DNA from: a virus
IMG/VR virus record: IMGVR_UViG_3300042922_000643
Span: 124,001 to 188,000 of that record
Strand: one strand, 5' to 3'
Length of the DNA stretch: 64,000 nucleotides
Shown: positions 1 to 64,000 of the stretch, in pieces
Layout of the letters: each line of letters opens with the position of its first letter
How positions within the stretch are numbered: position 1 is the first letter of the stretch
Notes under the pieces: model-generated
Database searches by the model: none
Told to the model about the DNA's origin: nothing
Seen by the model: only the letters and a program-made list of their open reading frames with translations
Made by a program: the position numbers and the translations under genes

Positions 1-2340
1 GACTTCCTCTTCTAGAATCTTAAGCGTTCGAACAAAGACGCGATTGTCAGGGACAATAATATCCTTCTGTTTTACACTGTTATAAATAACATCTATCTGG
101 TAAGGCTGAGCGGATACGATAGCTGCTGGATCGATTCTTGGGAGAATAATCCTAGCAGGAATAATAATTGTCTTTCCAATAGCGACTGGAGTGGTTAAAT
201 CCCCATTTGCAGATCGCAAATCGTATTCATCGACTTGGAATAATGCAGCGATGCTTTCGTAGGTATCTCCGTTTTTTGTAACATACTTCATCTCGACAGA
301 GTCTCCCGATTCTGGGGTGACGTGGGTTCGAATATAGTCACCACGAAGATCGTTAAGATTAACTGTGCCTGAATAGATTTTTTCTTCGGAAACCCAATCT
401 ACAAGGCCCCAAGTCGAATCTATAGAAACGAGTACAATTACCTTATCACTGAAAGTATTTGGGTTCCCGTTAATGATTTTATTATGGGCAGAAATTTCTG
501 TAACATTTGTTTTCGGTGTATTGATCTGTTCTGAACTCCAATACATGATAACATTATTATTAACCGTACCATTGTTGGGAGCTCCTGTCTCAGGATTGTA
601 CCATCCAGACATGAGGAAGTATCGATATTCTTTGGTATCATCCAGGGATGGTGTGAAAGAAGGAAGAAGTTCCATCTCGTCACCTTGGTTGATTACAACA
701 GAGCCACCGCCATACTGGAAATGTTTAAAGACACCTGTTGTGGTTGCGTCTTTCGGCGTTGTATCTACGTTAATTCTAGCCCAAATCCTATCGTTACGAG
801 AACTGGTATAGTTTGGACGCGAGATAGATGGAGGCAAATTGTTAGTACTCTCTAGATAAAGAACGATATCTCTTGGACGCTCGGTTCTATCTTCAAGATA
901 ATACAGAGGGGTTGTCGCTTCCGCTGGAGCTGTGAAGCTTAGTGTGCTCATATCAAGAATCATTTGTTCTCCTGTATTTAAATTATCTACAGCAGAGAAC
1001 TTGTATTTGTCTATGGATTTTCGTTCTTCATAGATTAAATTTGAAGTCAGCTGAATCGAGTCAACAACTGGCGTCGCCTTATCTACCCGTTTACTTAGGG
1101 AGATCTTAATCCGATAAGGCTTGTTTGCTACACGGCGACCAATCAAACTTCGATCTGATATATATTTGGGTTGATCAAGAGAAAGTAGCACGTTGTCTTG
1201 TTCATCAAGAAATTCATAAAGAATACGAACGCTCGATTCATCCAGAGGCATATAAGAAGTGTCATCCCAGCTTTCCCAATGGTCAATACGCAGATTAGGG
1301 TTTACGCTGGCGGGGTTAATTAAAGAGGTAATGATATACCCTTCATTAAATCCTTCCTTGATGCGTAGTCGATGTGTTGACTTTTTGTATGGAGCACTCA
1401 TTGCTGAATAGACCGTACTTGATGTTGTAGCCGCAGACCGACTACGTATAGTCAAGTTGGTTCCTGTTGGAACTGTAGATGTCCAGTCGATAGAAACTGT
1501 TTCTTTAAACGTGGTTCCTGTCGGGGTTGCGACATCAATCATGTTGATAGTCCCCGTCCAGCTACCATCTTCAGTACGATTGCTGGTGTCTCCAGCGTAT
1601 ACATCAAGTTCTTCTACGATTGGCGATTTATCATTATCAGAAGAAGCAAGCCATAGTCTGATCTTTACGTGATCCTTACCAGCATAGTTGGGAGAAGTAG
1701 CTGTTAGAGTATAGGCATCAGTACGTCCTGATATAGCTGTTTTTGTAAGTGGGATTTTAACATAAGAAGTATACGTTCCACCACTACCTGTTTTTGCTTG
1801 AATCTCAAGAGTAAACGCGCAGACCCGAGCTTGAATAGAACGAAGCTGCAAAGTCTTATTCGCTGCGTTATCACTTCCCAAGGAGATCTCAACAACCTGA
1901 TTGCCATAAGCCAACTCGTCAATTACATACTGCTTGTTAGTGATAGATACGCTCACACTTGAAAATGTGTAGTTAGTAATCACACTTGCTGTTCCAGGCT
2001 CAGTGGTCGTTACCTTCACCGTTACGTCTGTGCCATCAGGTCTTCCAATATAGTTAATGATCACTCGATCACACGTTGCTGTAAAGGTTAATTTCGCGGA
2101 CGGCGTGTCGTCGTAGATGGCTGTAGAGGTTCCGTTGACACGCCAGTTTCCATTTGTACGCACAATTTCTGTAGAGGTATAACCATAGGTTGCATCAGGT
2201 AGTACCGCGGTTAGACTTGTCGTACAGGTGGCTTTCAGGGTTTCTTCTGTTAAGATATCTGAAGTCTCGTATGTACCTGAGAACGCGTTTGTATTTCCAT
2301 AATAGGACGTTCCGTAGAAATTCTTTTGATACTGTGCCAT
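1..2340 (-). CDS. Tail fibre / structural protein with LysM domain (3' end beyond window)
   Basis: The frame is open from an ATG at 2340 to the left edge, giving at least 780 residues. The N-terminus (MAQYQKNFYGTSYYGN) is of a kind I associate with phage adhesin-like structural proteins. The body is rich in Thr, Ser and Val with repeated beta-sandwich-like segments. A LysM peptidoglycan-binding domain is readable at roughly residues 686-734 (YVTKNGDTYESIAALF, then IGKTIIIPARI). It is the last visible gene of the leftward baseplate/fibre cluster, 13 bp after the TPR gene. A role in contacting the host cell wall is inferred from the LysM domain and the position. The C-terminus is not in the window, so total length and receptor-binding tip are unknown. 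Confidence 0.72.
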   Translation of the reverse strand, partial: MAQYQKNFYGTSYYGNTNAFSGTYETSDILTEETLKATCTTSLTAVLPDATYGYTSTEIVRTNGNWRVNGTSTAIYDDTPSAKLTFTATCDRVIINYIGRPDGTDVTVKVTTTEPGTASVITNYTFSSVSVSITNKQYVIDELAYGNQVVEISLGSDNAANKTLQLRSIQARVCAFTLEIQAKTGSGGTYTSYVKIPLTKTAISGRTDAYTLTATSPNYAGKDHVKIRLWLASSDNDKSPIVEELDVYAGDTSNRTEDGSWTGTINMIDVATPTGTTFKETVSIDWTSTVPTGTNLTIRSRSAATTSSTVYSAMSAPYKKSTHRLRIKEGFNEGYIITSLINPASVNPNLRIDHWESWDDTSYMPLDESSVRILYEFLDEQDNVLLSLDQPKYISDRSLIGRRVANKPYRIKISLSKRVDKATPVVDSIQLTSNLIYEERKSIDKYKFSAVDNLNTGEQMILDMSTLSFTAPAEATTPLYYLEDRTERPRDIVLYLESTNNLPPSISRPNYTSSRNDRIWARINVDTTPKDATTTGVFKHFQYGGGSVVINQGDEMELLPSFTPSLDDTKEYRYFLMSGWYNPETGAPNNGTVNNNVIMYWSSEQINTPKTNVTEISAHNKIINGNPNTFSDKVIVLVSIDSTWGLVDWVSEEKIYSGTVNLNDLRGDYIRTHVTPESGDSVEMKYVTKNGDTYESIAALFQVDEYDLRSANGDLTTPVAIGKTIIIPARIILPRIDPAAIVSAQPYQIDVIYNSVKQKDIIVPDNRVFVRTLKILEEEV

Positions 2341-2353
2341 TCTGCTTCACCTC

Positions 2354-2920
2354 CTATTGGATATTCATGTAACGTTTAAGTACCAATTTTGCTTGATCAG
2401 GTTTGCTTAGGGCATTGTAGCATGACGCCAGATTGCTCGCTGCTTTCCCCGTGTTGACATGCTTTCTTCCTACCAGATTTAGATACGAGATGTAGCTTTG
2501 AGCGGCTAACGCAACCTCCTGCTTCGTCTGATAGGCAAGTCCAAGCTCTAGATGGATCTCAGCACCATAGCTGTTTTCTGGATACTTTGTTTTCAGCTGG
2601 GTTAAGTCGTTAATGTATCGATCTACATCACCAGAGAATTTGTGGAGCAGAGCCAGGTCATAATAGACCTGTGCCCCATACTCCGCATCCTCTCCAAAAG
2701 TCTCAATCATCGCTGTAGATATGTTGCGACATTCTACGCCATCTTCCATCACTACATCTAGTTTGGATTTATATGCTTTATATAGAAGATCTCTGCATTC
2801 TTGATTTAGCCTCGCTTCAGTAATAACTAGCTCATACTTTGCTCTGGCTTTATCCAACTTACGCTGTTGCACGAAACTATTTCCAAGCTCATAATGAGCG
2901 GTAAGTTCCTCGCGTGTCAT
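2354..2920 (-). CDS. TPR-repeat protein in the tail fibre cluster
   Basis: This 188-aa protein is almost entirely alpha-helical with tetratricopeptide-type periodicity. The repeats are HYELGNSFVQQRKLDKARAKYE, then a YYDLALLHKFSG unit, then IHLELGLAYQTKQEVALAAQSY, then ASNLASCYNALSKPDQAKLV; together they cover nearly the whole chain. There is no signal peptide or membrane segment. It lies between two fibre genes with gaps of about 12 bp, so it is co-expressed with them. A role as fibre assembly chaperone or scaffold is an inference from position and fold. TPR proteins are protein-protein adaptors, and no specific function can be read from the sequence. Confidence 0.7.
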   Translation of the reverse strand: MTREELTAHYELGNSFVQQRKLDKARAKYELVITEARLNQECRDLLYKAYKSKLDVVMEDGVECRNISTAMIETFGEDAEYGAQVYYDLALLHKFSGDVDRYINDLTQLKTKYPENSYGAEIHLELGLAYQTKQEVALAAQSYISYLNLVGRKHVNTGKAASNLASCYNALSKPDQAKLVLKRYMNIQ

Positions 2921-2932
2921 GTGAATCCCCCT

Positions 2933-5473
2933 TTAATATTTGATATATGTCTGGTTAGTAGAATAAGTGAAATCCGTTACGTTACCGCCCCAATCAACTG
3001 CTCGAACCCGATACCAGTAACTGCCTTCTCCAGGGCTGTATGTCGTTACACTTGTATCTGCTCCAGAGTAAATCGAGTACCAATACCCATTTGGATTTGG
3101 CTCTGTTGCGTACCAATGCCGCTGCTGAGCTTCAACAATGTAGTATCTAACGCCATAATTCCCTGCCACTCCAGCATTGTACAAATTAAAGTTAACGTTT
3201 CTAGAGTTAGAAAGTCTACCATTTTTATCATACGCACGGTAGTACATATAATGACCTTCTGCGGGTTGATCAAGCAGAACGTATAAGTCTTGTCCTGCGA
3301 CAACTTGATCTGGTGTAAGATATAAATTTGTTGAATACGTTTTACCTTGATATCTTTGCTCATAATAAAGCTGGTAGTAGTAGATATCGTCGTCATCAGA
3401 CACTTTAAGATCTACATTTACCCCAGGAGGGTTGAAGACAGGAGCCGCCCAAGTGAGTCTAATATTAGGATCAACGTTGCTGTTATGTGCGGAAACTACA
3501 CTTAGAGGTTTACCAAAAGCACCTGCTGTGGAAGTGCCCGTTCCATCGTAGGATAGTGTGGGCCCAGAGTTGGAAAGATTTGTAATCAAAGATCTCATCA
3601 ATTTGATACTTGCTGCATTGAAGGTTGGATTCACAAAATCCATAGCAGGAGCTGCTAGTCCTTCTTTTCTGTACAGCTCTGTAAAGATTGCTCTAAGTTC
3701 ATCAAAGTCATTTCGTGAGGGAACAACCTTACCTGTGAACAACCGATCAATTCTGGAGGTCTCAAACCCAGCGTATTTACTCGCTTCATTCTTCAGCTTT
3801 GTTTGAATGTCCAAAAGGAAATCTTTTTTAATGGTAGCCTTCTTTAGTGGAAGACTTCCCCATGTTGGGAAACCTGGATAGCTTGCCAGAATCCGATATG
3901 TGAATCTAGCATTTGTAGAGTAAGCGCCACTTAATCCGTAATTGTCCCAAGTCATAACACTCCATTCATAAGAGGCTCCATTCTCAAGACCTAGTCCTCC
4001 TACATAGAGATACTGTGTCGATCCTGTTACAGTATAAGTTCCCACAGGCACCGTGCTATTTCCAGTCACTTTTGAAAGACGTACTGAAGCACTGCTTTGT
4101 ACATCTCCTTCATCCTGTCCTGTCTGGATAACTGTTTGTTTCACGGGAACGGAAACAATGGCACCCCAGTTACTTCCGAGGTCAAAATGTTCACCACCTG
4201 TAATGTCACAAAGAGCATTGGTTTCTCTATACCATGGGCCTACAACCGTACAACGGATAGAACGATTTCTCATTTCAACAGCAACATCTTCTGCATCATA
4301 AACAGACATGCCATCTCCGTCGTCTCCATCCCAAACGGTATCGTGGAAAGGGGCATCGGTAATCGCAATAATGTGTGCTTGTGCATTCGCATTGAATGGA
4401 AGAGTCAGCGCACCATTTCCATACTTCAATCCTTCAAGTAAAGATTCTTTCCAATCTCCACCGTATTTCCAGCTTATGGAGTCAAAGTTTCGAAGAAGTT
4501 GATTTGGATCTGAAGTGAAATCCCATCGGTCAATACTTTCCCCATTATAAATATCACTGAAAGTGACAATAGCTGCTCTCCAGGTGTAGCCAGCGCCCTG
4601 CATCCTATTGATATGATTAGCGATTTGCTCACGAATAGAATTAGCCATGCCATACATACTTCCTGATACGTCTACAAGATAGACTATATCCGTAGCTCCT
4701 TGAGTGATCTGAGGGATCGTATCTATGAATTTCCAGCGAAGATACATGGAGTCTGCGATCTGCGGACTTACAACGCTATTATAGTTAGGTCCAAGAATTC
4801 GTGGAGACTCTGGCGGAGTAGAGTAGGAGAGCTCTATGTAGGGACCATACTGGCCACTTCCAATATCTCTTGAATTCATATAGAGTCCGCCCTGGTCAAT
4901 ATGGTCATTTGCATATTTCATAATTAGACCATTGTTCAAGGCAGGATTACCATACCATTCATTTACTAGGTTTTTAATGTCAAAGTCCCAGTAATAGCTC
5001 GAAACGGACTGGGTTAAACTAGCAGCAGGGGTAGAGACAAAACTTCCTCCGCCTTGAGACCATCCGTAACCTGAAGCTTTACGCGTATAGAAACTTGCGC
5101 CAGAATACATGTTGTCCCAGTCTTGACCATTACCAAACCCTTCGTCCCAATCTTCTGTCACTTTATGGACTTGGATTGTAGGATTAGAATTAACGGCGAT
5201 ATAGCCTGAGTTCCAGCTACCTGGAGTAGTTCTATATAACGTTGTTTTGAGTTTAGCTGAAGTGATAACAGAACCCGCGGGTAAAGCGGGGAGAGAGAAC
5301 TGCATGAGCGCTCTCCCCTGTTTTGCATAGAATCCAGAATATGCTTTATCAGCCCAATCCCAGTTCCCAATCCACATGCTGCCGAATTTACCTGCTTGAA
5401 ACATCACCCAGTTTGACCAAGTAGGAGTGGATATATGTACATCTTTAAATGCATATAGCTTTACAGTAGGCAC
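2933..5473 (-). CDS. Tail fibre/adhesin with DNRLRE-like, von Willebrand A and Fn3-like domains
   Basis: This is an 846-aa protein. Residues 1 to about 210 look like a DNRLRE/carbohydrate-binding beta-sandwich (ALMQFSLPALPAGSVITSAKL, then WDFDIKNLVNEWYG and GLIMKYAN). A von Willebrand factor A domain follows at about 260-440. Its metal-ion site is visible as D268-x-S270-x-S272 (DVSGSMYG), with a later acidic loop at D373 (ITDAP). Fn3-like strands follow around 450-520 (GLENGASYEWSVMTWD) and again near the C-terminus (YWYRVRAVDWGG). It sits between the TPR gene and a second fibre gene. vWA domains bind protein ligands through a divalent cation, so a cation-dependent adhesin is the natural reading; that is inference. 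The start ATG follows an AAGGAGG ribosome site. Confidence 0.78.
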   Translation of the reverse strand: MPTVKLYAFKDVHISTPTWSNWVMFQAGKFGSMWIGNWDWADKAYSGFYAKQGRALMQFSLPALPAGSVITSAKLKTTLYRTTPGSWNSGYIAVNSNPTIQVHKVTEDWDEGFGNGQDWDNMYSGASFYTRKASGYGWSQGGGSFVSTPAASLTQSVSSYYWDFDIKNLVNEWYGNPALNNGLIMKYANDHIDQGGLYMNSRDIGSGQYGPYIELSYSTPPESPRILGPNYNSVVSPQIADSMYLRWKFIDTIPQITQGATDIVYLVDVSGSMYGMANSIREQIANHINRMQGAGYTWRAAIVTFSDIYNGESIDRWDFTSDPNQLLRNFDSISWKYGGDWKESLLEGLKYGNGALTLPFNANAQAHIIAITDAPFHDTVWDGDDGDGMSVYDAEDVAVEMRNRSIRCTVVGPWYRETNALCDITGGEHFDLGSNWGAIVSVPVKQTVIQTGQDEGDVQSSASVRLSKVTGNSTVPVGTYTVTGSTQYLYVGGLGLENGASYEWSVMTWDNYGLSGAYSTNARFTYRILASYPGFPTWGSLPLKKATIKKDFLLDIQTKLKNEASKYAGFETSRIDRLFTGKVVPSRNDFDELRAIFTELYRKEGLAAPAMDFVNPTFNAASIKLMRSLITNLSNSGPTLSYDGTGTSTAGAFGKPLSVVSAHNSNVDPNIRLTWAAPVFNPPGVNVDLKVSDDDDIYYYQLYYEQRYQGKTYSTNLYLTPDQVVAGQDLYVLLDQPAEGHYMYYRAYDKNGRLSNSRNVNFNLYNAGVAGNYGVRYYIVEAQQRHWYATEPNPNGYWYSIYSGADTSVTTYSPGEGSYWYRVRAVDWGGNVTDFTYSTNQTYIKY

Positions 5474-5486
5474 TTATATCTCCTCC

Positions 5487-6503
5487 TTATCTATCGTAAA
5501 TTGCTGGGTGAGTTGGCATGATCCAGGCACAATCAAAATCAACATTGATATTGTTCGATGTTGCTGGCTTCCAAACATGCATATGGGTATCTTTAGCTGC
5601 AACATTACTTCCATGTTCAAAGGTCAGATAGAATGTCTGCCATTGATTTGCTGCGTCAAAATCAGTTCCTTTGATATAGAGGTAATTCTGTAGAACCCAT
5701 CCCGTATTAAACATATCATGCATACGAAGATGAAGAACTTCTTCACTTACACGGCTGCTGACCCGAGCACGTACCGCTAACACATAGGTACCATACAGAA
5801 AGTTTTGTACGCTATGATGGAGATATCGTACTTGGACCGTACCTGCTCCACGAGCTGCCTTATTAATTAACGTAGTATAATCTGTAATTTGAGTTCCTTC
5901 GATAGAGTCTGTCGCATCCCACTCTCGGAATAAACGAGAAGCAAGTCTACCTTGAACTTCAAGATCTTTTCGAATAGTCCCGCCCTGACTAATAGAAAGC
6001 TTGTCATTAATCACTTCAGGAAGTTTACGGGCATCTGTACTAGAGAGGAATAGATCAGCGCCTGTGATTCCGCTAGAAGCATCGAAGCTAAGTTTCGACT
6101 TAGGCAAAGTTCCTTGAACCTCGGTGGACAAACTGATTTGAGAAGGATGTCCCAAAGCTCCTGTATGGCTATGCCCTACTAGAGTCTGAGTATTAATCCA
6201 GCCCGATCCACCGTATCGAGAATCATAATCTTTACCCTCTAAGAGTTTAATTCGATTAGCGACAGAGCTTCGGTCTACATTGTCTTTATCATACATTGGT
6301 TTGATACCTAGCGCACGTTGAAGCGCCATGACTGCATCTTCTAGAGCATTAACATGCTCCGCAAGTGCATAGTCTTTAAGATTCTCAAATCCCTTCATGT
6401 TCAAGTTGTTAACCCGAGTATCAATATTATCAGGATACTGAGTCATATTAAGGTCCGTATATATCGTTTTACCAACGATAGGATTCGCTTCACTCCGTGC
6501 CAC
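5487..6503 (-). CDS. Tail fibre / baseplate-attached fibre protein
   Basis: This is a 338-aa protein. I chose the GTG at 6503 because it lies 9 bases after AAGGAG; a TTG two codons upstream is too close to that site. The N-terminal 100 residues are helical (NALEDAVMALQRALGIKP), which is typical of a fibre attachment segment. They are followed by GHSHTGALGHPSQISLST, a pattern common in phage fibres. The C-terminal half is a beta-rich lectin-like domain (YLHHSVQNFLYGTYVLAVRARVS and WQTFYLTFEHGS). It follows the baseplate gpI-like gene, as expected for a fibre that plugs into the baseplate. Receptor specificity cannot be read. Confidence 0.72.
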   Translation of the reverse strand: MARSEANPIVGKTIYTDLNMTQYPDNIDTRVNNLNMKGFENLKDYALAEHVNALEDAVMALQRALGIKPMYDKDNVDRSSVANRIKLLEGKDYDSRYGGSGWINTQTLVGHSHTGALGHPSQISLSTEVQGTLPKSKLSFDASSGITGADLFLSSTDARKLPEVINDKLSISQGGTIRKDLEVQGRLASRLFREWDATDSIEGTQITDYTTLINKAARGAGTVQVRYLHHSVQNFLYGTYVLAVRARVSSRVSEEVLHLRMHDMFNTGWVLQNYLYIKGTDFDAANQWQTFYLTFEHGSNVAAKDTHMHVWKPATSNNINVDFDCAWIMPTHPAIYDR

Positions 6504-6516
6504 TTGCAATCACTCC

Positions 6517-8103
6517 TTATATTTTAGGTTGCACCAGCCGAATAGATCCGTCTGTCGTAATAATCGTATTCGCAAGACTGCCTTTGTTCCAGTCACCTTC
6601 CGTATTGATAACATGGTAGAAATCACCGAAACCTAATTCAACCGATCCTCCGACATTCGTAATAACATTCTGTTTCAAAGTCGTTAGCGTTGAGTCGTTA
6701 CGGTCAAAATCTACTTGTGTATCCATGATGAAGTTGTGCAAACCATTTGCAGTATCTCTCCATACAACTGTTAAGCTATCAAGTGTAGGTGTTTCTGTCT
6801 TGCTGCTAGTCTCCATAAAAGCTTCAATCTGAAGTAGAGGGTGAGCTTTGGGCGTTAAAATCTCTGTTCCTTCTACAACTTCTAATTGATTCCCTGTATC
6901 ATATCTGTATCCTGTTAACGAGGAAAAATCAATCGTTGTGAGGTAATTATATTGCTGGAATGCTCGCACAATGAAATAAACATAAATAATCTCTGAAGCT
7001 ACCACTGTGTACTTGTAACTTTCAGGGCGGCTTTCTTGATTCAAGATGCTGCCTCTTGCTGTAATCTTGTATTTAAAAGAGTGCTCAGGATAAACCATTG
7101 CTCCGCTTTTACGAACACCTCGTAATCCAACTAAATATGTATAGTCACGAGTATTACTCTCTTCTTTTGGTGCCGTTACCAGAAGATCATTTTCGTCGCC
7201 GATACCGCTCTGGATCTGATCATCATTCCATCCATCCATAGATACATCCCATACATGTGGGAGATAATCAAAACCAACATTTGCCTCTGATACGGAATGC
7301 CAGTAAGCTTCGTCCCAAGACATATTGTCCCAAGAGAAGCCTAGAAGTTTGTTGATCTTATCAGCGTAAGAAACCAGTTTAGCCGTAGGACTTCCATCCT
7401 CGTTTAGCAAGGTATCCTTAAAGGCAATGTTTGAAAGCTCGTTAATAACAACTGACTCTTTACTAACACCTAGCTCACGGCTCAGAGCATTAACCAAGCC
7501 TTGCTTTGTAGAGTTGCCAGGGTTTTTAAAGATATCAAGAATTCGATTTTTAAAAGCGCCATTACGTTCTCCATAGAGCCGATAAATGCCGAGTAGTAAA
7601 CCAAACTCATCAAAGGCATTCCAGATGGCATGAAGTATCATATCGTAATGAGATGCTTGATTGATCGTAAGGTAATCATACGGCTGGTTAATATTTGCAT
7701 CGATATAGCTTGAAGGTGGACGTACATAAATGATCCCATCTGTACGATCTACAATCGCAACGTGCTCATCTGGACCTGCGGAATAAAATTCCTGCAATGT
7801 AGAAACGATCTGAACCCTGTAAGAGGAACCATCCTTATAGGCGATTACGTTATCAATATCCTGTGTGTCCAAAATAATAGGCAGCGCGAGCGGGACCTTA
7901 TATGAAATATCAATCTGGGAAAGGTCCGCACTGCCAATAAATTGGTTCTGAGAAAGAAGCTCTAAATAATCCATAACATCTTCGAATTCTAGCCCGAAGA
8001 CATTGAGAAACTGAGCGCCCACTGACTCCGTATCTTTAGCTATTTTCATCCATTGCGGAAGCATAGCCTGCAATTGTTTTGTGTAAATACTGAATTGATC
8101 CAC
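6517..8103 (-). CDS. Baseplate protein, P2 gpI-like position (tail-tip/fibre attachment)
   Basis: This 528-aa protein starts at a GTG (8103) after AAGGGGGA. The N-terminus (LQAMLPQWMKIAKDTESVGAQFLNVFGLEFEDVMDYLELL) is helical, as in P2 gpI-family proteins that connect baseplate wedges to fibres. The middle holds a helical segment (RLYGERNGAFKNRILDIF, then STKQGLVNALSRELG). This is a segment I have seen in larger gpI relatives. The C-terminal part is a beta-rich domain of unknown family. It lies directly downstream of the baseplate J gene, the canonical J-I order. The N-terminal function is fairly sure. The C-terminal extension, longer than the usual 180-250 aa of gpI, is unexplained. Confidence 0.65.
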   Translation of the reverse strand: MDQFSIYTKQLQAMLPQWMKIAKDTESVGAQFLNVFGLEFEDVMDYLELLSQNQFIGSADLSQIDISYKVPLALPIILDTQDIDNVIAYKDGSSYRVQIVSTLQEFYSAGPDEHVAIVDRTDGIIYVRPPSSYIDANINQPYDYLTINQASHYDMILHAIWNAFDEFGLLLGIYRLYGERNGAFKNRILDIFKNPGNSTKQGLVNALSRELGVSKESVVINELSNIAFKDTLLNEDGSPTAKLVSYADKINKLLGFSWDNMSWDEAYWHSVSEANVGFDYLPHVWDVSMDGWNDDQIQSGIGDENDLLVTAPKEESNTRDYTYLVGLRGVRKSGAMVYPEHSFKYKITARGSILNQESRPESYKYTVVASEIIYVYFIVRAFQQYNYLTTIDFSSLTGYRYDTGNQLEVVEGTEILTPKAHPLLQIEAFMETSSKTETPTLDSLTVVWRDTANGLHNFIMDTQVDFDRNDSTLTTLKQNVITNVGGSVELGFGDFYHVINTEGDWNKGSLANTIITTDGSIRLVQPKI

Positions 8104-8115
8104 GTTCTATCCCCC

Positions 8116-8919
8116 TTACGCGACTTCCAATGTGCCAATCACAATCCGTTCGTACCAATCGGCTTCAATGTTTTTAATGAACTGAGCTATTCCGTCTGTC
8201 TTGAAGTTCAAGACACTAACGTCAGTGATCTTTGTGCTCGTGTTCATAGCAGCTTTAATTGCTTCATTCATAATAAAGCTACCTCCAACTTCAATTCCGT
8301 CCATATAGGCTTTTACACTCTGTGTGGCTGCCTGTCGTATCGTAGCTTTTTCTGCATCAGAGACCTTGTCGCTGAAAACGAGTCTAACCTTTAAGTCTGT
8401 CAAAATCAACGTTGGCGTCTTGATCTCGGCTAGAATGCCATACGCCTTGGAAGCCTCGACAACGTCCTCAACCTCATTGAGAATTGCCGAAGAGGTAACT
8501 GGATCATCTGTGACTACATACAACGTAAACGACCCAGTGCCGTTTGTAAATTCCCTAGTGATAATATTTTTTACGCCGTTTACTGAAAGGGCCTTTAAGC
8601 GAATTGATGTGTAGTTTGCGCCTTGAATAACGTAAACTTGATTAACGATACGAGACCTGTAGTTCGCATCGGTCTCACCAGAAACCCGAGTACAATTCAG
8701 AAGGGCACCAATAAGATCTAGGAAGTTGCCACCCGCGGTACTAACAAACCCCATCGTGGTGAATAGATCTAGCTCCGTGTAGAACTGATAAAATTCTTCC
8801 GAAAGAACTTCTGAGAATGCCCGCGCGATACTACCTGGGTCCACATCTGTAATATCCGTATTGCTTTTCAATCGGAGAAGTAGTTTATTCAAAATCTCCT
8901 CTTTATTTTTTCTGATCAC
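8116..8919 (-). CDS. Baseplate J-like wedge protein
   Basis: This 267-aa protein begins at a GTG (8919) after GAGGAGTG. Its N-terminal pattern is typical of the Baseplate_J family: DPGSIARAFSEVLSEEFYQFYTELD, then GNFLDLIGALLNCTRVSGETDANYRSRIV. It continues with the conserved middle section (IRLKALSVNGVKNIIT and GSFTLYVVTDDP) and a C-terminal strand region (LKVRLVFSDKVSDAEKATIR). The product forms the peripheral wedge of the contractile-tail baseplate, equivalent to P2 gpJ and T4 gp6. It lies 4 bp after the gp25-like gene and just before the gpI-like gene, the usual order. Confidence 0.85.
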   Translation of the reverse strand: MIRKNKEEILNKLLLRLKSNTDITDVDPGSIARAFSEVLSEEFYQFYTELDLFTTMGFVSTAGGNFLDLIGALLNCTRVSGETDANYRSRIVNQVYVIQGANYTSIRLKALSVNGVKNIITREFTNGTGSFTLYVVTDDPVTSSAILNEVEDVVEASKAYGILAEIKTPTLILTDLKVRLVFSDKVSDAEKATIRQAATQSVKAYMDGIEVGGSFIMNEAIKAAMNTSTKITDVSVLNFKTDGIAQFIKNIEADWYERIVIGTLEVA

Positions 8920-8923
8920 AAGA

Positions 8924-9415
8924 TCACTCCTCTTTTAAACCATGAGTTAGATTGAATGTAATAGGAAGGCGATAAGGTTCGTCATCGTCTAGTAAGATTG
9001 TAATGAAGAAAACAATCTCTTCTTCGCTAATTGGAACAGCTCTTACACTAAGCTGAGTAGCACTAAGGAAACTATGGTAGGTAAGAGACCTAGTGATGTA
9101 CTGTACACCGAGTTCACCTGTCTCTCGTGTATTTGGCTCTCCGATCAAATCCGTTAGGTTTCCTCCCATTCCAGGGTGATGATACCAATCAGGATCGTCA
9201 GTCTTAAGCCTATTGAAGATGACTTGTTTCCGAGCAGCTTTGCCTGCAACATAAGAAAGATCTCGTATCAGCTTTCCTTCTTTTCCTCCACGAACCTTGT
9301 TTGTATCTACAACATCATCATCGTGTAAATATAAGATCTGGTTATTTTCATTCACCTTCGGGGCTCCAAGAGCGATGTCTCCATCTTCTGTAAAGCTCCA
9401 GTCCATCTTAGCCAT
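8924..9415 (-). CDS. Baseplate wedge protein, gp25/gpW-like
   Basis: This 163-aa protein immediately precedes the baseplate J gene. That position and size fit the gp25 (lysozyme-like fold, non-enzymatic) wedge component that nucleates sheath assembly. Typical features are MDWSFTEDGDIALG at the N-terminus, a segment of helical RDLSYVAGKAARKQVIFNRLKT, and an ITRSLTY strand followed by alternating hydrophobic strands. The sequence GELGVQYITRSLTYHSF resembles the conserved helix/strand of gp25 relatives. The assignment rests on gene order plus these weak patterns. Confidence 0.6.
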   Translation of the reverse strand: MAKMDWSFTEDGDIALGAPKVNENNQILYLHDDDVVDTNKVRGGKEGKLIRDLSYVAGKAARKQVIFNRLKTDDPDWYHHPGMGGNLTDLIGEPNTRETGELGVQYITRSLTYHSFLSATQLSVRAVPISEEEIVFFITILLDDDEPYRLPITFNLTHGLKEE

Positions 9416-9426
9416 AATTCTCCTCC

Positions 9427-9987
9427 TTACTCTGTAGGTAACCCTAGGGATTTCATAATCTGAATCATGCTATCGCTATATCTTGTTTTAGATGTGTTCT
9501 TTACCATTGAAGGAATTGACCACTCTCGGCGCTCCCAATGCCAGCCTTGTTCCTCATCATGAACCCAATAATTCTTTGTTCCTGATAAATATTGTTCTTT
9601 CTCCGTACTAGATTCAGCATAGAGTGAAGGATTCATCTGGTACTTATTCCAAGTGAGACCTGTTGGCTTTGTAACAATATTCATGTTCTTGGAAAAGAAG
9701 TTGAGTTGGTCTCCGAAGAAATTAATAGACTGCGTTTTAGGATCTACACGAATACCTAGGGTAGGAGAAGCGAATATATCAATATAGCCCTCATCCGTAA
9801 GCTTAATCATAGAGTCTAACGTCGGATGCTTTAAAGCAACCTCGTCTTCTTTTATAAGGTAATCTTTATCGTTCTCATCTGCAATATCTTTCACACCTTT
9901 TGCCATCTTTAGCGCAAGGTATCTCTGCTTCCAGTAGGGTAAATCAAGTTCAGTATCGTTTGTATCATTATTCGGATGGTCTGCCAT
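9427..9987 (-). CDS. Baseplate-cluster protein of unknown function
   Basis: This is a 186-aa protein. I chose the ATG at 9987 because GGGGGTGA lies just upstream. An in-frame ATG at 10002 would overlap the previous gene and has no ribosome site. The chain is mostly polar with Trp- and Tyr-rich stretches (LDLPYWKQRYLALK and QGWHWERREWSI). It has no recognisable enzyme motif, signal peptide or membrane segment. It lies between the OB-fold spike gene and the gp25-like gene, so it is probably a baseplate component. I do not recognise its family. Confidence 0.6.
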   Translation of the reverse strand: MADHPNNDTNDTELDLPYWKQRYLALKMAKGVKDIADENDKDYLIKEDEVALKHPTLDSMIKLTDEGYIDIFASPTLGIRVDPKTQSINFFGDQLNFFSKNMNIVTKPTGLTWNKYQMNPSLYAESSTEKEQYLSGTKNYWVHDEEQGWHWERREWSIPSMVKNTSKTRYSDSMIQIMKSLGLPTE

Positions 9988-9992
9988 AATGT

Positions 9993-10358
9993 TCACCCCC
10001 ATATACCATAGGTAATTCCTTTAGGAATCCCCGCGGCACCCTTTGCGTAATAGTCTCTACGAGTGGATTCATTGTTGTAGATAATTGAGATATATGGATT
10101 GAAGTCACTTCCATTAATAAAACCAAGTTTTACACGCTGTCCAATCTTTGGACTCTGTTTAAATATTCCATTTCCATCTTGCGGCATAGACAACCCAAGA
10201 CTGGTATGGACTCCACCATGACGATCTGCCCATCGAACGTCTAAGGTCTGTTCATGATAGTTCACGGACATGATTTTACCATTAGCTTCATAGGTAATGG
10301 AATCAAGACTAGGCTTAACTACAGTATCATATATAAGCTGCTGAATAGGAGTTGTCAT
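9993..10358 (-). CDS. Baseplate spike / OB-fold protein (gpV or gp5 N-domain-like)
   Basis: This small 121-aa protein has alternating beta strands compatible with an OB-fold: GKIMSVNYHEQTLDVRWADRHG, then KIGQRVKLGFINGSDFNPYISIIYN. Proteins of this shape form the tip or adaptor of the central spike in contractile tails (gpV, gp5 OB domain). It follows the M15 peptidase gene and precedes the wedge genes. That is where a spike belongs, because the hub and lytic domains lie directly upstream. There is no PAAR motif and no beta-helix, so the tip itself may be elsewhere. The fold call is based on pattern and position only. Confidence 0.55.
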   Translation of the reverse strand: MTTPIQQLIYDTVVKPSLDSITYEANGKIMSVNYHEQTLDVRWADRHGGVHTSLGLSMPQDGNGIFKQSPKIGQRVKLGFINGSDFNPYISIIYNNESTRRDYYAKGAAGIPKGITYGIWG

Positions 10359-10370
10359 TTCATCTCCTCC

Positions 10371-11093
10371 TTAATGGCTCGAAGGCCCTCTATATTTAGG
10401 TACACCTGGATAAGACCATCCTGAGATGGGGTCGGGTCCACAATCTATATGTACAAAAGATTGACCAATGGCAACGCCTCGAAGCCCAAGACTCCATGCA
10501 GCGTCTGCAATAGTATATCTTTCTTGTCCAAAAGAACCGATATCTATGGCGATTCCACACATATGAGGACTCCATTGCGATTGTACGGGGTCATGTCTAA
10601 ACCCTGAATTAATCTGTATCTTTTTCACACCGATCTTCGGAGCAATAACTTGATAGAGCAGTGGAAGAATATTAGCGAAGTCTGCTGCGAAAGTATTCTG
10701 CTTCGGATGTACAAAGTAGAATTGTTCTGTGCTCACAGGAACAAATCCTGCGAAATTCGCTTGTCTTGCTGCCAATATACGTGCTTTGTGATAGTCCTTT
10801 CTACTGCCTGTAGGGATAGTGACCGTGTTACCTGTCAAATAGGCTGACTTCATATTCCCAGGAATTACAATAGATGATGGATCTACGCTTGCTGTTACCA
10901 CATCGGTCTGTATAGGGCCGATAAAGTTAGGATCTGTGCTGGAGATACCAGTAACAGCGGAGGCACTAGCCGCAGCTAGTACCTTTCTGTTCTGAATACC
11001 TTCAACTTCAGAGCTGGCAATTTCGGAGATGTAGTTTACTTTCTCTACATAATCTTGCTCCCACTTGATCTTGCTACTAGATCTCTCCGCCAT
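10371..11093 (-). CDS. M15-family D,D-/L,D-peptidase (tail-associated wall hydrolase)
   Basis: This 240-aa protein carries a clear peptidase M15 (VanY-type) C-terminal domain. SPHMCGIAID gives zinc ligands H177 and D184, and VHIDCG gives H215. An arginine in INSGFRHDP (R166) matches the usual substrate-binding position. The N-terminal 90 residues are a Ser/Ala-rich, probably disordered linker that may tether it to the baseplate. There is no signal peptide and no adjacent holin. With its baseplate location, this indicates a virion enzyme that cuts peptide cross-links during DNA entry rather than a lysis endolysin. It probably works with the transglycosylase domain in the next gene upstream. 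Confidence 0.82.
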   Translation of the reverse strand: MAERSSSKIKWEQDYVEKVNYISEIASSEVEGIQNRKVLAAASASAVTGISSTDPNFIGPIQTDVVTASVDPSSIVIPGNMKSAYLTGNTVTIPTGSRKDYHKARILAARQANFAGFVPVSTEQFYFVHPKQNTFAADFANILPLLYQVIAPKIGVKKIQINSGFRHDPVQSQWSPHMCGIAIDIGSFGQERYTIADAAWSLGLRGVAIGQSFVHIDCGPDPISGWSYPGVPKYRGPSSH

Positions 11094-11105
11094 ATGTCTC
11101 TCCCC

Positions 11106-14100
11106 TTATTCATTGTTCGTCCACGATTCTTCAATATAGGTGTCATTGGAGCCTGAACTTTCTGTCCGCTCTCCTGAGTTAATATAGTAGTCTACACTAC
11201 CTAAGCCTGCTTCTTCATCAAATGGATTTAGACTTTGATTATCGAAGAAGTAGTTGAGCGTCTTTCCTAACGCAGCCGTCCAATCGTCTGCTCCAGCATA
11301 CCCAGCCCCCATGTAGAACTGGTCCATTTTCCCTGGTTTACTGCCCACGACGGAACCAGCGTATCCATTAATCCCAGCGGTAAAATTACGTTGCTGATAT
11401 TTCATTGGCATGATCATAACAGCTTGACGTGCTTTTTTATTCCGAAGGAAGGCCTCAGCCCACGTTGCGGCAATATAACTTACGGCAAGCCCTGCAAGAA
11501 CATCTACAGCAATTAATGGCCCACCAACAAGGAATCCACCGACCTTGAGGAAGTTCATTGCATTCTTTCCTTCACCAAGGTTTTTCACTATGCCTTCTGA
11601 GACAGAGACTAACCCCTTACGACTCACTTTGCCAAGCTTTTTTAATCCCGTTCCTTCGATTGTGGATACTTTACCCTTCATTTTCTCAAGAACCTGACCC
11701 ATTTCCTCAATAACCTTAGCTTCGCTTCGTATAGCCCCAGGCTTTTTGACGTCATCATATTCACGAAGCAGCTCTTTGAACCGACCAAAGTCTGCATCAC
11801 CCTTCTCAGGTGAAAGCATCGAGGCAAGCCTTAACATCGCATTTCCTGTCACCGAACCTGTCCACTGTGCTGCCTTTGATACAGCTGCCGTTCCCATAAT
11901 CTTACTCATGGTTCTTGCAGCAAGGTATTTCCCTAGCACGTAAGAGGATAGGCCAATAGAGGCGGAACAGAACCAAGTTGCACGAGAAATTGTAGACATA
12001 TCGTCAACGACGACGACAGCATCAGGAGTGATCATCGTAATAAATCCTGTCTCTAAGGAGAAGCTGTGAGTCACGTCTTTTACAAGGAACGGACCATTCA
12101 TCTCATGCACAATGTCTGTCATATGACACATATCGTGTGGCTTTACTGATGGGTCACCTAGAACTGTTAGAGTTCCCTTGTACATATCCTTCACGGAGTC
12201 TCTCAGTACACTTTGAGCATAGTAATTGAGCTGCTTATCAATTGTCCAGAAGTCTGGGACCAATGGAGATGGGTCCGTCAGGTTAGTTTCAATAACCTTA
12301 GTCTTCTGTTTATCGTATCTGATATCAAAGTCTGCCTGTTGAAGCAAGCTCTGTTCTCCTGAAGCAGATCTAGCAATGATGTTTGTATAAACACCGTCTT
12401 CAGAAGCTTTTATTTTGTTGCCAATGATATCAGTGATGCTGTTATAAATATGGAACTGCTGGAATGGTTTGCGGACTTCTTTAGTAACAACCCGCTCCCA
12501 GTAGCTATCCAGTTCATTCCAGTTATACAAGCTATCATAACGATAAGCTACACGATAGTATGGTTTCCCGAAGAACAATGTTGATCTGGTTTCAAAAGGA
12601 AGCACGGCTGCAATATAGTCTGGAGATGTGTAAGCCAGTGTCTGGGCAACATCCCAAGTGCTCTGTCCATATAGCTTCATCTCAATGTCCATCTCGTCAC
12701 CACTCCACTGAGGAAGGAAGCCAAAGCCATTCCATTTTACGCCCATAGATGCACCATCTTGATACGTCCACTGGCTAAATGTATTCGCTCCATTACTGGA
12801 ATAGATATTTTGCACAGCTTCACCATATTGTGCATCCGTAATATGCCATCCGAAGATGCTTCCAATCGAAGCGTTGGTTCCTGGAGTCTTTACAGGATTA
12901 CCGAAGTGAAGAATACCTAGCGGATTATCTTTAAAGAATCTGCCGCCCGACTGGTAGTTGATTGCATCTTTGAACCAGTTCCCCTTAGAGGTCATTAACT
13001 TAGCCAGTAAATCACGAGGCTCTGTAAGCTTTTTCATGAAAGCATCGTTAGTCTCATCAGGGTCTGCGCTAATTACATTCGTAAGCTCGATACCATCACC
13101 TTGAGCAATGATCGTAATAAGATCATCAGTATCCATCTCTGTAATTGTTCCATTAAACATGACAGGAAGAGATGTTGCATCTGATCCATAACCCAAGCGC
13201 AGGTGTATACGAGCGCCTGTTTGTAGGAACATTCCATCGACTAGCTCTGTTCTTGCGTTTAGAAGCTCTTGCGTTGGTTGTCCAAAAATGAAGTTATCCC
13301 AGATACTATACTCCCAATCACCATATCGGTCTTCCATACGTCTAGAAGTCAAGTTACTATAGATGTTAGTCATCTTTACAACCGCAGTATCTGCTGCGAT
13401 GTTCCGACTCTTATGGACGTCAATGGAAGTTATAGCATTAAACCCATAGAAGTTGTCCCATAGACGATAGTTAGCCATCCATCGACCTTCATCAATAATA
13501 AACATTTGGAAGGTTGGGAACGCTCTAAGCATTCTTCCTCGTTGATCATACTCGCACATGTCCGTAAACATGTCTCTCCAAGTTTCTTGAGGTGTTTCAT
13601 TGTACTTCAAGTTGTTAATCCCCAGAGCTTTAGCTACAGTAGTATATTCTTGATACACTTGAAGGTCAGACTTTGGTGCTTGCTTTGCTGTTTCTAAAGA
13701 AAGTACTAGTGGGTTCTTATCCAAAACAAGAGGACTTTGAGAGTAAATCTTGTACATCTTCATCAGGATTTCATCACTTATTTTTTCTACCCGTTCATCT
13801 TTTACCCGCTGGTCAATAATGACACTATACTGCTGCTCGAATCGGATGATCTCCTTGATCATGGCTTCACGATCAGTACGGATGAGTGCTACAGCAGTGG
13901 AAGATACATTATTCAGATAGCTGTATACACTGTTATCCAGTTTGGCAGAAGGTGTTGCAAACTTTTTCTCCGTACTATTGTACCGACCTTCAAACCATTT
14001 TTCGATGACTGGAACATAGTACTCACTCTTGAGCTTTCTTTCCTTAAAGTTCTTTGGCTTGTTGTATGCAACGACAGCCCATTCCCATGTTCTAGAACGA

Positions 14101-17100
14101 ACTTGGATATCATCAGACTCATTCATCTTCTTGAGCTGGGCTTTAAAGATAGTTGCCATACGACGGATATTAAATTTCCAATCCCATGTTAACCGTCTCG
14201 CCTCAGACACGCTATAGGCATGGACAATCAAAGTGATCTGGCCAATACCTGCGGCAGCTTGTTTTCTCTGAGAAGAAGATTCGCCAGGATAGAGCTTGGC
14301 TGTATATCCGTTAGCTCCATGATAGAGTTGTTCCCATCCGCTTTCTTGACTAAGCAAGGACTTCAGGATGTTGGCAGCCCGTTCTCGCGTAATCATTCCT
14401 TTAGTAGCGTTCAAGTCGGAGTAAGGAATAGAACCAATAGAAATACTTGGAGCATTCTTCCATTTAGGATCACCAGAATGTTTCAGCCATAGATAAGATG
14501 CTTTCGCGTAATCATCCATGCTGGCATAGGTTAATTTTTCTTTGACCACCTTGCTTGAACTTTTTCGCTCATCGAATACAAAGCCAGCAAACAGCTCATC
14601 TATAATGGCATAAATCTCTTTATAAACTTCAAGCTTCGTTGGATTAACAAGGAACTGCTGAAGTGTTACACCACTAACTCCTGTCCAAGCATCAATTTCT
14701 GTCTGGGTTGGGAACGCAGTAACATTGCTGAAGTTCTCCATCCAGGAGTCCACAGACTGTCCTGAAGACTGTAGTGTCTTGCCAACGCCACCCCAGTTCG
14801 TTGTTGGCTCCGAGCCTTCTTCTGTCGAAAACGCAGTTCTAGCTGTTTCACTGCTGTCTTGGTTAGACATGAAAGACACTTTAGTTAGTTCAGTGCTTGC
14901 ATTACGAGCAGCCTCTGTATCTTGAGCGAGCTTATTAAACATAGCCATATTTGCATCGTCGGCATCAAAAATATTTTCGCTATCGAGCTTCGTAGTAGCT
15001 ACGAAACCAGAGTAGTCCTGTATTCTTGTCAGTCCAATCTCTGTTTCTGTTCCTGTCTCTTTTTCATACTTGTACTGTTTTAAATAGTTTCGATATGTCC
15101 ACGATGTGGAGATATAAAAGTCAGGGTCTACATATTTTGCGCCTGACGGATTGTGATAAGCGCGAATGCCCGCTTTAATATAACCGAGTGCGTTGTTTAA
15201 CTCTTGGTATGTAGGAAGTTCCAAGTCAGGATAAAGTTCAAGATCTTTCATCTTACGTTCAACAACGATAGGATCTCTACCTTCTACTGTAGAGACATGT
15301 CTCTCTTCGATCTTTGTAGAATCTGTTGCTGCAAATCCATCCAGAGTTTCTGATCTTTTTTGTGTCTTGTCAAATCCACAAAGAGTCATTTCAATCTGGA
15401 AACGGTTAGGGAATCCAGGCACAGTCCGAGTAACACAAGATTCGATCATCACGCTATTAACACCAAACAGGCGGGTCAGCTGATTCTCAAATCCAACGAA
15501 GCCTGAGGAGATTCCTAGTCTATATTTCTTAGAGTAATAATCAGACTTTTCGATAAGCTCTCGAATAGAACGGATAGCGTTACGATCATCGGTTTCCATC
15601 GTCACTTGAATATAAGGATCTTGTGATCCCATGTATTGATAAGTTGGGTGGTCCCCCATCTGAGTTGATACTTGAGCGAAGTTGTTTTCGTATGTCACAT
15701 TCATTGAAGTAATCAATACATTATCCACGTAGTAATCTTCCATGATAATAGTGCCTTCGCTTGAATTTGCTTTCTCTTGCAACTTTTGATAATTCACATT
15801 GTATGCCGTCTTCTGGAAATTTGCTTGGATCTCAGACTTATTGATCGTAACTAAATAACCCAAGTGTGTAGTATTGTTTGGGTCAAACGCATATAGATCT
15901 TGATTCTTATTATTCATAGCGACATCAGTTATAAGTAGCTTCTTTGGTATCTTAGCCCTATTGGTTTCGGCGCTTACCCGAAGAACAATCAGATCTGTAG
16001 TTCTGGATATCAATCCGAATGTACATTCCATAGGCAAGTAGAACGCATCGCTATTTGCTAAAGAGAAATTCTTTCCATAGATAGCCTCATAAACATCCTT
16101 ATTCAAAGTAGGACTGAATTTTGACGGAAAGTCTTTGCCTTTTCTGACTCTAAGAGAAGCACATCTATTCAGTTGATCAAGCGCTTGAGATACACGTTCT
16201 CCATCAATAGCCATACGGCCTAACAGGTTCTTACCATCAGCGTATTCGGTATTGAACTCGGAAGCACTGGATAGAAAGCGCAGTTCTTTGACAGAGTCCT
16301 GACGCTCAGCCAGATCGCTCTCACTTGCAATCGTAAAGTGAAAATCGTTTGTGAGTTCGCCTTCAATAGGAGCCAGATAGGATCTGTACGGATTCTTCTG
16401 ATCTCTCATTGTTTGTTGATAGTACCAACGAAACATTGGATAGTTAATTTGCTGATCAAGGAATTCTACGTGGGGCATATAAGCTTCATGATCGAACTGA
16501 GCTAGAATGAGGGTAGCCGCAATAGAATGAGGGAATCCTGGGACTGTAGCTACATTTAGGTTCACCAAAATGACATCATGAATATTCATAACTTCATTGA
16601 TGTATTCATTCTCGATAGGAAGAAAAGGCGCTTTTTTGAACTGAGCAATCAATGAACGAAGACCATCCATGTAATAGTACCCACCATCAGCCATCTTCAC
16701 AGGGTAACCGTTGATGGATTCAAGATCATGGAAATACAGCTGTAAGCTAATTGTCTGATGAGAAGATCCAGCCTTAACCATCATCGAAGACTTGGTACGG
16801 AGAGTTTTCACTTTCTCGATACTAGAGGTCGTATTCACTTGAATAGATAGCGGCGGAATAATAAACTGCACATCCCCAATACGCATATGATAAGGAGATG
16901 TCATAGATCTGCGATCATCCATACCTGAAAAGAAGTTCAGTGTATTATCCTGGATAGCTTCTGCGCCAACAACGAACTCATTTTGTTTCTGAGCTTCGGT
17001 AAGCTTAACTACAATAGGAACAACGATGCTTGTGATAGAAGGGTACAAAACGAAGTTGCCATTTTCATCAGGCAAAAGATTATTCGCACTAATCAGCGTA

Positions 17101-18335
17101 TTCTTATCGACTTCGTACCCTTTGCCAGCGAACTCTTTAACAATAGAAGATAGAGTATCTCCCTTTTTAATAATATAAGTATGAGTTGTTTTTGTTGTCA
17201 GCTCGTTGTCATAGCGCATCCGAGCAAGTTCTTCTTGAATCTTTTTTTCGGCAGCGACCTTTAGAGCTTCGTCTTCAGCCTGAATAGCCTGGACCTTATC
17301 GCTGGAGTCATAGCCTTCAACGTATTCCCAGTTAATCGTATCAAACTTTGTGTTGTTATTCTGATACTGATATGTTGCCGATGGGAAACCAAGAGGCACA
17401 TGTCTTTCTTTGCCTTGGTCATCAAAGTAAGTAAACTGCGTAGAGCTTGCAAGCAAACTTTTATTCGCATTGATGTACCATTCGCTGTCAGATAAAGCTT
17501 CGTCAGCCAGAGCATATACTGTCTTATAGACAACACCCATCCAACGGCTACCTGTTCCGTCTTTTGCGGGTGCATTATTCTTTACATCAATATCAACAAT
17601 AACTGTGCCTCCAGCAATGCTTAAGATATCGACAGTTGCTTGTTTGCCTAGCGCACCAATTTGATAGGTGGTATCCATATCGATCTTGTATTTTCTAGAG
17701 ATCTCATTATTCCGATTATCTGCATCCTCAGAAACAGAACCGTTAATGTTCTTAAGTGTCTCAGCAGTATCTACTCCTGCATAACGAATACGAATAGTTT
17801 TTCCTTCATCAAAATCATCGTATGTATTTAGGCTGTTCCCACGGCGAGATATTAAGACATCAATAGTATCTCCGTCGATAACTGTTCCTTTACCGACAAC
17901 TAACCAAGAACGGTCACCAGGGAGATGCTCCCAGACCAGGTCATATTTATTACCAAAGTAAAAAGTCTTTGTCCGTTCCTTACCGAGGTTCACGCTGTTG
18001 ATATCATACTTAGAAGGATTTAGCTCTTTCAAGATAAGATTATACGCTTGAATAGAGAGGTCAAGGCTGGAGACATTAATTCTCCCGCCCTCTGTCTCTT
18101 TAGTGTATTTCAGGTAAAAGTCTTCATCATATGTGACGCCGCTGTTCCATTTCCAGTCACTGTTCGCAGCTTCAAGCATGGCAATGACCTCAACCAAACG
18201 AGCACCTACAAAGGAAGCTACCTTATTATCTTTCCATATTGTCAATTCAGCTTTACCATCAGGAGTCAGGAAGCTCGCTTCCCAACTCTTACTATATGGA
18301 TTTCTATGTACCCGTGCTGCGTTTACTGAGATCAT
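11106..18335 (-). CDS. Giant baseplate hub protein: SNase + LysM + lytic transglycosylase + hub domain
   Basis: This 2409-aa multidomain protein has a complete staphylococcal-nuclease-type domain at about 145-300. D156 is in DGDT, R184 in IRIRY, D189, T190 and E192 in VDTAET, and R264 in GSRWMG; these correspond to SNase residues 21, 35, 40, 41, 43 and 87. A LysM domain follows at about 385-440 (YIIKKGDTLSSIVKEF). A soluble lytic transglycosylase domain lies around 1310-1440, with catalytic Glu E1331 in SLLSQESGW, then AAAGIGQITL and WAVVAYN. A gp27/gpD-like hub domain comes near 1640-1750 (ARIHLRLGYG and FNGTITEMDTDDLITIIAQ). The last 450 residues are Gly/Ala-rich and hydrophobic. It would dock on the tube end, digest glycan, and possibly act on DNA. 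It follows the giant polymerase-like gene by 14 bp. Confidence 0.8.
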   Translation of the reverse strand: MISVNAARVHRNPYSKSWEASFLTPDGKAELTIWKDNKVASFVGARLVEVIAMLEAANSDWKWNSGVTYDEDFYLKYTKETEGGRINVSSLDLSIQAYNLILKELNPSKYDINSVNLGKERTKTFYFGNKYDLVWEHLPGDRSWLVVGKGTVIDGDTIDVLISRRGNSLNTYDDFDEGKTIRIRYAGVDTAETLKNINGSVSEDADNRNNEISRKYKIDMDTTYQIGALGKQATVDILSIAGGTVIVDIDVKNNAPAKDGTGSRWMGVVYKTVYALADEALSDSEWYINANKSLLASSTQFTYFDDQGKERHVPLGFPSATYQYQNNNTKFDTINWEYVEGYDSSDKVQAIQAEDEALKVAAEKKIQEELARMRYDNELTTKTTHTYIIKKGDTLSSIVKEFAGKGYEVDKNTLISANNLLPDENGNFVLYPSITSIVVPIVVKLTEAQKQNEFVVGAEAIQDNTLNFFSGMDDRRSMTSPYHMRIGDVQFIIPPLSIQVNTTSSIEKVKTLRTKSSMMVKAGSSHQTISLQLYFHDLESINGYPVKMADGGYYYMDGLRSLIAQFKKAPFLPIENEYINEVMNIHDVILVNLNVATVPGFPHSIAATLILAQFDHEAYMPHVEFLDQQINYPMFRWYYQQTMRDQKNPYRSYLAPIEGELTNDFHFTIASESDLAERQDSVKELRFLSSASEFNTEYADGKNLLGRMAIDGERVSQALDQLNRCASLRVRKGKDFPSKFSPTLNKDVYEAIYGKNFSLANSDAFYLPMECTFGLISRTTDLIVLRVSAETNRAKIPKKLLITDVAMNNKNQDLYAFDPNNTTHLGYLVTINKSEIQANFQKTAYNVNYQKLQEKANSSEGTIIMEDYYVDNVLITSMNVTYENNFAQVSTQMGDHPTYQYMGSQDPYIQVTMETDDRNAIRSIRELIEKSDYYSKKYRLGISSGFVGFENQLTRLFGVNSVMIESCVTRTVPGFPNRFQIEMTLCGFDKTQKRSETLDGFAATDSTKIEERHVSTVEGRDPIVVERKMKDLELYPDLELPTYQELNNALGYIKAGIRAYHNPSGAKYVDPDFYISTSWTYRNYLKQYKYEKETGTETEIGLTRIQDYSGFVATTKLDSENIFDADDANMAMFNKLAQDTEAARNASTELTKVSFMSNQDSSETARTAFSTEEGSEPTTNWGGVGKTLQSSGQSVDSWMENFSNVTAFPTQTEIDAWTGVSGVTLQQFLVNPTKLEVYKEIYAIIDELFAGFVFDERKSSSKVVKEKLTYASMDDYAKASYLWLKHSGDPKWKNAPSISIGSIPYSDLNATKGMITRERAANILKSLLSQESGWEQLYHGANGYTAKLYPGESSSQRKQAAAGIGQITLIVHAYSVSEARRLTWDWKFNIRRMATIFKAQLKKMNESDDIQVRSRTWEWAVVAYNKPKNFKERKLKSEYYVPVIEKWFEGRYNSTEKKFATPSAKLDNSVYSYLNNVSSTAVALIRTDREAMIKEIIRFEQQYSVIIDQRVKDERVEKISDEILMKMYKIYSQSPLVLDKNPLVLSLETAKQAPKSDLQVYQEYTTVAKALGINNLKYNETPQETWRDMFTDMCEYDQRGRMLRAFPTFQMFIIDEGRWMANYRLWDNFYGFNAITSIDVHKSRNIAADTAVVKMTNIYSNLTSRRMEDRYGDWEYSIWDNFIFGQPTQELLNARTELVDGMFLQTGARIHLRLGYGSDATSLPVMFNGTITEMDTDDLITIIAQGDGIELTNVISADPDETNDAFMKKLTEPRDLLAKLMTSKGNWFKDAINYQSGGRFFKDNPLGILHFGNPVKTPGTNASIGSIFGWHITDAQYGEAVQNIYSSNGANTFSQWTYQDGASMGVKWNGFGFLPQWSGDEMDIEMKLYGQSTWDVAQTLAYTSPDYIAAVLPFETRSTLFFGKPYYRVAYRYDSLYNWNELDSYWERVVTKEVRKPFQQFHIYNSITDIIGNKIKASEDGVYTNIIARSASGEQSLLQQADFDIRYDKQKTKVIETNLTDPSPLVPDFWTIDKQLNYYAQSVLRDSVKDMYKGTLTVLGDPSVKPHDMCHMTDIVHEMNGPFLVKDVTHSFSLETGFITMITPDAVVVVDDMSTISRATWFCSASIGLSSYVLGKYLAARTMSKIMGTAAVSKAAQWTGSVTGNAMLRLASMLSPEKGDADFGRFKELLREYDDVKKPGAIRSEAKVIEEMGQVLEKMKGKVSTIEGTGLKKLGKVSRKGLVSVSEGIVKNLGEGKNAMNFLKVGGFLVGGPLIAVDVLAGLAVSYIAATWAEAFLRNKKARQAVMIMPMKYQQRNFTAGINGYAGSVVGSKPGKMDQFYMGAGYAGADDWTAALGKTLNYFFDNQSLNPFDEEAGLGSVDYYINSGERTESSGSNDTYIEESWTNNE

Positions 18336-18349
18336 CCGCTCTACTCCTC

Positions 18350-21300
18350 CTATGAGATGATACGACCTCCGCTAATCGCTTGGGATACAATCCCTTGTAG
18401 CCATTGCTGATCTAGGTTCGTCGTATTATCTTGTACATTCATATTCATGTTTAACTGCATTGGCATCATAGCGTTAAGTTCTCCATGCACCAGTGCAGCG
18501 ATTTGTTGTTCACTCATCGTGGAGGCCTGCTTGCTGTTAATCGAGATATTAATGTGTTCTCCATCCTCGTTCGGTGTAACTCGTGCAGTAGGAGATTTAT
18601 CAAGCATTCCCATCGCAGAACCGCGAGGCATAGACTCTTCAATAACTCCATCCTTACCTCGAACTGTTTCTTCAGGAGTAGGACCACCTCTAGTGATTGC
18701 ACTAGCAGCCCAAAGCCCTCCGAAGACTAAACCAGCAGCTCTGATTGTGCCAAACCCTGCCGAACCTCCACCGCCAAAGCCTGCGGCAAATCTGTCAGCT
18801 AACTCCCGTACTTTTTCCCCAGAATTTTTAGCGGTAGTAGCTCCGCCTAGTAGTTCCTCGCTAAGAGGTGTTGCCTGAGATTCACGAAGTAGACTACCCA
18901 TATTTGGCTCTTCCAAGTTAGATGCTAAAGCCTTACTAGAGTATGATAAGGGTTTTTCTAGTGATTCCGCAATACGAGGATCAAAATTAATTAAATGTTG
19001 CATACCAGGTGTTTCTAAAATTGAAGTTCCTTTGCCTCGCAGCATGTTACTCAAGTCTTCTGGGGATTTGATCCCTTCAGAAACGAATAGTTTATCGGAT
19101 ACGTCATTGAAGAGTCCGCGGCTTCTTCCTGTATACTGCCCTGTCTTTTGCAGGCTATCAAGCATGTGTTCAAATTCAAATGGTTGAGCGTCAGTTGGAG
19201 TGAAGCCAGCGCCTGAAGCAGTATCGAAAATTCCAAGCACGGAGTTTGCTTTACGGATACGCTCAATACCATCACCATCAGGACGATTGATACCGCCTTT
19301 CAGGTCTTCTAAGGCAGCATCCCGTTGGATGAGGTTTGTTCGTGCATATTCCTGAGCAGCTTCAAGTGTTGCGCCTTCGTTATTCGCAATATAGCTCTGT
19401 ACGAAGTCCTCTATCTTGAATTTTTTGGAAGAGATTGCTTTCTGGGAAACGGCTCGACCAAAGTCATCCAAGTGACTTCTCATTGTTGATAGTTCAGCAG
19501 AGCGCTCTTCGGTTAGCATTCCGCCAGACTTGAGTGTCTCTTTAACCCCGTAAATCAAACTCGAAAGCTTATAACGAGTATTATCGAGGACCCCTACATC
19601 CGCTTTACCTAAACGTGCGATAGCTGTTTCAGCATCTTGAAGCGGACCGACTTTAGGTGCCCATTGCTCGTGGAATTCTTTACGGAACTCTGCACTTCTC
19701 CACAGCTCTTGAACTGTTACCCCTTGGGCCGATGCCTTGCTCTCGATATCTGAGCGAACTTCTTTAGCGACAGCTTCAAATTCTGGCAACGATCCTTGAT
19801 GGATTTTAGCCATAGCTTGATGAACTTCTGCGCCCTCTTGGTATTTATAATGAGCAAGCACATTAGAGATAAAGTCACCATCATAGTCGGCATTTAGAGA
19901 AGTTGCTGTACCAACAGTGAATAGTCCTGTTCGTGCGTTCGCTTTTGTCAGTTCGTTTGAGACCTCAACCTTAAGTACAGCGTTCGTACTTTCATGGATC
20001 GTTGGATAACGGTTTACAAATCCATATAAACCCTTCTCTTTGATTTCCGCAAGTGCTGCTTCGCGCATGAACATATTCTTCGGGATACGATCACTTGTCT
20101 TAAGATTCTTATTGGCTTCTTTCCATTCTGTAGAAAGTACATTATGTCTCTCTGCATTAGTAGCTCTTAGAACCTTGTCTTCAGCGCCATCGATCATTTC
20201 CAGCATCCGCTGTTCGCTAACGTACAGGGAACCTTCTTTAAAGTTTCCACTCGCTAGAGGATTCACAGTCTGAGCACGAAACCGACCTGACATGTCCTGC
20301 TGAGATGTTAAGAGCTTCTTCGCGATACTACCTTTAGATGAAGTGATCTCATATCGAACCTGCTCATCATAATTACTAATTGCATTACGAAGGGCTGTCT
20401 CTGTTTCAGGTGTCTGAGCTGCCTGATACTCTTTCGATTTTGATGCAATCTTAATTTGCGCTTTCTGAAGATCAGTAAGTACTGCCATACTCTCATCGGC
20501 ATTAATAGGCACACTAGCGATATGAGAATCAAAGAAACGAACATATTTTCTACCGAAGTTGTCCCCTGGCAATTCGAAGAGCGCTGTTCCACCATTTTGA
20601 CGGATAGCGTCACTCATCTTTTTACCAGTTGCTTTGCCGTTCTCAAAGAGTTCGACATGCTCTCCGCCCATTTGAATTACGGTATTACTATAATCTCCAA
20701 CAGTCCGCGTTTGTCCTTTGTAACCTGACTGTGGAGGGTCAGTGAAAGTGTGTGCGGATATTTCAGTGATACCGTTATTAATACGGCCTGCACGGATACC
20801 GTCTCTATCATTGATATGGAAAGAATCACCACGTGTACGAATAACAACTTCGCCCTCACGCAAGATCCCCTTTTGCTGAAGGTCAGTATCTGTTAAGTCT
20901 AAGGAAGCACTAATGAGATTACGAGCATATCCATCGATGTCTCTGTTCTGCGCACGAGCAGCTGCACTTACATGTTTATTTACCCATGAAGAGACAGCAT
21001 TCCCTTCGCCTAAGAAACGGTCTGCGCGATCACTGATTGCTCCTGTTTCTTTAATCCCCCAGCTAACAAGACCATCAATGCTTTCAACTTTTTTCATCCG
21101 TCCCGTACGAGGATCAAAACGTCCCTCGAAGGTAGCGCCCATTGAGTTTTCCCAGTTATAGACATCTGCGTTACCAAATGATTCCTGTCCATATTCAATG
21201 GTATTCTTGAGGAAGCCACCAGCACCAATCCATTTGTTCTCTTCTTTGTCAAACTCAGAAAGGAAGTTTTGGACACTCTGAAGATTGAATGAGCCCTGGG

Positions 21301-24300
21301 CATTTGCACCCAGATTAGAGTTCATAATCAACTGACCTTTAGAAAGCTTAACATCTCCCTCACTAAGACCGAAATGTTGTGTCATAAACCCACGGATTGC
21401 ACCCATCGCATTATCCATAGCTTCGACTCTTTTAACGTCTCCAACAGTAAATTGTTTATCGATTTGCTTTTGCGCTTCATCAATAACGAGTCGAACTTTT
21501 GAGTTCACAAATGATCCGTACTGTTCCTTCGAGAACTTCGCTTTTGGAAGAACGACATCCGCTTCAATGCCTAGCGCGTTAAGGATTTCATCAGAAGCAA
21601 CACGAGCCGTAACACGGTGACCAGCCTCAGAGATGATCTTTACACCATCAGACATGGATTGAAGCTCTTCGAAGATTAAGGAGTTGTTTGTAGTATCCAG
21701 ACCTTTAAAGATTGCTTTTTCACTACGTCCATTATAACGATATGATTCTCTAACCTTATCATCCTTCATTAAAGCTCCAACAGTGATATGCCCCTTTGTT
21801 GGGCTTCCGATACGATTGTCACGATCTAACAGAGACATGATATCGCGCTCAGATTCAGTTAGAGTTTCTTTAACACGGATAATACCATCTTCGCCTATCT
21901 CAGTACCGAGCATGTCCATCAATCTACGATCAATATTTGCACCTTCAGCCATACGTATACGGCTTTCGCGAGAAGTAACAAGCCCTTTGGCATAGCTTTC
22001 ACGAACAAGAACCATACCATCATAAGTTGTCATCATCGGATTGGACTTGCCCATCGTTTTTTCCATCATACCTTTAAGCTGGGAATCGTCGATATAGGCT
22101 GTCCGAGTACTCAGATATGCAAGTTCTTGGTCGTATATATTCTTACCAACATCTGTTACTAGTCCAGGAGTCAGATATCTACTGATCTGGTCAGCACTCT
22201 TTCCTCCACGACTTAGACCATCAACTACACGATTCCGATCAAGTGGAAGATAGTTGACAGACTTTTGGATATTTTCCTGCGTCATGGAGTTCCAGAAACC
22301 AAAAGGTGTGTCTTGTCTAGCATCGACACCAACCGCAGAAAGAATATTGTTGGCGGCTAAGGTATCCTTAACGTTCTGGAAATTGATATGGAGATTCAGT
22401 TTGCTTGCATAGGTAGGCGCTTCTTGATCGAACTTTCGACGTTCCTTCATGTTTAAAGAGTCGAGGAATGATCCTTTGAATTTGCTGGAGGCTTCATACT
22501 CTTTCTTTTTAAGAGCTTCACTACCATATTGATCTGCATACCAGCTTTTAGCAAGACCTGCTACATCAATCTGACCTGTGCGCAATCGTTTTGCACGGAG
22601 TGATTTACGAGCCTCTTCCTTCGTTAAACCATCTTCACTCATATATTTATTGTTCATAGAGAGAGATCCTATAGTTTGACGAACAATATTATTTCCCCAA
22701 GATTCACTTTCAGGTGCGCGACCTTGAAGTACAAGGTCTTTAATTTTCTTCGAGGAGCGAATCAGTTGCTGGCTCACAACATCGACACCAGAACCTAGCA
22801 TAAGCTTGCCGCGGTTGCGTCCCGTGCTCATCTCCATGGTCATAAGACGAGCAGATCTTTCCTGCCCAGGAACGAATACGTTGTTTTTCTCATTCAGAAG
22901 GGGCACCTTGATTGCGGCGACTTTACTGTGTTCAATAATCTCGTTTCCTTTAAGGCTGAAGATCTCTGCGGCTTGCTTTTTATTAGTCAGCGCCATTACT
23001 AGACCTTTATGCTTTTCATCATAAACAAATCCAACGGCAACGTCGTCAGAGGAGAATGCTCTTGCAAGATCCGTAAGTGTTTCAGAGATGCCTTGGCTTA
23101 CCAATGAAGAGTTTTTAGCTCCCGTGGATTCGAGTATATTATTGAATACCTTGTCATGAGTCTGGATCATCTGGTTAAAGATACTGTCTGTAGGATTGAT
23201 CAGGCCCTGACCTTGCCAGGAATTCGAGCGGAATGGAACGGCAGGAAGGATTGCGCGTTGATGAATCGATGCACGCTTACCGCCGTACCCACTACGAATT
23301 TTTTGAGCACGCAAAGGGTTCACATTAAAAGGATCTTCAACGGTCATAGTACTCATACCCATACCGTTGAGTCCTTTAGCTTGTTCATAGGTATGTTCTT
23401 GATGAATACGACCTGCAATTTCAGTGTAAAGTGTACCTAAAGAGTCATGGTCATCTAGGCGATCAATCAATCGGTACATTTCTTTAGCCGCTGAACCTGT
23501 AAGTCCTGAGCGACCTTTCGTACGTAGCTCATCGATCATTGTTTTGAGACGCTTTTTCGTAATACGCATCGATGGCTTGCCCATATCATAGCCGCTACCT
23601 ACAACACGTTTGATCCCCGACTCAACACTAGCAGGATCTTTTAATGAAATGTTATGTATTTCCCCATCCATCTTAATAGGGATTACTTTTTGGCTATCTG
23701 GAAGCTGAACTTCCATTGTGTTTCCACCAAATTCAGCGTCAATGATCTTACGATAGTTTTTCAGAGCTACGCCTTGGGCATATTTAGCACTAGAGCTGTC
23801 ACCTTGAAGCGGAGATTTCTCCAATTCAGAGATAAAGTCAAGGATATGATCCTTTTCCCCTGCTACACGCTTCTTCAAAAGCTGGTAGTCTCGAACAAAT
23901 TCAGGTTTTGCTTCTTGGAAGACGCCCTTATTGTCCATGTATCCAAGTGCTTTTCGGACTTCCTCTGGGGATTTGCCAGCTGCTTCAGCTTCAACCCCGC
24001 CAATCATTCGTTTAATCTGTGTAACGCCGCCTTCAGGACTGAATAAACGGTCCCAACGACGACGAGCGCGGTCAGCCATAGTGTTTCCTTGCAGTGTTTT
24101 ACGCTCAATTTCAGATAGATGATCCATAGGAATGAAATGCTGCCCAAAAACAGAACGCAATTCATCTTCGCTTTCTCTAAAAATCATGTGATAAAGGTCT
24201 TCGCCATCAGGAGTTTGGTTGCGAAGTACAGCTCCAAAGTGGCTTTTCCCATCAATCTGGAAATCTTTAACTGTTTTTTCTAATGTATAAGCTGTATTTT

Positions 24301-25618
24301 TATAAATTGGGTTCGGTTTAATATTTTCATACACAGGAACAAGCTGACCTTTTTCGTCTCGCTTATAAACCATATCAAATTTACCATTACGTGATGCTTC
24401 AAACGAAGACATGCCACTAACCGAGAATAAGGAGTCGCCCATTTTAAAAGGAGTTCTATCCCACGAAGCACTGAGAGGACCTTTCACTCCAATACCATTC
24501 GGACCAATCAGATTCTGAGAAGAAACCAGCTTGTTAAAAATGTCCGCGGAAGTGTTCAAGTCATCAATCGCTGTATGCGCAACACCCTTAGAGATACCAA
24601 GCATGTCTGCAACCTGCTCTTGTTTCAGGTTCTTACCAAATATACTAGCTTGATTGCGGAAAAACGTTCTAAAGATCTGAAGATTATCCACTACTCGACC
24701 TGAACCGAAGCTGTTTACTAACGCTGTTAGCTCTTTCTGTTGCTTAGGACTAGTAACTAGCGGGTTTAGATGGTTCATTAAATAGTCTTTCATCATTGGA
24801 ATATCGTAAGCATCAATGTTTGCGCCACCAATAATCGCATTCTTTCGCCCACCAATAACTCGTGCAAGCTCACTTACAACTTGTTCTGGTGAACTGCCGT
24901 AAGATAAGTTAGTACGACCTTTATGCATCCGCTTTACTTGGTCAGGAGTAAAGATAAATCCTGTAGGAGCCTGCTTGTCTCGAAGCTGTCTATTAAGATA
25001 GGTAGCGCCGTTTTTACCTTTACTGAAATAACCATTGCCAAATGGATCATCATCCCCATAGAGGATAAGGTCATTCAACGTACGGCGTTCATCTTTTGAC
25101 AATGAGCTTGTGGCATAACCATTACTCGCTACTTTCTGAAGCAGAGAATCAATATGAGCAAAGACATTGTCTGTAGGCCGAACAAGAAGAGATACCTCTT
25201 TGGACTTTGGCATTCTTTCAAAGGTATAATTGCTGGAAACTTTCCGCTGTCCAATCGCTATTTCTGTTGGGGAATACCAAGGGAGGCTATCGCTACCTTT
25301 GCCTCCGAAAGTACCCAGGTTTTCTATGTCCATCATAAATACATTGTCTCCAGGTCTTACGGATAACAAATTTTCGATGGTCTTTTGCGGACTCGAACCA
25401 AACCAATTGCCAGGGCTTACGCTACGGTAGATACCAAGCTCTTCAGCGGGAGCCCCAAGCATACCTTGTGCATTTCGGGCATAAATCTCCCCAAGCGGTT
25501 CGCTTCTTTTAAAAGATCCGCTTCGAATGCTAGACCAGACCAGGCGAGAATTCTCGCCCGATCCTATGTATGTATAATTCAGTTTAGCTTTCTTCGCTGC
25601 GTCTTCGTAACTAGCCAT
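18350..25618 (-). CDS. Giant virion protein with DEDDh exonuclease-like and RNA polymerase beta-prime-like catalytic barrel (candidate virion RNAP)
   Basis: This is a 2422-aa protein. Residues about 85-365 carry DEDDh exonuclease motifs: D97 and E99 in FMMDIEN, D272 in NIDAYDIP, H348 and D353 in HTAIDD. The key region is about 1755-1925, which matches cellular RNA polymerase beta-prime. QDMSGR (R1779) corresponds to VDYSGR, VNRYPTIHE (R1870) to LNRAPTLHR, and NADYDGD (N1909, D1911, D1913, D1915) to NADFDGD. The gap from R1870 to D1911 is 41 residues, against 35 in E. coli (R425 to D460). A beta-subunit-like region may lie upstream around 1195-1370, but this is tentative. The gene sits among giant tail genes, so the protein is probably packaged in the virion and ejected. 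Known parallels are crAss-like phage virion RNAPs and SP-beta YonO. Activity is inferred. The tail position also allows a role as tape measure. Confidence 0.82.
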   Translation of the reverse strand: MASYEDAAKKAKLNYTYIGSGENSRLVWSSIRSGSFKRSEPLGEIYARNAQGMLGAPAEELGIYRSVSPGNWFGSSPQKTIENLLSVRPGDNVFMMDIENLGTFGGKGSDSLPWYSPTEIAIGQRKVSSNYTFERMPKSKEVSLLVRPTDNVFAHIDSLLQKVASNGYATSSLSKDERRTLNDLILYGDDDPFGNGYFSKGKNGATYLNRQLRDKQAPTGFIFTPDQVKRMHKGRTNLSYGSSPEQVVSELARVIGGRKNAIIGGANIDAYDIPMMKDYLMNHLNPLVTSPKQQKELTALVNSFGSGRVVDNLQIFRTFFRNQASIFGKNLKQEQVADMLGISKGVAHTAIDDLNTSADIFNKLVSSQNLIGPNGIGVKGPLSASWDRTPFKMGDSLFSVSGMSSFEASRNGKFDMVYKRDEKGQLVPVYENIKPNPIYKNTAYTLEKTVKDFQIDGKSHFGAVLRNQTPDGEDLYHMIFRESEDELRSVFGQHFIPMDHLSEIERKTLQGNTMADRARRRWDRLFSPEGGVTQIKRMIGGVEAEAAGKSPEEVRKALGYMDNKGVFQEAKPEFVRDYQLLKKRVAGEKDHILDFISELEKSPLQGDSSSAKYAQGVALKNYRKIIDAEFGGNTMEVQLPDSQKVIPIKMDGEIHNISLKDPASVESGIKRVVGSGYDMGKPSMRITKKRLKTMIDELRTKGRSGLTGSAAKEMYRLIDRLDDHDSLGTLYTEIAGRIHQEHTYEQAKGLNGMGMSTMTVEDPFNVNPLRAQKIRSGYGGKRASIHQRAILPAVPFRSNSWQGQGLINPTDSIFNQMIQTHDKVFNNILESTGAKNSSLVSQGISETLTDLARAFSSDDVAVGFVYDEKHKGLVMALTNKKQAAEIFSLKGNEIIEHSKVAAIKVPLLNEKNNVFVPGQERSARLMTMEMSTGRNRGKLMLGSGVDVVSQQLIRSSKKIKDLVLQGRAPESESWGNNIVRQTIGSLSMNNKYMSEDGLTKEEARKSLRAKRLRTGQIDVAGLAKSWYADQYGSEALKKKEYEASSKFKGSFLDSLNMKERRKFDQEAPTYASKLNLHINFQNVKDTLAANNILSAVGVDARQDTPFGFWNSMTQENIQKSVNYLPLDRNRVVDGLSRGGKSADQISRYLTPGLVTDVGKNIYDQELAYLSTRTAYIDDSQLKGMMEKTMGKSNPMMTTYDGMVLVRESYAKGLVTSRESRIRMAEGANIDRRLMDMLGTEIGEDGIIRVKETLTESERDIMSLLDRDNRIGSPTKGHITVGALMKDDKVRESYRYNGRSEKAIFKGLDTTNNSLIFEELQSMSDGVKIISEAGHRVTARVASDEILNALGIEADVVLPKAKFSKEQYGSFVNSKVRLVIDEAQKQIDKQFTVGDVKRVEAMDNAMGAIRGFMTQHFGLSEGDVKLSKGQLIMNSNLGANAQGSFNLQSVQNFLSEFDKEENKWIGAGGFLKNTIEYGQESFGNADVYNWENSMGATFEGRFDPRTGRMKKVESIDGLVSWGIKETGAISDRADRFLGEGNAVSSWVNKHVSAAARAQNRDIDGYARNLISASLDLTDTDLQQKGILREGEVVIRTRGDSFHINDRDGIRAGRINNGITEISAHTFTDPPQSGYKGQTRTVGDYSNTVIQMGGEHVELFENGKATGKKMSDAIRQNGGTALFELPGDNFGRKYVRFFDSHIASVPINADESMAVLTDLQKAQIKIASKSKEYQAAQTPETETALRNAISNYDEQVRYEITSSKGSIAKKLLTSQQDMSGRFRAQTVNPLASGNFKEGSLYVSEQRMLEMIDGAEDKVLRATNAERHNVLSTEWKEANKNLKTSDRIPKNMFMREAALAEIKEKGLYGFVNRYPTIHESTNAVLKVEVSNELTKANARTGLFTVGTATSLNADYDGDFISNVLAHYKYQEGAEVHQAMAKIHQGSLPEFEAVAKEVRSDIESKASAQGVTVQELWRSAEFRKEFHEQWAPKVGPLQDAETAIARLGKADVGVLDNTRYKLSSLIYGVKETLKSGGMLTEERSAELSTMRSHLDDFGRAVSQKAISSKKFKIEDFVQSYIANNEGATLEAAQEYARTNLIQRDAALEDLKGGINRPDGDGIERIRKANSVLGIFDTASGAGFTPTDAQPFEFEHMLDSLQKTGQYTGRSRGLFNDVSDKLFVSEGIKSPEDLSNMLRGKGTSILETPGMQHLINFDPRIAESLEKPLSYSSKALASNLEEPNMGSLLRESQATPLSEELLGGATTAKNSGEKVRELADRFAAGFGGGGSAGFGTIRAAGLVFGGLWAASAITRGGPTPEETVRGKDGVIEESMPRGSAMGMLDKSPTARVTPNEDGEHINISINSKQASTMSEQQIAALVHGELNAMMPMQLNMNMNVQDNTTNLDQQWLQGIVSQAISGGRIIS

Positions 25619-25632
25619 CGCTACATTCCCCT

Positions 25633-28600
25633 TTATCCAAATATTGAACCCATGTTATTGTTAAACTCCGAGACGATTTCATCTCTACGGTCTTTGATAA
25701 AGTCCATTGCAAGACTTATCTTATTCTCACCCTGTAAAGGTGAAGTCGTCATACTCACCTGCGCATCCTTAAGCCCTGCGCCTTGAAGAATCTTTTCGAT
25801 TCTAGTGATATCAATCGACATGCTAGGGCGGAATGGTTCAATTCGATTAACCCCAGAAGAGTCTGCATTCTTTACATCATCCTGCCACATTCCAAACTCT
25901 GTCAGTTCTAGACCTTCGTTTCGAACGACTTTAAGTTTGATATCGTCAAGATTGACATTGGCATCCCAGCCCTCCCACTTTGCATTAGGGAGATAGTGAT
26001 CCTTAAAGTACGAGTTTAAGCTCTCAGGCTCGTCTGTGTCCATACCCCATTTTGCTTGGTAGAACCGACGCTGATTCTTAGGAACCAACCGAAGAATTTC
26101 TTCTCTTTCTTTCGGAGCCGCAGTCATAAATTGAGTAAAGAATTCACGGTCCTTACTAGGAAGAGCTCGGAAGATCTTTGTCATGTCTCCATTCGGATCT
26201 GCCCCGTATAGTGTGGACTCATACTGCTCTTTATATTGCAGAGCTTGCATCGTCTTCGAACCGATACGGTAAGAACCGCGGTCTTGATCGATCATCTTGA
26301 GTCGGCTACGAACATTATCTAACTGTTCCTCGACTACGTCCTCGTCAACATAACCTATCTTCTTCGCCATGGAAAGCCATTTTTTCGAAGCATCCAGATA
26401 ATTACGAAGTTTTTTATTCTTTTGACCGCGGTCACCGCTGTCTCCGACAAGTTGATCGACGTCGATCCCCTCTTCGTCCTTAGCTCGCTCAGCAGCTCTC
26501 TCGTAGAGACCTTTATACTTCATGTATTTCAGAACATCGAAATACTCATTAATAGCACGTTCTTTTTCTCTTCGCTTAGGAATCCAGGCGTAGTCATCTC
26601 CACCAGGAGAACGACGACCTACAAATTCGTCGATGCTACGTGCAGCCGCGAGTCCACCAAAGACAGCAGCTCCAACCCACTTACCATAATACTTACCTGC
26701 GCCCTTCTTACCAAAGAGCCATCCAATACCATAGCCTTGTGCTGCACCAACCAGAGGATTCTGAGAGGCTGCGGTTTCCAACATCGGCTGAATCCATCCA
26801 CCCCAAGGATCTGTCCAAGGTCTCCAAGCTTTACCATAGACTTCATTCTTCTTGTACATTTCAAGTGGTGAACGAACCTGCATAAACTTGTCTGCAATTA
26901 CCCCAACGATTGGGATCTTCGGAATAGCATCATGAGTCATCCATTCCATCATGCGGCCTACGGTGACCTGCGTCTTGTCATACATAGCGATAGTGCCTAC
27001 ACCCGTATTTTCACCTGAAGCATTTACGCCGTCTTTCTTATCAAACTTACGAGCCAGCATTGCATTAACGGATTGCCCTTTGGTACTCATATAGAAAGGA
27101 TTGTGGTCATTGCCGTTACTATATACAACAGCGTGCATCGTGTTCATCGTATCGTCACGGACTCTATTGATTGGGTCAGCGTCTACACCAATCGTAATTT
27201 TAGCGCCCTCGTAGATATACTGCTGGAGCCATTCTTTCGCCTTCTCTGCATCCGCTTTTACCTTAACACCTGCAAGACGAATTGGATTGTTTGGATGTTC
27301 CGCAGTTAAGAAAGTATTCGCATCAAGAACCTTAGTAACAGTCACTTTCTGGTTATCGACTTCTGCATTGCGGAATTTGTTTGGATAGAAGTGGTATTTA
27401 TCTTTCTTAGCAGCCACTTGATCACGGACTTCTGCGTATTCATCTTCCATGCCCGTAGTCAGTGCGCCTGCTTCTTTCATCTGAGAAACCATTCGACGCC
27501 AGTATTTATATTCATCAGAGTAAGGTGCAACGTCAGCCAGGATCTTGAATCGATCAAATGCACCATAGTCTCCAAAGGTGTCAGGATGGAGCTTGTTAAG
27601 GCTCTCATACGCAGCGCCAGGAAGTCTCATTTCACCCTTAGCAACTTTAGTATATGGGTCTCCATGTTGGAAATCGATGAAGTAGTTAACGCCTGGCAAC
27701 CAATCAGGCATCTTATTTTGCAGAGGATTGTAATACTGTTTACGTGGATCTTTTGCTAGATAACGACGAGCAATTTCTGAGAACTCGCCGCCGAAGAATC
27801 CATCGGCACCGCCCATTTCCATATCCCAGAAGGAACGGCCATAACTCATCATACGGCTGGAGCGGTCTAACTTCTGACTCCGAATATTCGTATCTATTCC
27901 CATTGCCATATTTGCAGAGAAACCATAGATACCCGCTTGTTCTGTAAGGCCGTACCACATGTCTCCAAGGACCTGTGAGCCGCTGTACGGGCTTCCAATG
28001 TCCTTAAGGTCTGCTACAAAGTCTGGGTCACGAAGCGACTCCAGGCTGCTCATAGGGCGTGCTGGGAGCAACATACCGCCACCAGGTCCTACACCAGCAC
28101 CAGCGCCTGTTCCTCCAGCACCAGCAGCAACTATACCTGCGTTGATAGATCCGAGATTGTCCATAGCCAAAGCACCTGTAGTATAAGCGCCTGAGCTACT
28201 AGGACCACTTTTCCCATACCGAGTTAGCTGCGGAAGAGAAGGAGCATCTAATGAAGAAAGACCTTCACCAAAACCACCTCCGAAGGAGGAAGACTCAGAT
28301 AGCAGGTTGTATCCACCCGCAGGCATGAACTGAATAACGCCTTCACCTGTCGCGCTATCATACTGAGAAGTAATGTAATCATTAACTTCTTTCTGGTACT
28401 CACGGTGAGCCTTCGACAGGTCTTTGTTTTCACGATATGGATTGAGTAGACCACCAACTGTTCGATTTAGAGCAGGCCCAATAAGCGGGATCATTCCCAG
28501 CTCTTGAATGCCTCCACTAATTGGATAAGGGCGATCTTCAGCATGCTTTTTCTCATAGTGATCTGGATCAGTCAAGAAGTGCTTAATTGGAGCAAACGGA

Positions 28601-31600
28601 TGAGTAAGAGTAGGCATCCAACTATTAGCCCAGTACTCACTCTCACTACCGTACATTGTGTCTGTGAACTTATAATCAGACTTCATGCGGCGATACCAGT
28701 TAGGCTGGAAGCGGTCTATCTTTCCGCCTTCCCAAGGGGTTGTTGAGCCTATTCCCCACCAGCGGCCTTTGCGGACAGCGTCTTCTCCGCTTTCATAGTA
28801 ATGACGAAGTTCATCCTCACTACGAGTGTCCCCAAAGAATCCAAATGATCCATACTTAACAGCAGCACCAATAGGTGTTTTCCATAGCTGATCTAAGCCA
28901 GGTATCAATTCTGCGAACTCTTTACCGATCTGATTAATGCCAGTAAACTGTTTAAACCATGCAGTATCCAAAGACATGTTCGCATATGTATCCGCGGCTT
29001 TGTCACTGACTCTATCACCAGTCATACCGTCCAGGTGTTGCAACTGCTGAAGAGCAACATATGGAAGAACAATTCGCCGTCCAAACTGGTTGGTTATGAT
29101 ACTCTGCATCGATCCTCTATTTTTTTGAGAGAGACCAAGACCGATCTTCGCCAGGGAGTTGTCCAGACGTTCTGCAAAGTAGTACGGAATCATAGATGCC
29201 ATAGTAAAGTCTTGAATATTTTTGCGGCCTGCAAATGGTTGACCTAGAACCTTCATAGCAGAACTTGTTGATGCTTTTAGAGGACTTACTCCGTCTGTAA
29301 TTTGACGATTAATGTCTTCAAGCATCCAGTTCTTACCTCGGCCTTTATTCATGACGAGGTTACCGACTAAACCAAAAGGCTGTGGAGGTTGATCGCCAGG
29401 GCCCATGGACCATATTGGTGTGTAGTTTGTTACGGTATTAGAAAGAACTTCTCTGAAATCATCACGACGTATTAGATCGCCCTTAAAAGCTTCTAATGCT
29501 TCAGTCTTAGCTTGCGGACCTAAACGATAAACATCGTCCCAGTAGCGGTGTAACTCGTTAAGGACAGACAAATCCCCAACTTCTCTTGCTGCTTTCTCAG
29601 GAAGATTACCGTTCTTGATTCCTTCGCGAACGAGATCTGCTACAGAAACCTGAGCAGTTTGCTCGATCTGTTCAATAGCGTGCTGATGGATTAAGCGTTT
29701 AACATCGTCAATTCTATTTACTATATTAGTTTCGTGTACGTCTAAAGGCTGTAGAGGTCCCATGAGGTAAGGAGCATTGTCAGAGACAATACGCTTACCC
29801 TTTAGAAATTCCCCTTGGTTGTTGTGGTACTTCTCCCAAGTCTCGCTGACCTGACTGCCTACTTTACGCATGGCAATCCGACCATTCTTTTCACTCATAC
29901 CCGCACGAATACGGCCTAGAGACCCCATAATATCATCAGGCCCAAATAAGTTTCCTAGATCGATATTCGACTCTCCGTACGCTTGCTTCGCATAACTATT
30001 TAAGAAGTTTGCAGTATCATCGGACAAGGGCTTTGCTCTGGAGTTAATTTCTGCGTAGATATCCTTGTAAGAAGATTCTAAATCTTTGATCGTTGCATCA
30101 TCTTTAAAAATTGTTTTGTAGCGGTTACGCATCCAGTTTGGATCATCAAACTTGGTGAATGTGCTTAATGCTCGACTAAGAATAGTTTCAGACTCTTGTC
30201 CGCCGATATCAAATAATCGTTTAATGAATCCGCGATTAGCTCCAGCGCCCGTATGTAAGTTTGCAATGGAAGACATTGCTCTTGGAATAGCACCGAATCT
30301 AGCAGAGGCCAGCGTTACATTATCCTTAACAATTTCACCACTAACCAAATCCATAACTTTATTATTAGAGTACAGATAGTCTCGGCTCAGTACACCTACG
30401 GCAGCGTCTTGATTATGAGCCCGTGGATGTCTTAAGGTTTCGGCCACCCCATGTAAAGAAGGCTGGATAGTTCCTCGTTGCATCAAGTATGTTTTTGGAG
30501 CTTCTTTCATTGCTTCGTATGTGGTCCAGTGTGCAAGATCCAATGGGTTAAATCTCAGGAAAGGGACTTGGAAGTTTTGTTGAACGAACGAAGCAGACTT
30601 ATATAGACCTTCATGGAGACTTCTAGTATCTACGATATGTCCCGCATCATTAATGAATATACGGTGGTCTGCAACAAGATCAAGGAATCTGCTGTCTTTA
30701 TTGGCCATTGCAGCGATTTTATTACCTATACGGCCATTGACAGCCTCACCATTAATACGGCGGCGAATGACAGAGTCATTATCAAAGAGCTTATTGACCC
30801 ATTTTCCTGATTCATTCTTCTCTAGTAAATCTTTATTTACAACGGGACGGTATCCTGCACCACCCATCATTTTCGTAAGGAATGTTTCTTTCTTTTGATG
30901 GCGAGAAACAAAGTCATCAATGAGCTTGTTTTTCAGATTAACACTGCCCTGTACAGGAACACCATCAATAGATCCAGGCCGTTTTGCACCTCGAAGAACA
31001 CGACGGTCTAGTCGTCTAGCATCTGCTCTTTTTTGGAGAGTAGTGAACATTCCCTCAACAAATTCTTTACGAGCTGTCTCATCAGGAAGTTCTATCGAGA
31101 ATGCATTGTTATTCTTAACTTTATTTTCAGGACTGTATCTCTTCAACATATTCTCAATTCGTTCTACTCCAGGGTTCAGGAAGAAGTCCGAATCTTGAGC
31201 GTGAAGGTCATTAAGAATTTCACCAAGTCCTCTTTCAAAATGCTGAGGGAATTTGGTCTTGAGATCATTCATTGCCAACGTCTTTTGAGTAGAACGAATA
31301 TAACTTCGGCCTGTCGAAGAGAGATCAGTAATCAGCTGGCTATAATCTGTTTCAATATTAGTAGGCATACCGCCTAGTATACTTTGTTGTCTACGTATAG
31401 CTGTTTCGGTACTTCGAGATAAAGAGGATTCTAATCGCTGATTAAACCTCTCTGGGTTTAAAAAATGAGATACAGGGGAGCGTCGGTCTAAAGCATGATC
31501 AAGTGCTTTGATACCTGACATTGCATCCCCGATGAGGCCACCTATCTTAGGGGCCTGGTGAAGGTATGAAGCCGTTCTAAGAGCTGCACCCCCAACGATA

Positions 31601-31758
31601 CGGCCTGCGTCTCCAAGCGTCTCAGACGCCATCCTACGAGTTGCTGGGGACAGTGCGAGGGTGGCAGCAGCGCCAAGTGCAGCAATACCCCAGACCCCGT
31701 GATGAGTCTCTTGTTCTTTCTCACTATTCAGGTATCTTGAGTATTGGTTATCCGCCAC
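25633..31758 (-). CDS. Giant tail protein in tape-measure position, with degenerate SNase-like domain
   Basis: This 2041-aa protein starts at GTG (31758), directly after the two tail chaperones, where a tape measure protein is expected. The N-terminus is hydrophobic and Ala/Gly-rich (about 19-75, WGIAALGAAATLALSP). A low-complexity Gly-rich linker lies near 1195-1230. An SNase-like fold lies at about 1465-1580 (TKVLDANTFLTAEH, then PIRLAGVKV). There the catalytic Glu after the DTP/DTA motif and the DRYGR-type Arg are not conserved, so catalysis looks lost. A second hydrophobic Gly-rich segment lies near 1665-1715, followed by a highly charged C-terminus. The coiled-coil content is lower than in ordinary tape measures. 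It may combine tape measure and ejected-protein roles. The exact function is not established by the sequence. Confidence 0.65.
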   Translation of the reverse strand: MADNQYSRYLNSEKEQETHHGVWGIAALGAAATLALSPATRRMASETLGDAGRIVGGAALRTASYLHQAPKIGGLIGDAMSGIKALDHALDRRSPVSHFLNPERFNQRLESSLSRSTETAIRRQQSILGGMPTNIETDYSQLITDLSSTGRSYIRSTQKTLAMNDLKTKFPQHFERGLGEILNDLHAQDSDFFLNPGVERIENMLKRYSPENKVKNNNAFSIELPDETARKEFVEGMFTTLQKRADARRLDRRVLRGAKRPGSIDGVPVQGSVNLKNKLIDDFVSRHQKKETFLTKMMGGAGYRPVVNKDLLEKNESGKWVNKLFDNDSVIRRRINGEAVNGRIGNKIAAMANKDSRFLDLVADHRIFINDAGHIVDTRSLHEGLYKSASFVQQNFQVPFLRFNPLDLAHWTTYEAMKEAPKTYLMQRGTIQPSLHGVAETLRHPRAHNQDAAVGVLSRDYLYSNNKVMDLVSGEIVKDNVTLASARFGAIPRAMSSIANLHTGAGANRGFIKRLFDIGGQESETILSRALSTFTKFDDPNWMRNRYKTIFKDDATIKDLESSYKDIYAEINSRAKPLSDDTANFLNSYAKQAYGESNIDLGNLFGPDDIMGSLGRIRAGMSEKNGRIAMRKVGSQVSETWEKYHNNQGEFLKGKRIVSDNAPYLMGPLQPLDVHETNIVNRIDDVKRLIHQHAIEQIEQTAQVSVADLVREGIKNGNLPEKAAREVGDLSVLNELHRYWDDVYRLGPQAKTEALEAFKGDLIRRDDFREVLSNTVTNYTPIWSMGPGDQPPQPFGLVGNLVMNKGRGKNWMLEDINRQITDGVSPLKASTSSAMKVLGQPFAGRKNIQDFTMASMIPYYFAERLDNSLAKIGLGLSQKNRGSMQSIITNQFGRRIVLPYVALQQLQHLDGMTGDRVSDKAADTYANMSLDTAWFKQFTGINQIGKEFAELIPGLDQLWKTPIGAAVKYGSFGFFGDTRSEDELRHYYESGEDAVRKGRWWGIGSTTPWEGGKIDRFQPNWYRRMKSDYKFTDTMYGSESEYWANSWMPTLTHPFAPIKHFLTDPDHYEKKHAEDRPYPISGGIQELGMIPLIGPALNRTVGGLLNPYRENKDLSKAHREYQKEVNDYITSQYDSATGEGVIQFMPAGGYNLLSESSSFGGGFGEGLSSLDAPSLPQLTRYGKSGPSSSGAYTTGALAMDNLGSINAGIVAAGAGGTGAGAGVGPGGGMLLPARPMSSLESLRDPDFVADLKDIGSPYSGSQVLGDMWYGLTEQAGIYGFSANMAMGIDTNIRSQKLDRSSRMMSYGRSFWDMEMGGADGFFGGEFSEIARRYLAKDPRKQYYNPLQNKMPDWLPGVNYFIDFQHGDPYTKVAKGEMRLPGAAYESLNKLHPDTFGDYGAFDRFKILADVAPYSDEYKYWRRMVSQMKEAGALTTGMEDEYAEVRDQVAAKKDKYHFYPNKFRNAEVDNQKVTVTKVLDANTFLTAEHPNNPIRLAGVKVKADAEKAKEWLQQYIYEGAKITIGVDADPINRVRDDTMNTMHAVVYSNGNDHNPFYMSTKGQSVNAMLARKFDKKDGVNASGENTGVGTIAMYDKTQVTVGRMMEWMTHDAIPKIPIVGVIADKFMQVRSPLEMYKKNEVYGKAWRPWTDPWGGWIQPMLETAASQNPLVGAAQGYGIGWLFGKKGAGKYYGKWVGAAVFGGLAAARSIDEFVGRRSPGGDDYAWIPKRREKERAINEYFDVLKYMKYKGLYERAAERAKDEEGIDVDQLVGDSGDRGQKNKKLRNYLDASKKWLSMAKKIGYVDEDVVEEQLDNVRSRLKMIDQDRGSYRIGSKTMQALQYKEQYESTLYGADPNGDMTKIFRALPSKDREFFTQFMTAAPKEREEILRLVPKNQRRFYQAKWGMDTDEPESLNSYFKDHYLPNAKWEGWDANVNLDDIKLKVVRNEGLELTEFGMWQDDVKNADSSGVNRIEPFRPSMSIDITRIEKILQGAGLKDAQVSMTTSPLQGENKISLAMDFIKDRRDEIVSEFNNNMGSIFG

Positions 31759-31763
31759 TTATC

Positions 31764-32270
31764 TCATCTCTCTTCTTCGAGTTCTATACCATCAAATGTT
31801 TTGAGTACCCACTTAGCTCTTGAGTAGAACCACATTGTTTTATCGATTCCCCATGTCTCAATTTCTTCGAGTCTATACTGAGGAAATGCCTTCCCGATAA
31901 CACAAGTAAGCTGATTATCAAATGAATTCATCTCGTTATCATATTTAAACATAAGTTCTTTAACGATACTTTGTCCATCAATAAAGCCCGATTGAGTGAG
32001 GATCTCTGTTGTTATTGTCTCTGGAATACCCGCGCCTAGATCCGAAGTGTAATCAATCCCCGCAGGATCAAGAACACAGACAGAACAAACATACTCTGCG
32101 CGGTCAAATTCATCTTCATACATCTCCATAGCTTTGCGGTATTCAGAACGACTAAGAGCTCTAAATACATAGAATGTTTCTCCTATTTCAACAGCATACA
32201 CGTTTTGATAGATCTCTTTCCATTTCTCAATCTGGATTCTGGCTTGCTTCTCTGTTAGTTGTTCAGCCAC
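31764..32270 (-). CDS. Tail assembly chaperone, second paralogue
   Basis: This is a 168-aa protein. The GTG at 32270 is chosen because AGGAGGAG lies 8 bases upstream. An in-frame upstream ATG falls inside a hairpin. It shares an obvious pattern with the preceding 162-aa protein: IEKWKEIYQNVYAVEIGE and FYVFRALSRSEYRKAMEMY match the W-x-x-x-Y-N-x-V-Y and V-x-R-x-L-x-R-x-E-Y-x-x-A-M run there. Its position immediately before the giant tape-measure-position gene is that of tail assembly chaperones (lambda gpG/gpGT and T4-like equivalents). These coat the tape measure during assembly and are absent from the virion. Here the two are separate genes, not a programmed frameshift pair. Confidence 0.7.
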   Translation of the reverse strand: MAEQLTEKQARIQIEKWKEIYQNVYAVEIGETFYVFRALSRSEYRKAMEMYEDEFDRAEYVCSVCVLDPAGIDYTSDLGAGIPETITTEILTQSGFIDGQSIVKELMFKYDNEMNSFDNQLTCVIGKAFPQYRLEEIETWGIDKTMWFYSRAKWVLKTFDGIELEEER

Positions 32271-32289
32271 GGTTTCTCCTCCTAAATAA

Positions 32290-32317
32290 AGAGAGGCCCT
32301 CATAAGAAGGCCTCTCT
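32290..32317 (-). terminator. Intergenic hairpin between the two tail chaperone genes
   Basis: A perfect 9-bp stem (32290-32298 with 32309-32317, AGAGAGGCC type) encloses a 10-base loop. On the minus strand it is followed by TTTATTT. It lies between the stop of the first chaperone gene and the ribosome site of the second, so it could attenuate expression of the second chaperone and the giant genes below. Confidence 0.6.
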
Positions 32318-32327
32318 GGGATATGTA

Positions 32328-32816
32328 CTACAGGCGATAGGCCCCTGTCTTCGCAGTGAAACCAGATTTCTCCATCACCAATTCAAAGATGAGGGTGGGG
32401 ATACCTGCTTTACCTGTTCTCACCTTTTGGAAACCGTAATTTTCAGGCCAGAGCAATACGGTGCTGAAAATCTTTTCTTCTTTATAGTAGTTGTCAGCGT
32501 TTGGAATCTTCATTGCATCTTTGTATTCTTGACGATTCAATGGACGCCATACAAGCATTTCTCCGCTTTCAAACTCCGTCAGATAAACTTCATTGTACCG
32601 AGAGCGCCACTCCGCTACTAGGTCTGCTGTTGGGCCATTAGGGAACTCCAGCAAATTTCCTGCTTCGTCATACATAGTAGCTTCTTCTTGATAGATAAGC
32701 TCACTCTCCCCCGCTTCACCCCATTCAGAGATGTCGGCTTGACCACCCTCGACAAGAAGTGATTCTACTTCTGGAGCCTCCACCGCTACTTGAACTTCCT
32801 GTTTCTTACCTGCCAT
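32328..32816 (-). CDS. Tail assembly chaperone, first paralogue
   Basis: This is a 162-aa protein. The N-terminal 60 residues are acidic and probably disordered. The C-terminal 100 residues (EWRSRYNEVYLTEFESGE and LVWRPLNRQEYKDAMK) match the next gene downstream in sequence pattern. It lies between the third tube-like gene and that second chaperone. Tail chaperones bind the tape measure protein during tail assembly. The acidic N-terminal extension distinguishes it from its paralogue. Family assignment rests on position, paralogy and size. Confidence 0.68.
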   Translation of the reverse strand: MAGKKQEVQVAVEAPEVESLLVEGGQADISEWGEAGESELIYQEEATMYDEAGNLLEFPNGPTADLVAEWRSRYNEVYLTEFESGEMLVWRPLNRQEYKDAMKIPNADNYYKEEKIFSTVLLWPENYGFQKVRTGKAGIPTLIFELVMEKSGFTAKTGAYRL

Positions 32817-32845
32817 GATTAATTCCTCCCATAATCTTTTATCTA

Positions 32846-33652
32846 TTATGACTCGACCCCAAAGCTGTATCTAGGATCGGATTCATACATATTAACGTTC
32901 TCGTTGATATCCCGACCTATAAAACTATATTCTTCATAGATAGGTTGACCACTACCATCAACGACTTGGCTGACGCCTGTAAGGTAGACTCCTGTGATCG
33001 TAGTAGCTGTGCTGGCTACATTCTCCGTGAGTGCTCCAGTTGCATAGTTCTGCGTGTAAGGACCATATAGTAGTTCTATAGTGAATCCTTTTTTAGCTAG
33101 ATTAGGTCTGGACTTTGTAGGCGTAAAATAACTGTCCGACCCACGGCTATTCGTGTTAGACTGCATACCTGTATTTGTTGTTACTCCCCAGAGAGACTCC
33201 TCAAATTCATAGGCAAGCTGCTCGAATTTTGCAGAGTTACTTGTTGATACAGCAAGCATATGTTCAGGACTTACAAGGTCCTTTGTCTTCGTCGGATTAC
33301 TCTGTGCATATACTTTAGCCTCACTCAATTCTGACTCTAATCTATTAGTTATGAAATGTAAATAGTAACTCTCCTTAAAATTTATACGAAAAGTTCCTAC
33401 TACTTGCCGACTTCCTACGGCCATTCGGTCATAAGTATAGGAGGCGTATCCTAGGATAGGAGCAGCATTTTCTTGCAGGTTATATTGGATGCCTACAATT
33501 TCATCGACCCAGGTATTACCAAAATAGATACGAACGTCTTGGCCCGAAAAATACTCTTCGCTGAACCGTTTAAACTCGGCATTCGCTGTTGGCTTTCGGT
33601 TGTACGAATTCTGTAGATGCTGACTGAAGTTATAATCTACTGCTTTTGCCAT
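32846..33652 (-). CDS. Tail-tube-like protein, third copy (possible tube initiator or terminator)
   Basis: This 268-aa protein has an ATG start after AGGAGGTAGGAG. Its core (WVDEIVGIQYNLQENAAP, then ILGYASYTYDRMAVGSRQVVGTFRINF) shows the same strand pattern as the two upstream tube proteins: a statement of a G-x-Q/S-x-x-x-Y strand, then a GS-x-x-V-x-G-x-x-x-F-x-x-x-F strand. It has an extra N-terminal arm and a longer loop region. I infer it to be a specialised tube protein at one end of the tube. It could equally be a baseplate-tube adaptor such as T4 gp48/gp54 functional equivalents. Confidence 0.6.
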   Translation of the reverse strand: MAKAVDYNFSQHLQNSYNRKPTANAEFKRFSEEYFSGQDVRIYFGNTWVDEIVGIQYNLQENAAPILGYASYTYDRMAVGSRQVVGTFRINFKESYYLHFITNRLESELSEAKVYAQSNPTKTKDLVSPEHMLAVSTSNSAKFEQLAYEFEESLWGVTTNTGMQSNTNSRGSDSYFTPTKSRPNLAKKGFTIELLYGPYTQNYATGALTENVASTATTITGVYLTGVSQVVDGSGQPIYEEYSFIGRDINENVNMYESDPRYSFGVES

Positions 33653-33663
33653 GCTCCTACCTC

Positions 33664-34221
33664 CTATTCCTCAGTATAGTTATAATTTGCTTGTGCGCCG
33701 TAGTCCATCAAATCTATATCCATTGCCATATACTGCATCGTATTTTCTGTGATCATATCTTCGATAGACATTGTCTGTCCTTCTGTAAGAATATAGACCC
33801 CGTATATAGTAAGTGTTGCGGAGTTTCCATACTCATTGAGGAAATGAATATTGATATCGAAAGGGGGAAGTTCATCAGTTTTTGCATAATTCCGAAGATC
33901 GGTAATGTCGGCTTCTGTAAATCCGTAGCTGGTCTTAAAAGAGTTTTCTTGTTTGCGATAAACATCCATCACGCTCTTTAGTACGTGACGATCAAATACG
34001 GTAAAGATTAAAGAACCTGCAATTGTTCTTGGGCCGCGGGTAATTCCCTTAGGACCAATCCGTCCTAACGCAGTTACAGCAGAAACAGGACGGTAGATAC
34101 TATAAGAAATTGTTTGAATCTCGCCAAAAACAATTGGTTTCCCTCCTTGAGGTGTAATACTAGCTACAATATCTGCACCTGAGAAGGAAGTATATGTTTT
34201 GGAATATTTATTTTCTGCCAT
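33664..34221 (-). CDS. Tail tube protein paralogue (second copy)
   Basis: This 185-aa protein is clearly related to the preceding 194-aa tube protein. Both begin KYSKTYTSFSGADIVAS / NYTKTFTSYSGADIIAT. Both also contain IAGSLIFTVFDRHVLKSV / IAGSLVFTVFDRNALHQL and end in the same strand order (IHFLNEYGNSATLTIYGVYIL). The two genes are a tandem duplication separated by a hairpin. The product should polymerise as inner tail tube hexamers, or act as a dedicated minor tube ring. Which copy is the major tube cannot be told from sequence, but the 194-aa gene is adjacent to the sheath, the usual major position. Confidence 0.75.
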   Translation of the reverse strand: MAENKYSKTYTSFSGADIVASITPQGGKPIVFGEIQTISYSIYRPVSAVTALGRIGPKGITRGPRTIAGSLIFTVFDRHVLKSVMDVYRKQENSFKTSYGFTEADITDLRNYAKTDELPPFDINIHFLNEYGNSATLTIYGVYILTEGQTMSIEDMITENTMQYMAMDIDLMDYGAQANYNYTEE

Positions 34222-34245
34222 TTCTTCTCCCCCTAATAAAATAGA

Positions 34246-34266
34246 GAGGGCCCTGTGAGAGCCCTC
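34246..34266 (-). terminator. Hairpin between the two tail tube genes
   Basis: A GAGGGC/GCCCTC stem (34246-34251 with 34261-34266) with a 9-base loop is followed on the minus strand by TCTCTATTTTATT. It lies just after the stop of the presumptive major tube gene. It would reduce transcription into the second tube gene, matching a need for many more copies of the first. Confidence 0.55.
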
Positions 34267-34277
34267 CCCGTTTGGTG

Positions 34278-34862
34278 TTAGTTGATTGTTGGTTCTGTGA
34301 AGGCATCTGGTTTCATGTCGTCAATCGCACGGGCGATAAACGTACAAGCTTTTTCAGTGGTGATATCGTCAATCGACATCCCCATACCTTCATTCAGGAT
34401 TTCAACTCCGTAGATAGTCATTACAGAAGACTGACCATACTCATTCAGGAAGTTGATTGTGATATCGAATGGAGGAATTTCATCCGCATACGCGATTTCA
34501 GATCCACGGTTCCAGGCTTCGATACCTGCGGAAGTTACAGCATTTTGATCGACATCCTGAATCGGGTTTGGACTAAGCTGTCCCGAAGTATTCAGCTGCT
34601 GTCTGTAGACCTTTGCATCTTTCTTCAACTGGTGAAGAGCGTTGCGGTCAAAGACTGTGAATACCAAGCTACCTGCAATCCCGCGTTTACCACGGGAGAA
34701 GGATACAGGGTTTGGATTACCCATTACGTAAATCGGACCTTTTTCACGAGTTACGGAATATGTAATAGCTTGGAGTTCGCCGACAACCACTTGGTTAAAG
34801 GTAGCAATGATATCTGCACCAGAATACGAAGTGAATGTTTTTGTATAGTTGGAAGTAGCCAC
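34278..34862 (-). CDS. Major tail tube protein
   Basis: This 194-aa protein follows the sheath gene by 14 bp, the canonical sheath-tube order. It has a beta-barrel pattern (VVVGELQAITYSVTREKGPIYVMG, RGIAGSLVFTVFDRNAL, DITINFLNEYGQSSVMTIYGVEIL), as in myovirus tube proteins of the T4 gp19 / P2 FII fold. Its copies stack as hexameric rings inside the sheath and form the DNA channel. Two further tube-like genes follow. No unusual start: the ATG follows a clear AAGGAGG-type site. Confidence 0.82.
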   Translation of the reverse strand: MATSNYTKTFTSYSGADIIATFNQVVVGELQAITYSVTREKGPIYVMGNPNPVSFSRGKRGIAGSLVFTVFDRNALHQLKKDAKVYRQQLNTSGQLSPNPIQDVDQNAVTSAGIEAWNRGSEIAYADEIPPFDITINFLNEYGQSSVMTIYGVEILNEGMGMSIDDITTEKACTFIARAIDDMKPDAFTEPTIN

Positions 34863-34876
34863 TAGTTAGTTCCTCC

Positions 34877-36484
34877 TTAGCTCAGCAGCGGACGCAGGGA
34901 CACGTCTACCGAGATCTTTGTATTTTCGAATGCAGGGACGAGTTGCACAGTAATCTTCGTCTGACCGATTTGACTTCCCGCTTGAGTAACCGTGAAAGCA
35001 TAATCGGATACTGCCCCAGCAGATCTCATACCGATGAAGCCGCTATTCAGAGCCGAGTTCAGGGCATTACGCTGAGGAACACCAGAAGGTTCACCGATAA
35101 ATGGTTCCGATACCTGACGGATCATGTTGATCGCCGCATGCGTGATACGCAGGGTAGACAGGCGAGTGTAGTCCGATTTGTTGGTTTGGTTACCAATCAC
35201 GATATCAGGAGCAGTTGTAATACCGTCTGTCACATACACACCACCGTTTTTGAAGCGGAAGGATACGTATTTGTTTCCAGACAGGGAGTTCAACTGACGC
35301 AGGGACAGGTTGTATGCTAGACCAGCAACACCAGAAACAGCCTTGTTGGTTGGAGCAGACTGTGCTGGCAAAGTCGAAACCAGAGCGGCATAAGTTACTG
35401 CGCCATTAGCGTAGTAGTAGCCAGATTTACCTGGAACGCTATATGCCAGTTCAGGACCAGCAGTTACACTCAGGTGTCCGCTATACTCGTTGTTCAGAGC
35501 AACAGCAGCATCAACAGCAGTCTTGATATCTGTTAGAGTAGTAGACAAAGGAGCAGAAACTCCGATGAACCCCTTAACAGTGTTATGGTTGATGGTTTGA
35601 TCTTCACAGTAGTCCTTCAGAAGCTCAGCGAAGTTACCAACATAGAGAGTACCTTCGTCATGACGAGTCTTCACAGCAACAGCATCAGCAGTCATTTTCA
35701 GAGCAGCGGTAGCATCGCCAGCAGTACCTACTTTGTAAGTGAATGCAGTGTCACCCAGGATAACCAGCTTGTTTTCTTCGATGAGAACGTTGAAGTTTTC
35801 CAGGCCAGCAGCAGCAGTCAAGTCTTCTTTAATGTCAGCAGCCAGATCAGCAAAAGTTTTGCCAGATGTGCCGTCATAGACTTTAGGGCCAATAGTTACG
35901 GTCTTGTCAGTTCCAATGTTCAGAACAAAGGAATCGGAAGTTCCCGTAGCGATAGTGACAGGATAGCTTAGAGCAGTACTTGCCACTTTAAATCCGTACT
36001 TCAGAACTCCACCTACGTTAGGGAAGTTTGCAACATCTTCAGGGTTAGTGAAGTCAGCAGCAGTCAGTACAGTTGTTTCTTTATCTGCGAAATAATCACG
36101 CAGAGCAATATTGTCGATAGTGAAGTCAGCCAGGATACCGAAGAACAGGTTATGCATTTTAAGGAATGCACTCTTTGTTTTTGCAGCAGCATCGGCACCT
36201 TCACCATTAACAGCCAGCAGGTATGTACGACGGTTTCCACCTTCGAATGCGGCCTTCCATGCGGCAGTAATCGGATTAACTACACCGTTTTTGTCAGTAA
36301 AAGCGCCGAAGTAAGTTACTGCGTCGCTCGATTGACGAGCCAAGGTAGGATCAGCTGGAACCTCGGTGGCAGTAGAAGGAGCAATGATAAGCAAGCTCTC
36401 TGTAGTGCCGTCCTCTGGTAAAATCAAACCACCATCTTGGGCCGATACTTCAATCCCTGGCAGGTTTGGATAGGAAATGGACAT
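34877..36484 (-). CDS. Tail sheath protein
   Basis: This 535-aa protein has the classical sheath beginning (YPNLPGIEVSAQDGGL). It also has the conserved C-terminal region: LRITHAAINMIRQVSEPFIGEP, then RNALNSALNSGFIGMRS, and a final IKISVDVSLRP-type strand that weaves into the neighbouring subunit. The variable middle (about 130-330) is rich in Ala and Thr, the usual surface-exposed insertion. The ATG shares its A with the TAA of the upstream gene, so translation is coupled. This is the contractile outer tube that drives the tail through the envelope. Confidence 0.9.
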   Translation of the reverse strand: MSISYPNLPGIEVSAQDGGLILPEDGTTESLLIIAPSTATEVPADPTLARQSSDAVTYFGAFTDKNGVVNPITAAWKAAFEGGNRRTYLLAVNGEGADAAAKTKSAFLKMHNLFFGILADFTIDNIALRDYFADKETTVLTAADFTNPEDVANFPNVGGVLKYGFKVASTALSYPVTIATGTSDSFVLNIGTDKTVTIGPKVYDGTSGKTFADLAADIKEDLTAAAGLENFNVLIEENKLVILGDTAFTYKVGTAGDATAALKMTADAVAVKTRHDEGTLYVGNFAELLKDYCEDQTINHNTVKGFIGVSAPLSTTLTDIKTAVDAAVALNNEYSGHLSVTAGPELAYSVPGKSGYYYANGAVTYAALVSTLPAQSAPTNKAVSGVAGLAYNLSLRQLNSLSGNKYVSFRFKNGGVYVTDGITTAPDIVIGNQTNKSDYTRLSTLRITHAAINMIRQVSEPFIGEPSGVPQRNALNSALNSGFIGMRSAGAVSDYAFTVTQAGSQIGQTKITVQLVPAFENTKISVDVSLRPLLS

Positions 36485-37128
36485 TAGAAATTTCCTCCTC
36501 TATTGAATTTAAAGTCTATTGCTTCTGTATAATGATCTTGGTCACCTGACATTGTAGATCGGAGTTCGACCTTGCCAATAACCTCCTTGATCACCGCGGA
36601 CGGTATCGCAACTTGCTTTTCTAGCCTTACTAGATAAGTGAACTTACGGCAGGTCGCCGACTCTTTTAAAGTCGAACCATTAGCGCCTGTCATCTCTAGG
36701 AAAATCAGCTGGTTCACTCCACGACTCATAAGGTATCCCGTACAAATCGTTATAAGATCTTCGAACTGATTAGCTAGCTTATTTAGCTTTGCATTGTTCT
36801 CTTCCCACACTTCAAAGATGACAGTGTAATCGAATATCTGAGAATAGACATTGATGACTTCCGCATTTTCATCGGCAGCATCAGGAACTCGAAACATCTC
36901 TCTAAATCTAGGTTTTATTTCCTTAACTCCCTTGCCGAATTCACCAGGCACTTTCTTAGAAAGGGCATAAGTAATAATAGGGAATTCAACGTCAGTAGGG
37001 TCAGTTCCATTGGGAAATGCTTCGCAGAATGTGCCCCAGTTTTCGCCCCAAGATTCGTGGAGGATTTTATAGAGCATGTCTGTGAAATCTTCAAAGGAAC
37101 AAGATGATTCTGCTTGTGTTCTACTCAT
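36484..37128 (-). CDS. Neck / tail terminator-type protein
   Basis: This 214-aa protein overlaps the upstream sheath-like gene by 4 bases (ATGA) and shares one base with the downstream sheath gene. It has mixed alpha/beta character (FDYTVIFEVWEENNAKLNKLANQFEDLITICTGYL, then FTYLVRLEKQVAIPSAVIKEVIGKVELRS). A helix carrying charged residues followed by strands fits tail terminator or completion proteins, which cap the tube at the neck. Position between two sheath-family genes is unusual. The assignment is by position and general pattern only. Confidence 0.55.
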   Translation of the reverse strand: MSRTQAESSCSFEDFTDMLYKILHESWGENWGTFCEAFPNGTDPTDVEFPIITYALSKKVPGEFGKGVKEIKPRFREMFRVPDAADENAEVINVYSQIFDYTVIFEVWEENNAKLNKLANQFEDLITICTGYLMSRGVNQLIFLEMTGANGSTLKESATCRKFTYLVRLEKQVAIPSAVIKEVIGKVELRSTMSGDQDHYTEAIDFKFNRGGNF

Positions 37129-38675
37129 AGGGAGCCTCCCTTCGAGAAGGGGATAGTAACAGAAGAGGAAACAGAAGCGGCATGAGAGGTGGGAATAAAG
37201 TAGATCATCACATACATTTCCGTGAAGTTGGAGTTGTAGGAGAATTTCACATCATAGCTGCGAATAGAACCAATTCTTGAGTATTCGTTCATAAACTCGA
37301 AGACTCTAGCTTGTGCTCTACTGCGAGATACGGAGGTACTTGCTTCCCCAATGTATGGGTCTAGGTAGTAGACAGCGCGTCTAGCAATTTCATGCACTGT
37401 GCGAACAACATGTGGATAACGAAGCAGAGAATTTTTGTTTTCCGTGGATGCAGTCACTGCGCTGAAAGGGACAAGCCCTTTGCGTACAGAACTCACAATA
37501 GATATATAACCATTAGCGGCCAAATTAGCAATATCTTCTTTGGAAAAAGAATAATTAATTCGTGCTGCTCCTCGTAAACTCTTGTTTGTCATGTTTGTTT
37601 GATGTGAAAGCATTGCCTGGGTTCCCGCATAAGAGTAGGCAAGGCTGAGTAGTTTTGGTGCTTCGGCAAGCACACTAGAGATAAGGACATCTCCTGTAAC
37701 AATTTGAATATGGCTGTAAGGACTAGCTTCGCCATACCCTTCAGTCTCACCAATAGAAGAAGCAAGATCGCCTGCTTTCTTTTGCATCAAGTTCATAGCT
37801 AGGTTATGGATACTTTCTGCCGTTGGATCAATGAGGGGTTTAACTCCTATAACTCCAATGGTCCCCGTATGACTAGTAGAGAACTTGTTATAGCAAAACT
37901 TCGCCAACATCTTTGTATACTCAGCACCATCATCATGAAACATGTCTACTAGACAGGCAACGCCGAAGTCCATTAAGCCGAGTGTGCTATTAGGTTCGAA
38001 GTTTGCTTGGTCCGTAATATCTTCTCCGAAGAGAGCTACGTTCAGCATCGATTCTAACTGCTCTAGCTGCTCCTCAGGGACCTCGGAAGTAAATCTATCA
38101 ACAACTACACTAGCTTCTGTGTCAGCGCCCTGTAGGGCTGCTGTGTAGAGGTGATTCTCATCGAATAATCCCATCTGGAAAGAATGAGAAAGTGATTTAG
38201 CTGTAAACTCGATCAAGCCATACATAGCGTCAATATTAAGAGCATCGGCAAGTAGTGTGGCACTAGGATAGTCCGCAAAATAATAATTACGAATGTCTCC
38301 TCCGCTGCTCGATACAACGAGACGACCATCACCTGCGGAAATGGTGATATTATTACTGTCATCATTAGCAGAAACAGAGTGGAATGACATTACGTCTTCT
38401 CTAGTTCCCATTTCAGTATCTATGTAAGTCAGAGTAGCATCTGCATGTTTACCATTAATACGGTACAATAAGATGCTTGTTACCCCTGTCGAATATGCCA
38501 GATTATAGGCATGAGCCAAGGGGCAGTCTCCGATAATATCAATGACATCAGCACTAGAAGAAAGAGCGAAGGGGGCATGACTTGGCCCATCTTTTGCAAC
38601 GCCAATGAGAATAAGAGTATTCTCTGGGTTAGCTACGGTTTCTACGACTTCGAATTGTGCTTGAGTAGCTGTCAT
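37125..38675 (-). CDS. Second sheath-like protein (neck-proximal)
   Basis: This 516-aa protein has the architecture of a tail sheath protein: an N-terminal ENTLILIGVAKDGPSHAPFAL segment, a middle domain, and a C-terminal region. The C-terminal region (RYPHVVRTVHEIARRAVYYLDPYIGEAS and RAQARVFEFMNEYSRIG) parallels the conserved sheath segment with IGEP in the 535-aa protein. It ends in strands of alternating hydrophobics. It is not a recent duplicate, since identity to the main sheath is low. Being nearer the neck genes, it may form the cap or first ring of the sheath. A whole second sheath is the alternative. Confidence 0.58.
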   Translation of the reverse strand: MTATQAQFEVVETVANPENTLILIGVAKDGPSHAPFALSSSADVIDIIGDCPLAHAYNLAYSTGVTSILLYRINGKHADATLTYIDTEMGTREDVMSFHSVSANDDSNNITISAGDGRLVVSSSGGDIRNYYFADYPSATLLADALNIDAMYGLIEFTAKSLSHSFQMGLFDENHLYTAALQGADTEASVVVDRFTSEVPEEQLEQLESMLNVALFGEDITDQANFEPNSTLGLMDFGVACLVDMFHDDGAEYTKMLAKFCYNKFSTSHTGTIGVIGVKPLIDPTAESIHNLAMNLMQKKAGDLASSIGETEGYGEASPYSHIQIVTGDVLISSVLAEAPKLLSLAYSYAGTQAMLSHQTNMTNKSLRGAARINYSFSKEDIANLAANGYISIVSSVRKGLVPFSAVTASTENKNSLLRYPHVVRTVHEIARRAVYYLDPYIGEASTSVSRSRAQARVFEFMNEYSRIGSIRSYDVKFSYNSNFTEMYVMIYFIPTSHAASVSSSVTIPFSKGGSL

Positions 38676-39203
38676 CTATTCCCCTCCATCCCTCAATATC
38701 TCATAGTTCTTGATACCATTCGTATTTGCAATTCGAATGCCTCGAATGTTTCGCTCTACGCTTTCTCCTGCTACATATACCTTTTGAAAAGCAACCTCTC
38801 CACGCTCAAAACGGTTTCTATCAATATAGTTAATCTCCGAAATCTCTCCACCGTTGTAGATCGGCTTACCTGTTGGAGACCAGTCTACTTCTAGAATCAA
38901 ATCTTTCAATGCAATCTTGACATCAGACTTGAAGAAATAGGCTTTACCTGACATAGCTAGTGGTCCAAATGAGCTATCCTGTACGGCCCTAGGCAACGTC
39001 TGTGGTATAGATACGGTCATAGCTCGTACTGTATGTTTCTCAACAACAGGAACTGTGCCTATACCAAAACAGACAGGGCAGGTTTTGTCCGCGGACATGG
39101 TTTTTTCATGCCAGCAAGAGCATTTCAGTTTACTCTCTTGTCGAACTACGAGTACATTGTGACCGTAGTCTCGCAAGATATTATTGAATTCATCTTTTAG
39201 CAC
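38676..39203 (-). CDS. Neck/connector protein with zinc-ribbon-like motif
   Basis: This 175-aa protein carries an N-terminal four-Cys cluster (CSCWHEKTMSADKTCPVCFGIG, C28, C30, C42, C45), the classical form of a zinc ribbon. It is followed by a beta-rich domain (MTVSIPQTLPRAV, then IALKDLILEVDWSPTGKPI). It lies between the Ig-like protein and the first sheath-like protein, where head-completion or neck proteins normally lie. No catalytic motif is visible. The position strongly suggests a neck/head-tail connector, but the family is not one I can name with certainty. Confidence 0.55.
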   Translation of the reverse strand: MLKDEFNNILRDYGHNVLVVRQESKLKCSCWHEKTMSADKTCPVCFGIGTVPVVEKHTVRAMTVSIPQTLPRAVQDSSFGPLAMSGKAYFFKSDVKIALKDLILEVDWSPTGKPIYNGGEISEINYIDRNRFERGEVAFQKVYVAGESVERNIRGIRIANTNGIKNYEILRDGGE

Positions 39204-39213
39204 TACGGATCAC

Positions 39214-40755
39214 CTACTCATAAATGTCTGTGAGATCTCTTGTGAAGTAATCAGGGTATGTTTCGACATCCTCACCCTTAACAGTAACAAGTGGCTTAGC
39301 ATATCCACGCTGAGTCAATCCATACAGTTGGTCTTTCCAAGGCTGAATACGGCTTTTGAATACCGAGACGTAAGGCGTAAGATCTACATCAGCACTTTCT
39401 CCAATACTAAGGTCAGCCAATGTACGGGAAGAGCCCATATCTGAAGATTTCTCCATCAAAAGATTAACCAGCAAATCATAATCTGTTTGAGTTCGTACAT
39501 ATTCTGCGAGATAGCGAGGAGGATCAGCGAAGAAAGCTTCTTCATCTGTCGGTGCCTGGACTGTGATTACGATATCTCTAGCAGTAATACTAGCGTCTCT
39601 CATATACTGATAAAGGGCTTTATCATTTAGGCTACTAACAAAGCCTTTGATATCGCCACGGATTCTTTCAGGGTCACCATAAAGAGGACTATAAACGGAT
39701 GTGAAAGAAAACGCATATGCTTCGCCTAGCAACTGCCCTGAAGCGCTCTTAATACTTTCCCGAAGGATAATTGTAAACTCCTGATTATCAATGAACAGAG
39801 TCGGATCTACTATTAAAGATAGAAGGTTCGGATAATCTGTTGCTTCGATAGTATAGGGGACAGCATTAGAAGGACCATAGGTAGTCATCAAGTCAATGAA
39901 TGATAGTTGTGACGGAGCTTTCTTATTTAAAATGTAGAGGCTTTGTGGGTTGAATGTTGATAGGTCTATCGGGGAGGTGAACAGAACCTTAATACTAGAT
40001 GGTTTGATATGAACATCACCGTTTTTCGGGAATGTTTCTAAGATATCAAACATCGTATCATCGCCGCCGCCAGATCCTCCAGGAATCTCTACGACCTCTT
40101 CTTCAATAACAATCTGCAAAGACGCCCATGCTCCATTATTATCCTCAGAAACCCCGCGGACATAGATATAGTAACTACCTGGATCTAAATCTTTTCTGGC
40201 TTTGACTGAGGTCTGTGTAATACGACCAATTGTATCCGTAGCTAATGGCCATACTACAGAACCAGGATCTTGATCAGGATCTAAATTAGTTAGACTGATA
40301 TAGACCTGATAGTAAGGAATTTTCCCTAGATCATAGATATCTGGTTGCAACCATTGGATTTGAAGATGGTCTTTCTTTTGCTCAGCGGCAAGATTCTTAG
40401 GAGCAGTAATAAGCACATCCTGTGTAGTTGTAAACACATACTCTCTGGAGGCAGCGAGCGTTGTGCCAATAGAACTCTTAATCCCCTGCGTTCCTCCCAG
40501 TGCAGTTAGCCGATAAGATGTTCCCTTTTGAAGAGGGGCATTTGGCTGAACATGAGCAAGTCTTTCTACCCTGCTATAGGTAACTGTTACTGGAATAGAT
40601 TCACCGTTTACTTCATGAAGAAATAATGTTCCTGAACTGATTGTATTGATGTCCATATCCATAACAAATCGAACAGTCATCCCTTGATTGATAGGAACAC
40701 TTTTCTCTTTATTAGCAGGACTAACCTCTACAATTAGGAACCCGTTGTTGTACAT
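39214..40755 (-). CDS. Structural protein with two bacterial Ig-like domains flanking an Fn3 domain
   Basis: This is a 513-aa protein. The ATG at 40755 is chosen because TAGGAGGTGA lies 11 bases upstream; the in-frame GTG 12 bases earlier overlaps that site. Residues about 10-105 form a Big_5-like Ig domain (VEVSPANKEKSVPIN and GTSYRLTALGG). Residues about 115-215 are Fn3-like (PKNLAAEQKKDHLQIQWLQP and GSYYIYVRGVSED). A Gly-rich linker leads to a second Ig-like domain at about 230-350 (ILETFPKNGDVHIKPSSIKVLF). The C-terminus is helical. Such Ig/Fn3 proteins often decorate heads or necks and weakly bind cell surface sugars. It lies between head and neck genes. Confidence 0.65.
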   Translation of the reverse strand: MYNNGFLIVEVSPANKEKSVPINQGMTVRFVMDMDINTISSGTLFLHEVNGESIPVTVTYSRVERLAHVQPNAPLQKGTSYRLTALGGTQGIKSSIGTTLAASREYVFTTTQDVLITAPKNLAAEQKKDHLQIQWLQPDIYDLGKIPYYQVYISLTNLDPDQDPGSVVWPLATDTIGRITQTSVKARKDLDPGSYYIYVRGVSEDNNGAWASLQIVIEEEVVEIPGGSGGGDDTMFDILETFPKNGDVHIKPSSIKVLFTSPIDLSTFNPQSLYILNKKAPSQLSFIDLMTTYGPSNAVPYTIEATDYPNLLSLIVDPTLFIDNQEFTIILRESIKSASGQLLGEAYAFSFTSVYSPLYGDPERIRGDIKGFVSSLNDKALYQYMRDASITARDIVITVQAPTDEEAFFADPPRYLAEYVRTQTDYDLLVNLLMEKSSDMGSSRTLADLSIGESADVDLTPYVSVFKSRIQPWKDQLYGLTQRGYAKPLVTVKGEDVETYPDYFTRDLTDIYE

Positions 40756-40784
40756 CTTAACCTTCACCTCCTAGATTAAGGAAT

Positions 40785-40802
40785 AGGCGGATTTCTCCGC
40801 CT
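40785..40802 (-). terminator. Hairpin in the head-gene cluster
   Basis: An AGGCGGA/TCCGCCT 7-bp stem has a 4-base loop at 40785-40802, between the 107-aa protein and the Ig-like protein. On the minus strand the tract after it is only TATTCC. It is more likely an attenuator or RNA-stability element than an efficient terminator. Confidence 0.45.
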
Positions 40803-40806
40803 GTTA

Positions 40807-41130
40807 TTATTTCTTCTTTGCAGTTTTAGCTTTTGGAGCTGCAACTTCTTCTGCCTGGACATTCTCAGCTACAGTTTCTCCAGCAATCTCAGGCTCTTGA
40901 ACAGCGGCCTGGACTACCTCAACTTTTTTCTCTGTAGGAGCAGGGATTTCGCCTTCTAAGAGAATAAGGATATTCATACGAAGAGCATTACGAACACCAT
41001 CAAGATTTAGCTCATTGCTAACATCATAAGTGATAATCTCGCCGTACCTTCCTTTTTGAAAAACAAGACCACTCACCGCGTCTTCATATTTCCCATCATT
41101 AAAGAATGGGGAAAGTGCTACCTTCAACAT
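40807..41130 (-). CDS. Small head-cluster protein with Ala/Val/Lys-rich tail
   Basis: This is a 107-aa protein. The N-terminal 60 residues form a small folded domain (VALSPFFNDGKYEDAVSGL, then GVRNALRMNILILLEG). The rest is a low-complexity Glu/Ala/Val segment ending in Lys-rich AKTAKKK. Proteins of this type, encoded right after the major capsid protein, are often head-tail connector or head-associated proteins. I do not recognise a family. It is separated from the capsid gene by a hairpin. Confidence 0.55.
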   Translation of the reverse strand: MLKVALSPFFNDGKYEDAVSGLVFQKGRYGEIITYDVSNELNLDGVRNALRMNILILLEGEIPAPTEKKVEVVQAAVQEPEIAGETVAENVQAEEVAAPKAKTAKKK

Positions 41131-41156
41131 TGATTTTCCTCCTTATTTAGAACAGA

Positions 41157-41182
41157 AAGCCCCCACATAAAGTGGTGGGCTT
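41157..41182 (-). terminator. Hairpin downstream of the major capsid gene
   Basis: The AAGCCCCCAC arm at 41157-41166 pairs with GTGGTGGGCTT at 41172-41182, with a 5-base loop and one bulge. On the minus strand it is followed by TTTCTGTTCT. It lies after the capsid stop codon, where a partial terminator or 3'-end stabilising hairpin is expected for a very abundant product. Confidence 0.6.
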
Positions 41183-41205
41183 CCCGAGGGTATGGGTCAA
41201 ATCTA

Positions 41206-42309
41206 TTAAATTTGATCCTTTTTAGACATCTTAGTAGCGTCAGTGAAGTCACTAGGCAGCGGCATGAGGTCGAATGCACGTTCTGGAGCTGGCCAGGTCT
41301 TTGCATACTTGATGTTACGGGCAACAGCGATACCAAGACCACCATAGAGAATACCTACGCCGTAACGCTCTTTAACCTTCAGCGTCTGGATATCACGAAG
41401 CGGATCATCAAACTGCTCAGTGGAGATTTCGTCTTTTACCACGATAACCCCAATGTTATTACGGTCAATGACATAGAAGTCGAACTTCTTGTCAGCTTGA
41501 TGGAAGCCGATGAATGGCGAGAAGATGATATTCAGGCCAAGAGAGTTGTTGGCATTGTACTCACGAGGATCTTTGAAGTACTGACCTTGGCCGAAAGCAG
41601 CGATGTCGTTCTGACCGAGCATAGCGTTTTTAGCGAACAATGCCCAGCACAGAGGGTGCATGATGATATCGGTAGGTGTAAAACCTGCGGACATGATGGA
41701 AACCGCCATGTCAACCATATCTTCAGCAGTCATAGTACCGTTGAATTCACCAGAGAAGCCGCGGCCTGTCGGATAACCGTCATCACCAGGAGCATATTTA
41801 TCAGCATCGAATACTACGTGACCATGTTTGTTGAACTCTTCGAAGATAATTTCTTCTTTCAAACGAGCCATTGCACGGCCAGCAGCACGCAAGTGAAGTC
41901 CAATTACGTCCCATTGGGAGTCAGCGATCATTTCGTCAGTAATAGGCACTTTCAAACCGTATTTCTTGACTTTAACATCTACCGACTGTGCAATACCTTG
42001 TCCTGTCAGGTTCAACAGCTGATCTCTGTATTCTTGACCTTCGCCAACTTCGAACGCCCGTACAGCACCAAAGTGCATAAACTCAATGGAGCGTCCTTCA
42101 TTCAGCTGGACCTGCTGGAAGAACTGGGAAGCCAAGTACAACGGCTCAGCAGCTTCAACAACAACCTGCGAAATGACTTTCGGGATGAGCAAGTTAGCAT
42201 CGGCAGTAGTCAGTGCCTCTGTAACTGTTACACGAGATTCACGATCTCTCCGACCTTCGAAGCTCATCATTTTTGTATATTTTTCTTGCAGTTCAAGAGC
42301 AGTCGTCAT
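41206..42309 (-). CDS. Major capsid protein (HK97 fold)
   Basis: This 367-aa protein matches HK97-fold capsid proteins: an N-terminal helix, then E-loop strands (SIEFMHFGAVRAFEVGEGQEY and DVKVKKYGLKVPITDEMI). The long spine helix follows (IGLHLRAAGRAMARLKEEIIF), then the A domain (FYVIDRNNIGVIVVKDEISTEQF and LKVKERYGVGILYGGLGIAVARNI). It lies in the standard order after protease-scaffold and a second head protein and before the neck genes. Hairpins flank it on both sides, consistent with tuned high expression. Confidence 0.88.
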   Translation of the reverse strand: MTTALELQEKYTKMMSFEGRRDRESRVTVTEALTTADANLLIPKVISQVVVEAAEPLYLASQFFQQVQLNEGRSIEFMHFGAVRAFEVGEGQEYRDQLLNLTGQGIAQSVDVKVKKYGLKVPITDEMIADSQWDVIGLHLRAAGRAMARLKEEIIFEEFNKHGHVVFDADKYAPGDDGYPTGRGFSGEFNGTMTAEDMVDMAVSIMSAGFTPTDIIMHPLCWALFAKNAMLGQNDIAAFGQGQYFKDPREYNANNSLGLNIIFSPFIGFHQADKKFDFYVIDRNNIGVIVVKDEISTEQFDDPLRDIQTLKVKERYGVGILYGGLGIAVARNIKYAKTWPAPERAFDLMPLPSDFTDATKMSKKDQI

Positions 42310-42337
42310 TAGTATGAGTCCTCCTTCATATTTATAT

Positions 42338-42362
42338 GGTGGGGAGGTCTCCCTCCCTCACC
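42338..42362 (-). terminator. Hairpin upstream of the major capsid gene
   Basis: A 10-bp GC-rich stem with one bulge and a TCTC loop at 42338-42362 lies between the head protein stop and the capsid ribosome site. It is not followed by a U-tract. It is more likely an RNA processing or stabilising element at the 5' end of the capsid message than a terminator. Confidence 0.5.
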
Positions 42363-42376
42363 ATGAGGTTTGTTAA

Positions 42377-43681
42377 TTAGCGTTGCAGCAAGATGCGCAC
42401 GGCACCTACGGAACCAGCATAATCCCACTCTGTAGGAATGCCTGCGACAGGATCTACAACCAGCTTGGCATCAACAGTAACTGCATTCACAGTCACGCCT
42501 GCTTCCAAGTAGAGAACTACCAGGTTGTTCGTGTAGTCAATATGTACGTCGCTAGCGGATACGGCAACGCCGTCTGCTTTTACAACAACAGGATTATCTT
42601 CAACACGGTCGATTGGATGACGAAGCTTGATGAACAAAGCGTTGTTGCGAGTATCGGCGGAAACTTTCGCGCCCTTATCTACAACATTGTTAGCCGATGG
42701 AGTGAATGTACCCGTTACATCATGACCGAAAGTAATGCCACCGCTAAAGATAACGGACTCAACATGACCATCGTTGTTCGTAGATGCATTGTAGATATCA
42801 TCCATAGCAATACCAGTTACGACTTGTTTAGCCTTGAAGTAACCGTCTGTCAGGAATGGAATACCGCGGTTGATTACTGGGTTCAGCAATTTCTCGAAGT
42901 CAGTTTTCCAGCCGTGCAGTTTCCAAGGGTAACCGAATGGATATGCTCCAGCATCACCAGTACCACCAGCAGGAGCAAGTGGATCATTAGGATACGAAGG
43001 GGCCGATGTGCCATTCTTACCTGGGGATGGAGCGTAAGAGCTGTCTTTGATGAAGGCTTCAAGTTCATCAATTTTCAGATCCATGAAGTAGGCCAGCAAA
43101 CCAGCAGGTGGCAATTCTTTTTCTACGGCCCATACTTGACCGATGATCTGGAATGCGTTGTCAGCAGTTGTGTCCAGCTTCGTAAAGTTACCATTTGCGC
43201 CTACTTTAACGTAGTCACCTGGTTTCAATGCCCCAGCAGTACCATAAGCTGCACCGAATTTCATTGCATCTGCAAAGCCTTGAGCAGTAGACAAGGTTGC
43301 GTGTTCGAACAATGGAACTTCGATATAGTTACGGGTAATAACTGTAGCTGCGTTACCAGAGAAACGGTCACGTTTGCGTTCGTACAAGTTGTGATGGTTG
43401 ACACCAACAGCAGCCTTGGAGTCAGCAGCAGCTTGTTTTACAGTCAATACTTTGTAGCCAGTTTCGTAATCGAATTCAGGTTCGCCAAGTTCTACGACTT
43501 TACCTTTTGCGATAACAACGTTCTGATTACCTTCTGGTCCGTAAGCATAGTTGAATTTAACGCCTTCAGACTTTGCTGGAATCATTTTCTCCGAAGGGGC
43601 GACACCCTCGGATACGACGAGACCCGTATGAGTCTTGCCTTTGAAATACATATCGCCTGTTGTACCAGGGAATAATGGCAT
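42377..43681 (-). CDS. Head structural (decoration-like) protein
   Basis: This is a 434-aa protein. The N-terminus (MPLFPGTTGDMYFKGKTH) is followed by beta-rich segments (VEVPLFEHATLS and GDYVKVGANGNFTKL) like those in phage head decoration proteins. A disordered Pro/Ser linker occurs near 215-240. The C-terminus has Ig-like strands (KADGVAVSASDVHIDYTNNLVVLYLEAG). It lies between protease-scaffold and the capsid gene, the normal position for a decoration or cement protein. The middle of the gene has an unusually long open frame on the opposite strand; I reject that as a codon-bias shadow. Confidence 0.6.
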   Translation of the reverse strand: MPLFPGTTGDMYFKGKTHTGLVVSEGVAPSEKMIPAKSEGVKFNYAYGPEGNQNVVIAKGKVVELGEPEFDYETGYKVLTVKQAAADSKAAVGVNHHNLYERKRDRFSGNAATVITRNYIEVPLFEHATLSTAQGFADAMKFGAAYGTAGALKPGDYVKVGANGNFTKLDTTADNAFQIIGQVWAVEKELPPAGLLAYFMDLKIDELEAFIKDSSYAPSPGKNGTSAPSYPNDPLAPAGGTGDAGAYPFGYPWKLHGWKTDFEKLLNPVINRGIPFLTDGYFKAKQVVTGIAMDDIYNASTNNDGHVESVIFSGGITFGHDVTGTFTPSANNVVDKGAKVSADTRNNALFIKLRHPIDRVEDNPVVVKADGVAVSASDVHIDYTNNLVVLYLEAGVTVNAVTVDAKLVVDPVAGIPTEWDYAGSVGAVRILLQR

Positions 43682-43710
43682 GAGTATATATCCTCCTCTA
43701 GATAATTGAT

Positions 43711-45126
43711 TTATTTCTTTTTGCTAGTAGCCCCACTAAACAAACCTTTTAAAACTTGTTCGTGAGTAACGGGTTCCTTCTTCTTATCCGCCTCAGTAGT
43801 AGCAACTGTACTAGTAGTGACGTTAGATTCCTTACCGTCTCCTACAACAGAGACGCCAGGATTAGCGGCTTCAGTGACAACACGCACTGTTGGAGTGTTT
43901 GTAGTCGCTTCAACAAGCAAATCTACTAGAGAGTCAGATAGCGATTCAGTAGTACGACCAACGTGCTGCTCCAAGGCTTCTTCGCGGTTAGAAACCTTAC
44001 CTAGAACCAACTTCAGGTCTACAACGCGCTCAGCCGTAGCTTTGTGCATTTTACTAGACAAATCAGTATTCTGATCTAGCAAAGATTCTCTTTCCGACTC
44101 CAAACCTTTCACAGATTCAGTCAGTGTCACAACTTCAGCTTCAGCAGCTTCTTTAGCTTTGACGGCTTCTGTCAGCTCGGATTCTTTCTGAGCGAGTTCG
44201 GACGTCTTTGTTTCCAGAGCGCTTTTGGCTTCTAGCAATTGGTTATCTACTTCACTCTTTTCAGTAGTAACCTTTTCAAGAGCTTCCGTCAACTGTGTAT
44301 TTTGATTTTTCACACTTTCGAGCTCTTCTTGCATAAGTTTGATCTGTTCTTCAGTCAAAATGTTCAAATCTCCCTTCTCATTAGTTTCTAGTAGCCCCTT
44401 CTCCTTAGCGGATTCAGTAGTTACTAGCCACTCTTTTTTACTTCTGCCGAGGTCGATGATCCCTTCGCCTGTTTGAGCAAACGCCTCAGACATTTGGATT
44501 TCTCCTACATCTGTAACCATTGCATCAGAATCAGCAGGAACGTTTACCCAGCTCAGTTCATCAAACCACACTTGGCCTATGATCCAGTCGCAGACATGAC
44601 CATCATAGACCGCGCCTTTGTCGTGACCACACCATCCTTCATCGATGATGTCAGTACCACAAATGCTACAGGTACAAGAGTCTGTTGTTGCACCAATACT
44701 TACTGTCATCAGACGCCCATCTAGTAGAGCTTGCACAGCGCTTGCTTCTGAGATTTTTGGAACAACGATGATACCTGGCCGACCAGCCTTTGTCTCTTTC
44801 GAGAAGAACGCACTTTGCACGCGTCCAGCAGGAGCGGTTTCAACATCATGGTTGTAAATAACTGGCTTCTGGTAAGGTTGAGTCCAACTATAGATACCAC
44901 TCTTATTCAAAGGATCGCCTTTTAAACGGTCTGCTAGATAGCGAGTGTTATTACGAGTTGTCCCTTCGTGAATTGCTTCAATACGAGGAAGTAAGAACGA
45001 GGCTCCACCTTTAGCGCTCTCTTGAAGTGCTTTGTGATTGCCTTTTAAAACATTCAAGGAGGTGGTGGTAGATTCATTGACCTTTCTGGGATCAATTTCT
45101 AGACCTTTCCACTTTAAAACTTCCAT
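43711..45126 (-). CDS. Prohead protease fused to a coiled-coil scaffold domain
   Basis: This is a 471-aa protein. The ATG at 45126 is chosen because AGGAGGTGT lies 8 bases upstream; an earlier in-frame ATG overlaps the portal gene. Residues about 45-205 are the capsid maturation protease: catalytic His in YNHD (H93), GRVQSAF, and Ser in TVSIG (S143). An inserted Cys cluster (C151, C153, C156, C166, with H168, H177 and C179) looks zinc-binding. The remainder is a long coiled coil (KLMQEELESVKNQNTQLTEALEKV and later heptads), fitting a built-in scaffold, with a Thr-rich tail. It should direct capsid assembly and then be digested away. Confidence 0.82.
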   Translation of the reverse strand: MEVLKWKGLEIDPRKVNESTTTSLNVLKGNHKALQESAKGGASFLLPRIEAIHEGTTRNNTRYLADRLKGDPLNKSGIYSWTQPYQKPVIYNHDVETAPAGRVQSAFFSKETKAGRPGIIVVPKISEASAVQALLDGRLMTVSIGATTDSCTCSICGTDIIDEGWCGHDKGAVYDGHVCDWIIGQVWFDELSWVNVPADSDAMVTDVGEIQMSEAFAQTGEGIIDLGRSKKEWLVTTESAKEKGLLETNEKGDLNILTEEQIKLMQEELESVKNQNTQLTEALEKVTTEKSEVDNQLLEAKSALETKTSELAQKESELTEAVKAKEAAEAEVVTLTESVKGLESERESLLDQNTDLSSKMHKATAERVVDLKLVLGKVSNREEALEQHVGRTTESLSDSLVDLLVEATTNTPTVRVVTEAANPGVSVVGDGKESNVTTSTVATTEADKKKEPVTHEQVLKGLFSGATSKKK

Positions 45127-45130
45127 TCGG

Positions 45131-47260
45131 TTACACCTCCTCTTCGGACGGATTAACGTATACGGTACATGTGCAGTTCGTATGGTGTGGTGGAATTGCA
45201 TCCATCAAGTCAGGCTGGTTCAATGTGATAGGATGACCTGACTTCTCAAGACATGCTTCACAATTTCCTTCGTGCTTGGTGTAAACAAATTCTTTGTCAC
45301 TATATTTGGCTGCAATCGCGATACCAAAATTGTAGGCTCGGTAGAGCTCGGTGTTCGTAATAAACTGAAGACGATAAGTATTAGAGTTGAAAACACCCAT
45401 AAGCTTAGATAGTTTCTCTGTAGGGCTTTCTTCATTAAGAGCCTTGAAGATTTGAGTCTTCATTTCGTTTACTAGACGATCTACAAAAGAAGCTGTATAT
45501 TTCTTGAGCTTTTCAGCTTCGAAATATGCTTGTCCAAGAGGCGTGCTGCTCTTCAGCTCACGTACACCTTGGTTCAATCCATAATGGAATGATTGAGTAA
45601 CACTCTTTTCAATCTTAGATCGTAAGTTCTGTTTCACAAGCTGGATAACGAATCCTTCGATTCGGCTTTCCGACTCTCCCGTTTTTGCCATTCTCATGAC
45701 ATCATCACGGAATGCAGACCACATACGAAGTAGATCATTGTGTGTGTCAATGATTTTCAATTCAGTTTGAAGATTAACCATTTGAACGGTATCCGTCAAT
45801 ACGTTTTCCAAAATTTCTGCTTTATTCTCCTTACTGGCCTTTGGAGCGGCTTTACTACGCTTCGGTTTGCCTGGAGAACCTTGCGTTCCACTTTGGTTTG
45901 TCGGCTGATCCTTATTGGTTCCTGCACTATTTGCAGCACTTGCAGCATCTTGAGCTGCCTGCGCACTAAGAGCTGCGGTAACCATATTAAAGTATAGTCG
46001 GCCTTCATCGGATACAGGGTCTTGCCCCATACCTGCACGTAGTTCTTCATGAGTAATCGCATTCTGAGTGAAGAGCTGAACAAGATGATTCTCTTTCTTG
46101 ATCTTGGCATCAAGCTCAATTTCAAGGAGATTGAACACAGCTTCATGTTCTTTATTCGCTACAGGGTCATACCCACCTTCAAACAAAAGCTCATTAATAA
46201 TCTCGCGCTGGACTGTATTCCTTAGTACGGATTGGAATTCTTTCGTACCATCGATCATTTCCGCAGTGAGGTTATCTGCTGTTCCTGTAGACACACCACC
46301 GATACCCATTACAACATCGGATACGCCGAGACCAGAGAAAACACGCTGACGGTAGATCTTCATGTACGGTTCCACATTCATAACTGCACTATTACTACTT
46401 ACAACAGTAATATTGTGGCGTTCAGGAACAACGAGTGCCCCATCCATAGGCACACTACGGATTTCGTCACGCAATTCTTCAATTTCTTCAGGTGTTGCTT
46501 CAAATCCTGGCTTATCAAGACCAACCTTATACTGGTAGAGAGGAAACAGATTCCGATAGATCAAACGAGAAACATTATCTTCTACTTGACGAAGCATCTT
46601 AACATCATTAAGAGCAGGCCATACATAAGGTACGCCAAAAGCGCGACCACGCGGTCTTTTATATGCAAAGTGGATAATGTCTTCAGGTTTAAAGTCTATA
46701 GTAGATCCAGTTCCTGCATCTTGCTGATAGGCTGTGATCTTACCTTTTTCATCACGCGAAATCTTGATTGTCCAAGGAGGTAGCACAAAATACCCGTTAA
46801 TCGGCTTCGTACTAGAGTAACCTACAGCCTTAACCCCAGATACGCTAGACGATCCTGATTGTCTCGATTTTACGACGAATGCATTTCCGTACATAACGAT
46901 ATCCTCACAAATCTCTTTTAAGAGGTTGTCGATAGATTGGGAAGTACCTTCTTCAATAAGCTTCAGACGCAGCCATAGATAGTCTGAGATTGCCTCGTCT
47001 TTTGCGGAGACTTCCCAACCTGCTTTCAGCATAAGTTCTGAGTATTTATCAATTGCTCGTTTGACATAAGAGTCCGTATTGTATGCCATCGTAACGATAT
47101 TAAAGTCAACGGGCTGCTCCTCAAAGTCACCGCCGCCACTGCCTTTAATAGGGCTACCTAGTCGTTTGACAGCTACCTTTTTAGGATCTCGCTTTGCGCC
47201 TGAAGCTTCTGTAGAGTAGCCTAGCGCATTTACAATCCTTTGTTTTAACTTGTCGAACAT
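45131..47260 (-). CDS. Portal protein fused to a MuF-like head morphogenesis domain
   Basis: This is a 709-aa protein. The first ~450 residues are an SPP1/HK97-type portal (VDFNIVTMAYNTDSYVKRAIDKYSELMLKAGW, then FKPEDIIHFAYKRPRG and VPYVWPALNDVKMLRQVEDN). This forms the dodecameric DNA gate. The C-terminal ~150 residues match phage Mu gpF-like minor head proteins: helices, then TNTELYRAYNFGIA and an EGNCEACLEKSGHPITL loop ending in PPHHTNCTCTV. The Cys/His pairs probably bind zinc. In most phages the MuF protein is a separate gene, so this is a natural fusion. A low-complexity Ala/Ser/Asn linker (about 430-480) joins the two parts. Confidence 0.85.
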   Translation of the reverse strand: MFDKLKQRIVNALGYSTEASGAKRDPKKVAVKRLGSPIKGSGGGDFEEQPVDFNIVTMAYNTDSYVKRAIDKYSELMLKAGWEVSAKDEAISDYLWLRLKLIEEGTSQSIDNLLKEICEDIVMYGNAFVVKSRQSGSSSVSGVKAVGYSSTKPINGYFVLPPWTIKISRDEKGKITAYQQDAGTGSTIDFKPEDIIHFAYKRPRGRAFGVPYVWPALNDVKMLRQVEDNVSRLIYRNLFPLYQYKVGLDKPGFEATPEEIEELRDEIRSVPMDGALVVPERHNITVVSSNSAVMNVEPYMKIYRQRVFSGLGVSDVVMGIGGVSTGTADNLTAEMIDGTKEFQSVLRNTVQREIINELLFEGGYDPVANKEHEAVFNLLEIELDAKIKKENHLVQLFTQNAITHEELRAGMGQDPVSDEGRLYFNMVTAALSAQAAQDAASAANSAGTNKDQPTNQSGTQGSPGKPKRSKAAPKASKENKAEILENVLTDTVQMVNLQTELKIIDTHNDLLRMWSAFRDDVMRMAKTGESESRIEGFVIQLVKQNLRSKIEKSVTQSFHYGLNQGVRELKSSTPLGQAYFEAEKLKKYTASFVDRLVNEMKTQIFKALNEESPTEKLSKLMGVFNSNTYRLQFITNTELYRAYNFGIAIAAKYSDKEFVYTKHEGNCEACLEKSGHPITLNQPDLMDAIPPHHTNCTCTVYVNPSEEEV

Positions 47261-47275
47261 TTTCCTATCACATCC

Positions 47276-48157
47276 CTACATATCGACTCGAATATCTTTG
47301 CGATCTCCTTTGAATTCAAAGCGTACTAGCCCCGTAATGGAAGGAGTTAATGCCTTCATTTCACTATAGCCGCCGTATTCTAAGAAGGAGCCGCACACTG
47401 CAAAGATTCTTCGGTGGGCAACTAGGTTTTCATTTTCTTCATCGAACAGATAGATCAGGTCATCATGCCACATACGTCCGTGTGTGTGTCCTGAGATATA
47501 AAGATCTGCATTAGGTACAATCTTTGCTACTTTTTCAGCAGTATTTGCTCTCGATCCTGAGGTTGCGCCGCCGCCACTGCCATGATAGGCATTGACACGG
47601 TAGGTTTGTGTACCAACATTGAGACGGAAGTAACCCTGATAGCCTACGTATGGAACATTAAGGCGTTCAGCCAGCATTTCCATTGGATTGATACCGATCA
47701 AGTTTGCTACCCGTTCTTCATGGTTACCTGGAAGGATTCCAAGAATTTTACCAGCCTGTGCTAGTGGGCGAAGAATATCTGTCAGAACATTCAACTGTTC
47801 AGGAATATTCATTTCTTCTTCGAACATCGCTGCGCCTACACTGACTTTTGTAGCCGTTTCGCCAAGATCACCATTCAAAATGGTTACACAATTAGGGACA
47901 GAGAGTATGTATTGAACAAATGCTTTAAAGTATGGGATATTACACTGGCGAGATCCAAGATGTACATCGGTAATTGGAACGATAATTAAACCGTCTTTCT
48001 CGAATGCTTCACCGACGAAGTCATATTTGTAAACAAGTTTTCCTTTTCGGACATAAGAATCCCGCACTTGGTAAAACGCTTCTAGTGAATCCTCTGCGGT
48101 GATCGGTTGCAGTCCCATCTTCGCCAAAATTTCTTCCGTCTTCTTCTGAATAGACAT
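47276..48157 (-). CDS. Metallophosphoesterase (calcineurin-like)
   Basis: This 293-aa protein has every core motif of the calcineurin-like phosphoesterase fold: D64-x-H66 in ITDVHLG, G96-D97 in NGDLGE, N145-H146-E147 in GNHEE, H192 in AYHGSGG, and H224-x-H226 in SGHTHG. It needs two metal ions. It could cleave phosphodiesters in DNA or nucleotides, or act as a protein phosphatase. It lies between the unknown 471-aa protein and the portal in the middle of the head cluster, so it may be a packaging-associated or virion enzyme. The substrate cannot be told. Transcription and translation are coupled to its neighbours (12-15 bp gaps). Confidence 0.85.
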   Translation of the reverse strand: MSIQKKTEEILAKMGLQPITAEDSLEAFYQVRDSYVRKGKLVYKYDFVGEAFEKDGLIIVPITDVHLGSRQCNIPYFKAFVQYILSVPNCVTILNGDLGETATKVSVGAAMFEEEMNIPEQLNVLTDILRPLAQAGKILGILPGNHEERVANLIGINPMEMLAERLNVPYVGYQGYFRLNVGTQTYRVNAYHGSGGGATSGSRANTAEKVAKIVPNADLYISGHTHGRMWHDDLIYLFDEENENLVAHRRIFAVCGSFLEYGGYSEMKALTPSITGLVRFEFKGDRKDIRVDM

Positions 48158-48169
48158 AAAATCCTCCCT

Positions 48170-49585
48170 TTATAACCCCTTATATTTGACAAACTCTTCA
48201 ACCCAACTAGATAACTGGCTATTATTTGGCCATCCCTTTTCTTTCCCGTAGGATATTAGAGACTCAATTATCTGGTAGAGCTGTCTTGCCCCGTCCTTAT
48301 CCACGACTTGCGACAACTTCTGTCGATACAGCTCCGAATCCATATAGTGGATTTTGTGGAAGTCCCCTGATTGTTCGGCGTAGATATTATCCGTCTCTGC
48401 AACACTGTCCATAATGTACGCACCAACCATTTCGAAGGTGGAGTCTTTAGGTGCATCTATTGAATCTAGTAGATCATGGACGCTATTATAGACCTCATTA
48501 CGAAGATGTACGCCCTGAGTCAGGGAGGTGTTTACATTAACTTTGTTTCTGTTACTTGCAATGCCATCAAGATCTGTTTTTGTATTTTGTACCGTATTGA
48601 TTTTCCCATCAATAGAGAGTCTCAATAGTGCCTGTACTTTTCGTAACCCATTTTCGGCAGATTGTCTAGTAATATAAGGAGATAAAATAGAATAAAGAGT
48701 AGAACTTATTTCAGAATCATAGGGTTCATAGCTTGAGAAGTTATTGATTGACGCTACAAGTGACTCTGTATTAGCAGCCTTATACTGTACAAGATCAACG
48801 ACTTCCTTCTTCGTATACAGCTTTCGTTCAATAGAACTTAATATTTTTGCAGATTCTTCGTAAGCATATTCGGCATCGTAATAGTCCGAAGTATCTGGAC
48901 TTGTCATATAAGCTACACGTAGGTCTTCGAAGTTTGCATCGTTTAAATCTTTCGCTGCAATATACTGATCACTTAAAGCTTTTTCAGCGGCCTCGACGAG
49001 TGCGAGTACAGATCCGTTATCAGTCCCAGCTTTCGGAAGGTTTTTGGAATCTACAATCTGTAATAGTAGAGCACTGTTAATGAAGTCTTGCATAGACTGC
49101 CAATCCTGTCCGATAGAGATAATATCTGCATAGAGTTCTCCAGCAATACTACCGTTTACGTCTAGGTAATAGTCGTCAAAGATGTCTTTCAATATATCTC
49201 TAGCTAAAGAATTCTCGCTAAGAATAACCTTTTTATACAAATCAAAAGGAAGCCCATTATTACTGACAGCAACGCCATAGCTTGCGGCAGCTTGTGCTGC
49301 ATCCGTCAGCTTTGCAGTTGGGATCGTAATATAGTCATCCTTTAGCTGGTCATACAGTATTTGTTCAACATCCCGAATCGAATCGATAATTTCCTCTGAC
49401 TTTATCCAAACTTCCACAGTCTCGACGGCCAAAAATGGCGCTTCAACGACAGGAGCTGTAGGGTAGGTATAGCCATTCGGATTAAGAGCGGGTTGCTCAT
49501 ATTGAATCTTAGGTCGATATTGAATTTGATCACGCTCTCGCTGTGTATCAATCCCTGGTCCATTCTTTTCGATAAAGTCCTCCAT
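48170..49585 (-). CDS. Structural/packaging-cluster protein of unknown function
   Basis: This is a 471-aa protein. I use the ATG at 49585, which follows AGGTGA; a GTG three codons upstream is possible. The chain is acidic and largely helical (IIDSIRDVEQILYDQLKDD and LYADIISIGQDWQSMQDFINSALLLQI), rich in Tyr and Asp, with no Cys cluster and no known catalytic motif. It follows TerL by about 200 bp and has its own leader region. Position suggests a head or packaging accessory protein. I do not recognise it. Confidence 0.6.
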   Translation of the reverse strand: MEDFIEKNGPGIDTQRERDQIQYRPKIQYEQPALNPNGYTYPTAPVVEAPFLAVETVEVWIKSEEIIDSIRDVEQILYDQLKDDYITIPTAKLTDAAQAAASYGVAVSNNGLPFDLYKKVILSENSLARDILKDIFDDYYLDVNGSIAGELYADIISIGQDWQSMQDFINSALLLQIVDSKNLPKAGTDNGSVLALVEAAEKALSDQYIAAKDLNDANFEDLRVAYMTSPDTSDYYDAEYAYEESAKILSSIERKLYTKKEVVDLVQYKAANTESLVASINNFSSYEPYDSEISSTLYSILSPYITRQSAENGLRKVQALLRLSIDGKINTVQNTKTDLDGIASNRNKVNVNTSLTQGVHLRNEVYNSVHDLLDSIDAPKDSTFEMVGAYIMDSVAETDNIYAEQSGDFHKIHYMDSELYRQKLSQVVDKDGARQLYQIIESLISYGKEKGWPNNSQLSSWVEEFVKYKGL

Positions 49586-49613
49586 GAAATTCACCTGCCC
49601 AATATTATAGTGT

Positions 49614-49665
49614 AAAAAAGCGCAAAGACCCGAGGGAGGGGAGGGGGTTTCCCAGGGGCCTTTGC
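49614..49665 (-). terminator. Rho-independent terminator downstream of terL
   Basis: On the minus strand GCAAAGGCCC (49656-49665) pairs with GGGTCTTTGC (49622-49631) in a 10-bp stem including one G-U pair, followed by TTTTTT. This is the strongest terminator in the structural cluster. It ends transcripts from terL and from the promoter at 49746-49774. Confidence 0.75.
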
Positions 49666-49739
49666 AAAGGAAAGGGAGGGGAAGAAACTTGCAAGGACGA
49701 ACGCGGCGAGGTAGAGGAAGGAGGGGTTCTCCGTTCTAC
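49614..49739 (-). ncRNA. Candidate small RNA, C/U-rich, with several CCUCC anti-Shine-Dalgarno runs
   Basis: A promoter (49746-49774) and a terminator (49614-49665) on the minus strand frame an RNA of about 120 bases with no gene in it. The RNA contains repeated runs of the type CCCCUCC (at least four), which could pair with ribosome binding sites. It lies between terL and the next gene. The promoter and terminator are direct reads. Its existence as a stable RNA is inferred, and it could instead be a leader that is attenuated before the 471-aa gene. Confidence 0.45.
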
Positions 49740-49745
49740 ATTCGC

Positions 49746-49774
49746 AGAATAAGCTATTGATGATAGCCCGTCAA
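49746..49774 (-). promoter_or_regulatory. Sigma-A-type promoter downstream of terL
   Basis: On the minus strand TTGACG (49769-49774) and TATTCT (49746-49751) are separated by 17 bases. The transcript start should be about 49739. It would make the candidate RNA and, if the terminator is read through, transcribe the 471-aa gene and portal region. Confidence 0.5.
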
Positions 49775-49781
49775 TACAAAA

Positions 49782-51587
49782 TTACCAAGTTGGTCTTCCT
49801 CGCATCGCATTTCCTGACGAACCACGGGATGCCCAGTTCTCTGTCTGGTTTTTAGCCTTCGAATATCCAAGACGAACTTTCTTTAAAGGAGCTGGTCCTG
49901 GCTCATCCCATTCTGGTTCTTTACTTAATGTATTGGTCCCTCTACCCATGGATAATTCCTTGAGTGGATCGTATTGAACAGTCTTCGCCGAAAACATGGT
50001 ACGAGCGACTTCAATTTGGAAGATCGTATTCGTAAGTTCAGGCATTTCAATTGTAAACGCAAGAAGAGATAGCATGAATGCATCTAGTGCATGCTCATCT
50101 TTATTGGTAAAGGTGGCCTCACCAGTTTTCGCAGCGATCTTTACGACCTGATAGTTTGTCATCTGGCGGAAGACTTCTTCGTCCACTTTGACACTAGGAA
50201 TACGTAACATCCCACGTTCGAGAAGGAGAACGGCCTGGTTAACCATGAATGGCTTGATTGGTTTTCGTTCAAATACACGAGAGATTGGATCTCGAACTTC
50301 ATAAGAGGAACCTAAGTGGATACCTTTAACCTTGTCACCGAGTGCTTTACGAAGCATTTCGATCTGGTATTCACCAGCACCTCGGTCAGGATAGATAAAA
50401 GCGGGGTTGTAAATACGGTCTAGCCTCATAACTTCTTTAACTGCATTGTCGTAGGTGAGTTCACTTTTTGGAATCTCTACACGCTGTATAATACGGAATC
50501 GTCCATCACCTATCCAAATATTGTTTTCTACACGACGAGAATCACTAGGTTCGTATTGAGTAACAACAATCTGAGTTGCTGTTCCGTACTTATCCCAGTC
50601 AATCCCGATGCAGATTGGACCATTATGCTGAGGTGCATTCAAGAAGGGGTAAGAAATACTTGCTGCTTCATCAATAAAGTCCTTGTTGAATACCCCGACC
50701 ATTTCAGTACCAAACTCAGCCAGGATTTCATGTTCATAAGCCATCTGAGTGTACATACCTCTAAGTTCAGCTTCCATGTTCGGATTCCACTCAGGGTTGA
50801 CCATTGTAGGGAAGTAGAATTCTACCCAGCCCTTTGCTGTTTTACGGCGATATTTATCTACATTCTGAAACAACTTTTCTTCCCGATTGTATGTAATAGG
50901 AACTTCTGGACCCAGATTTTCATCGTCGATCTTTCCATCTGCACCAATAATAGCCTCTGGATAGTTCTTAAATTTCTGTTGTGTACAAATATTATAGAAC
51001 ATACCGCGGCGACCCGTAGGTGTGGACGCAGCCATGATTCCGATACGGTCTGGTGCTTCCATGGAAATAGCAAAAATCGTTTCGAAGTCTTTATCAGAAA
51101 GATAATCCATCTCATCAAGATAGAGCCAGTCTGCTTTCTGACCACGCATCGATCCGCCCTCTGCACCTGAACGCGTACCCGCAGTAAAGAGCTTAATACG
51201 AGAATTGTTTTTGAATTTAATAAGATATGGATTTTTCGTCATAGTGTCAACGCTCTGTGCTAAGATCGGGTTATTCTCGATAAACGTTTTCAGCTGATCG
51301 AAAATTTCTCGTGCTTGAGAGTCATAAGGCGTAGCTACTAGACAGGTCGCACCCTTTTTGATATTTTTGCCACCATTACAGGTGAAAGCAACCCACAGCA
51401 TATGTGCTGTCATCGTCCAAGTTTTTCCAATACGTCGGCCACATCGTAGTATTTTACGATGATGGGGGTGCTTGAGAATTTCTTCTTGATACCAGCGAGG
51501 TGGTTCACCCAAGTGATGAGCGGCCCATTTCGCGGGATCAGACATGATCTCAATCATCTCTTCATCATATTTTGTGAATCTAGCCAT
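49782..51587 (-). CDS. terL: Terminase large subunit (ATPase and nuclease)
   Basis: This is a 601-aa protein. The N-terminal ATPase has Walker A CGRRIGKT (49-56) and Walker B WLYLDE (D158, E159), with an ASTPTG coupling motif at about 187-192. The C-terminal RNase H-like nuclease shows D330 (IGIDWD), D401 (YPDRGAG) and D497/D502 (DEHALDAF). This is the motor that translocates DNA into the prohead and cuts concatemers. Its ATG overlaps the stop of the preceding zinc-ribbon gene by 8 bases, so the two are translationally coupled. A promoter and candidate RNA follow it. Confidence 0.93.
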   Translation of the reverse strand: MARFTKYDEEMIEIMSDPAKWAAHHLGEPPRWYQEEILKHPHHRKILRCGRRIGKTWTMTAHMLWVAFTCNGGKNIKKGATCLVATPYDSQAREIFDQLKTFIENNPILAQSVDTMTKNPYLIKFKNNSRIKLFTAGTRSGAEGGSMRGQKADWLYLDEMDYLSDKDFETIFAISMEAPDRIGIMAASTPTGRRGMFYNICTQQKFKNYPEAIIGADGKIDDENLGPEVPITYNREEKLFQNVDKYRRKTAKGWVEFYFPTMVNPEWNPNMEAELRGMYTQMAYEHEILAEFGTEMVGVFNKDFIDEAASISYPFLNAPQHNGPICIGIDWDKYGTATQIVVTQYEPSDSRRVENNIWIGDGRFRIIQRVEIPKSELTYDNAVKEVMRLDRIYNPAFIYPDRGAGEYQIEMLRKALGDKVKGIHLGSSYEVRDPISRVFERKPIKPFMVNQAVLLLERGMLRIPSVKVDEEVFRQMTNYQVVKIAAKTGEATFTNKDEHALDAFMLSLLAFTIEMPELTNTIFQIEVARTMFSAKTVQYDPLKELSMGRGTNTLSKEPEWDEPGPAPLKKVRLGYSKAKNQTENWASRGSSGNAMRGRPTW

Positions 51588-51771
51588 TGCTTATCCTCTT
51601 TTCATTTTTACATATGTAGCATTCAACAGCGCAGTCGCTTCGAATGAGCATAGTATAATGAGGATGGATAGGGCATTGGAACCGCCGATACCCATCCTCA
51701 ACCATATTGTCTTCAAACTCCTGCATTGCTTTATCTAGCTCTACCCCGCGTTTCCCCCTACGTCTTCCCAT
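51580..51771 (-). CDS. Small zinc-ribbon-like protein overlapping terL
   Basis: This is a 63-aa basic protein. It begins GRRRGKRG and ends with a Cys/His cluster (CPIHPH, then C47, CYIC), consistent with a zinc ribbon. Its TAG stop overlaps the terL start. The basic N-terminus and metal cluster suggest nucleic acid binding. The location suggests a terminase accessory role, which is inference. Confidence 0.65.
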   Translation of the reverse strand: MGRRRGKRGVELDKAMQEFEDNMVEDGYRRFQCPIHPHYTMLIRSDCAVECYICKNEKRISNG

Positions 51772-51782
51772 GGTTACTCCTC

Positions 51783-52253
51783 CTAGTAGTTACTATTTTG
51801 AGAGAGTAGCTTTGCTTCTCCACCCAAAGCACTTCGAGCGTTAAGCTTAGACCCTTGGATAGCCTGCACCGCAGACTGACGCATGGTGAGCGCACGCTGT
51901 GTGTCTCGATAGTTACCACCGAAGTTTGGAAGAAACTGTTGATTCCACCAAGCTTCCTTCTGACGCTTCCAACTTGCTACACCATTGATAGCAGCAGGTG
52001 CGATTTGAGCAACTGAAGCAGCAGTCATAATACCAGGCATAGTATGCCAAAGCATACCTGTGAAAGCCCCTTTAACAGCCGCAGTTCCGAAGTCATCACC
52101 TGATTTCATGTTTAAGAACGTATCAATAGCAAAACCGCCAGCAAAAGCTCTGCCGCCTGAGAATTTTTTTCCACTGATTCTTGGTACTTCACTAGCTAGT
52201 CTTTCGGAATCAGCGACTCTACGACGGAGTTCATCTTTCATTGCACTATCCAT
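51783..52253 (-). CDS. Small Gly/Ala-rich protein, packaging-cluster family member
   Basis: This 156-aa protein has a charged N-terminal helix (MKDELRRRVADSERLA), then a Gly/Ala-rich hydrophobic stretch (GGRAFAGGFAIDTFLNMKSGDDFGTAAVKGAF and PGIMTAASVAQIAPAAING). A basic Trp-containing C-terminus follows. It resembles its three upstream neighbours in composition and layout. Such proteins may be packaged internal proteins that insert into membranes during DNA entry, but this is inference. Confidence 0.6.
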   Translation of the reverse strand: MDSAMKDELRRRVADSERLASEVPRISGKKFSGGRAFAGGFAIDTFLNMKSGDDFGTAAVKGAFTGMLWHTMPGIMTAASVAQIAPAAINGVASWKRQKEAWWNQQFLPNFGGNYRDTQRALTMRQSAVQAIQGSKLNARSALGGEAKLLSQNSNY

Positions 52254-52256
52254 TTA

Positions 52257-52682
52257 TTATCCCCTCCGCATCGAGTTCAGCCCGAATACTAGAGAACCGC
52301 TTGCGCCAAGACTTGGTGCTCTAGACGCACCCATACCATCTGCGGTCATAATCGGGGCTTCGCCATATTCTGTCTGCCCTGCAACTGGAGTGCCTTTCGC
52401 TTTAAGACTGGTAATACCGCCATAAGCTGCTGCAACTCCGAATGCTCCAAGCGTTGCTTTCTTTGTTGGAGCTAGCCCCGTATATCCATTATAGAAAGTT
52501 GCAGGAGTTTCTCTGGTTAATCCGCTTTTAAGGCCTCTTGCTGTTTTACCAAGACCTCTTTCGACGAGATGATTTACGTCCTCGATTGCAGAACCAATAA
52601 CTCCAGCTTCTTTACCTGCTTGCCCTACGGAGACTTTAAAAGCGCCACCCATTCTCATGGCGCGTATACCTTTACCGATCAT
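52257..52682 (-). CDS. Small Gly/Ala-rich protein, packaging-cluster family member
   Basis: This 141-aa protein is basic at the N-terminus (MIGKGIRAMRMGGAFKVSVGQAG). It has a Gly/Ala/Thr-rich central stretch (KKATLGAFGVAAAYGGITSL) and a loop-like C-terminus rich in Gly, Ala and Pro. It is similar in character to the neighbours on either side and lies 3 bp from the next. No catalytic or metal motif is visible. It is possibly a virion-internal or membrane-active protein. Confidence 0.6.
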   Translation of the reverse strand: MIGKGIRAMRMGGAFKVSVGQAGKEAGVIGSAIEDVNHLVERGLGKTARGLKSGLTRETPATFYNGYTGLAPTKKATLGAFGVAAAYGGITSLKAKGTPVAGQTEYGEAPIMTADGMGASRAPSLGASGSLVFGLNSMRRG

Positions 52683-52695
52683 GAGAAATCCTCCT

Positions 52696-53223
52696 TTAGA
52701 GTCTAGCTCCGCCGTTCATAACGCTGCCCGCGGTTCTAGCAGTTTGTGTATTCCGCTGAATTGCTTTCACCTGATTACTTACTGCTGGCTTCATTTGATT
52801 GAATGCCTCACCAAAAGCACCTTTGCGACCAAAAGGATTACGAGAAGTCGCACCTGTAGCAGTTTTGAGCGTGCGATATCCAGCGTATCCAACCGCACCG
52901 TTGAATGCTCCTGATTTTGCGCCTGTCCAGAAACTTCCGCCTTTAGACCATTCCATAGTACCGCCAATAGCAGCACCACCTACTGCACCTCTAGCTGCAT
53001 GTTTCAGTGTGGCACTTGCAATATCCCATCCATCTCCATGCGCTTCACCAAGGCGACCTTTCCATTGAGAGAGCACATCTCCCATTGTAGACTTGTTGCT
53101 AGCCTTTAAAGTCTCACCTAGTCCACCGCCACCCTTAACACGAGCTTTAAAAGCCCCACCTGCTGCACCAGGAATACTTCTGGATTTTCTAAGAGCCTTT
53201 AGTTCTCTTAAGTTCACAGCCAT
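52696..53223 (-). CDS. Small Gly/Ala-rich protein, packaging-cluster family member
   Basis: This 175-aa protein has a basic N-terminus (LRELKALRKSRSIPG) and a central Gly/Ala hydrophobic section (KHAARGAVGGAAIGGTMEWSKGG, then GAKSGAFNGAVGYAGYRTL). The C-terminus (AFNQMKPAVSNQVKAIQRNTQTART) is basic and helical. AAGGAGTGAGAA lies just before the ATG. The Gly-zipper-like spacing (G-x-x-x-G) can pack transmembrane helices. The function is unknown. Confidence 0.6.
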   Translation of the reverse strand: MAVNLRELKALRKSRSIPGAAGGAFKARVKGGGGLGETLKASNKSTMGDVLSQWKGRLGEAHGDGWDIASATLKHAARGAVGGAAIGGTMEWSKGGSFWTGAKSGAFNGAVGYAGYRTLKTATGATSRNPFGRKGAFGEAFNQMKPAVSNQVKAIQRNTQTARTAGSVMNGGARL

Positions 53224-53236
53224 GTATTCTCACTCC

Positions 53237-53890
53237 TTATTTGAATTTGGAATTACCCATTAGATGATGACCAATTCGATCATCCCACATATCCATGACA
53301 ATCTGACCCATATCCAAAGGTTTGTCGTAGCCAAATAGCTCACGCTGGGTCTTTTTCTGCTTGCTCTCTTTTCGAACAAGCTTGGTTTCCTGCCTAGCCT
53401 TTTCTCTTTCGACAGCAAGCTTGTCATCCATACTATTTCGAGCACTTGCTAGAGTACCTACAGCAATCAAGGCACCAATACCTTTCGCTCCGATGTTAAA
53501 TCCTCTAGCTGCTCTTCTAGCTGTTTTCGCAGACACAGCTTCGACATCTCGAATAACATTAGCCTCGGTCATTGCGCCTACACTAATCGTCTTCTTCATC
53601 CCAAACGATTCTTTAATATCGGACCCGAATTGGTCTACGAAAAGATCCAAGGATTGAGAACCTATAATACTGGCAGTGGCTCCGATTCCCGTATCAAGAA
53701 TAGTCTTGCCTAGCCCTGCATCTTCAGATCTTGAATGTAGAAACCCTGCGGCCCCACCGACAGCACCAGCTAGACGGAGACGTCCGCCTAGAGTAAGAGA
53801 TCTATATTCGCCATACCCACTTTTAACAATGTCTCCTACAGTCGTTTGCTGTTTAAAGGCACCTTGAGGGTGTAAAGGAGAGTCTGCCAT
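53237..53890 (-). CDS. Small Gly/Ala-rich protein, packaging-cluster family member
   Basis: This 217-aa protein has Gly/Ala segments at about 35-75 (RLRLAGAVGGAAGFLHSRSE and IGATASIIGSQSLDL) and at 130-155. A strongly basic helical section follows (REKARQETKLVRKESKQKKTQREL). Its ATG shares its A with the TAA of the preceding gene. The middle hydrophobic section could enter membranes. It belongs to the group of four between the Cys-cluster gene and terL. Confidence 0.6.
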   Translation of the reverse strand: MADSPLHPQGAFKQQTTVGDIVKSGYGEYRSLTLGGRLRLAGAVGGAAGFLHSRSEDAGLGKTILDTGIGATASIIGSQSLDLFVDQFGSDIKESFGMKKTISVGAMTEANVIRDVEAVSAKTARRAARGFNIGAKGIGALIAVGTLASARNSMDDKLAVEREKARQETKLVRKESKQKKTQRELFGYDKPLDMGQIVMDMWDDRIGHHLMGNSKFK

Positions 53891-54585
53891 TATTCATCAT
53901 CGCCTTCGTATTCGATAGGCGTAACATCAATAATGCCTTGCTTAGAAGCTTCCATCGCTGCAACTTGGGCCATCAATTGAGCTGCATAGGTAGAAGGATC
54001 TGTTTGAACTGTAATTTTACTTCCCGCCTTGTCTTTACGAGTACTGTTCAGTAATTGCAAGATGCCATGTCTATTTTTCAAGAGACGCTCTTTATACTCA
54101 ACAGCTTTATGTATTGCAGGGTTTGTGATCTCGTCGCCATCTTCTGTTATGTTGATAACAACATCTTGAATAAACTCACCACCGTCAATAGACAAACGAT
54201 TATCTGCCCGTTTAATCTGAACATCCAGATCGATCAGGTCTTTAATCAGTGTCATATCTATAATATTGTCATAGTCGTCGATATTGAGTTCGCGAGTGTA
54301 GGATTCAAAGCGAAGTAAGATTTCGGAGATTTCAATCGGGCAACGTTCGCCAACAGGGTGCTCATTCACTGCGAACAGAGGACAAGTTTCTTTATACGCA
54401 CAAGTTTCTCCACGGCAAACCATAGGAATCGCTGAATAAAGGCCATGTTTTACTCTTCCATTTGCTAAGGACTTCTCAATACCTTTTTTGATTTTCGTAG
54501 AGCTACCCCATGCAGACGGAAGTTCGACAGCCATCAAGTCCTCAATACGCTCAGACTTTGGAACTGGTAATTTATCGTCACTCAT
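53890..54585 (-). CDS. Cys-cluster protein, possible terminase small subunit
   Basis: This is a 231-aa protein. The ATG at 54585 is chosen because GGGAGGAG lies 8 bases upstream; 36 more codons are open upstream but run through a terminator hairpin. A four-Cys cluster is visible (C66, C71, C77, C91 in CRGETCAYKETCPLF and VGERC) that could bind zinc or an iron-sulfur cluster. Two helical segments follow (EISEILLRFESYTRELN and IHKAVEYKERLLKNRHGILQLL). It is the first gene of the leftward structural operon, just upstream of the packaging cluster, so a DNA-recognition (TerS) role is plausible. No HTH is obvious, so function is uncertain. Confidence 0.6.
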   Translation of the reverse strand: MSDDKLPVPKSERIEDLMAVELPSAWGSSTKIKKGIEKSLANGRVKHGLYSAIPMVCRGETCAYKETCPLFAVNEHPVGERCPIEISEILLRFESYTRELNIDDYDNIIDMTLIKDLIDLDVQIKRADNRLSIDGGEFIQDVVINITEDGDEITNPAIHKAVEYKERLLKNRHGILQLLNSTRKDKAGSKITVQTDPSTYAAQLMAQVAAMEASKQGIIDVTPIEYEGDDE

Positions 54586-54610
54586 CTTTTTTCTCCTCCC
54601 TAGATAAACT

Positions 54611-54654
54611 AAAAAGCCAGGAACACCTAACTCTAGCGTTAAGCATCCTGGCTT
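54611..54654 (-). terminator. Terminator in the leader immediately upstream of the structural operon
   Basis: On the minus strand AAGCCAGGA (54646-54654) pairs with TCCTGGCTT (54614-54622), followed by TTTTTAG. The hairpin ends only 26 bases before the first start codon of the structural operon. A terminator there indicates attenuation or an antitermination switch. Confidence 0.7.
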
Positions 54655-54861
54655 ATAACGAAGCGGATAGCTAGGTTTTCCCACCCGTACCATAACCGAT
54701 TCGTTTTAAATTTACAATATGTAGTTGTCTATTTGCGATCATCCTCGAAATTCCTATGCTGAGAGAAAGGCACTACTCTCGAACCGCGGTATCATTCCAT
54801 TTAGGTCGTGTGACGCGTTTAGGAAGCACCTTTCTCTTAGCATGGGAATATCTTACCTCTT
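54611..54861 (-). ncRNA. Structured 5' leader of the structural operon with long imperfect hairpin
   Basis: This leader is about 250 bases, from the start near 54861 to the terminator. It contains a long imperfect stem: 54826-54849 pairs with 54750-54773 over about 24 positions, with roughly three mismatches, enclosing a loop of about 52 bases. The loop includes ATACCGCGG, which superficially resembles a T-box core (ACCGCGG). The T-box terminator normally follows directly, but here it is about 130 bases away, and the UGGN acceptor-binding bulge is not intact. It is better called an unclassified structured leader. Confidence 0.45.
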
Positions 54862-54867
54862 AAATTC

Positions 54868-54896
54868 ACTTTAACCTTTAGCCAATATCTAGTCAA
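54868..54896 (-). promoter_or_regulatory. Leftward promoter for the structural operon leader
   Basis: On the minus strand TTGACT (54891-54896) and TAAAGT (54868-54873) are separated by 17 bases. The start should lie near 54861. The -35 element abuts the U-tract of the upstream terminator. It drives the structured leader and then the structural genes. Confidence 0.55.
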
Positions 54897-54897
54897 T

Positions 54898-54923
54898 AAA
54901 AAAGCTACGCCCGTAAGCGTAGC
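54898..54923 (-). terminator. Strong terminator between tandem leftward promoters
   Basis: On the minus strand GCTACGC (54917-54923) pairs with GCGTAGC (54904-54910) around a 6-base loop, followed by TTTTTT. It stops transcription from the promoter at 54970-54999 and from the beta-propeller gene. Confidence 0.8.
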
Positions 54924-54963
54924 GGATATACATATGTATCCAAGGAGTACCATCACATGTTCT
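54898..54963 (-). ncRNA. Candidate short RNA between a promoter and terminator
   Basis: A promoter with near-consensus boxes (54970-54999) and a strong terminator (54898-54923) define an RNA of about 65 bases. The RNA carries a hairpin (GGATA/TATCC) and an ACUCCUUGG stretch complementary to Shine-Dalgarno sequences. No ORF of more than 2 codons starts in it. Its reality as an RNA is inferred from the arrangement. Confidence 0.45.
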
Positions 54964-54966
54964 AAA

Positions 54967-54999
54967 TCTAGTATACTAGACGTTACTAGATTGTGTCAA
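54967..54999 (-). promoter_or_regulatory. Strong leftward promoter with palindromic operator
   Basis: TTGACA (54994-54999) and TATACT (54970-54975) on the minus strand are 18 bases apart. The perfect palindrome TCTAGTATACTAGA (54967-54980) covers the -10, with a further half-site ACTAGA at 54985-54990. This is what a repressor-controlled promoter looks like. The repressor is unknown; the ribbon-helix-helix protein at 56298-56489 is a candidate. Confidence 0.65.
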
Positions 55000-55036
55000 A
55001 CTTTATCTGTAATTTGAATCAGAAAAAGGAAAAGCA

Positions 55037-55055
55037 CCTCCTAAGATCTAGGAGG
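55037..55055 (-). terminator. Terminator overlapping the stop of the beta-propeller gene
   Basis: CCTCCTA at 55037-55043 pairs with TAGGAGG at 55049-55055 with a 5-base loop. On the minus strand it is followed by TGCTTTTCCTTTTT. The stem spans the TAG stop codon. Confidence 0.6.
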
Positions 55056-56135
55056 CACCTTCACCCACAGTTTACGAATCGCATTGTTGTTCATATCCGA
55101 AAACAAATAACCTGATCCGTCCCAAATGAAATCGGTAGGGTTGTCCATTGCAGCTTCGTCTCGAACTCCATCTACGAAACCGAGGCCACCGCCTGCTACA
55201 AGGAATGGATCTTCACTCTGGAAGTCTAAAGCTTTGATCTGGTAATGAACGTTGTCACCAAGCACCCAATAGAGAACCTTGTCATTATCACTCCAGGAAT
55301 CGAGAATCTTTCCTTCATTCGTATCGATATAGGTGAGACTCTTTCTAGGGAAGATTTTTTCATACCATACATATCCTAGTTCAGATGATACTGTTATACC
55401 TAGATCATGAACAAAGAAGTTAGACGCATTTGGATACTCCTTGGGCTCTAGGATCTGTTCGATCTTTCTAGTCGAAGGATCGTAGCTTACAAAGCCATAG
55501 GTATAGTTCTTGCGGAATAGCATCAAGATAAGTTTATCTTTGTAAGACTTCATACGATAAACGTATTCATACTTATTATCCTTCATCCAGGTTTTAATCT
55601 TTTCATCTGCAACGGTTGCTCTCTCGTTTGTATATAGATACACTTTTTCTTCAGAGGAGAAGTATACCTTATCTTTGACCACAGCTACACCTGTCTTAAA
55701 GAACTCGCCTTCTCTAGCGGTGACTGTATTTTTCGTAAGATCTAGCAAGGTTTTAGCTTGATTGTTTTTAACCACTCTAAGTTTCGCGCTCTTCTGTGTT
55801 CCATCTAGGAAATAAATATTCCCTTTGGAATCTGGTGCTGGATACCTAGGATGGTCTAGCATATAGCTGCTTTCACCAACGACACCATTGCCTGCTACCG
55901 TAGTAACTTCTCCATACTCACCATCCGTCTTAATATCAGTAGAAGGGTTATGCTCTGTAACCTTCTCATGCTGCGTATAAGGCACTGTAGCTGTTGCGGT
56001 AGGCGAAGGACTAGGACTGACTGTAACGGACGGCGTAGGCTGTACCATGGCCATCTGAGGGGCTATGGTCTTCTCTACATCTCCACCATGTACCAAGAAA
56101 TTGAACACTAACATTACTATCGCGATTACGCTCAT
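55041..56135 (-). CDS. Membrane-anchored beta-propeller (NHL-like) protein
   Basis: This is a 364-aa protein. The ATG at 56135 is chosen because AAGGAG lies 10 bases upstream. Residues 1-16 (MSVIAIVMLVFNFLVH) form a membrane or signal segment. A Pro/Ser/Thr linker follows at about 28-55. The rest is beta-propeller-like with NHL-type repeats: TTVAGNGVVGESSYMLDHPRYPAPDSKGNIYFLD at the N-terminal side and VAGGGLGFVDGVRDEAAMDNPTDFIWD at the C-terminal side. It is probably exported and membrane-anchored on the outer face. It could alter the host surface or exclude other phages, though that is inference. It stands alone, bounded by a terminator, so it may be expressed from the lysogen. Confidence 0.72.
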   Translation of the reverse strand: MSVIAIVMLVFNFLVHGGDVEKTIAPQMAMVQPTPSVTVSPSPSPTATATVPYTQHEKVTEHNPSTDIKTDGEYGEVTTVAGNGVVGESSYMLDHPRYPAPDSKGNIYFLDGTQKSAKLRVVKNNQAKTLLDLTKNTVTAREGEFFKTGVAVVKDKVYFSSEEKVYLYTNERATVADEKIKTWMKDNKYEYVYRMKSYKDKLILMLFRKNYTYGFVSYDPSTRKIEQILEPKEYPNASNFFVHDLGITVSSELGYVWYEKIFPRKSLTYIDTNEGKILDSWSDNDKVLYWVLGDNVHYQIKALDFQSEDPFLVAGGGLGFVDGVRDEAAMDNPTDFIWDGSGYLFSDMNNNAIRKLWVKVPPRS

Positions 56136-56177
56136 CTCTATCACGCTCCTTAGTACTAATATACCCATAAAAGTACA

Positions 56178-56205
56178 TTGACATACATGCACTTTATATT
56201 ATATT
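56178..56205 (+). promoter_or_regulatory. Rightward promoter with perfect -35
   Basis: TTGACA (56178-56183) is followed after 16 bases by TATATT (56200-56205). It lies upstream of the ribbon-helix-helix gene and back-to-back with the beta-propeller gene. Confidence 0.6.
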
Positions 56206-56242
56206 ATGGTTATGTGAAGAACGTACAAAGGAGGCGTGTGTC

Positions 56243-56353
56243 ATGATCACGTCGAGAGTTAAAACTACATTAATACTACAAGGAGGTAAGGTCAGTTATG
56301 GGCAAGAAGAGTTTGAAAACAAGATCGCAGTTCACCAGCACCTTACGAAATGA
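56243..56353 (+). CDS. Possible 36-aa leader peptide overlapping the RHH gene
   Basis: An AAAGGAGG ribosome site precedes an ATG at 56243. The frame runs 36 codons (MITSRVKTTLILQGGKV, then polar) and stops inside the ribbon-helix-helix gene in another frame. It could be a translated leader or a small protein that couples to the regulator. The strong ribosome site is the only evidence. Confidence 0.35.
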   Translation: MITSRVKTTLILQGGKVSYGQEEFENKIAVHQHLTK

Positions 56354-56489
56354 TCTTTATGCAGAGCTTCAACAAGCATCACAAAACAGTGATATACCGA
56401 TCTCTAGGATTTTAGATCGCGCATTAGAAAAACATTTGGAGGAATTTGACTCCACTTCTAAAAGTTTAGACAGGTATAAAAAGGAATAA
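56298..56489 (+). CDS. Ribbon-helix-helix transcriptional regulator
   Basis: This 63-aa protein is a complete RHH domain: a strand (RSQFTSTLRNDLYAEL), a helix (QQASQNSDIPISRILDRALEKHLEEF), then a polar tail. RHH proteins dimerise through the strand and bind palindromic operators with the strand pair. AGGAGGT lies 7 bases before the ATG. The palindrome at 54967-54980 is a plausible operator. It is the first gene of the rightward set from the promoter at 56178. Confidence 0.82.
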   Translation: MGKKSLKTRSQFTSTLRNDLYAELQQASQNSDIPISRILDRALEKHLEEFDSTSKSLDRYKKE

Positions 56490-56742
56490 GGTAGTCCATA
56501 CTATTAGAGTCCAGAAGACTCCCTTTAACAGCCCTTGGGACTCAGACCCCAGGGGCCTCCTTATGGGACTAAGGTCTATACGAACAGCTAAGGTAAATGT
56601 TGTAATCTATTGAAAAGTGCTCACAAACGAGTAAAAATGTTTTATACTATAGAAACTAAGATGTTTCATCTCGAAAGAATGCGGTTATAACACTCATACA
56701 GCAAGATGATACGTACTTAGAAGACTTTTGGGAGGATTGAGG

Positions 56743-57393
56743 ATGGGAACAATGACTAGAGAGATCAAAAACCTACGTGGTAAACGTGCCGCTAAGAGAA
56801 TCCAGGAGGCGCAAGACGCTGTTAGAGAGTCTGAGCAGAATGCAGTTCGCTACCAAGAAACTGAAAACACAACGGCAGGATATCTACAGCAGCTATACTT
56901 CGGTATCGATCAGCTAATCCAGATCGCAATCCGACAGGACGAGGAAATTAAGAACCTAGTGGAGCAAGTCGCCATGATCACAGACAAAGGCCGAGCGCCA
57001 GTGCCTGTAGCCGCAACGATCTTGGAACCAGTCACATATACAAAGCCAGAGCTTACTACTTACGAACCTAGTCCAGTAACGGCTGTACGGAAAAAGGGCG
57101 CACAGAAGAATGTACTTACACTGGCTAAAGCTTTTAGCTTAATTGAGAAGTACCGTTCTAGCCAGGGCAGAATCTTGTGGTCTCAAGCTCCAAAACCAAA
57201 GAAGCTCGTTTTCGCTTATCTACAAAAGGCAGAGCTCGAAAAGCTGGATATTGAAAGCACGATGGTTATGCAGAGTATTCCTGAGTATCGCCGAGTATTC
57301 CAGTATGTTGTTTATCACATCGGACCTTGGAGAGAGATCGTAGAGGAATATAAGAGTGAGCGTGGGGATTTGAAAAAACAGGAGGCCGTATAA
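56743..57393 (+). CDS. Coiled-coil protein of unknown function
   Basis: This is a 216-aa protein. The ATG at 56743 is chosen after GGGAGGA; a TTG five codons upstream is possible but close to that site. Residues about 5-45 are basic and helical (REIKNLRGKRAAKRIQEAQDAV). Residues about 55-90 form a coiled coil (LQQLYFGIDQLIQIAIRQDEEIKNLVEQVAMI), and a Pro/Thr linker follows. A C-terminal domain (KAFSLIEKYRSSQGRILWSQ and VMQSIPEYRRVFQYVVYHIGPW) is helical. There is no known family that I can name. A bidirectional terminator separates it from the convergent SASP gene. Confidence 0.6.
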   Translation: MGTMTREIKNLRGKRAAKRIQEAQDAVRESEQNAVRYQETENTTAGYLQQLYFGIDQLIQIAIRQDEEIKNLVEQVAMITDKGRAPVPVAATILEPVTYTKPELTTYEPSPVTAVRKKGAQKNVLTLAKAFSLIEKYRSSQGRILWSQAPKPKKLVFAYLQKAELEKLDIESTMVMQSIPEYRRVFQYVVYHIGPWREIVEEYKSERGDLKKQEAV

Positions 57394-57433
57394 ACTATAT
57401 GGCGGATGATGAATCGGAGATTCAACAAGAATA

Positions 57434-57473
57434 AATAGGAGAGTCCTCTTCATAACAGAGGGGCTCTCCTATT
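57434..57473. terminator. Bidirectional terminator between convergent genes
   Basis: AATAGGAGAG (57434-57443) pairs with CTCTCCTATT (57464-57473), with additional inner pairs, and T-tracts follow on both strands. It lies between the coiled-coil gene (plus) and the SASP gene (minus). Confidence 0.8.
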
Positions 57474-57477
57474 TTGT

Positions 57478-57657
57478 TTATCTGCGGTTAAGGGATTCTT
57501 CAGCGATCTGGATCAATCTCTTCGTAATGTTGCCACCAATAATCCCAGCTTCTCTAGACGTCAGGTTACCATTGTAGTCACTCAGTTGAATACCAAACTC
57601 TTGTGCAATTTCAAACTTCATCCGATCTAGTGCCTGTCTCGCTTGTGGAACTTGCAT
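57478..57657 (-). CDS. Small acid-soluble spore protein, alpha/beta type (phage-encoded)
   Basis: This 59-aa protein matches alpha/beta-type SASPs end to end. The N-terminal helix holds the germination-protease site region (MKFEIAQEFG), then LTSREAGIIGG, and the C-terminal DNA-binding helix is ITKRLIQIAEESL. Host SASPs saturate spore DNA, hold it in an A-like form, and protect it from UV and hydrolysis; the GPR protease degrades them at germination. The length is typical (about 60-72 aa). AGGGAGGTGA lies 7 bases before the ATG. A sequence resembling a forespore sigma-F/sigma-G promoter lies directly upstream (57687-57715). In a phage, it would protect phage DNA inside a spore, or alter host spore DNA, which is inference. 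Confidence 0.9.
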   Translation of the reverse strand: MQVPQARQALDRMKFEIAQEFGIQLSDYNGNLTSREAGIIGGNITKRLIQIAEESLNRR

Positions 57658-57686
57658 ATGTATTCACCTCCCTAAGTTTATAGGGA

Positions 57687-57715
57687 TAGCATTTCCATCC
57701 ATGGCGATTTTATAC
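57687..57715 (-). promoter_or_regulatory. Candidate forespore (sigma-F/sigma-G-like) promoter of the SASP gene
   Basis: On the minus strand GTATA (57711-57715) and AATGCTA (57687-57693) are 17 bases apart. Sigma-G promoters have a GHATR-type -35 and CATNNTA-type -10 at about this spacing, so this fits except one base. The same tract read as GGAAATGCTA also resembles a sigma-F -10, differing at one conserved position. The start would lie about 57680, leaving a short leader to the ribosome site. Confidence 0.5.
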
Positions 57716-57725
57716 AAAATAAAAA

Positions 57726-57746
57726 CTGCCCTCACTTGGAGAGCAG
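57726..57746 (-). terminator. Weak terminator upstream of the SASP promoter
   Basis: CTGC/GCAG and CTC/GAG paired segments (57726-57746, one mismatch) are followed on the minus strand by TTTTTATTTTG. It would insulate the SASP gene from the gene at 57754-57954. Confidence 0.5.
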
Positions 57747-57753
57747 CTACACA

Positions 57754-57954
57754 TTAGCCCCAGTAGTATCCATCGCTTTGAACCTTAGCCCATTGCTCTG
57801 TATCCCATATCTGCGTAGACTGTTGTTTATTACCATAGCAATTAGCGATAAGAACGACCTTTAGGAAATCACGACCAGGAAAAGAAGGTGTCCAGTCAGA
57901 TACATAAGGTTCAACAGAGATGATCTCTTCGATATAGTTCTCCAATAAGTTCAT
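57754..57954 (-). CDS. Small protein of unknown function
   Basis: This is a 66-aa protein, acidic and Trp/Tyr-rich (NLLENYIEEIISVEPYVSDW, then WAKVQSDGYYWG). AAGGGGGGTAC precedes the ATG. It lies downstream of the antirepressor gene by 12 bp and is followed by a terminator. No membrane segment, no recognised domain. Confidence 0.6.
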   Translation of the reverse strand: MNLLENYIEEIISVEPYVSDWTPSFPGRDFLKVVLIANCYGNKQQSTQIWDTEQWAKVQSDGYYWG

Positions 57955-57966
57955 TTTGTACCCCCC

Positions 57967-58728
57967 TTAGGATTGAGACAATAGTTCTTCGAATGCGCGT
58001 TTTCCATTTTCATTGTATAGAAAGTTCTCTACTTGCTTATTAGCGTATCTAGCCTGATCAAGGATAATAATCCCGTTCAGTGGTGTCTTCAGTCCATGCA
58101 GATTAGCTAGACGACCAACCTTCTGCTTAGATATGCCTAGAGACTCAGCAATCTGTGTAGCGGTATAGCTCTTTGCGATTTGAGGCTTCGGTAGAGAAAG
58201 TGTAGGGATCGCTGTCTCCGCAGCCGTATTAGCAAGGAGCTGGATAGAAGGAGGACTCAAGATGCCTTGAAAGTTTGCGACCATTTGCATAAGAAGATTA
58301 GCTTTATCTATCCGAAGCTGCTCTTTCCTTACCTCTAGGTCTTCGTTCACGATTGGAGCATGAGGAGCCTGAACTAGACGTCCTTTACGGTACTCCTCAA
58401 TAATCTTCCATGTCCAATCCATGAACTGATTTGCCTTGGGCTGTCTGCTCCAACGACAGATCTCATACACACCCATAGAGCTATAAACATATGCCTCTCG
58501 CTCTACTGTGCGACCTCCTTCAACTTGGCTCAGTTTGAGCTGGGTTGAGAAGTGATTTAATCTATCCTCATATCTGGCATGTATATTCTTTATTGCAGTA
58601 CCTGGATTCGAATATCCTAAAGCTCTGCCGATTTGCTCACGAGTTAACCAGACCTCATGATCTCCTTCTGAAAAGAAATCACATTGTGCCTCTTCAAATC
58701 GCTCATTTCGTATAACTGATAATTGCAT
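57967..58728 (-). CDS. BRO-N domain antirepressor-like protein
   Basis: This is a 253-aa protein. The ATG at 58728 is chosen after GAGGAGG; it overlaps the preceding gene by 26 bases. The N-terminal ~115 residues are a BRO-N domain (SVIRNERFEE, VWLTREQIGRALGYSNPGTAIKNIH, YVYSSMGVYEICRWSRQPKANQFMDWTWKII). This fold is found in phage antirepressors. The C-terminal part has an HTH-like segment (YTATQIAESLGISKQKVGRLANLHGL). Such proteins counter repressors or regulate gene expression after infection or induction. With the XRE regulators and LexA box nearby, it points to a lysis-lysogeny switch. Confidence 0.8.
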   Translation of the reverse strand: MQLSVIRNERFEEAQCDFFSEGDHEVWLTREQIGRALGYSNPGTAIKNIHARYEDRLNHFSTQLKLSQVEGGRTVEREAYVYSSMGVYEICRWSRQPKANQFMDWTWKIIEEYRKGRLVQAPHAPIVNEDLEVRKEQLRIDKANLLMQMVANFQGILSPPSIQLLANTAAETAIPTLSLPKPQIAKSYTATQIAESLGISKQKVGRLANLHGLKTPLNGIIILDQARYANKQVENFLYNENGKRAFEELLSQS

Positions 58729-59089
58729 CGTTACCCGCCTCCTCAATTGTGCAATCATAATATTTGACCTTATATGGAGGTCCGTATTTCTTTAGCCACT
58801 TCTTTTGGATGCGGCGATTCTTGGTCATTCTCTGACGGCTCTTTGGCATTCCTTTTTTTGAGATGATAATATCGAATGCAGGCATCTGCTCACCGAGCAA
58901 TTGATTCCTAAAATGATCTTGGTCATCCCACTTTACATTCGTCAAGGTAAAGCTTCTCGTGAAGCTGATAGGCTTATTACCTCCTGATACACGCAGTGGT
59001 TCATTCTCGATACTGATGGATTTAAGCTCGCCGATGGGTTCACCATTGAAGGTCGCTGTTATACTTTCGATCTCTCTATTCCCCCACAT
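58703..59089 (-). CDS. Protein of unknown function
   Basis: This is a 128-aa protein. The ATG at 59089 is chosen after AGGGAGG. The N-terminal half is beta-rich (REIESITATFNGEPIGELKSISIEN, then ISFTRSFTLTNVKWDD). The C-terminal half is strongly basic (SRQRMTKNRRIQKKWLKKYGPPYKV). The basic tail suggests nucleic acid contact. No family recognised. Confidence 0.55.
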   Translation of the reverse strand: MWGNREIESITATFNGEPIGELKSISIENEPLRVSGGNKPISFTRSFTLTNVKWDDQDHFRNQLLGEQMPAFDIIISKKGMPKSRQRMTKNRRIQKKWLKKYGPPYKVKYYDCTIEEAGNDAIISYTK

Positions 59090-59090
59090 C

Positions 59091-59246
59091 TCAATCAACC
59101 TCCCTATAAGTCAGAACAATTACATTATCCGAAGCAATAACAGAGATAACTTCAATTTCATCGCCATTTCTGTCCATCCACTTTTGGTACTGTACTGCTA
59201 CTGCATAAAAGCTCAATGTACTGTTGAACACCTCTACATTAATCAT
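59091..59246 (-). CDS. Small protein of unknown function
   Basis: This is a 51-aa protein. It starts at the ATG 59246 after GAGGGG and stops one base before the start of the next gene, so it is part of the same leftward transcript. It is mixed alpha/beta (INVEVFNSTLSFYAVAVQYQKWMDRNGDEIEVISVI). No membrane segment. The coupling to both neighbours makes it likely to be real. Confidence 0.6.
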   Translation of the reverse strand: MINVEVFNSTLSFYAVAVQYQKWMDRNGDEIEVISVIASDNVIVLTYREVD

Positions 59247-59257
59247 AAAACCCCTCC

Positions 59258-59698
59258 TCAGCTAAATTCACGGTCCCACCAAAAGTAACCCTCTCCGTCC
59301 TGACGAACCCCTCGCTCACGCTGGTTCTGCTCCCCAGGCCAATCAATAAGATTACTCTTCAGCTCTTCCCAGGTCAGCACTCTATCGTACTGGTCTACGA
59401 TCTCATACTTAAACTGAGTATCCTTATAGAACCTTCTCAGTTCTTTCACCGATCTGAAGTTTTCATTCTCCTGAAACAATGGCTTCCATCCTACGGACCT
59501 TTTCCCTATGTGAATCATTTCACATTCATAGTAGGTATGCTCTCTGATCTTCCACTCAATTTCAACCAGATGCCTATCCACAATAACAACCTTCTTTAAG
59601 ATGTCCAAGGCTTCCCTGATCGCATAGTCTACTCTTTCGTCGTACTGAATTTTAGCAATGTAATCTTGTTTATTACGGAAGTAATAGTTCGTTCCCAC
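59258..59698 (-). CDS. Conserved phage protein with MGTNYY/HIGK motifs
   Basis: This is a 146-aa protein. The GTG at 59698 is chosen after GGAGG, giving the N-terminus MGTNYYFRNK. It contains MIHIGKRSVGWKPLF. The pair of motifs MGTNYY and HIGK-S-x-G-W is one I recognise from a widespread small-phage-protein family of unknown function. Most members have Cys pairs between these motifs, but those pairs are not conserved here. The rest is charged and helical, and the C-terminus is Trp-rich. It is the first gene of the leftward accessory transcript. Confidence 0.6.
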   Translation of the reverse strand: MGTNYYFRNKQDYIAKIQYDERVDYAIREALDILKKVVIVDRHLVEIEWKIREHTYYECEMIHIGKRSVGWKPLFQENENFRSVKELRRFYKDTQFKYEIVDQYDRVLTWEELKSNLIDWPGEQNQRERGVRQDGEGYFWWDREFS

Positions 59699-59789
59699 AT
59701 CTTCCCCTCCTCTAAAAAATGCCGCGGTGATTACGCACAGATGTTTTTTGTCGTGCCATAACATACATTAACTTTCTTATCTCCACTAT

Positions 59790-59816
59790 ATTATATGAGG
59801 GCCAAAAATGCAACAA
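59790..59816 (-). promoter_or_regulatory. Leftward promoter of the accessory genes
   Basis: TTGTTG (59811-59816) and TATAAT (59790-59795) on the minus strand are separated by 15 bases, slightly short. It lies about 90 bases before the 59698 start. Confidence 0.45.
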
Positions 59817-59936
59817 TTTCCATAGGGGAAAATAAAAATAAGAAAAATTTTTTTGGGATGTAGTAAAACAGCGAGAGGGGTACCCCCTTCGTTCTGCCGC
59901 CCACCCCCTTCCTCACAACACTTCCTATCTAAGATG

Positions 59937-59950
59937 CGAACATATGTTCC
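59937..59950 (+). promoter_or_regulatory. Bacillus-type LexA (SOS) box
   Basis: CGAACATATGTTCC matches the Bacillus LexA/DinR consensus CGAACRNRYGTTYC at every position. It lies in the divergent region just upstream of the rightward early genes. It would place their transcription, or part of the leftward set, under control of the host SOS response. Confidence 0.75.
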
Positions 59951-60086
59951 ATTACTATATCAAAACCATTGTGTGGAAAAACCACGACAAGCTACTTATG
60001 ATGCTTTAATCCTGGGCTGAAACCGAGCCCACGGGGTATCTGCCAACAAGCCACAGACAGTGGATGAGGTGAAGGGAGCAATTAAA

Positions 60087-60485
60087 ATGACAAATCATGT
60101 ACAAATCCAAGCAATCCTAGAGGAAGTATTCGTACCTAAGAAGGTAGTAGATAGTATCACTACCTATATGGTACATGCAGGGAAAGATGTATTGCTTAAC
60201 CTTATTACTAATAATGAGTATGAGTATATCCTTGCTGATACTGAGCACAACACACGAGGATATGTAGCTGAGGATACGTACTTATTCAATATTACACCTG
60301 AGCAGTCTAGTGTAATAGAAGAGGCAGTAGATGCATACTATCAAATGATAGAGGATGAGATGGATGCTACCTATGATGACTCTGATGATGCGAAGATACA
60401 GCAAGACTCAGTAGCTCGTAGGGATGACTATGGGTATCGCGGCCCTGCTATGTACGACCCATCATTTGACCCATTCACTAATTAA
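60087..60485 (+). CDS. Acidic early-region protein of unknown function
   Basis: This is a 132-aa protein. The ATG at 60087 is chosen after AAGGGAG. It has an N-terminal helical section (VQIQAILEEVFVPKKVVDSITTYMVHAGKDVLLNLI) and a very acidic section (IEEAVDAYYQMIEDEMDATYDDSDDAKI). The acidic section could mimic DNA or bind a host protein. It is the first rightward early gene downstream of the LexA box. No family recognised. Confidence 0.6.
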   Translation: MTNHVQIQAILEEVFVPKKVVDSITTYMVHAGKDVLLNLITNNEYEYILADTEHNTRGYVAEDTYLFNITPEQSSVIEEAVDAYYQMIEDEMDATYDDSDDAKIQQDSVARRDDYGYRGPAMYDPSFDPFTN

Positions 60486-60509
60486 TCCATATAGAGGAGG
60501 ATACTAATA

Positions 60510-60755
60510 ATGAATACTAATACTGATCTAGTAACTAAGATTGGCCGTCTTACTATGCTTAACAATATCGATGAGGACATCCTTGCTGATGCATCTGAGG
60601 TGGGTAATATGGAGCTGGCTAGACTAGCTAGTCAGGCTATTGCTGATCGTACTAAGGAGATAGCAGCACTACAGGCACAGCTATCTGCAATGCTCATAGT
60701 AGAGGATATGCACCCTGTAGTAGGTAGGAGGCTAGCAGTAGTAAGGCATAGATAG
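60510..60755 (+). CDS. Small helical early protein
   Basis: This 81-aa protein has a clean AGGAGG site. It is mostly helical (ILADASEVGNMELARLASQAIADRTKEIAALQAQLSAML) with a basic C-terminal end (GRRLAVVRHR). It is not recognised. It lies 24 bp downstream of the acidic gene. Confidence 0.6.
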   Translation: MNTNTDLVTKIGRLTMLNNIDEDILADASEVGNMELARLASQAIADRTKEIAALQAQLSAMLIVEDMHPVVGRRLAVVRHR

Positions 60756-60766
60756 GTACTAATAGG

Positions 60767-60795
60767 TTGAAATAGGGGTGCTATAGGTCTATATA
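60767..60795 (+). promoter_or_regulatory. Rightward promoter within the early region
   Basis: TTGAAA (60767-60772) and TATATA (60790-60795) are separated by exactly 17 bases. The start should be near 60802, just before the three-hairpin leader of the 60874 gene. Confidence 0.5.
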
Positions 60796-60805
60796 GGCCC
60801 CTATA

Positions 60806-60855
60806 GGTGCGTAATGCGTACCCTGATGAGACCATCAGTCGTGGGTAATCCCCAC
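60806..60855 (+). promoter_or_regulatory. Three-hairpin leader before the 60874 gene
   Basis: Three consecutive short hairpins are packed without spacers. GGTGCG/CGTACC lies at 60806-60822, CTGATG/CATCAG at 60823-60838, and GTGGG/CCCAC at 60841-60855. The ribosome site AAGGAGG follows directly (60857-60863). The second loop is AGAC, and the other two loops start TAAT. A structured protein-binding leader is inferred. It is not a hammerhead ribozyme, since the GAAA core is missing. Confidence 0.5.
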
Positions 60856-60873
60856 TAAGGAGGATGTACATCT

Positions 60874-61161
60874 ATGAGTATCAAGATTAAGAAAGTCACA
60901 TCTATGAACACCTTTGCTAATTCTTTCTTCCGTATGAACGGGCTGATTCATGACGTAAAGACTCTAGTGGATAGCAAGGAGAAGTCAGCTGTTGCTGTTG
61001 CTCTTATTCAGCGTGAGGCTAGTCTACTGTGTATTAGTGATACAGTAGGTAAGGAGTCATTCAAGGCTATTATGAATGACTATGGATTCGACATCCGTTA
61101 TGCAGGGTCATCTGGTTATATCCTGCATGGTGATGTATATATTGCATTCCCACTACTATGA
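60874..61161 (+). CDS. Early protein of unknown function
   Basis: This is a 95-aa protein with an ATG start after AAGGAGGA. The chain has mixed alpha/beta character (MNTFANSFFRMNGLIHDVKTLVDSKEK and IMNDYGFDIRYAGSSGYILHGDVYIAFPLL). No membrane segment or metal motif. The unusual leader suggests tight post-transcriptional control. Confidence 0.6.
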   Translation: MSIKIKKVTSMNTFANSFFRMNGLIHDVKTLVDSKEKSAVAVALIQREASLLCISDTVGKESFKAIMNDYGFDIRYAGSSGYILHGDVYIAFPLL

Positions 61162-61176
61162 AAGGAGGTGATATGG

Positions 61177-61311
61177 ATGAAGCATGGGCTTAGGTTACTG
61201 GCATTCATTATTGTGGTCTTGCTGCTGTGGAAGTTCAAATGGTGGATTGTTACCATTGGCGGCATCGTTGTTGGCGCGTATCTTCTTAGACAAACCAAGG
61301 GAGGAAATTAA
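61177..61311 (+). CDS. Small two-helix membrane protein
   Basis: This 44-aa protein has two hydrophobic segments (LLAFIIVVLLLWKF and WWIVTIGGIVVGAYLL) joined by a basic turn. The ATG at 61177 follows AAAGGAGGTGA, one of the strongest ribosome sites here. It could be a membrane-targeted inhibitor, or a holin-like or superinfection-exclusion peptide, but there is no specific evidence. Confidence 0.65.
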   Translation: MKHGLRLLAFIIVVLLLWKFKWWIVTIGGIVVGAYLLRQTKGGN

Positions 61312-61312
61312 C

Positions 61313-61516
61313 ATGTACATTTACCGTAACCAAGAAAGAAGCCTACTTATGAGAAAGTCGTCTAGTGGAAAGCACCGCCTGTATCTGAATGATGCAGGTC
61401 AGGTATTTAAGATTCACAATTTCCAAGGGGGACTAGCCCATATCCAGCGTAACCTCTATGGGGTGCGCCGTGCTGTAGCTACTGTTAAATTACTGCTTGT
61501 TGCTGTACTGCTCTAA
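61313..61516 (+). CDS. Small basic protein with hydrophobic C-terminus
   Basis: This is a 67-aa protein. The ATG at 61313 is chosen after GGGAGGAAA and lies one base after the stop of the membrane protein gene. The N-terminal part is basic (YIYRNQERSLLMRKSSSGKHRLYL). The last ~14 residues are hydrophobic (VATVKLLLVAVLL), possibly a tail anchor. It is coupled to the gene before it. No family recognised. Confidence 0.6.
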   Translation: MYIYRNQERSLLMRKSSSGKHRLYLNDAGQVFKIHNFQGGLAHIQRNLYGVRRAVATVKLLLVAVLL

Positions 61517-61558
61517 TCTAAATTATCGGCTAGCAACCTACTGCTAGGAGGAATTCCT

Positions 61559-62086
61559 ATGTTTATAACTCGCGAGAAAGCTCTCGTAATCGCAAACAAA
61601 ATCATCTCTGTTCATGCACCTTTGATTCTGAAAGAGCTTGGTCTGGATCAAGAAAACGATGGGATATTAGATCGTATTACAGCAGTTTATAAGGAGGTGA
61701 CGCCTAAAGAAAACTATTGTGGAATATTCAATTATGTCGTAAGGAAAACAACGATTGGATTCTTTACCGATACTTACGAATATTTAGAAGGTACTGGGTC
61801 CATCGAAATCAACATGAAAGCTGCTTTTACTACAAAAACGAAGGAAGGAGTATACAAAACGTTTTGGCCATCTCAAATCCTTGGATCAGATAAGAAGTTA
61901 AAAGCTTGGGTCCTGTTTGCTCTTGCTCATGAGCTTCGTCATTATTGGCAATATGTGACTGGGGAAATATGGAGCAAATCCCTTCAAATCGATGGGGTTA
62001 GCCTCATGCCTTATGCATGGAGATGGGAAGAAACTGATGCTAATGAGTTCGCCTCTGCCTATGGGAAGAAGGTAGCAAAAGGATGA
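61559..62086 (+). CDS. Zinc metalloprotease (ImmA/minigluzincin-like)
   Basis: This is a 175-aa protein. HELRH (H124, E125, H128) sits in ALAHELRHYWQ, and a later acidic helix (WEETDANEFA, E158/E163) supplies the third ligand. This is the gluzincin-type arrangement. ImmA/IrrE-type proteases cleave XRE repressors; two XRE regulators lie immediately downstream with overlapping starts. An ImmA/ImmR-like antirepression module is inferred. There is no signal peptide, so it is intracellular. The ATG follows CTAGGAGGA. The leader has a short CTAGCA/TGCTAG hairpin that overlaps the ribosome site and may tune translation. Confidence 0.75.
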   Translation: MFITREKALVIANKIISVHAPLILKELGLDQENDGILDRITAVYKEVTPKENYCGIFNYVVRKTTIGFFTDTYEYLEGTGSIEINMKAAFTTKTKEGVYKTFWPSQILGSDKKLKAWVLFALAHELRHYWQYVTGEIWSKSLQIDGVSLMPYAWRWEETDANEFASAYGKKVAKG

Positions 62087-62205
62087 ACTTTATTAACTTC
62101 TGCGAAATGATCTTCGGGCGCTATCCGAATATGGATGGCGCTTTATTGTTGTCGATGTGTGACGTCGCCTACCAAGAGCTCTTAGAGGAGGAACAGGGAA
62201 TATGA
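62083..62205 (+). CDS. Small protein coupled between metalloprotease and XRE regulator
   Basis: This 40-aa protein (MNFINFCEMIFGRYPNMDGA, then LLSMCDVAYQELLEEEQGI) starts in an ATGA overlap with the metalloprotease stop and ends in an ATGA overlap with the next start. Both overlaps indicate translational coupling. Its function is unknown. The Cys residues at 7 and 26 are the only notable groups. Confidence 0.6.
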   Translation: MNFINFCEMIFGRYPNMDGALLLSMCDVAYQELLEEEQGI

Positions 62206-62402
62206 GGCATCCTATTTTCCAAGTTATCTCTGATGAGCGTATCAAGCAATCCCTTACTATAGGTGCTCTTGCTGACAGATCGGGTTTGCCTTGTTCACTT
62301 GTCATTCGCGCAGTCGTTACTGGAGAAGGAAACATGAATACCGTCATCACATTATTAGATACTCTCGGTTTTGAAGTCGAAGTCAAGAGAAAGGAGGTGT
62401 AG
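62202..62402 (+). CDS. XRE-family HTH regulator, first tandem copy
   Basis: This 66-aa protein is a compact HTH_XRE domain (SDERIKQSLTIGALADRSGLPCSLVIRAVVTGEG, then VITLLDTLGFEVEV). It resembles the next gene (ISDERIKQSLTIGALADRSGL vs IRDERIKQGLSIRSLADKADL), so the two are tandem paralogues. It is probably a DNA-binding repressor or accessory factor. AGAGGAGGA lies 12 bases before the ATG, which overlaps the stop of the 40-aa gene. Confidence 0.78.
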   Translation: MRHPIFQVISDERIKQSLTIGALADRSGLPCSLVIRAVVTGEGNMNTVITLLDTLGFEVEVKRKEV

Positions 62403-62404
62403 TC

Positions 62405-62617
62405 TTGAAAACAGAAATCGCCAAATTAATAAGAGATGAACGTATTAAGCAAGGCCTGTCTATTCGCAGTTTAGCTGATAAGGCGGACTTGCATCACCCA
62501 CAAATTGTTCGCCTGGAACAAGGTAAGGGTGATCTTACCACTTTCGAAAAGACACTGGCGGTGTTAGGCTACAAACTTCAAGTCATCAAGACGAATGAAG
62601 AATCATCTGAAAAATAA
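62405..62617 (+). CDS. XRE-family HTH regulator, second tandem copy
   Basis: This 70-aa protein starts at TTG (62405) after AAGGAGGT. It is a full XRE domain (RDERIKQGLSIRSLADKADLHHPQIVRLEQGKGDLTTFEKTLAVLGY). The HTH recognition helix is HPQIVRLEQGK. It is the second of two tandem copies that follow the metalloprotease. Either could be the substrate of that protease. Confidence 0.8.
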   Translation: MKTEIAKLIRDERIKQGLSIRSLADKADLHHPQIVRLEQGKGDLTTFEKTLAVLGYKLQVIKTNEESSEK

Positions 62618-62633
62618 AGGAGAACTACCACTA

Positions 62634-62852
62634 ATGCATACAACTTCAATCACACCTAAATTCACAACTCTGCTCGATCTGCTAGAATCACAGCACGTTG
62701 CATGGGGCTTTTATATGCACGAAGAAAATGGAGAAGAGTCTGAACGCATCAAATTAACGAACATACCTAGTGATTACTTCTACAGAGATGAAGATGTTAA
62801 CGGTAAAGCTGTCTATTGCTTAGGCTTTATCCCTCAGTCGCTCGTAGCTTAA
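62634..62852 (+). CDS. Small protein of unknown function
   Basis: This is a 72-aa protein. The ATG at 62634 is chosen after AAAGGAGA rather than an upstream ATG inside the preceding gene. It is mixed alpha/beta (TTLLDLLESQHVAWGFYMHEENGEESERIKL). No recognised motif. Confidence 0.58.
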   Translation: MHTTSITPKFTTLLDLLESQHVAWGFYMHEENGEESERIKLTNIPSDYFYRDEDVNGKAVYCLGFIPQSLVA

Positions 62853-62894
62853 TCACGCATATAACTAAAAATATAACTATATGGAGGAATTACA

Positions 62895-63458
62895 ATGACT
62901 ACACCTACAAGACAAATGATGAACAAGGCTAACAAGATGAATGCAGAAGGAGCTAACAAATTCTTGGATTTCGAATCAATGATGTTCAACAACATGGAAA
63001 AGTATAAGAACACTGCTGTCGTGGCAGAGAATGCTCGTATGTATGCCTATGAGGAAGTCCTCAAGGAATGTGTACGTGAGATTCACAAGCTCAGTAAGGT
63101 TATCGACAAACAAAATCAAAAGATAGAGGAGTTGGTAAATAAGAACGATGTACTGGCTATGCGTCTCACTCGTAACAAAAACATCCTGATCGAGGAAAAG
63201 GTTACAGAGACAACCATCACGGTATCTTCTGAGCAACCTGATCGTCCTTTCGTTCGTGAATCTAAATGGACTAAGGATACGATCTTCCGCACGTTTGATA
63301 TCTACAGAAGAGATCACTATCTCTTTAGTAATATCACACCTGAGATTGTGCGGGACAACTGGAGATCAGTATACAACTACTGCAAGAAGTACACTGGTAT
63401 GACGCTTAAAGAGCTGCTCAGAGAATATGCTGATGAGCGGAATCTCAACTTTGCCTAA
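62895..63458 (+). CDS. Coiled-coil protein of unknown function
   Basis: This is a 187-aa protein. A helical N-terminus is followed by a heptad region (AYEEVLKECVREIHKLSKVIDKQNQKIEELVNKNDVLAMRL). A C-terminal helical domain (KDTIFRTFDIYRRDHYLF and NWRSVYNYCKKYTGMTLKELLREYADE) resembles the C-terminal part of the 216-aa protein at 56743-57393 in layout. Both have a coiled coil then a Thr/Pro-containing linker then a Tyr-rich helical domain. Possibly a DNA- or protein-organising factor. No family named. Confidence 0.6.
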   Translation: MTTPTRQMMNKANKMNAEGANKFLDFESMMFNNMEKYKNTAVVAENARMYAYEEVLKECVREIHKLSKVIDKQNQKIEELVNKNDVLAMRLTRNKNILIEEKVTETTITVSSEQPDRPFVRESKWTKDTIFRTFDIYRRDHYLFSNITPEIVRDNWRSVYNYCKKYTGMTLKELLREYADERNLNFA

Positions 63459-63535
63459 ATGTTTACGACATGGGCCTGTATAGATATAGAAAGAGATAAA
63501 TAAAAACTAACCCAAATTAAAAGGAGACTATTTCA

Positions 63536-63799
63536 ATGGACAAAATTATTCGCGTTACTGCAAAATCAAACACAAATTCGGTTGCTGGGTATCTCGCAAT
63601 GGCTCTGCGTGAACATGGACGGGTTGAGATTCACGCTATTGGCGGGGGTGCTGTAAATCAAGGGGTCAAGGCTATTGCAATCGCTCGCGGATATGTTGCT
63701 CCAAGCGGTGTTGATTTGATTTGCATTCCTGCCTTTGATCACACAGAGATCAACGGTGAAAGTAAAGTCCAGATCAAGTTCATCGTTGAACCTCGCTAA
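63536..63799 (+). CDS. spoVS: SpoVS-like stage V sporulation protein (phage-encoded)
   Basis: This 87-aa protein matches SpoVS, a small DNA-/RNA-binding (Alba-like) family conserved in spore formers: IIRVTAKSNTNSVAGYLAMALREHGRVEIHAIGGGAVNQGVKAIAIARGYVAPSG. The length (about 86 aa) and the GAVNQ/KAIAIARG core are typical. Host SpoVS affects septation and spore coat-stage gene expression. In a phage it may bind phage DNA or alter sporulation. AAAGGAGA precedes the ATG. It sits with the SASP gene as a second sporulation-linked gene in this window. Confidence 0.9.
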   Translation: MDKIIRVTAKSNTNSVAGYLAMALREHGRVEIHAIGGGAVNQGVKAIAIARGYVAPSGVDLICIPAFDHTEINGESKVQIKFIVEPR

Positions 63800-63869
63800 A
63801 TCGTACTTCGCTTATTCCCTAGCTCACACCTTATGTATACCTAAAATTAAAAATGAGGAGTGTTTATTC

Positions 63870-64000
63870 ATGCAAAGATTGCAAGGTATCGTGTCAGAAA
63901 TCCCTACCCCTCCAGTTGCTACTCCTGTTCAAGAAGAGAAAGCACCTATGCCTATTAAGCCTGCGCGGGAATTCAATGCTTATTCTCCGTACTCTTATGG
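63870..64000 (+). CDS. Gene cut by the right edge (unknown)
   Basis: A start at 63870 after TGAGGAG opens a frame for the last 43 codons: RLQGIVSEIPTPPVATPV, then EEKAPMPIKPAREF. The visible part is Pro-rich and probably disordered. The rest is outside the window. Confidence 0.55.
   Translation, partial: MQRLQGIVSEIPTPPVATPVQEEKAPMPIKPAREFNAYSPYSY

Follow-up and report, generated by a model that had tools for sequence, protein, structure and literature searches.

A giant tail-cluster protein of a contractile-tailed phage carries an RNA-polymerase-type catalytic barrel and an exonuclease domain and is a candidate virion RNA polymerase

What is the role of a single chain of 2422 amino acids that is encoded among the tail genes of a phage and carries motifs of the catalytic barrel of cellular RNA polymerases? 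The original prediction was that this protein is an RNA polymerase (RNAP) packaged in the virion and ejected into the cell, where it starts early transcription. We analysed the window, a stretch of 64,000 nucleotides that corresponds to positions 124001-188000 of a 251,543-bp virus record; the gene occurs once in the whole record. The gene and its landmarks are the following.

18350..25618, minus strand: giant protein of 2422 aa with an exonuclease, a predicted two-barrel-type polymerase and a conserved C-terminal segment; a single open frame with an ATG start and with full-length homologues of similar length in phage KLEB27-3 and in IMG/VR contigs
25633..31758, minus strand: tape-measure-like neighbour of 2041 aa, similar to orf145 of phage 0305phi8-36; a syntenic landmark with homologues in KLEB27-3, MTATph1, ME3 and 120 IMG/VR stretches
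11106..18335, minus strand: baseplate hub of 2409 aa, similar to 0305phi8-36 orf147, carrying LysM and possibly a nuclease motif; a syntenic landmark (phrog_20474, E = 1.5e-225, and homologues)
31764..32816, minus strand: two adjacent paralogous ORFs, a probable two-gene tail chaperonin
34877-36484 and 37125-38675, minus strand: contractile tail sheath genes (phrog_16991 and phrog_279, tail sheath)

These genes belong to a minus-strand array of terminase, portal, major capsid, two sheath genes, tail-tube-like genes, the chaperonin-like pair, the 2041-aa and 2422-aa genes, the 2409-aa hub and baseplate genes. With this gene content the phage is contractile-tailed. The giant protein is encoded in the structural cluster, as a virion RNAP would be, since the array also contains sheath, portal and capsid genes, and its description as a tail-cluster protein of a contractile-tailed phage holds. 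The depositors of the Acinetobacter phage ME3 record labelled its homologue of the hub as a relative of the 0305phi8-36 baseplate hub. Both ORFs of the probable chaperonin match phrog_29362; they are arranged as described for 0305phi8-36 (PMC2147016), and their equivalents in Cytobacillus are annotated as 'tail chaperonin'. AAGGAGG is frequent upstream of the genes, and the nearest described phage has a Bacillus host.

Several other features of the region were observed. Stretches resembling staphylococcal nuclease can be seen by eye in the hub (11106-18335, for example DGDTIDVL) and in the 2041-aa neighbour (25633-31758), and a nuclease domain has been reported for the hub of BtI1 (PMC2147016). 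The major capsid gene and the gene next to it are overlapped by near-full-length antisense frames of 366 and 430 aa (41206-42309 / 41212-42312 and 42377-43681 / 42383-43675), which are probably an effect of codon usage. Positions 57967-58758 of the window encode an anti-repressor (Ant-like) protein, and this suggests a temperate or carrier-state history.

The evidence for a polymerase is strongest around the motifs of the beta-prime-type double-psi barrel (DPBB-A), which occupy the following positions.

19844..20299, minus strand: DPBB-A, residues about 1774-1925
20282..20284, minus strand: R1779 of the SGRF motif, variable in the wider family
20003..20011, minus strand: RxP motif, R1870-Y-P1872
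19874..19888, minus strand: metal-binding DxDxD triad, D1911-Y-D1913-G-D1915

All three motifs of the original prediction are present, with QDMSGR starting at residue 1774 (R1779), VNRYPTIHE at 1868 (R1870) and NADYDGD at 1909 (D1911, D1913 and D1915). The spacing from the Arg to the first Asp is 41 residues as claimed, and in RpoC of E. coli D460 is the first Asp, in agreement with the 35 given for that enzyme. To assess the conservation of the barrel we aligned the region around DxDxD in the 2422-aa protein and 18 diverse relatives. Exactly five columns are invariant in all 19 sequences, namely R1870, P1872, D1911, D1913 and D1915. R1779 is thus present in the giant protein as stated, but it does not belong to the invariant core, because other members carry Gln or Tyr in its place.

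A search of all PDB sequences with the 19-sequence profile returned RNAP largest subunits for all of the best 60 matches listed (best E = 7e-4), including those of Pol V, Pol II, bacterial beta-prime and the phage RNAPs of phiKZ and AR9, and the printed alignments fall on RxPT...DFDGD. The signal emerged only with this diverse local profile of the barrel region. With the whole 2422-aa protein as query, phmmer found no match in the PDB; a full-length profile of four sequences gave no meaningful match, and the matches of the polymerase part to Pfam and PHROGs were below threshold. The Pfam family RNA_pol_Rpb1_2 is matched weakly by all four of the nearest members, with a best E of 0.004.

AlphaFold2 prediction of residues 1738-1985 from the 19-sequence alignment gave a model with a pLDDT of 81.3 and a pTM of 0.77, and a Foldseek search of the PDB with this model produced 585 matches at E<=1e-3 (best E = 3.6e-8), the best 50 listed being without exception beta-prime chains. 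The TM-scores normalised to the query are about 0.4, probably lowered by long flanking helices of the model that do not superpose; we therefore assign the beta-prime fold on the E-values and the uniformity of the matches. Could the motifs be chance matches in an ordinary tail protein? A loose pattern, RxP[TS]...DxDGD, does arise in 15 of 20,000 shuffles of the 2422-aa protein, but the strict pattern NRxPT-(20..70)-NADxDGD arises in none of 20,000, and with the invariance across 19 sequences and the profile and fold matches added, the probability of chance is negligible and we rule it out. A beta-prime-type barrel with an intact metal-binding triad is thus confirmed at the level of alignment, profile and predicted fold, and on these grounds we are nearly certain that the protein contains a catalytic barrel of the RNAP type. 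The strengths that we attach to the barrel, the complete polymerase, the virion location and early transcription are judgements and were not computed.

A polymerase of this type would need a second, beta-type barrel (DPBB-B) from which two basic residues point to the active site, and there is one candidate for it.

21419..21706, minus strand: candidate DPBB-B, residues about 1305-1400, with KxxxxxGx[KR] at K1327-R1335, spaced as K1065-K1073 of E. coli beta

In the family the Lys and the Gly of this pattern are each kept in eight of nine members and the basic residue in nine of nine. The same pattern is found twice elsewhere in the 2422-aa protein, and since K-x5-G-x-K/R is common by chance, K1327 and R1335 mark a candidate only. 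Conserved blocks at residues 1996-2072 were tested as bridge helix and trigger loop. When the presumed DPBB-B and bridge-helix blocks were compared by hhalign with RpoB, RpoC and the RNAPs of phi14:2, crAss001 and P23-45, no significant match was obtained, and an AlphaFold2 model of residues 930-2110 built from seven sequences is of low confidence (pLDDT 45); we count both results against the reading as a complete polymerase. The predicted fold bears out the first barrel, in the 1738-1985 model, and leaves the second barrel, the bridge helix and the trigger loop as putative. We predict that the 2422-aa protein is very probably a complete polymerase. A genome-wide Pfam search found no other two-barrel or T7-type RNAP, but the absence of a T7-type enzyme carries little weight because the T7-type control itself matched nowhere.

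Upstream of the polymerase part lies a domain that the original prediction had overlooked, as it had the conserved C-terminal segment, the fixed gene slot with its correspondence to the orf146 position of 0305phi8-36, and the breadth of the family.

24524..25351, minus strand: DEDDh (DnaQ-type) 3'-5' exonuclease domain, residues about 90-365, with D97, E99, D272, H348 and D353

The N-terminal domain is matched by phrog_192, 'DNA polymerase exonuclease subunit' (E = 4.6e-9), and the same family matches the relative L010 (E = 9.9e-8). The complete catalytic set D-x-E ... D ... H-x(4)-D is invariant in all nine members compared. A search of the PDB with the exonuclease profile gave weak matches (best E = 0.03) to DnaQ-like exonucleases and to the exonuclease domains of T4 and delta DNA polymerases. 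Judged from its residues, the DEDDh domain is intact and precedes the polymerase part. The exonuclease profile did not match the shorter proteins of 1400-1600 aa that occupy the same genomic slot (ME3, L091, L093, L146 and L148).

The combination of the two domains raises the question of whether the protein could instead be a virion-carried DNA polymerase of two-barrel type with a proofreading exonuclease, used in priming or repair of the incoming DNA. The exonuclease of the archaeal DNA polymerase PolD (DP1) belongs to a different fold, which speaks against this comparison, as do the presence of a DNA polymerase III alpha subunit in the phage genome (G000:247022-247789) and the profile and fold matches of the barrel, which are to RNAP largest subunits. 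The name of the matched phrog would fit such an enzyme, and so would the precedent of PolD, in which a two-barrel core of RNAP type is combined with a proofreading exonuclease (PMC4996933). On balance we regard a DNA polymerase as very improbable, and the RNAP reading is retained below.

The distribution of the protein was followed through its barrel and through its neighbours. Gp034 of Bacillus phage KLEB27-3 is the only detectable homologue in a phage record (31% identity over 97% of the length) and is annotated as 'structural protein'. A scan with the barrel region recovered relatives from IMG/VR, and scans with the conserved neighbours recovered many more in the same slot. Scans of viral and genome sequences with full-length patterns found nothing, and a scan of genome contigs with the DPBB found none. 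Full-length members with both exonuclease and barrel include L006, L010, L099, L100, L102, L015, L104 and a circular 240-kb Cytobacillus record. More divergent slot proteins keep RxP...DxDxD with the variants DNDSD, DFDGD, DSDGD, DMDGD, DKDAD and DIDAD. The barrel profile also matches two slot proteins outside the alignment, L080:12877-17727 (E = 2.1e-5) and L090:12265-17898 (E = 2.8e-7), so the family is larger than the 19 aligned members. Gp036 of phage ME3 reads SREP...DHDQD, and its hhalign score alone is not significant; a Foldseek search of viral models independently gave an ME3 protein at rank 32 (E = 4.7e-5). ME3 thus has a probable divergent relative. The gene occupies the slot between the tape-measure-like and hub genes wherever both neighbours were seen, and this slot is kept in very diverged phages. 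The same protein is shared by many contractile-tailed phages that are only distantly related to one another, a distribution suggesting that an entire lineage may import its own transcription enzyme.

One group and one single sequence were tried and set aside. The c1 group comprises 67 ORFs of about 1600 aa (L022-L088, from IMG/VR contigs mostly without known hosts), located downstream of the tape-measure-like gene in the same slot and often split into two adjacent or overlapping ORFs. Its near-invariant GGFDLDDK...RQPTGPEE has the motifs in reverse order and its profile has no RNAP match, and we rejected it as an RNAP. L011 was excluded as an unrelated true beta-prime subunit that had been caught by the motif; its ORF (L011:8276-12358) stops shortly past NADYDGD, and the next ORF may be an endonuclease or an intein or intron insertion at the catalytic loop. 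Two further observations concern the relatives. In KLEB27-3 the counterpart of the 2041-aa gene is divided into two structural-protein genes (gp031-gp033, L001:7641-14797); the small ORF that separates them, gp032, may represent an intron or a homing element. Large circular Bacillaceae records, labelled 'plasmid', also carry members, namely L109 (NZ_CP065512, 240 kb) of Cytobacillus and NZ_AP024502 (220 kb) of Bacillus velezensis, which suggests phage-plasmids or carried phage genomes.

The most conserved part of the giant protein is its C-terminal end.

18353..18751, minus strand: C-terminal segment, residues about 2290-2422, with a hydrophobic helix, a Pro-rich linker and a conserved stretch at the very end; a possible anchor to the tail tip or hub

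Conservation per 100 residues is highest in the last 130 or so residues (0.55-0.58). Hhalign places the slot groups c1 and c11, which are otherwise unalignable, on the C-terminal segment only, and between 0305phi8-36 orf146 and its counterpart in BtI1/BwK1 the last 60 residues are likewise the only ones that can be aligned (PMC2147016). The segment is also kept in Moorella phage MTATph1 (CDS0031). In that phage (L004:10486-17866) the exonuclease and C-terminal parts flank an IS21-like transposase/ATPase pair, and the middle, including the DPBB, is missing; relatives carry intact copies of the gene. From this pattern of conservation our reading is that the C-terminal end may dock to the tail tip or hub and that the remainder may be payload, perhaps also with a tail-measuring function.

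The loss of the barrel region in MTATph1 counts against our preferred explanation and would fit a tape measure or pilot protein in which the domains resembling RNAP and exonuclease survive as inactive structural relics. In favour of such a protein is also 0305phi8-36 orf146, which lies in the same slot and was called a tape measure chiefly because it correlates with tail length (PMC2147016). Relics, however, are expected to lose their catalytic residues, and here the five barrel columns and the five exonuclease residues stay invariant while almost everything else changes; we therefore disfavour a purely structural role and regard it as improbable. As to measuring the tail, the enzyme domains fill much of the 2422-aa chain, and the 2041-aa protein encoded next to it could be the tape instead.

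An active polymerase could also be made late and act inside the cell, encoded beside the tail genes by chance or for co-expression. Two-barrel phage RNAPs that are not virion proteins do exist, as in P23-45 gp64 (PMC10770324) and the YonO-like enzymes (PMC7824862). Against such an enzyme are the retention of the tape-measure-like/hub slot across very diverged phages, a C-terminal segment more conserved than the enzyme part, and the annotation of the KLEB27-3 homologue as structural, and we consider it unlikely. The slot, the C-terminus and the KLEB27-3 annotation point instead to a protein that is probably present in virions.

Indirect support for early transcription comes from the promoters. 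We compared the number of sigma-A-type promoters (at least 10/12 positions) with expectation and found no excess genome-wide, with 75 observed and 87 expected. The control, the first 20 kb of SPO1, where its host-takeover genes lie, has 17 observed and 7 expected. A sigma-70 region 2 protein (228-aa frame) is encoded elsewhere in the phage genome (G000:218393-218608), and such a sigma-like factor could also account for the lack of excess. A de novo search for phage promoter motifs returned weak, uninterpretable motifs only. That the 2422-aa protein drives early transcription seems to us somewhat probable.

The joint explanation that we find likely as a whole is that of a single-chain, two-barrel-type, DNA-dependent RNAP with an N-terminal DEDDh 3'-5' exonuclease, which is built into the tail, delivered into the host and transcribes the first phage genes. 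In this model the conserved C-terminal segment would fix the protein in the tape-measure/hub zone of the tail, the protein would enter the host together with the DNA or before it, and the virion enzyme would transcribe the first genes before phage factors redirect the host RNAP, which the phage sigma would then do. We infer the second barrel with the full polymerase, the presence in virions, the injection and the early transcription. The part of the exonuclease is speculative; it might trim misincorporated or stalled RNA 3' ends, or host or phage DNA, at the injection site.

In cellular RNAPs proofreading is carried out by the polymerase active site itself, and no dedicated exonuclease domain serves this purpose. 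A bolder and rather doubtful proposal is that the exonuclease and the two-barrel RNAP act on the same product strand, which would make this a proofreading, virion-carried RNAP, anchored at the tail tip as the DNA enters the cell, in an ancient lineage of contractile-tailed giant phages. Our literature search found neither a virion RNAP with an exonuclease domain nor an RNAP in the tail cluster of these phages, and in the literature searched the fused exonuclease has no precedent among RNA polymerases; most subscription journals and preprints lay outside this search, and an earlier description elsewhere is possible.

Virion RNAPs with two barrels have been described from crAss-like podoviruses, from phiKZ-like phages and from a single Thermus phage. 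If our explanation is true, a large and deeply diverged set of phages with contractile tails, whose single-chain enzyme is encoded in the tape-measure/hub slot, forms a further, separate lineage of virion RNAPs, and the start of transcription in such phages is explained. A long-standing guess, that transcription starts at the tail tip as the DNA enters, would become testable, and several proteins at present classed as hypothetical, as structural or as tape measures would need reannotation.

The tail of the Thermus phage P23-45 is long and non-contractile, whereas the tail here is contractile. P23-45 nevertheless provides a precedent in gp96, whose chain joins a virion RNAP to the tape measure protein (PMC10770324), and the two proteins share a single chain, a beta-prime-type DxDxD barrel, the position as a giant protein of the tail cluster and a proposed transcription during DNA entry. 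In gp96 the RNAP forms the N-terminal part of a tape measure of 5002 residues, whereas here the triad is at residue 1911 of 2422 and the exonuclease precedes the polymerase; the sequence similarity between the two is not significant. The phages with which the slot is shared, 0305phi8-36 and BtI1/BwK1, have their gene between orf145 and the hub orf147 and conserve the C-terminal 60 or so residues, and the BtI1/BwK1 gene is similar in length to orf146 (PMC2147016). That protein, compared here by description, was assigned as a tape measure only, mainly from its length, and a polymerase or exonuclease was not reported (PMC2147016). The phiKZ/AR9-type RNAPs (PMC7824862; PDB 7ogp and 7s01) have the beta-prime DPBB, and their chains are among the top profile matches; they consist of several subunits, in contrast to the one chain here, and the genome has no match to PF00562 that would indicate a separate beta subunit. 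In the YonO/QDE-1 group (PF05183) both barrels are in one chain, but its members are not tail-cluster proteins, and the genome has no match to this family.

The crAss-like phages are podoviruses, and their virion RNAP has DFDID or DFDVD in place of the DYDGD found here; we know of no exonuclease domain described for it. It is likewise a giant single-chain two-barrel RNAP among virion proteins (phi14:2, PDB 6VR4; gp77 in KC821624), and hhalign sets the DPBB-A of the 2422-aa protein on the DxDxD region of the phi14:2 enzyme, with a weak E of 0.008. The phi14:2 RNAP was detected in virions by mass spectrometry, whereas the 2422-aa protein is a putative virion protein. The 2422-aa protein thus resembles the virion RNAPs of P23-45 and the crAss-like phages and is set apart from them by tail type, exonuclease, position of the barrel and sequence.

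Follow-up and report, generated by a model that had tools for sequence, protein, structure and literature searches.

A phage-borne alpha/beta-type small acid-soluble spore protein gene with a forespore promoter-like site in a jumbo myovirus whose relatives occur as plasmids

Small acid-soluble spore proteins (SASPs) of the alpha/beta type are already known from phages. The integrating siphophage SPbeta and phage phi3T each carry such a gene as a solitary unit preceded by a GTATA-N17-CAnnnTA site, and a review of SPbeta describes its sspC product as an alpha/beta SASP regulated by SigG (PMC8270828). Annotated PF00269-type SASPs also occur in the large lytic myoviruses SPO1, CampHawk and Bacillus phage G (497.5 kb), and the CampHawk protein has been said "presumably" to protect phage DNA (PMC3868849). 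As this protection idea and the SigG control of sspC are both in print, the novelty of a new case is limited. The gene described here, located in a 64-kb window (the whole stretch of DNA analyzed) of a 251,543-bp viral record, is a well-supported further example, and its added value lies in the pattern found across its lineage together with a promoter-like site.

The first-pass annotation had placed an alpha/beta-type SASP gene at positions 57478-57657, which proved exact; the strand, absent from that annotation, is minus, and the plus-strand reading of the same interval is interrupted by a stop. The gene and its surroundings comprise the following features:

49782-51587, minus strand: large terminase subunit gene (terL), used to trace the lineage and lying about 5.9 kb away from the SASP gene
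56728-57393, plus strand: convergent neighbor, 221 amino acids counted from the first start codon
57433-57474, minus strand: terminator-like hairpin just after the SASP stop codon (-22.2 kcal/mol, z -5.06)
57478-57657, minus strand: alpha/beta-type SASP gene, 59 amino acids, ATG start (open reading frame, profile and structure match)
57665-57674, minus strand: near-perfect ribosome-binding site, AGGGAGGTGA, lying 7 nt upstream of the SASP ATG
57687-57715, minus strand: predicted promoter-like site of the sigma-G (forespore) type, GTATA-N17-AATGCTA, lying 29 nt upstream of the SASP ATG
57724-57748, minus strand: terminator-like hairpin of the 66-amino-acid upstream gene, dividing that gene from the SASP gene
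57754-57954, minus strand: upstream neighbor, 66 amino acids, PHROG 3458 (unknown function)
57967-58758, minus strand: BRO-N/phage antirepressor-like gene, 263 amino acids (Pfam and PHROG)

The 59-amino-acid minus-strand translation (MQVPQARQALDRMKFEIAQEFGIQLSDYNGNLTSREAGIIGGNITKRLIQIAEESLNRR) contains all three segments by which the protein had been recognized (FEIAQEF, LTSREAG-IIGG and ITKRLI). It matches PF00269 with an E-value of 7.2e-25 and 87.2 bits (curated cut-off, 22 bits) over profile positions 5-59 of 59, as the only such match across the whole record, and PHROG 10367 (labeled as of unknown function) with an E-value of 4e-20. The sole solved relative found is SspC in the DNA complex 2Z3X, whose chain 2z3x_A aligns with residues 2-56 (E 8.7e-12). 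The alignment retains the GG pair at SspC positions 52-53, and a G52A change in SspC is reported to result in poor DNA binding (PMC10245694). The segment KFEIAQEF is aligned with KLEIASEF of SspC. The cleavage motif of the GPR protease (a glutamate followed by I/V and A, within K-x-E-I-A-x-E-F) is therefore present, and cleavage is predicted. Judged from its sequence, the protein looks like an ordinary SASP and is a real, correctly named member of the alpha/beta type; its designation as phage-encoded is supported by family membership, the SspC alignment, the phage context and synteny with a related phage (L084, see below). It is about 48-53% identical to SPbeta SspC and the phi3T homologue, from which it differs in having no YNGN-type insertion between the helices, and 38-51% identical to the SASPs of SPO1, CampHawk and phage G.

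About 65 bases separate the upstream hairpin from the SASP ATG, and a sigma-70 scan found no site on the SASP strand within this interval. Flanked by hairpins on both sides, the downstream one being shared with the convergent 221-amino-acid gene, the SASP gene forms a stand-alone unit. It is likewise solitary, and opposite to its neighbors, in SPbeta, phi3T, SPO1 and CampHawk. The convergent neighbor has no Pfam or PHROG match and is 39% identical to the gene at the equivalent place in L084. The phage genes around the SASP are of the contractile-tailed type (terminase, portal, two tail-sheath-like proteins and capsid protein), and no tRNA was found within the 64-kb window. The two tail-sheath-like proteins (34877-36484 and 37125-38675, minus strand) are distinct, and the annotation of Bacillus phage KLEB27-3 also has two. 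Long plus-strand open frames lie antisense to the capsid gene at 41206-42309 (41212-42312, 366 amino acids) and to its neighbor at 42377-43681 (42383-43675, 430 amino acids).

Compared with the sigma-G consensus, the site upstream of the SASP gene has A in place of the usual C at the start of its -10 box; it also fits a consensus of the sigma-F type if one mismatch is allowed. Beginning the -10 box with A is shared by a Paenibacillus chromosomal SASP gene (L108) and by viral SASPs. A plain sigma-G consensus with one mismatch gave 129 matches in the window against 107 expected and was rejected as standalone evidence for being too permissive. A two-box model was built from Paenibacillus SASP upstream regions, of which 18 non-redundant ones out of 23 were used. 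It gives the site a score of 11.1, which 11 of 1000 shuffles of the sequence upstream of the gene (7 of 1000 with the printed, rounded matrix) and 14 window sites, both strands counted, also attain. An earlier, broader model, for which 77 of the 99 upstream regions from cellular relatives served as the training set, ranks it second in the window (two at or above its score); the top-ranked site of that model (51567-51597, minus strand) overlaps the terL start and is probably due to chance. As positive controls for the Paenibacillus-trained model, SPbeta sspC and phi3T scored 18.3 and 15.3, respectively, whereas the same model found no forespore-type site upstream of the SASP genes of SPO1 and CampHawk (3.5) and of phage G (1.6). 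The L084 site is weak (score 8.0, with 64 of 1000 shuffles as high). The IMG/VR scans supplied another 46 distinct upstream regions of viral SASP genes, after removal of duplicates and of the copies of L084 and a further relative, G117; 28 of them, mostly SPbeta-like, contain a site that no more than 10 of 1000 shuffles equal. By these models, the window site is promoter-like and has the layout of Paenibacillus SASP promoters of the sigma-G type; in layout it also resembles the sites of SPbeta and phi3T.

Matches to the SASP occur in 57 of 50,697 phage records, all below 60% identity (Bacillus phages, 44; unclassified faecal phages, 12; Ruminococcus phage, 1). Among the best 80 of 102 bacterial-genome matches, the top ones are from Paenibacillus (67-71% identity). 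The closest cellular relatives are chromosomal SASPs of this genus (L004-L009; 66-71% identity), which share the promoter layout of the window gene but belong to multi-copy families, the phage protein beginning about five residues later; the open reading frames around two of them (L004 and L007), read by eye, show no phage genes. A scan of IMG/VR recovered two loci with the window protein alone and 63 with a seven-sequence alignment. The related phage L084 carries a 71% identical SASP at the same place, and the two phages share the order of the genes around it: the 221-amino-acid homologue, the 63-amino-acid gene and the block that extends to terL and portal. This position within a phage block, syntenic in L084, led us to reject host-gene contamination. 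The two SASP genes differ at 19, 10 and 37 first, second and third codon positions over 59 codons, as expected under purifying selection, with dS saturated. Just upstream of the L084 gene, a 223-amino-acid open reading frame (L084 1861-2532) presumably encodes a LAGLIDADG homing endonuclease-like protein, as read by eye.

In a SASP tree of 65 rows and 69 columns, the window and L084 proteins group with the Paenibacillus rows, and Bacillus phage rows join this group on weak forks. The tree took in 10 of 17 Paenibacillus paralogue matches and 30 non-Paenibacillus cellular rows picked randomly out of a larger set. With its weak forks and without Bacillus chromosomal rows, it gives no firm origin. 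The probable source of the gene is a spore former resembling Paenibacillus. Two other sets of viral SASPs were observed: (i) those of unannotated faecal phage contigs and the Ruminococcus phage (L090, L092, L093, L096-L101, L103 and L104), which group with Clostridia-type cellular SASPs, and (ii) divergent SASP-like proteins in viral contigs of about 22-59 kb (L204, L205, L206, L207, L209 and L210), in which an unusual N-terminus (TRPSDDGSYTKPKGPIDPIGPI) replaces the usual first helix region.

The terL product of the window is 59% identical to that of Bacillus phage KLEB27-3 (216.7 kb) and 38% identical to that of Moorella phage MTATph1. Whole-record searches of relatives for SASP were positive for L084 and found none in the L085, L086 and L087 records, KLEB27-3 or MTATph1; among 14 further records, only one, the 264-kb G117, carries a SASP gene, of Bacillus type, at position 205,681 and about 118 kb from terL on the contig. 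The window phage and L084 thus have their SASP gene at a site adjoining terL, whereas G117 has it elsewhere. The terminase gene is interrupted in relatives: that of KLEB27-3 (L088 5296-8250) is much longer than the uninterrupted window copy (601 amino acids), and in two plasmids (L212 20001-23562 and L213 20001-23554) the match spans annotated LAGLIDADG endonuclease and thermonuclease genes.

The window terL also matches 11 plasmid records, the best from B. velezensis (220 kb, 60%) and Cytobacillus (240 kb, 59%), with matches at 35-38% in Paenibacillus, B. licheniformis, B. paralicheniformis and B. halotolerans. Judged by terL, relatives are thus found among plasmid records of 200-240 kb from Bacillus, Cytobacillus and Paenibacillus, and so are maintained by spore formers as large plasmids. 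Among the terL-matching plasmids listed, at least two carry a SASP gene: the phage-like plasmids NZ_CP035189 of B. licheniformis and NZ_CP114067 of B. halotolerans (terL 36.8 and 37.2%, respectively). In both, the gene is solitary and has a strong forespore-type site, as in the window, but the protein is of Bacillus type, 49-50% identical to the window SASP, and encoded at another location. SASP genes were found on 83 plasmid records in total, 61 of them from Priestia; two tallies, each covering 60 of the 83, identified all eight Bacillus and all five Paenibacillus records, and one record lies outside both, so that the Cytobacillus plasmid may be a carrier. The plasmids NZ_CP076292, NZ_CP071971 and NZ_CP127373 (about 216 kb) have a SASP gene and no terL match to the window lineage.

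For the window phage itself, searches for integrase, resolvase, AAA_31 (ParA-type), ParB_N and ALP_N gave no match in its own, possibly incomplete, record, so that a temperate or plasmid state would be conjectural; with no integrase found, it differs from the integrating SPbeta. ALP_N (actin-type partition) was found in 7 of 14 records, namely all five related plasmids, MTATph1 and one IMG/VR relative; the phage's own record gave no match, and neither did KLEB27-3, G117 and the L084 fragment. Of the features of a phage-plasmid, occurrence of the lineage as a plasmid was thus seen for the relatives only, and a partition gene was not seen in the phage's own record. As to the host, the tetranucleotide correlation of the window is higher with pooled Clostridium loci (0.675) than with pooled Paenibacillus loci (0.544), whereas its G+C content is closer to Paenibacillus than to Clostridium, and terL is absent from 104 genomes of the family of the Paenibacillus locus. 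Searches of the phage record for GPR, Sigma70_r4 and Spo0A_C found none, and hence no larger sporulation kit.

The reading we favor, and consider rather probable, is that a jumbo myovirus took its SASP gene from a Paenibacillus-like donor and has kept it, the protein being made in the forespore, coating phage and host DNA and being removed by GPR. The gene would be kept as a stand-alone transcription unit; in a sporulating carrier cell, host sigma-G, and perhaps sigma-F, would transcribe it; the product would join the host SASPs in coating forespore DNA, phage genome included, and shift it to the protected form; and upon germination the host GPR protease would remove the protein and infection could resume. 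That the gene is expressed in the forespore, that its product coats DNA and is removed by GPR, and that this phage benefits and enters spores at all are steps that we infer. The first-pass annotation had proposed that the gene might protect the phage genome in spores or alter host spore survival, and this proposal gains some support from the promoter-like site, the monocistronic layout and the plasmid relatives in spore formers. The three Paenibacillus genomes examined have 9-11 PF00269 matches each, so that one more copy may add little protection. Entrapment of phage as a "virospore" has been described (PMC9429907).

The main rival to forespore expression is use against host DNA in the lytic cycle, with the SASP made in growing cells to silence the host chromosome or to condense the phage's own DNA. 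Vegetative expression of SASPs, where GPR is inactive, is described as blocking replication and transcription and killing the cell, and engineered SASP phages kill vegetative S. aureus (PMC8538823); the SPO1-type and phage G genes, with no forespore-type site in our model, suggest that some phage SASPs may serve lytically. For the window gene we nevertheless regard this as unlikely, because the interval between the upstream hairpin and the ATG holds a forespore-type site and no sigma-70-type one, and because a protein coating all DNA would hinder the phage too. We doubt to a similar degree that the gene is cargo that raises the spore resistance of the carrier, the phage gaining only via its host. 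The SPbeta review does place sspC under host conversion, as raising spore UV resistance (PMC8270828), and the many SASP genes on plasmids, chiefly of Priestia, fit such a role; however, the examined Paenibacillus genomes are already well supplied with SASPs, and as the coating is described as sequence-independent (PMC8538823), host and phage benefit are inseparable from sequence.

Much less probable is a function in tuning sporulation or forespore transcription instead of protecting DNA, for which there is precedent in the effects of C. difficile SASPs on both processes (PMC10245694), but nothing specific in the ordinary-looking window protein. We also give very little weight to a passenger or assembly artefact, that is, a recently captured host gene with no role. 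The gene is missing from most lineage relatives, as a passenger might be, yet it is intact, no closer than 66-71% identity to any cellular gene among the best 80 of 102, present as a 71% identical copy at the same place in the independently assembled L084, and separated from that copy by an excess of third-position changes.

Set beside the described systems, the locus adds a phage and plasmid lineage of about 200-260 kb with SASP genes at differing places, which were probably gained or moved more than once. More tentatively, phages and phage-plasmids of this size in spore-forming Bacilli may repeatedly have taken up host SASPs, of varied types and at varied places, each under a forespore promoter. 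The presence of a forespore-type site in the SPbeta group and the window lineage, as opposed to its absence in the SPO1 type and phage G, suggests two uses of phage SASPs. In the main text of a survey of sporulation genes in gut phages, SASP is not named (PMC10294663), neither "small acid" nor "spore" had a hit in a jumbo phage review (PMC7824862), and among the open-access papers that our searches listed, none reports SASP in combination with jumbo phages or phage-plasmids in its title or abstract. If the proposed role is true, large extrachromosomal genomes would enter the spore supplied with a DNA coat of their own; there, the limited amount of SASP would have a further quarter megabase of DNA to cover. 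With the window case, the known range of phage-borne spore chromatin proteins comes to include a lineage of jumbo myoviruses with plasmid-living relatives in spore formers, and the case bears on whether phages ready their own genomes for spore dormancy, as "virospores", or only aid the host.
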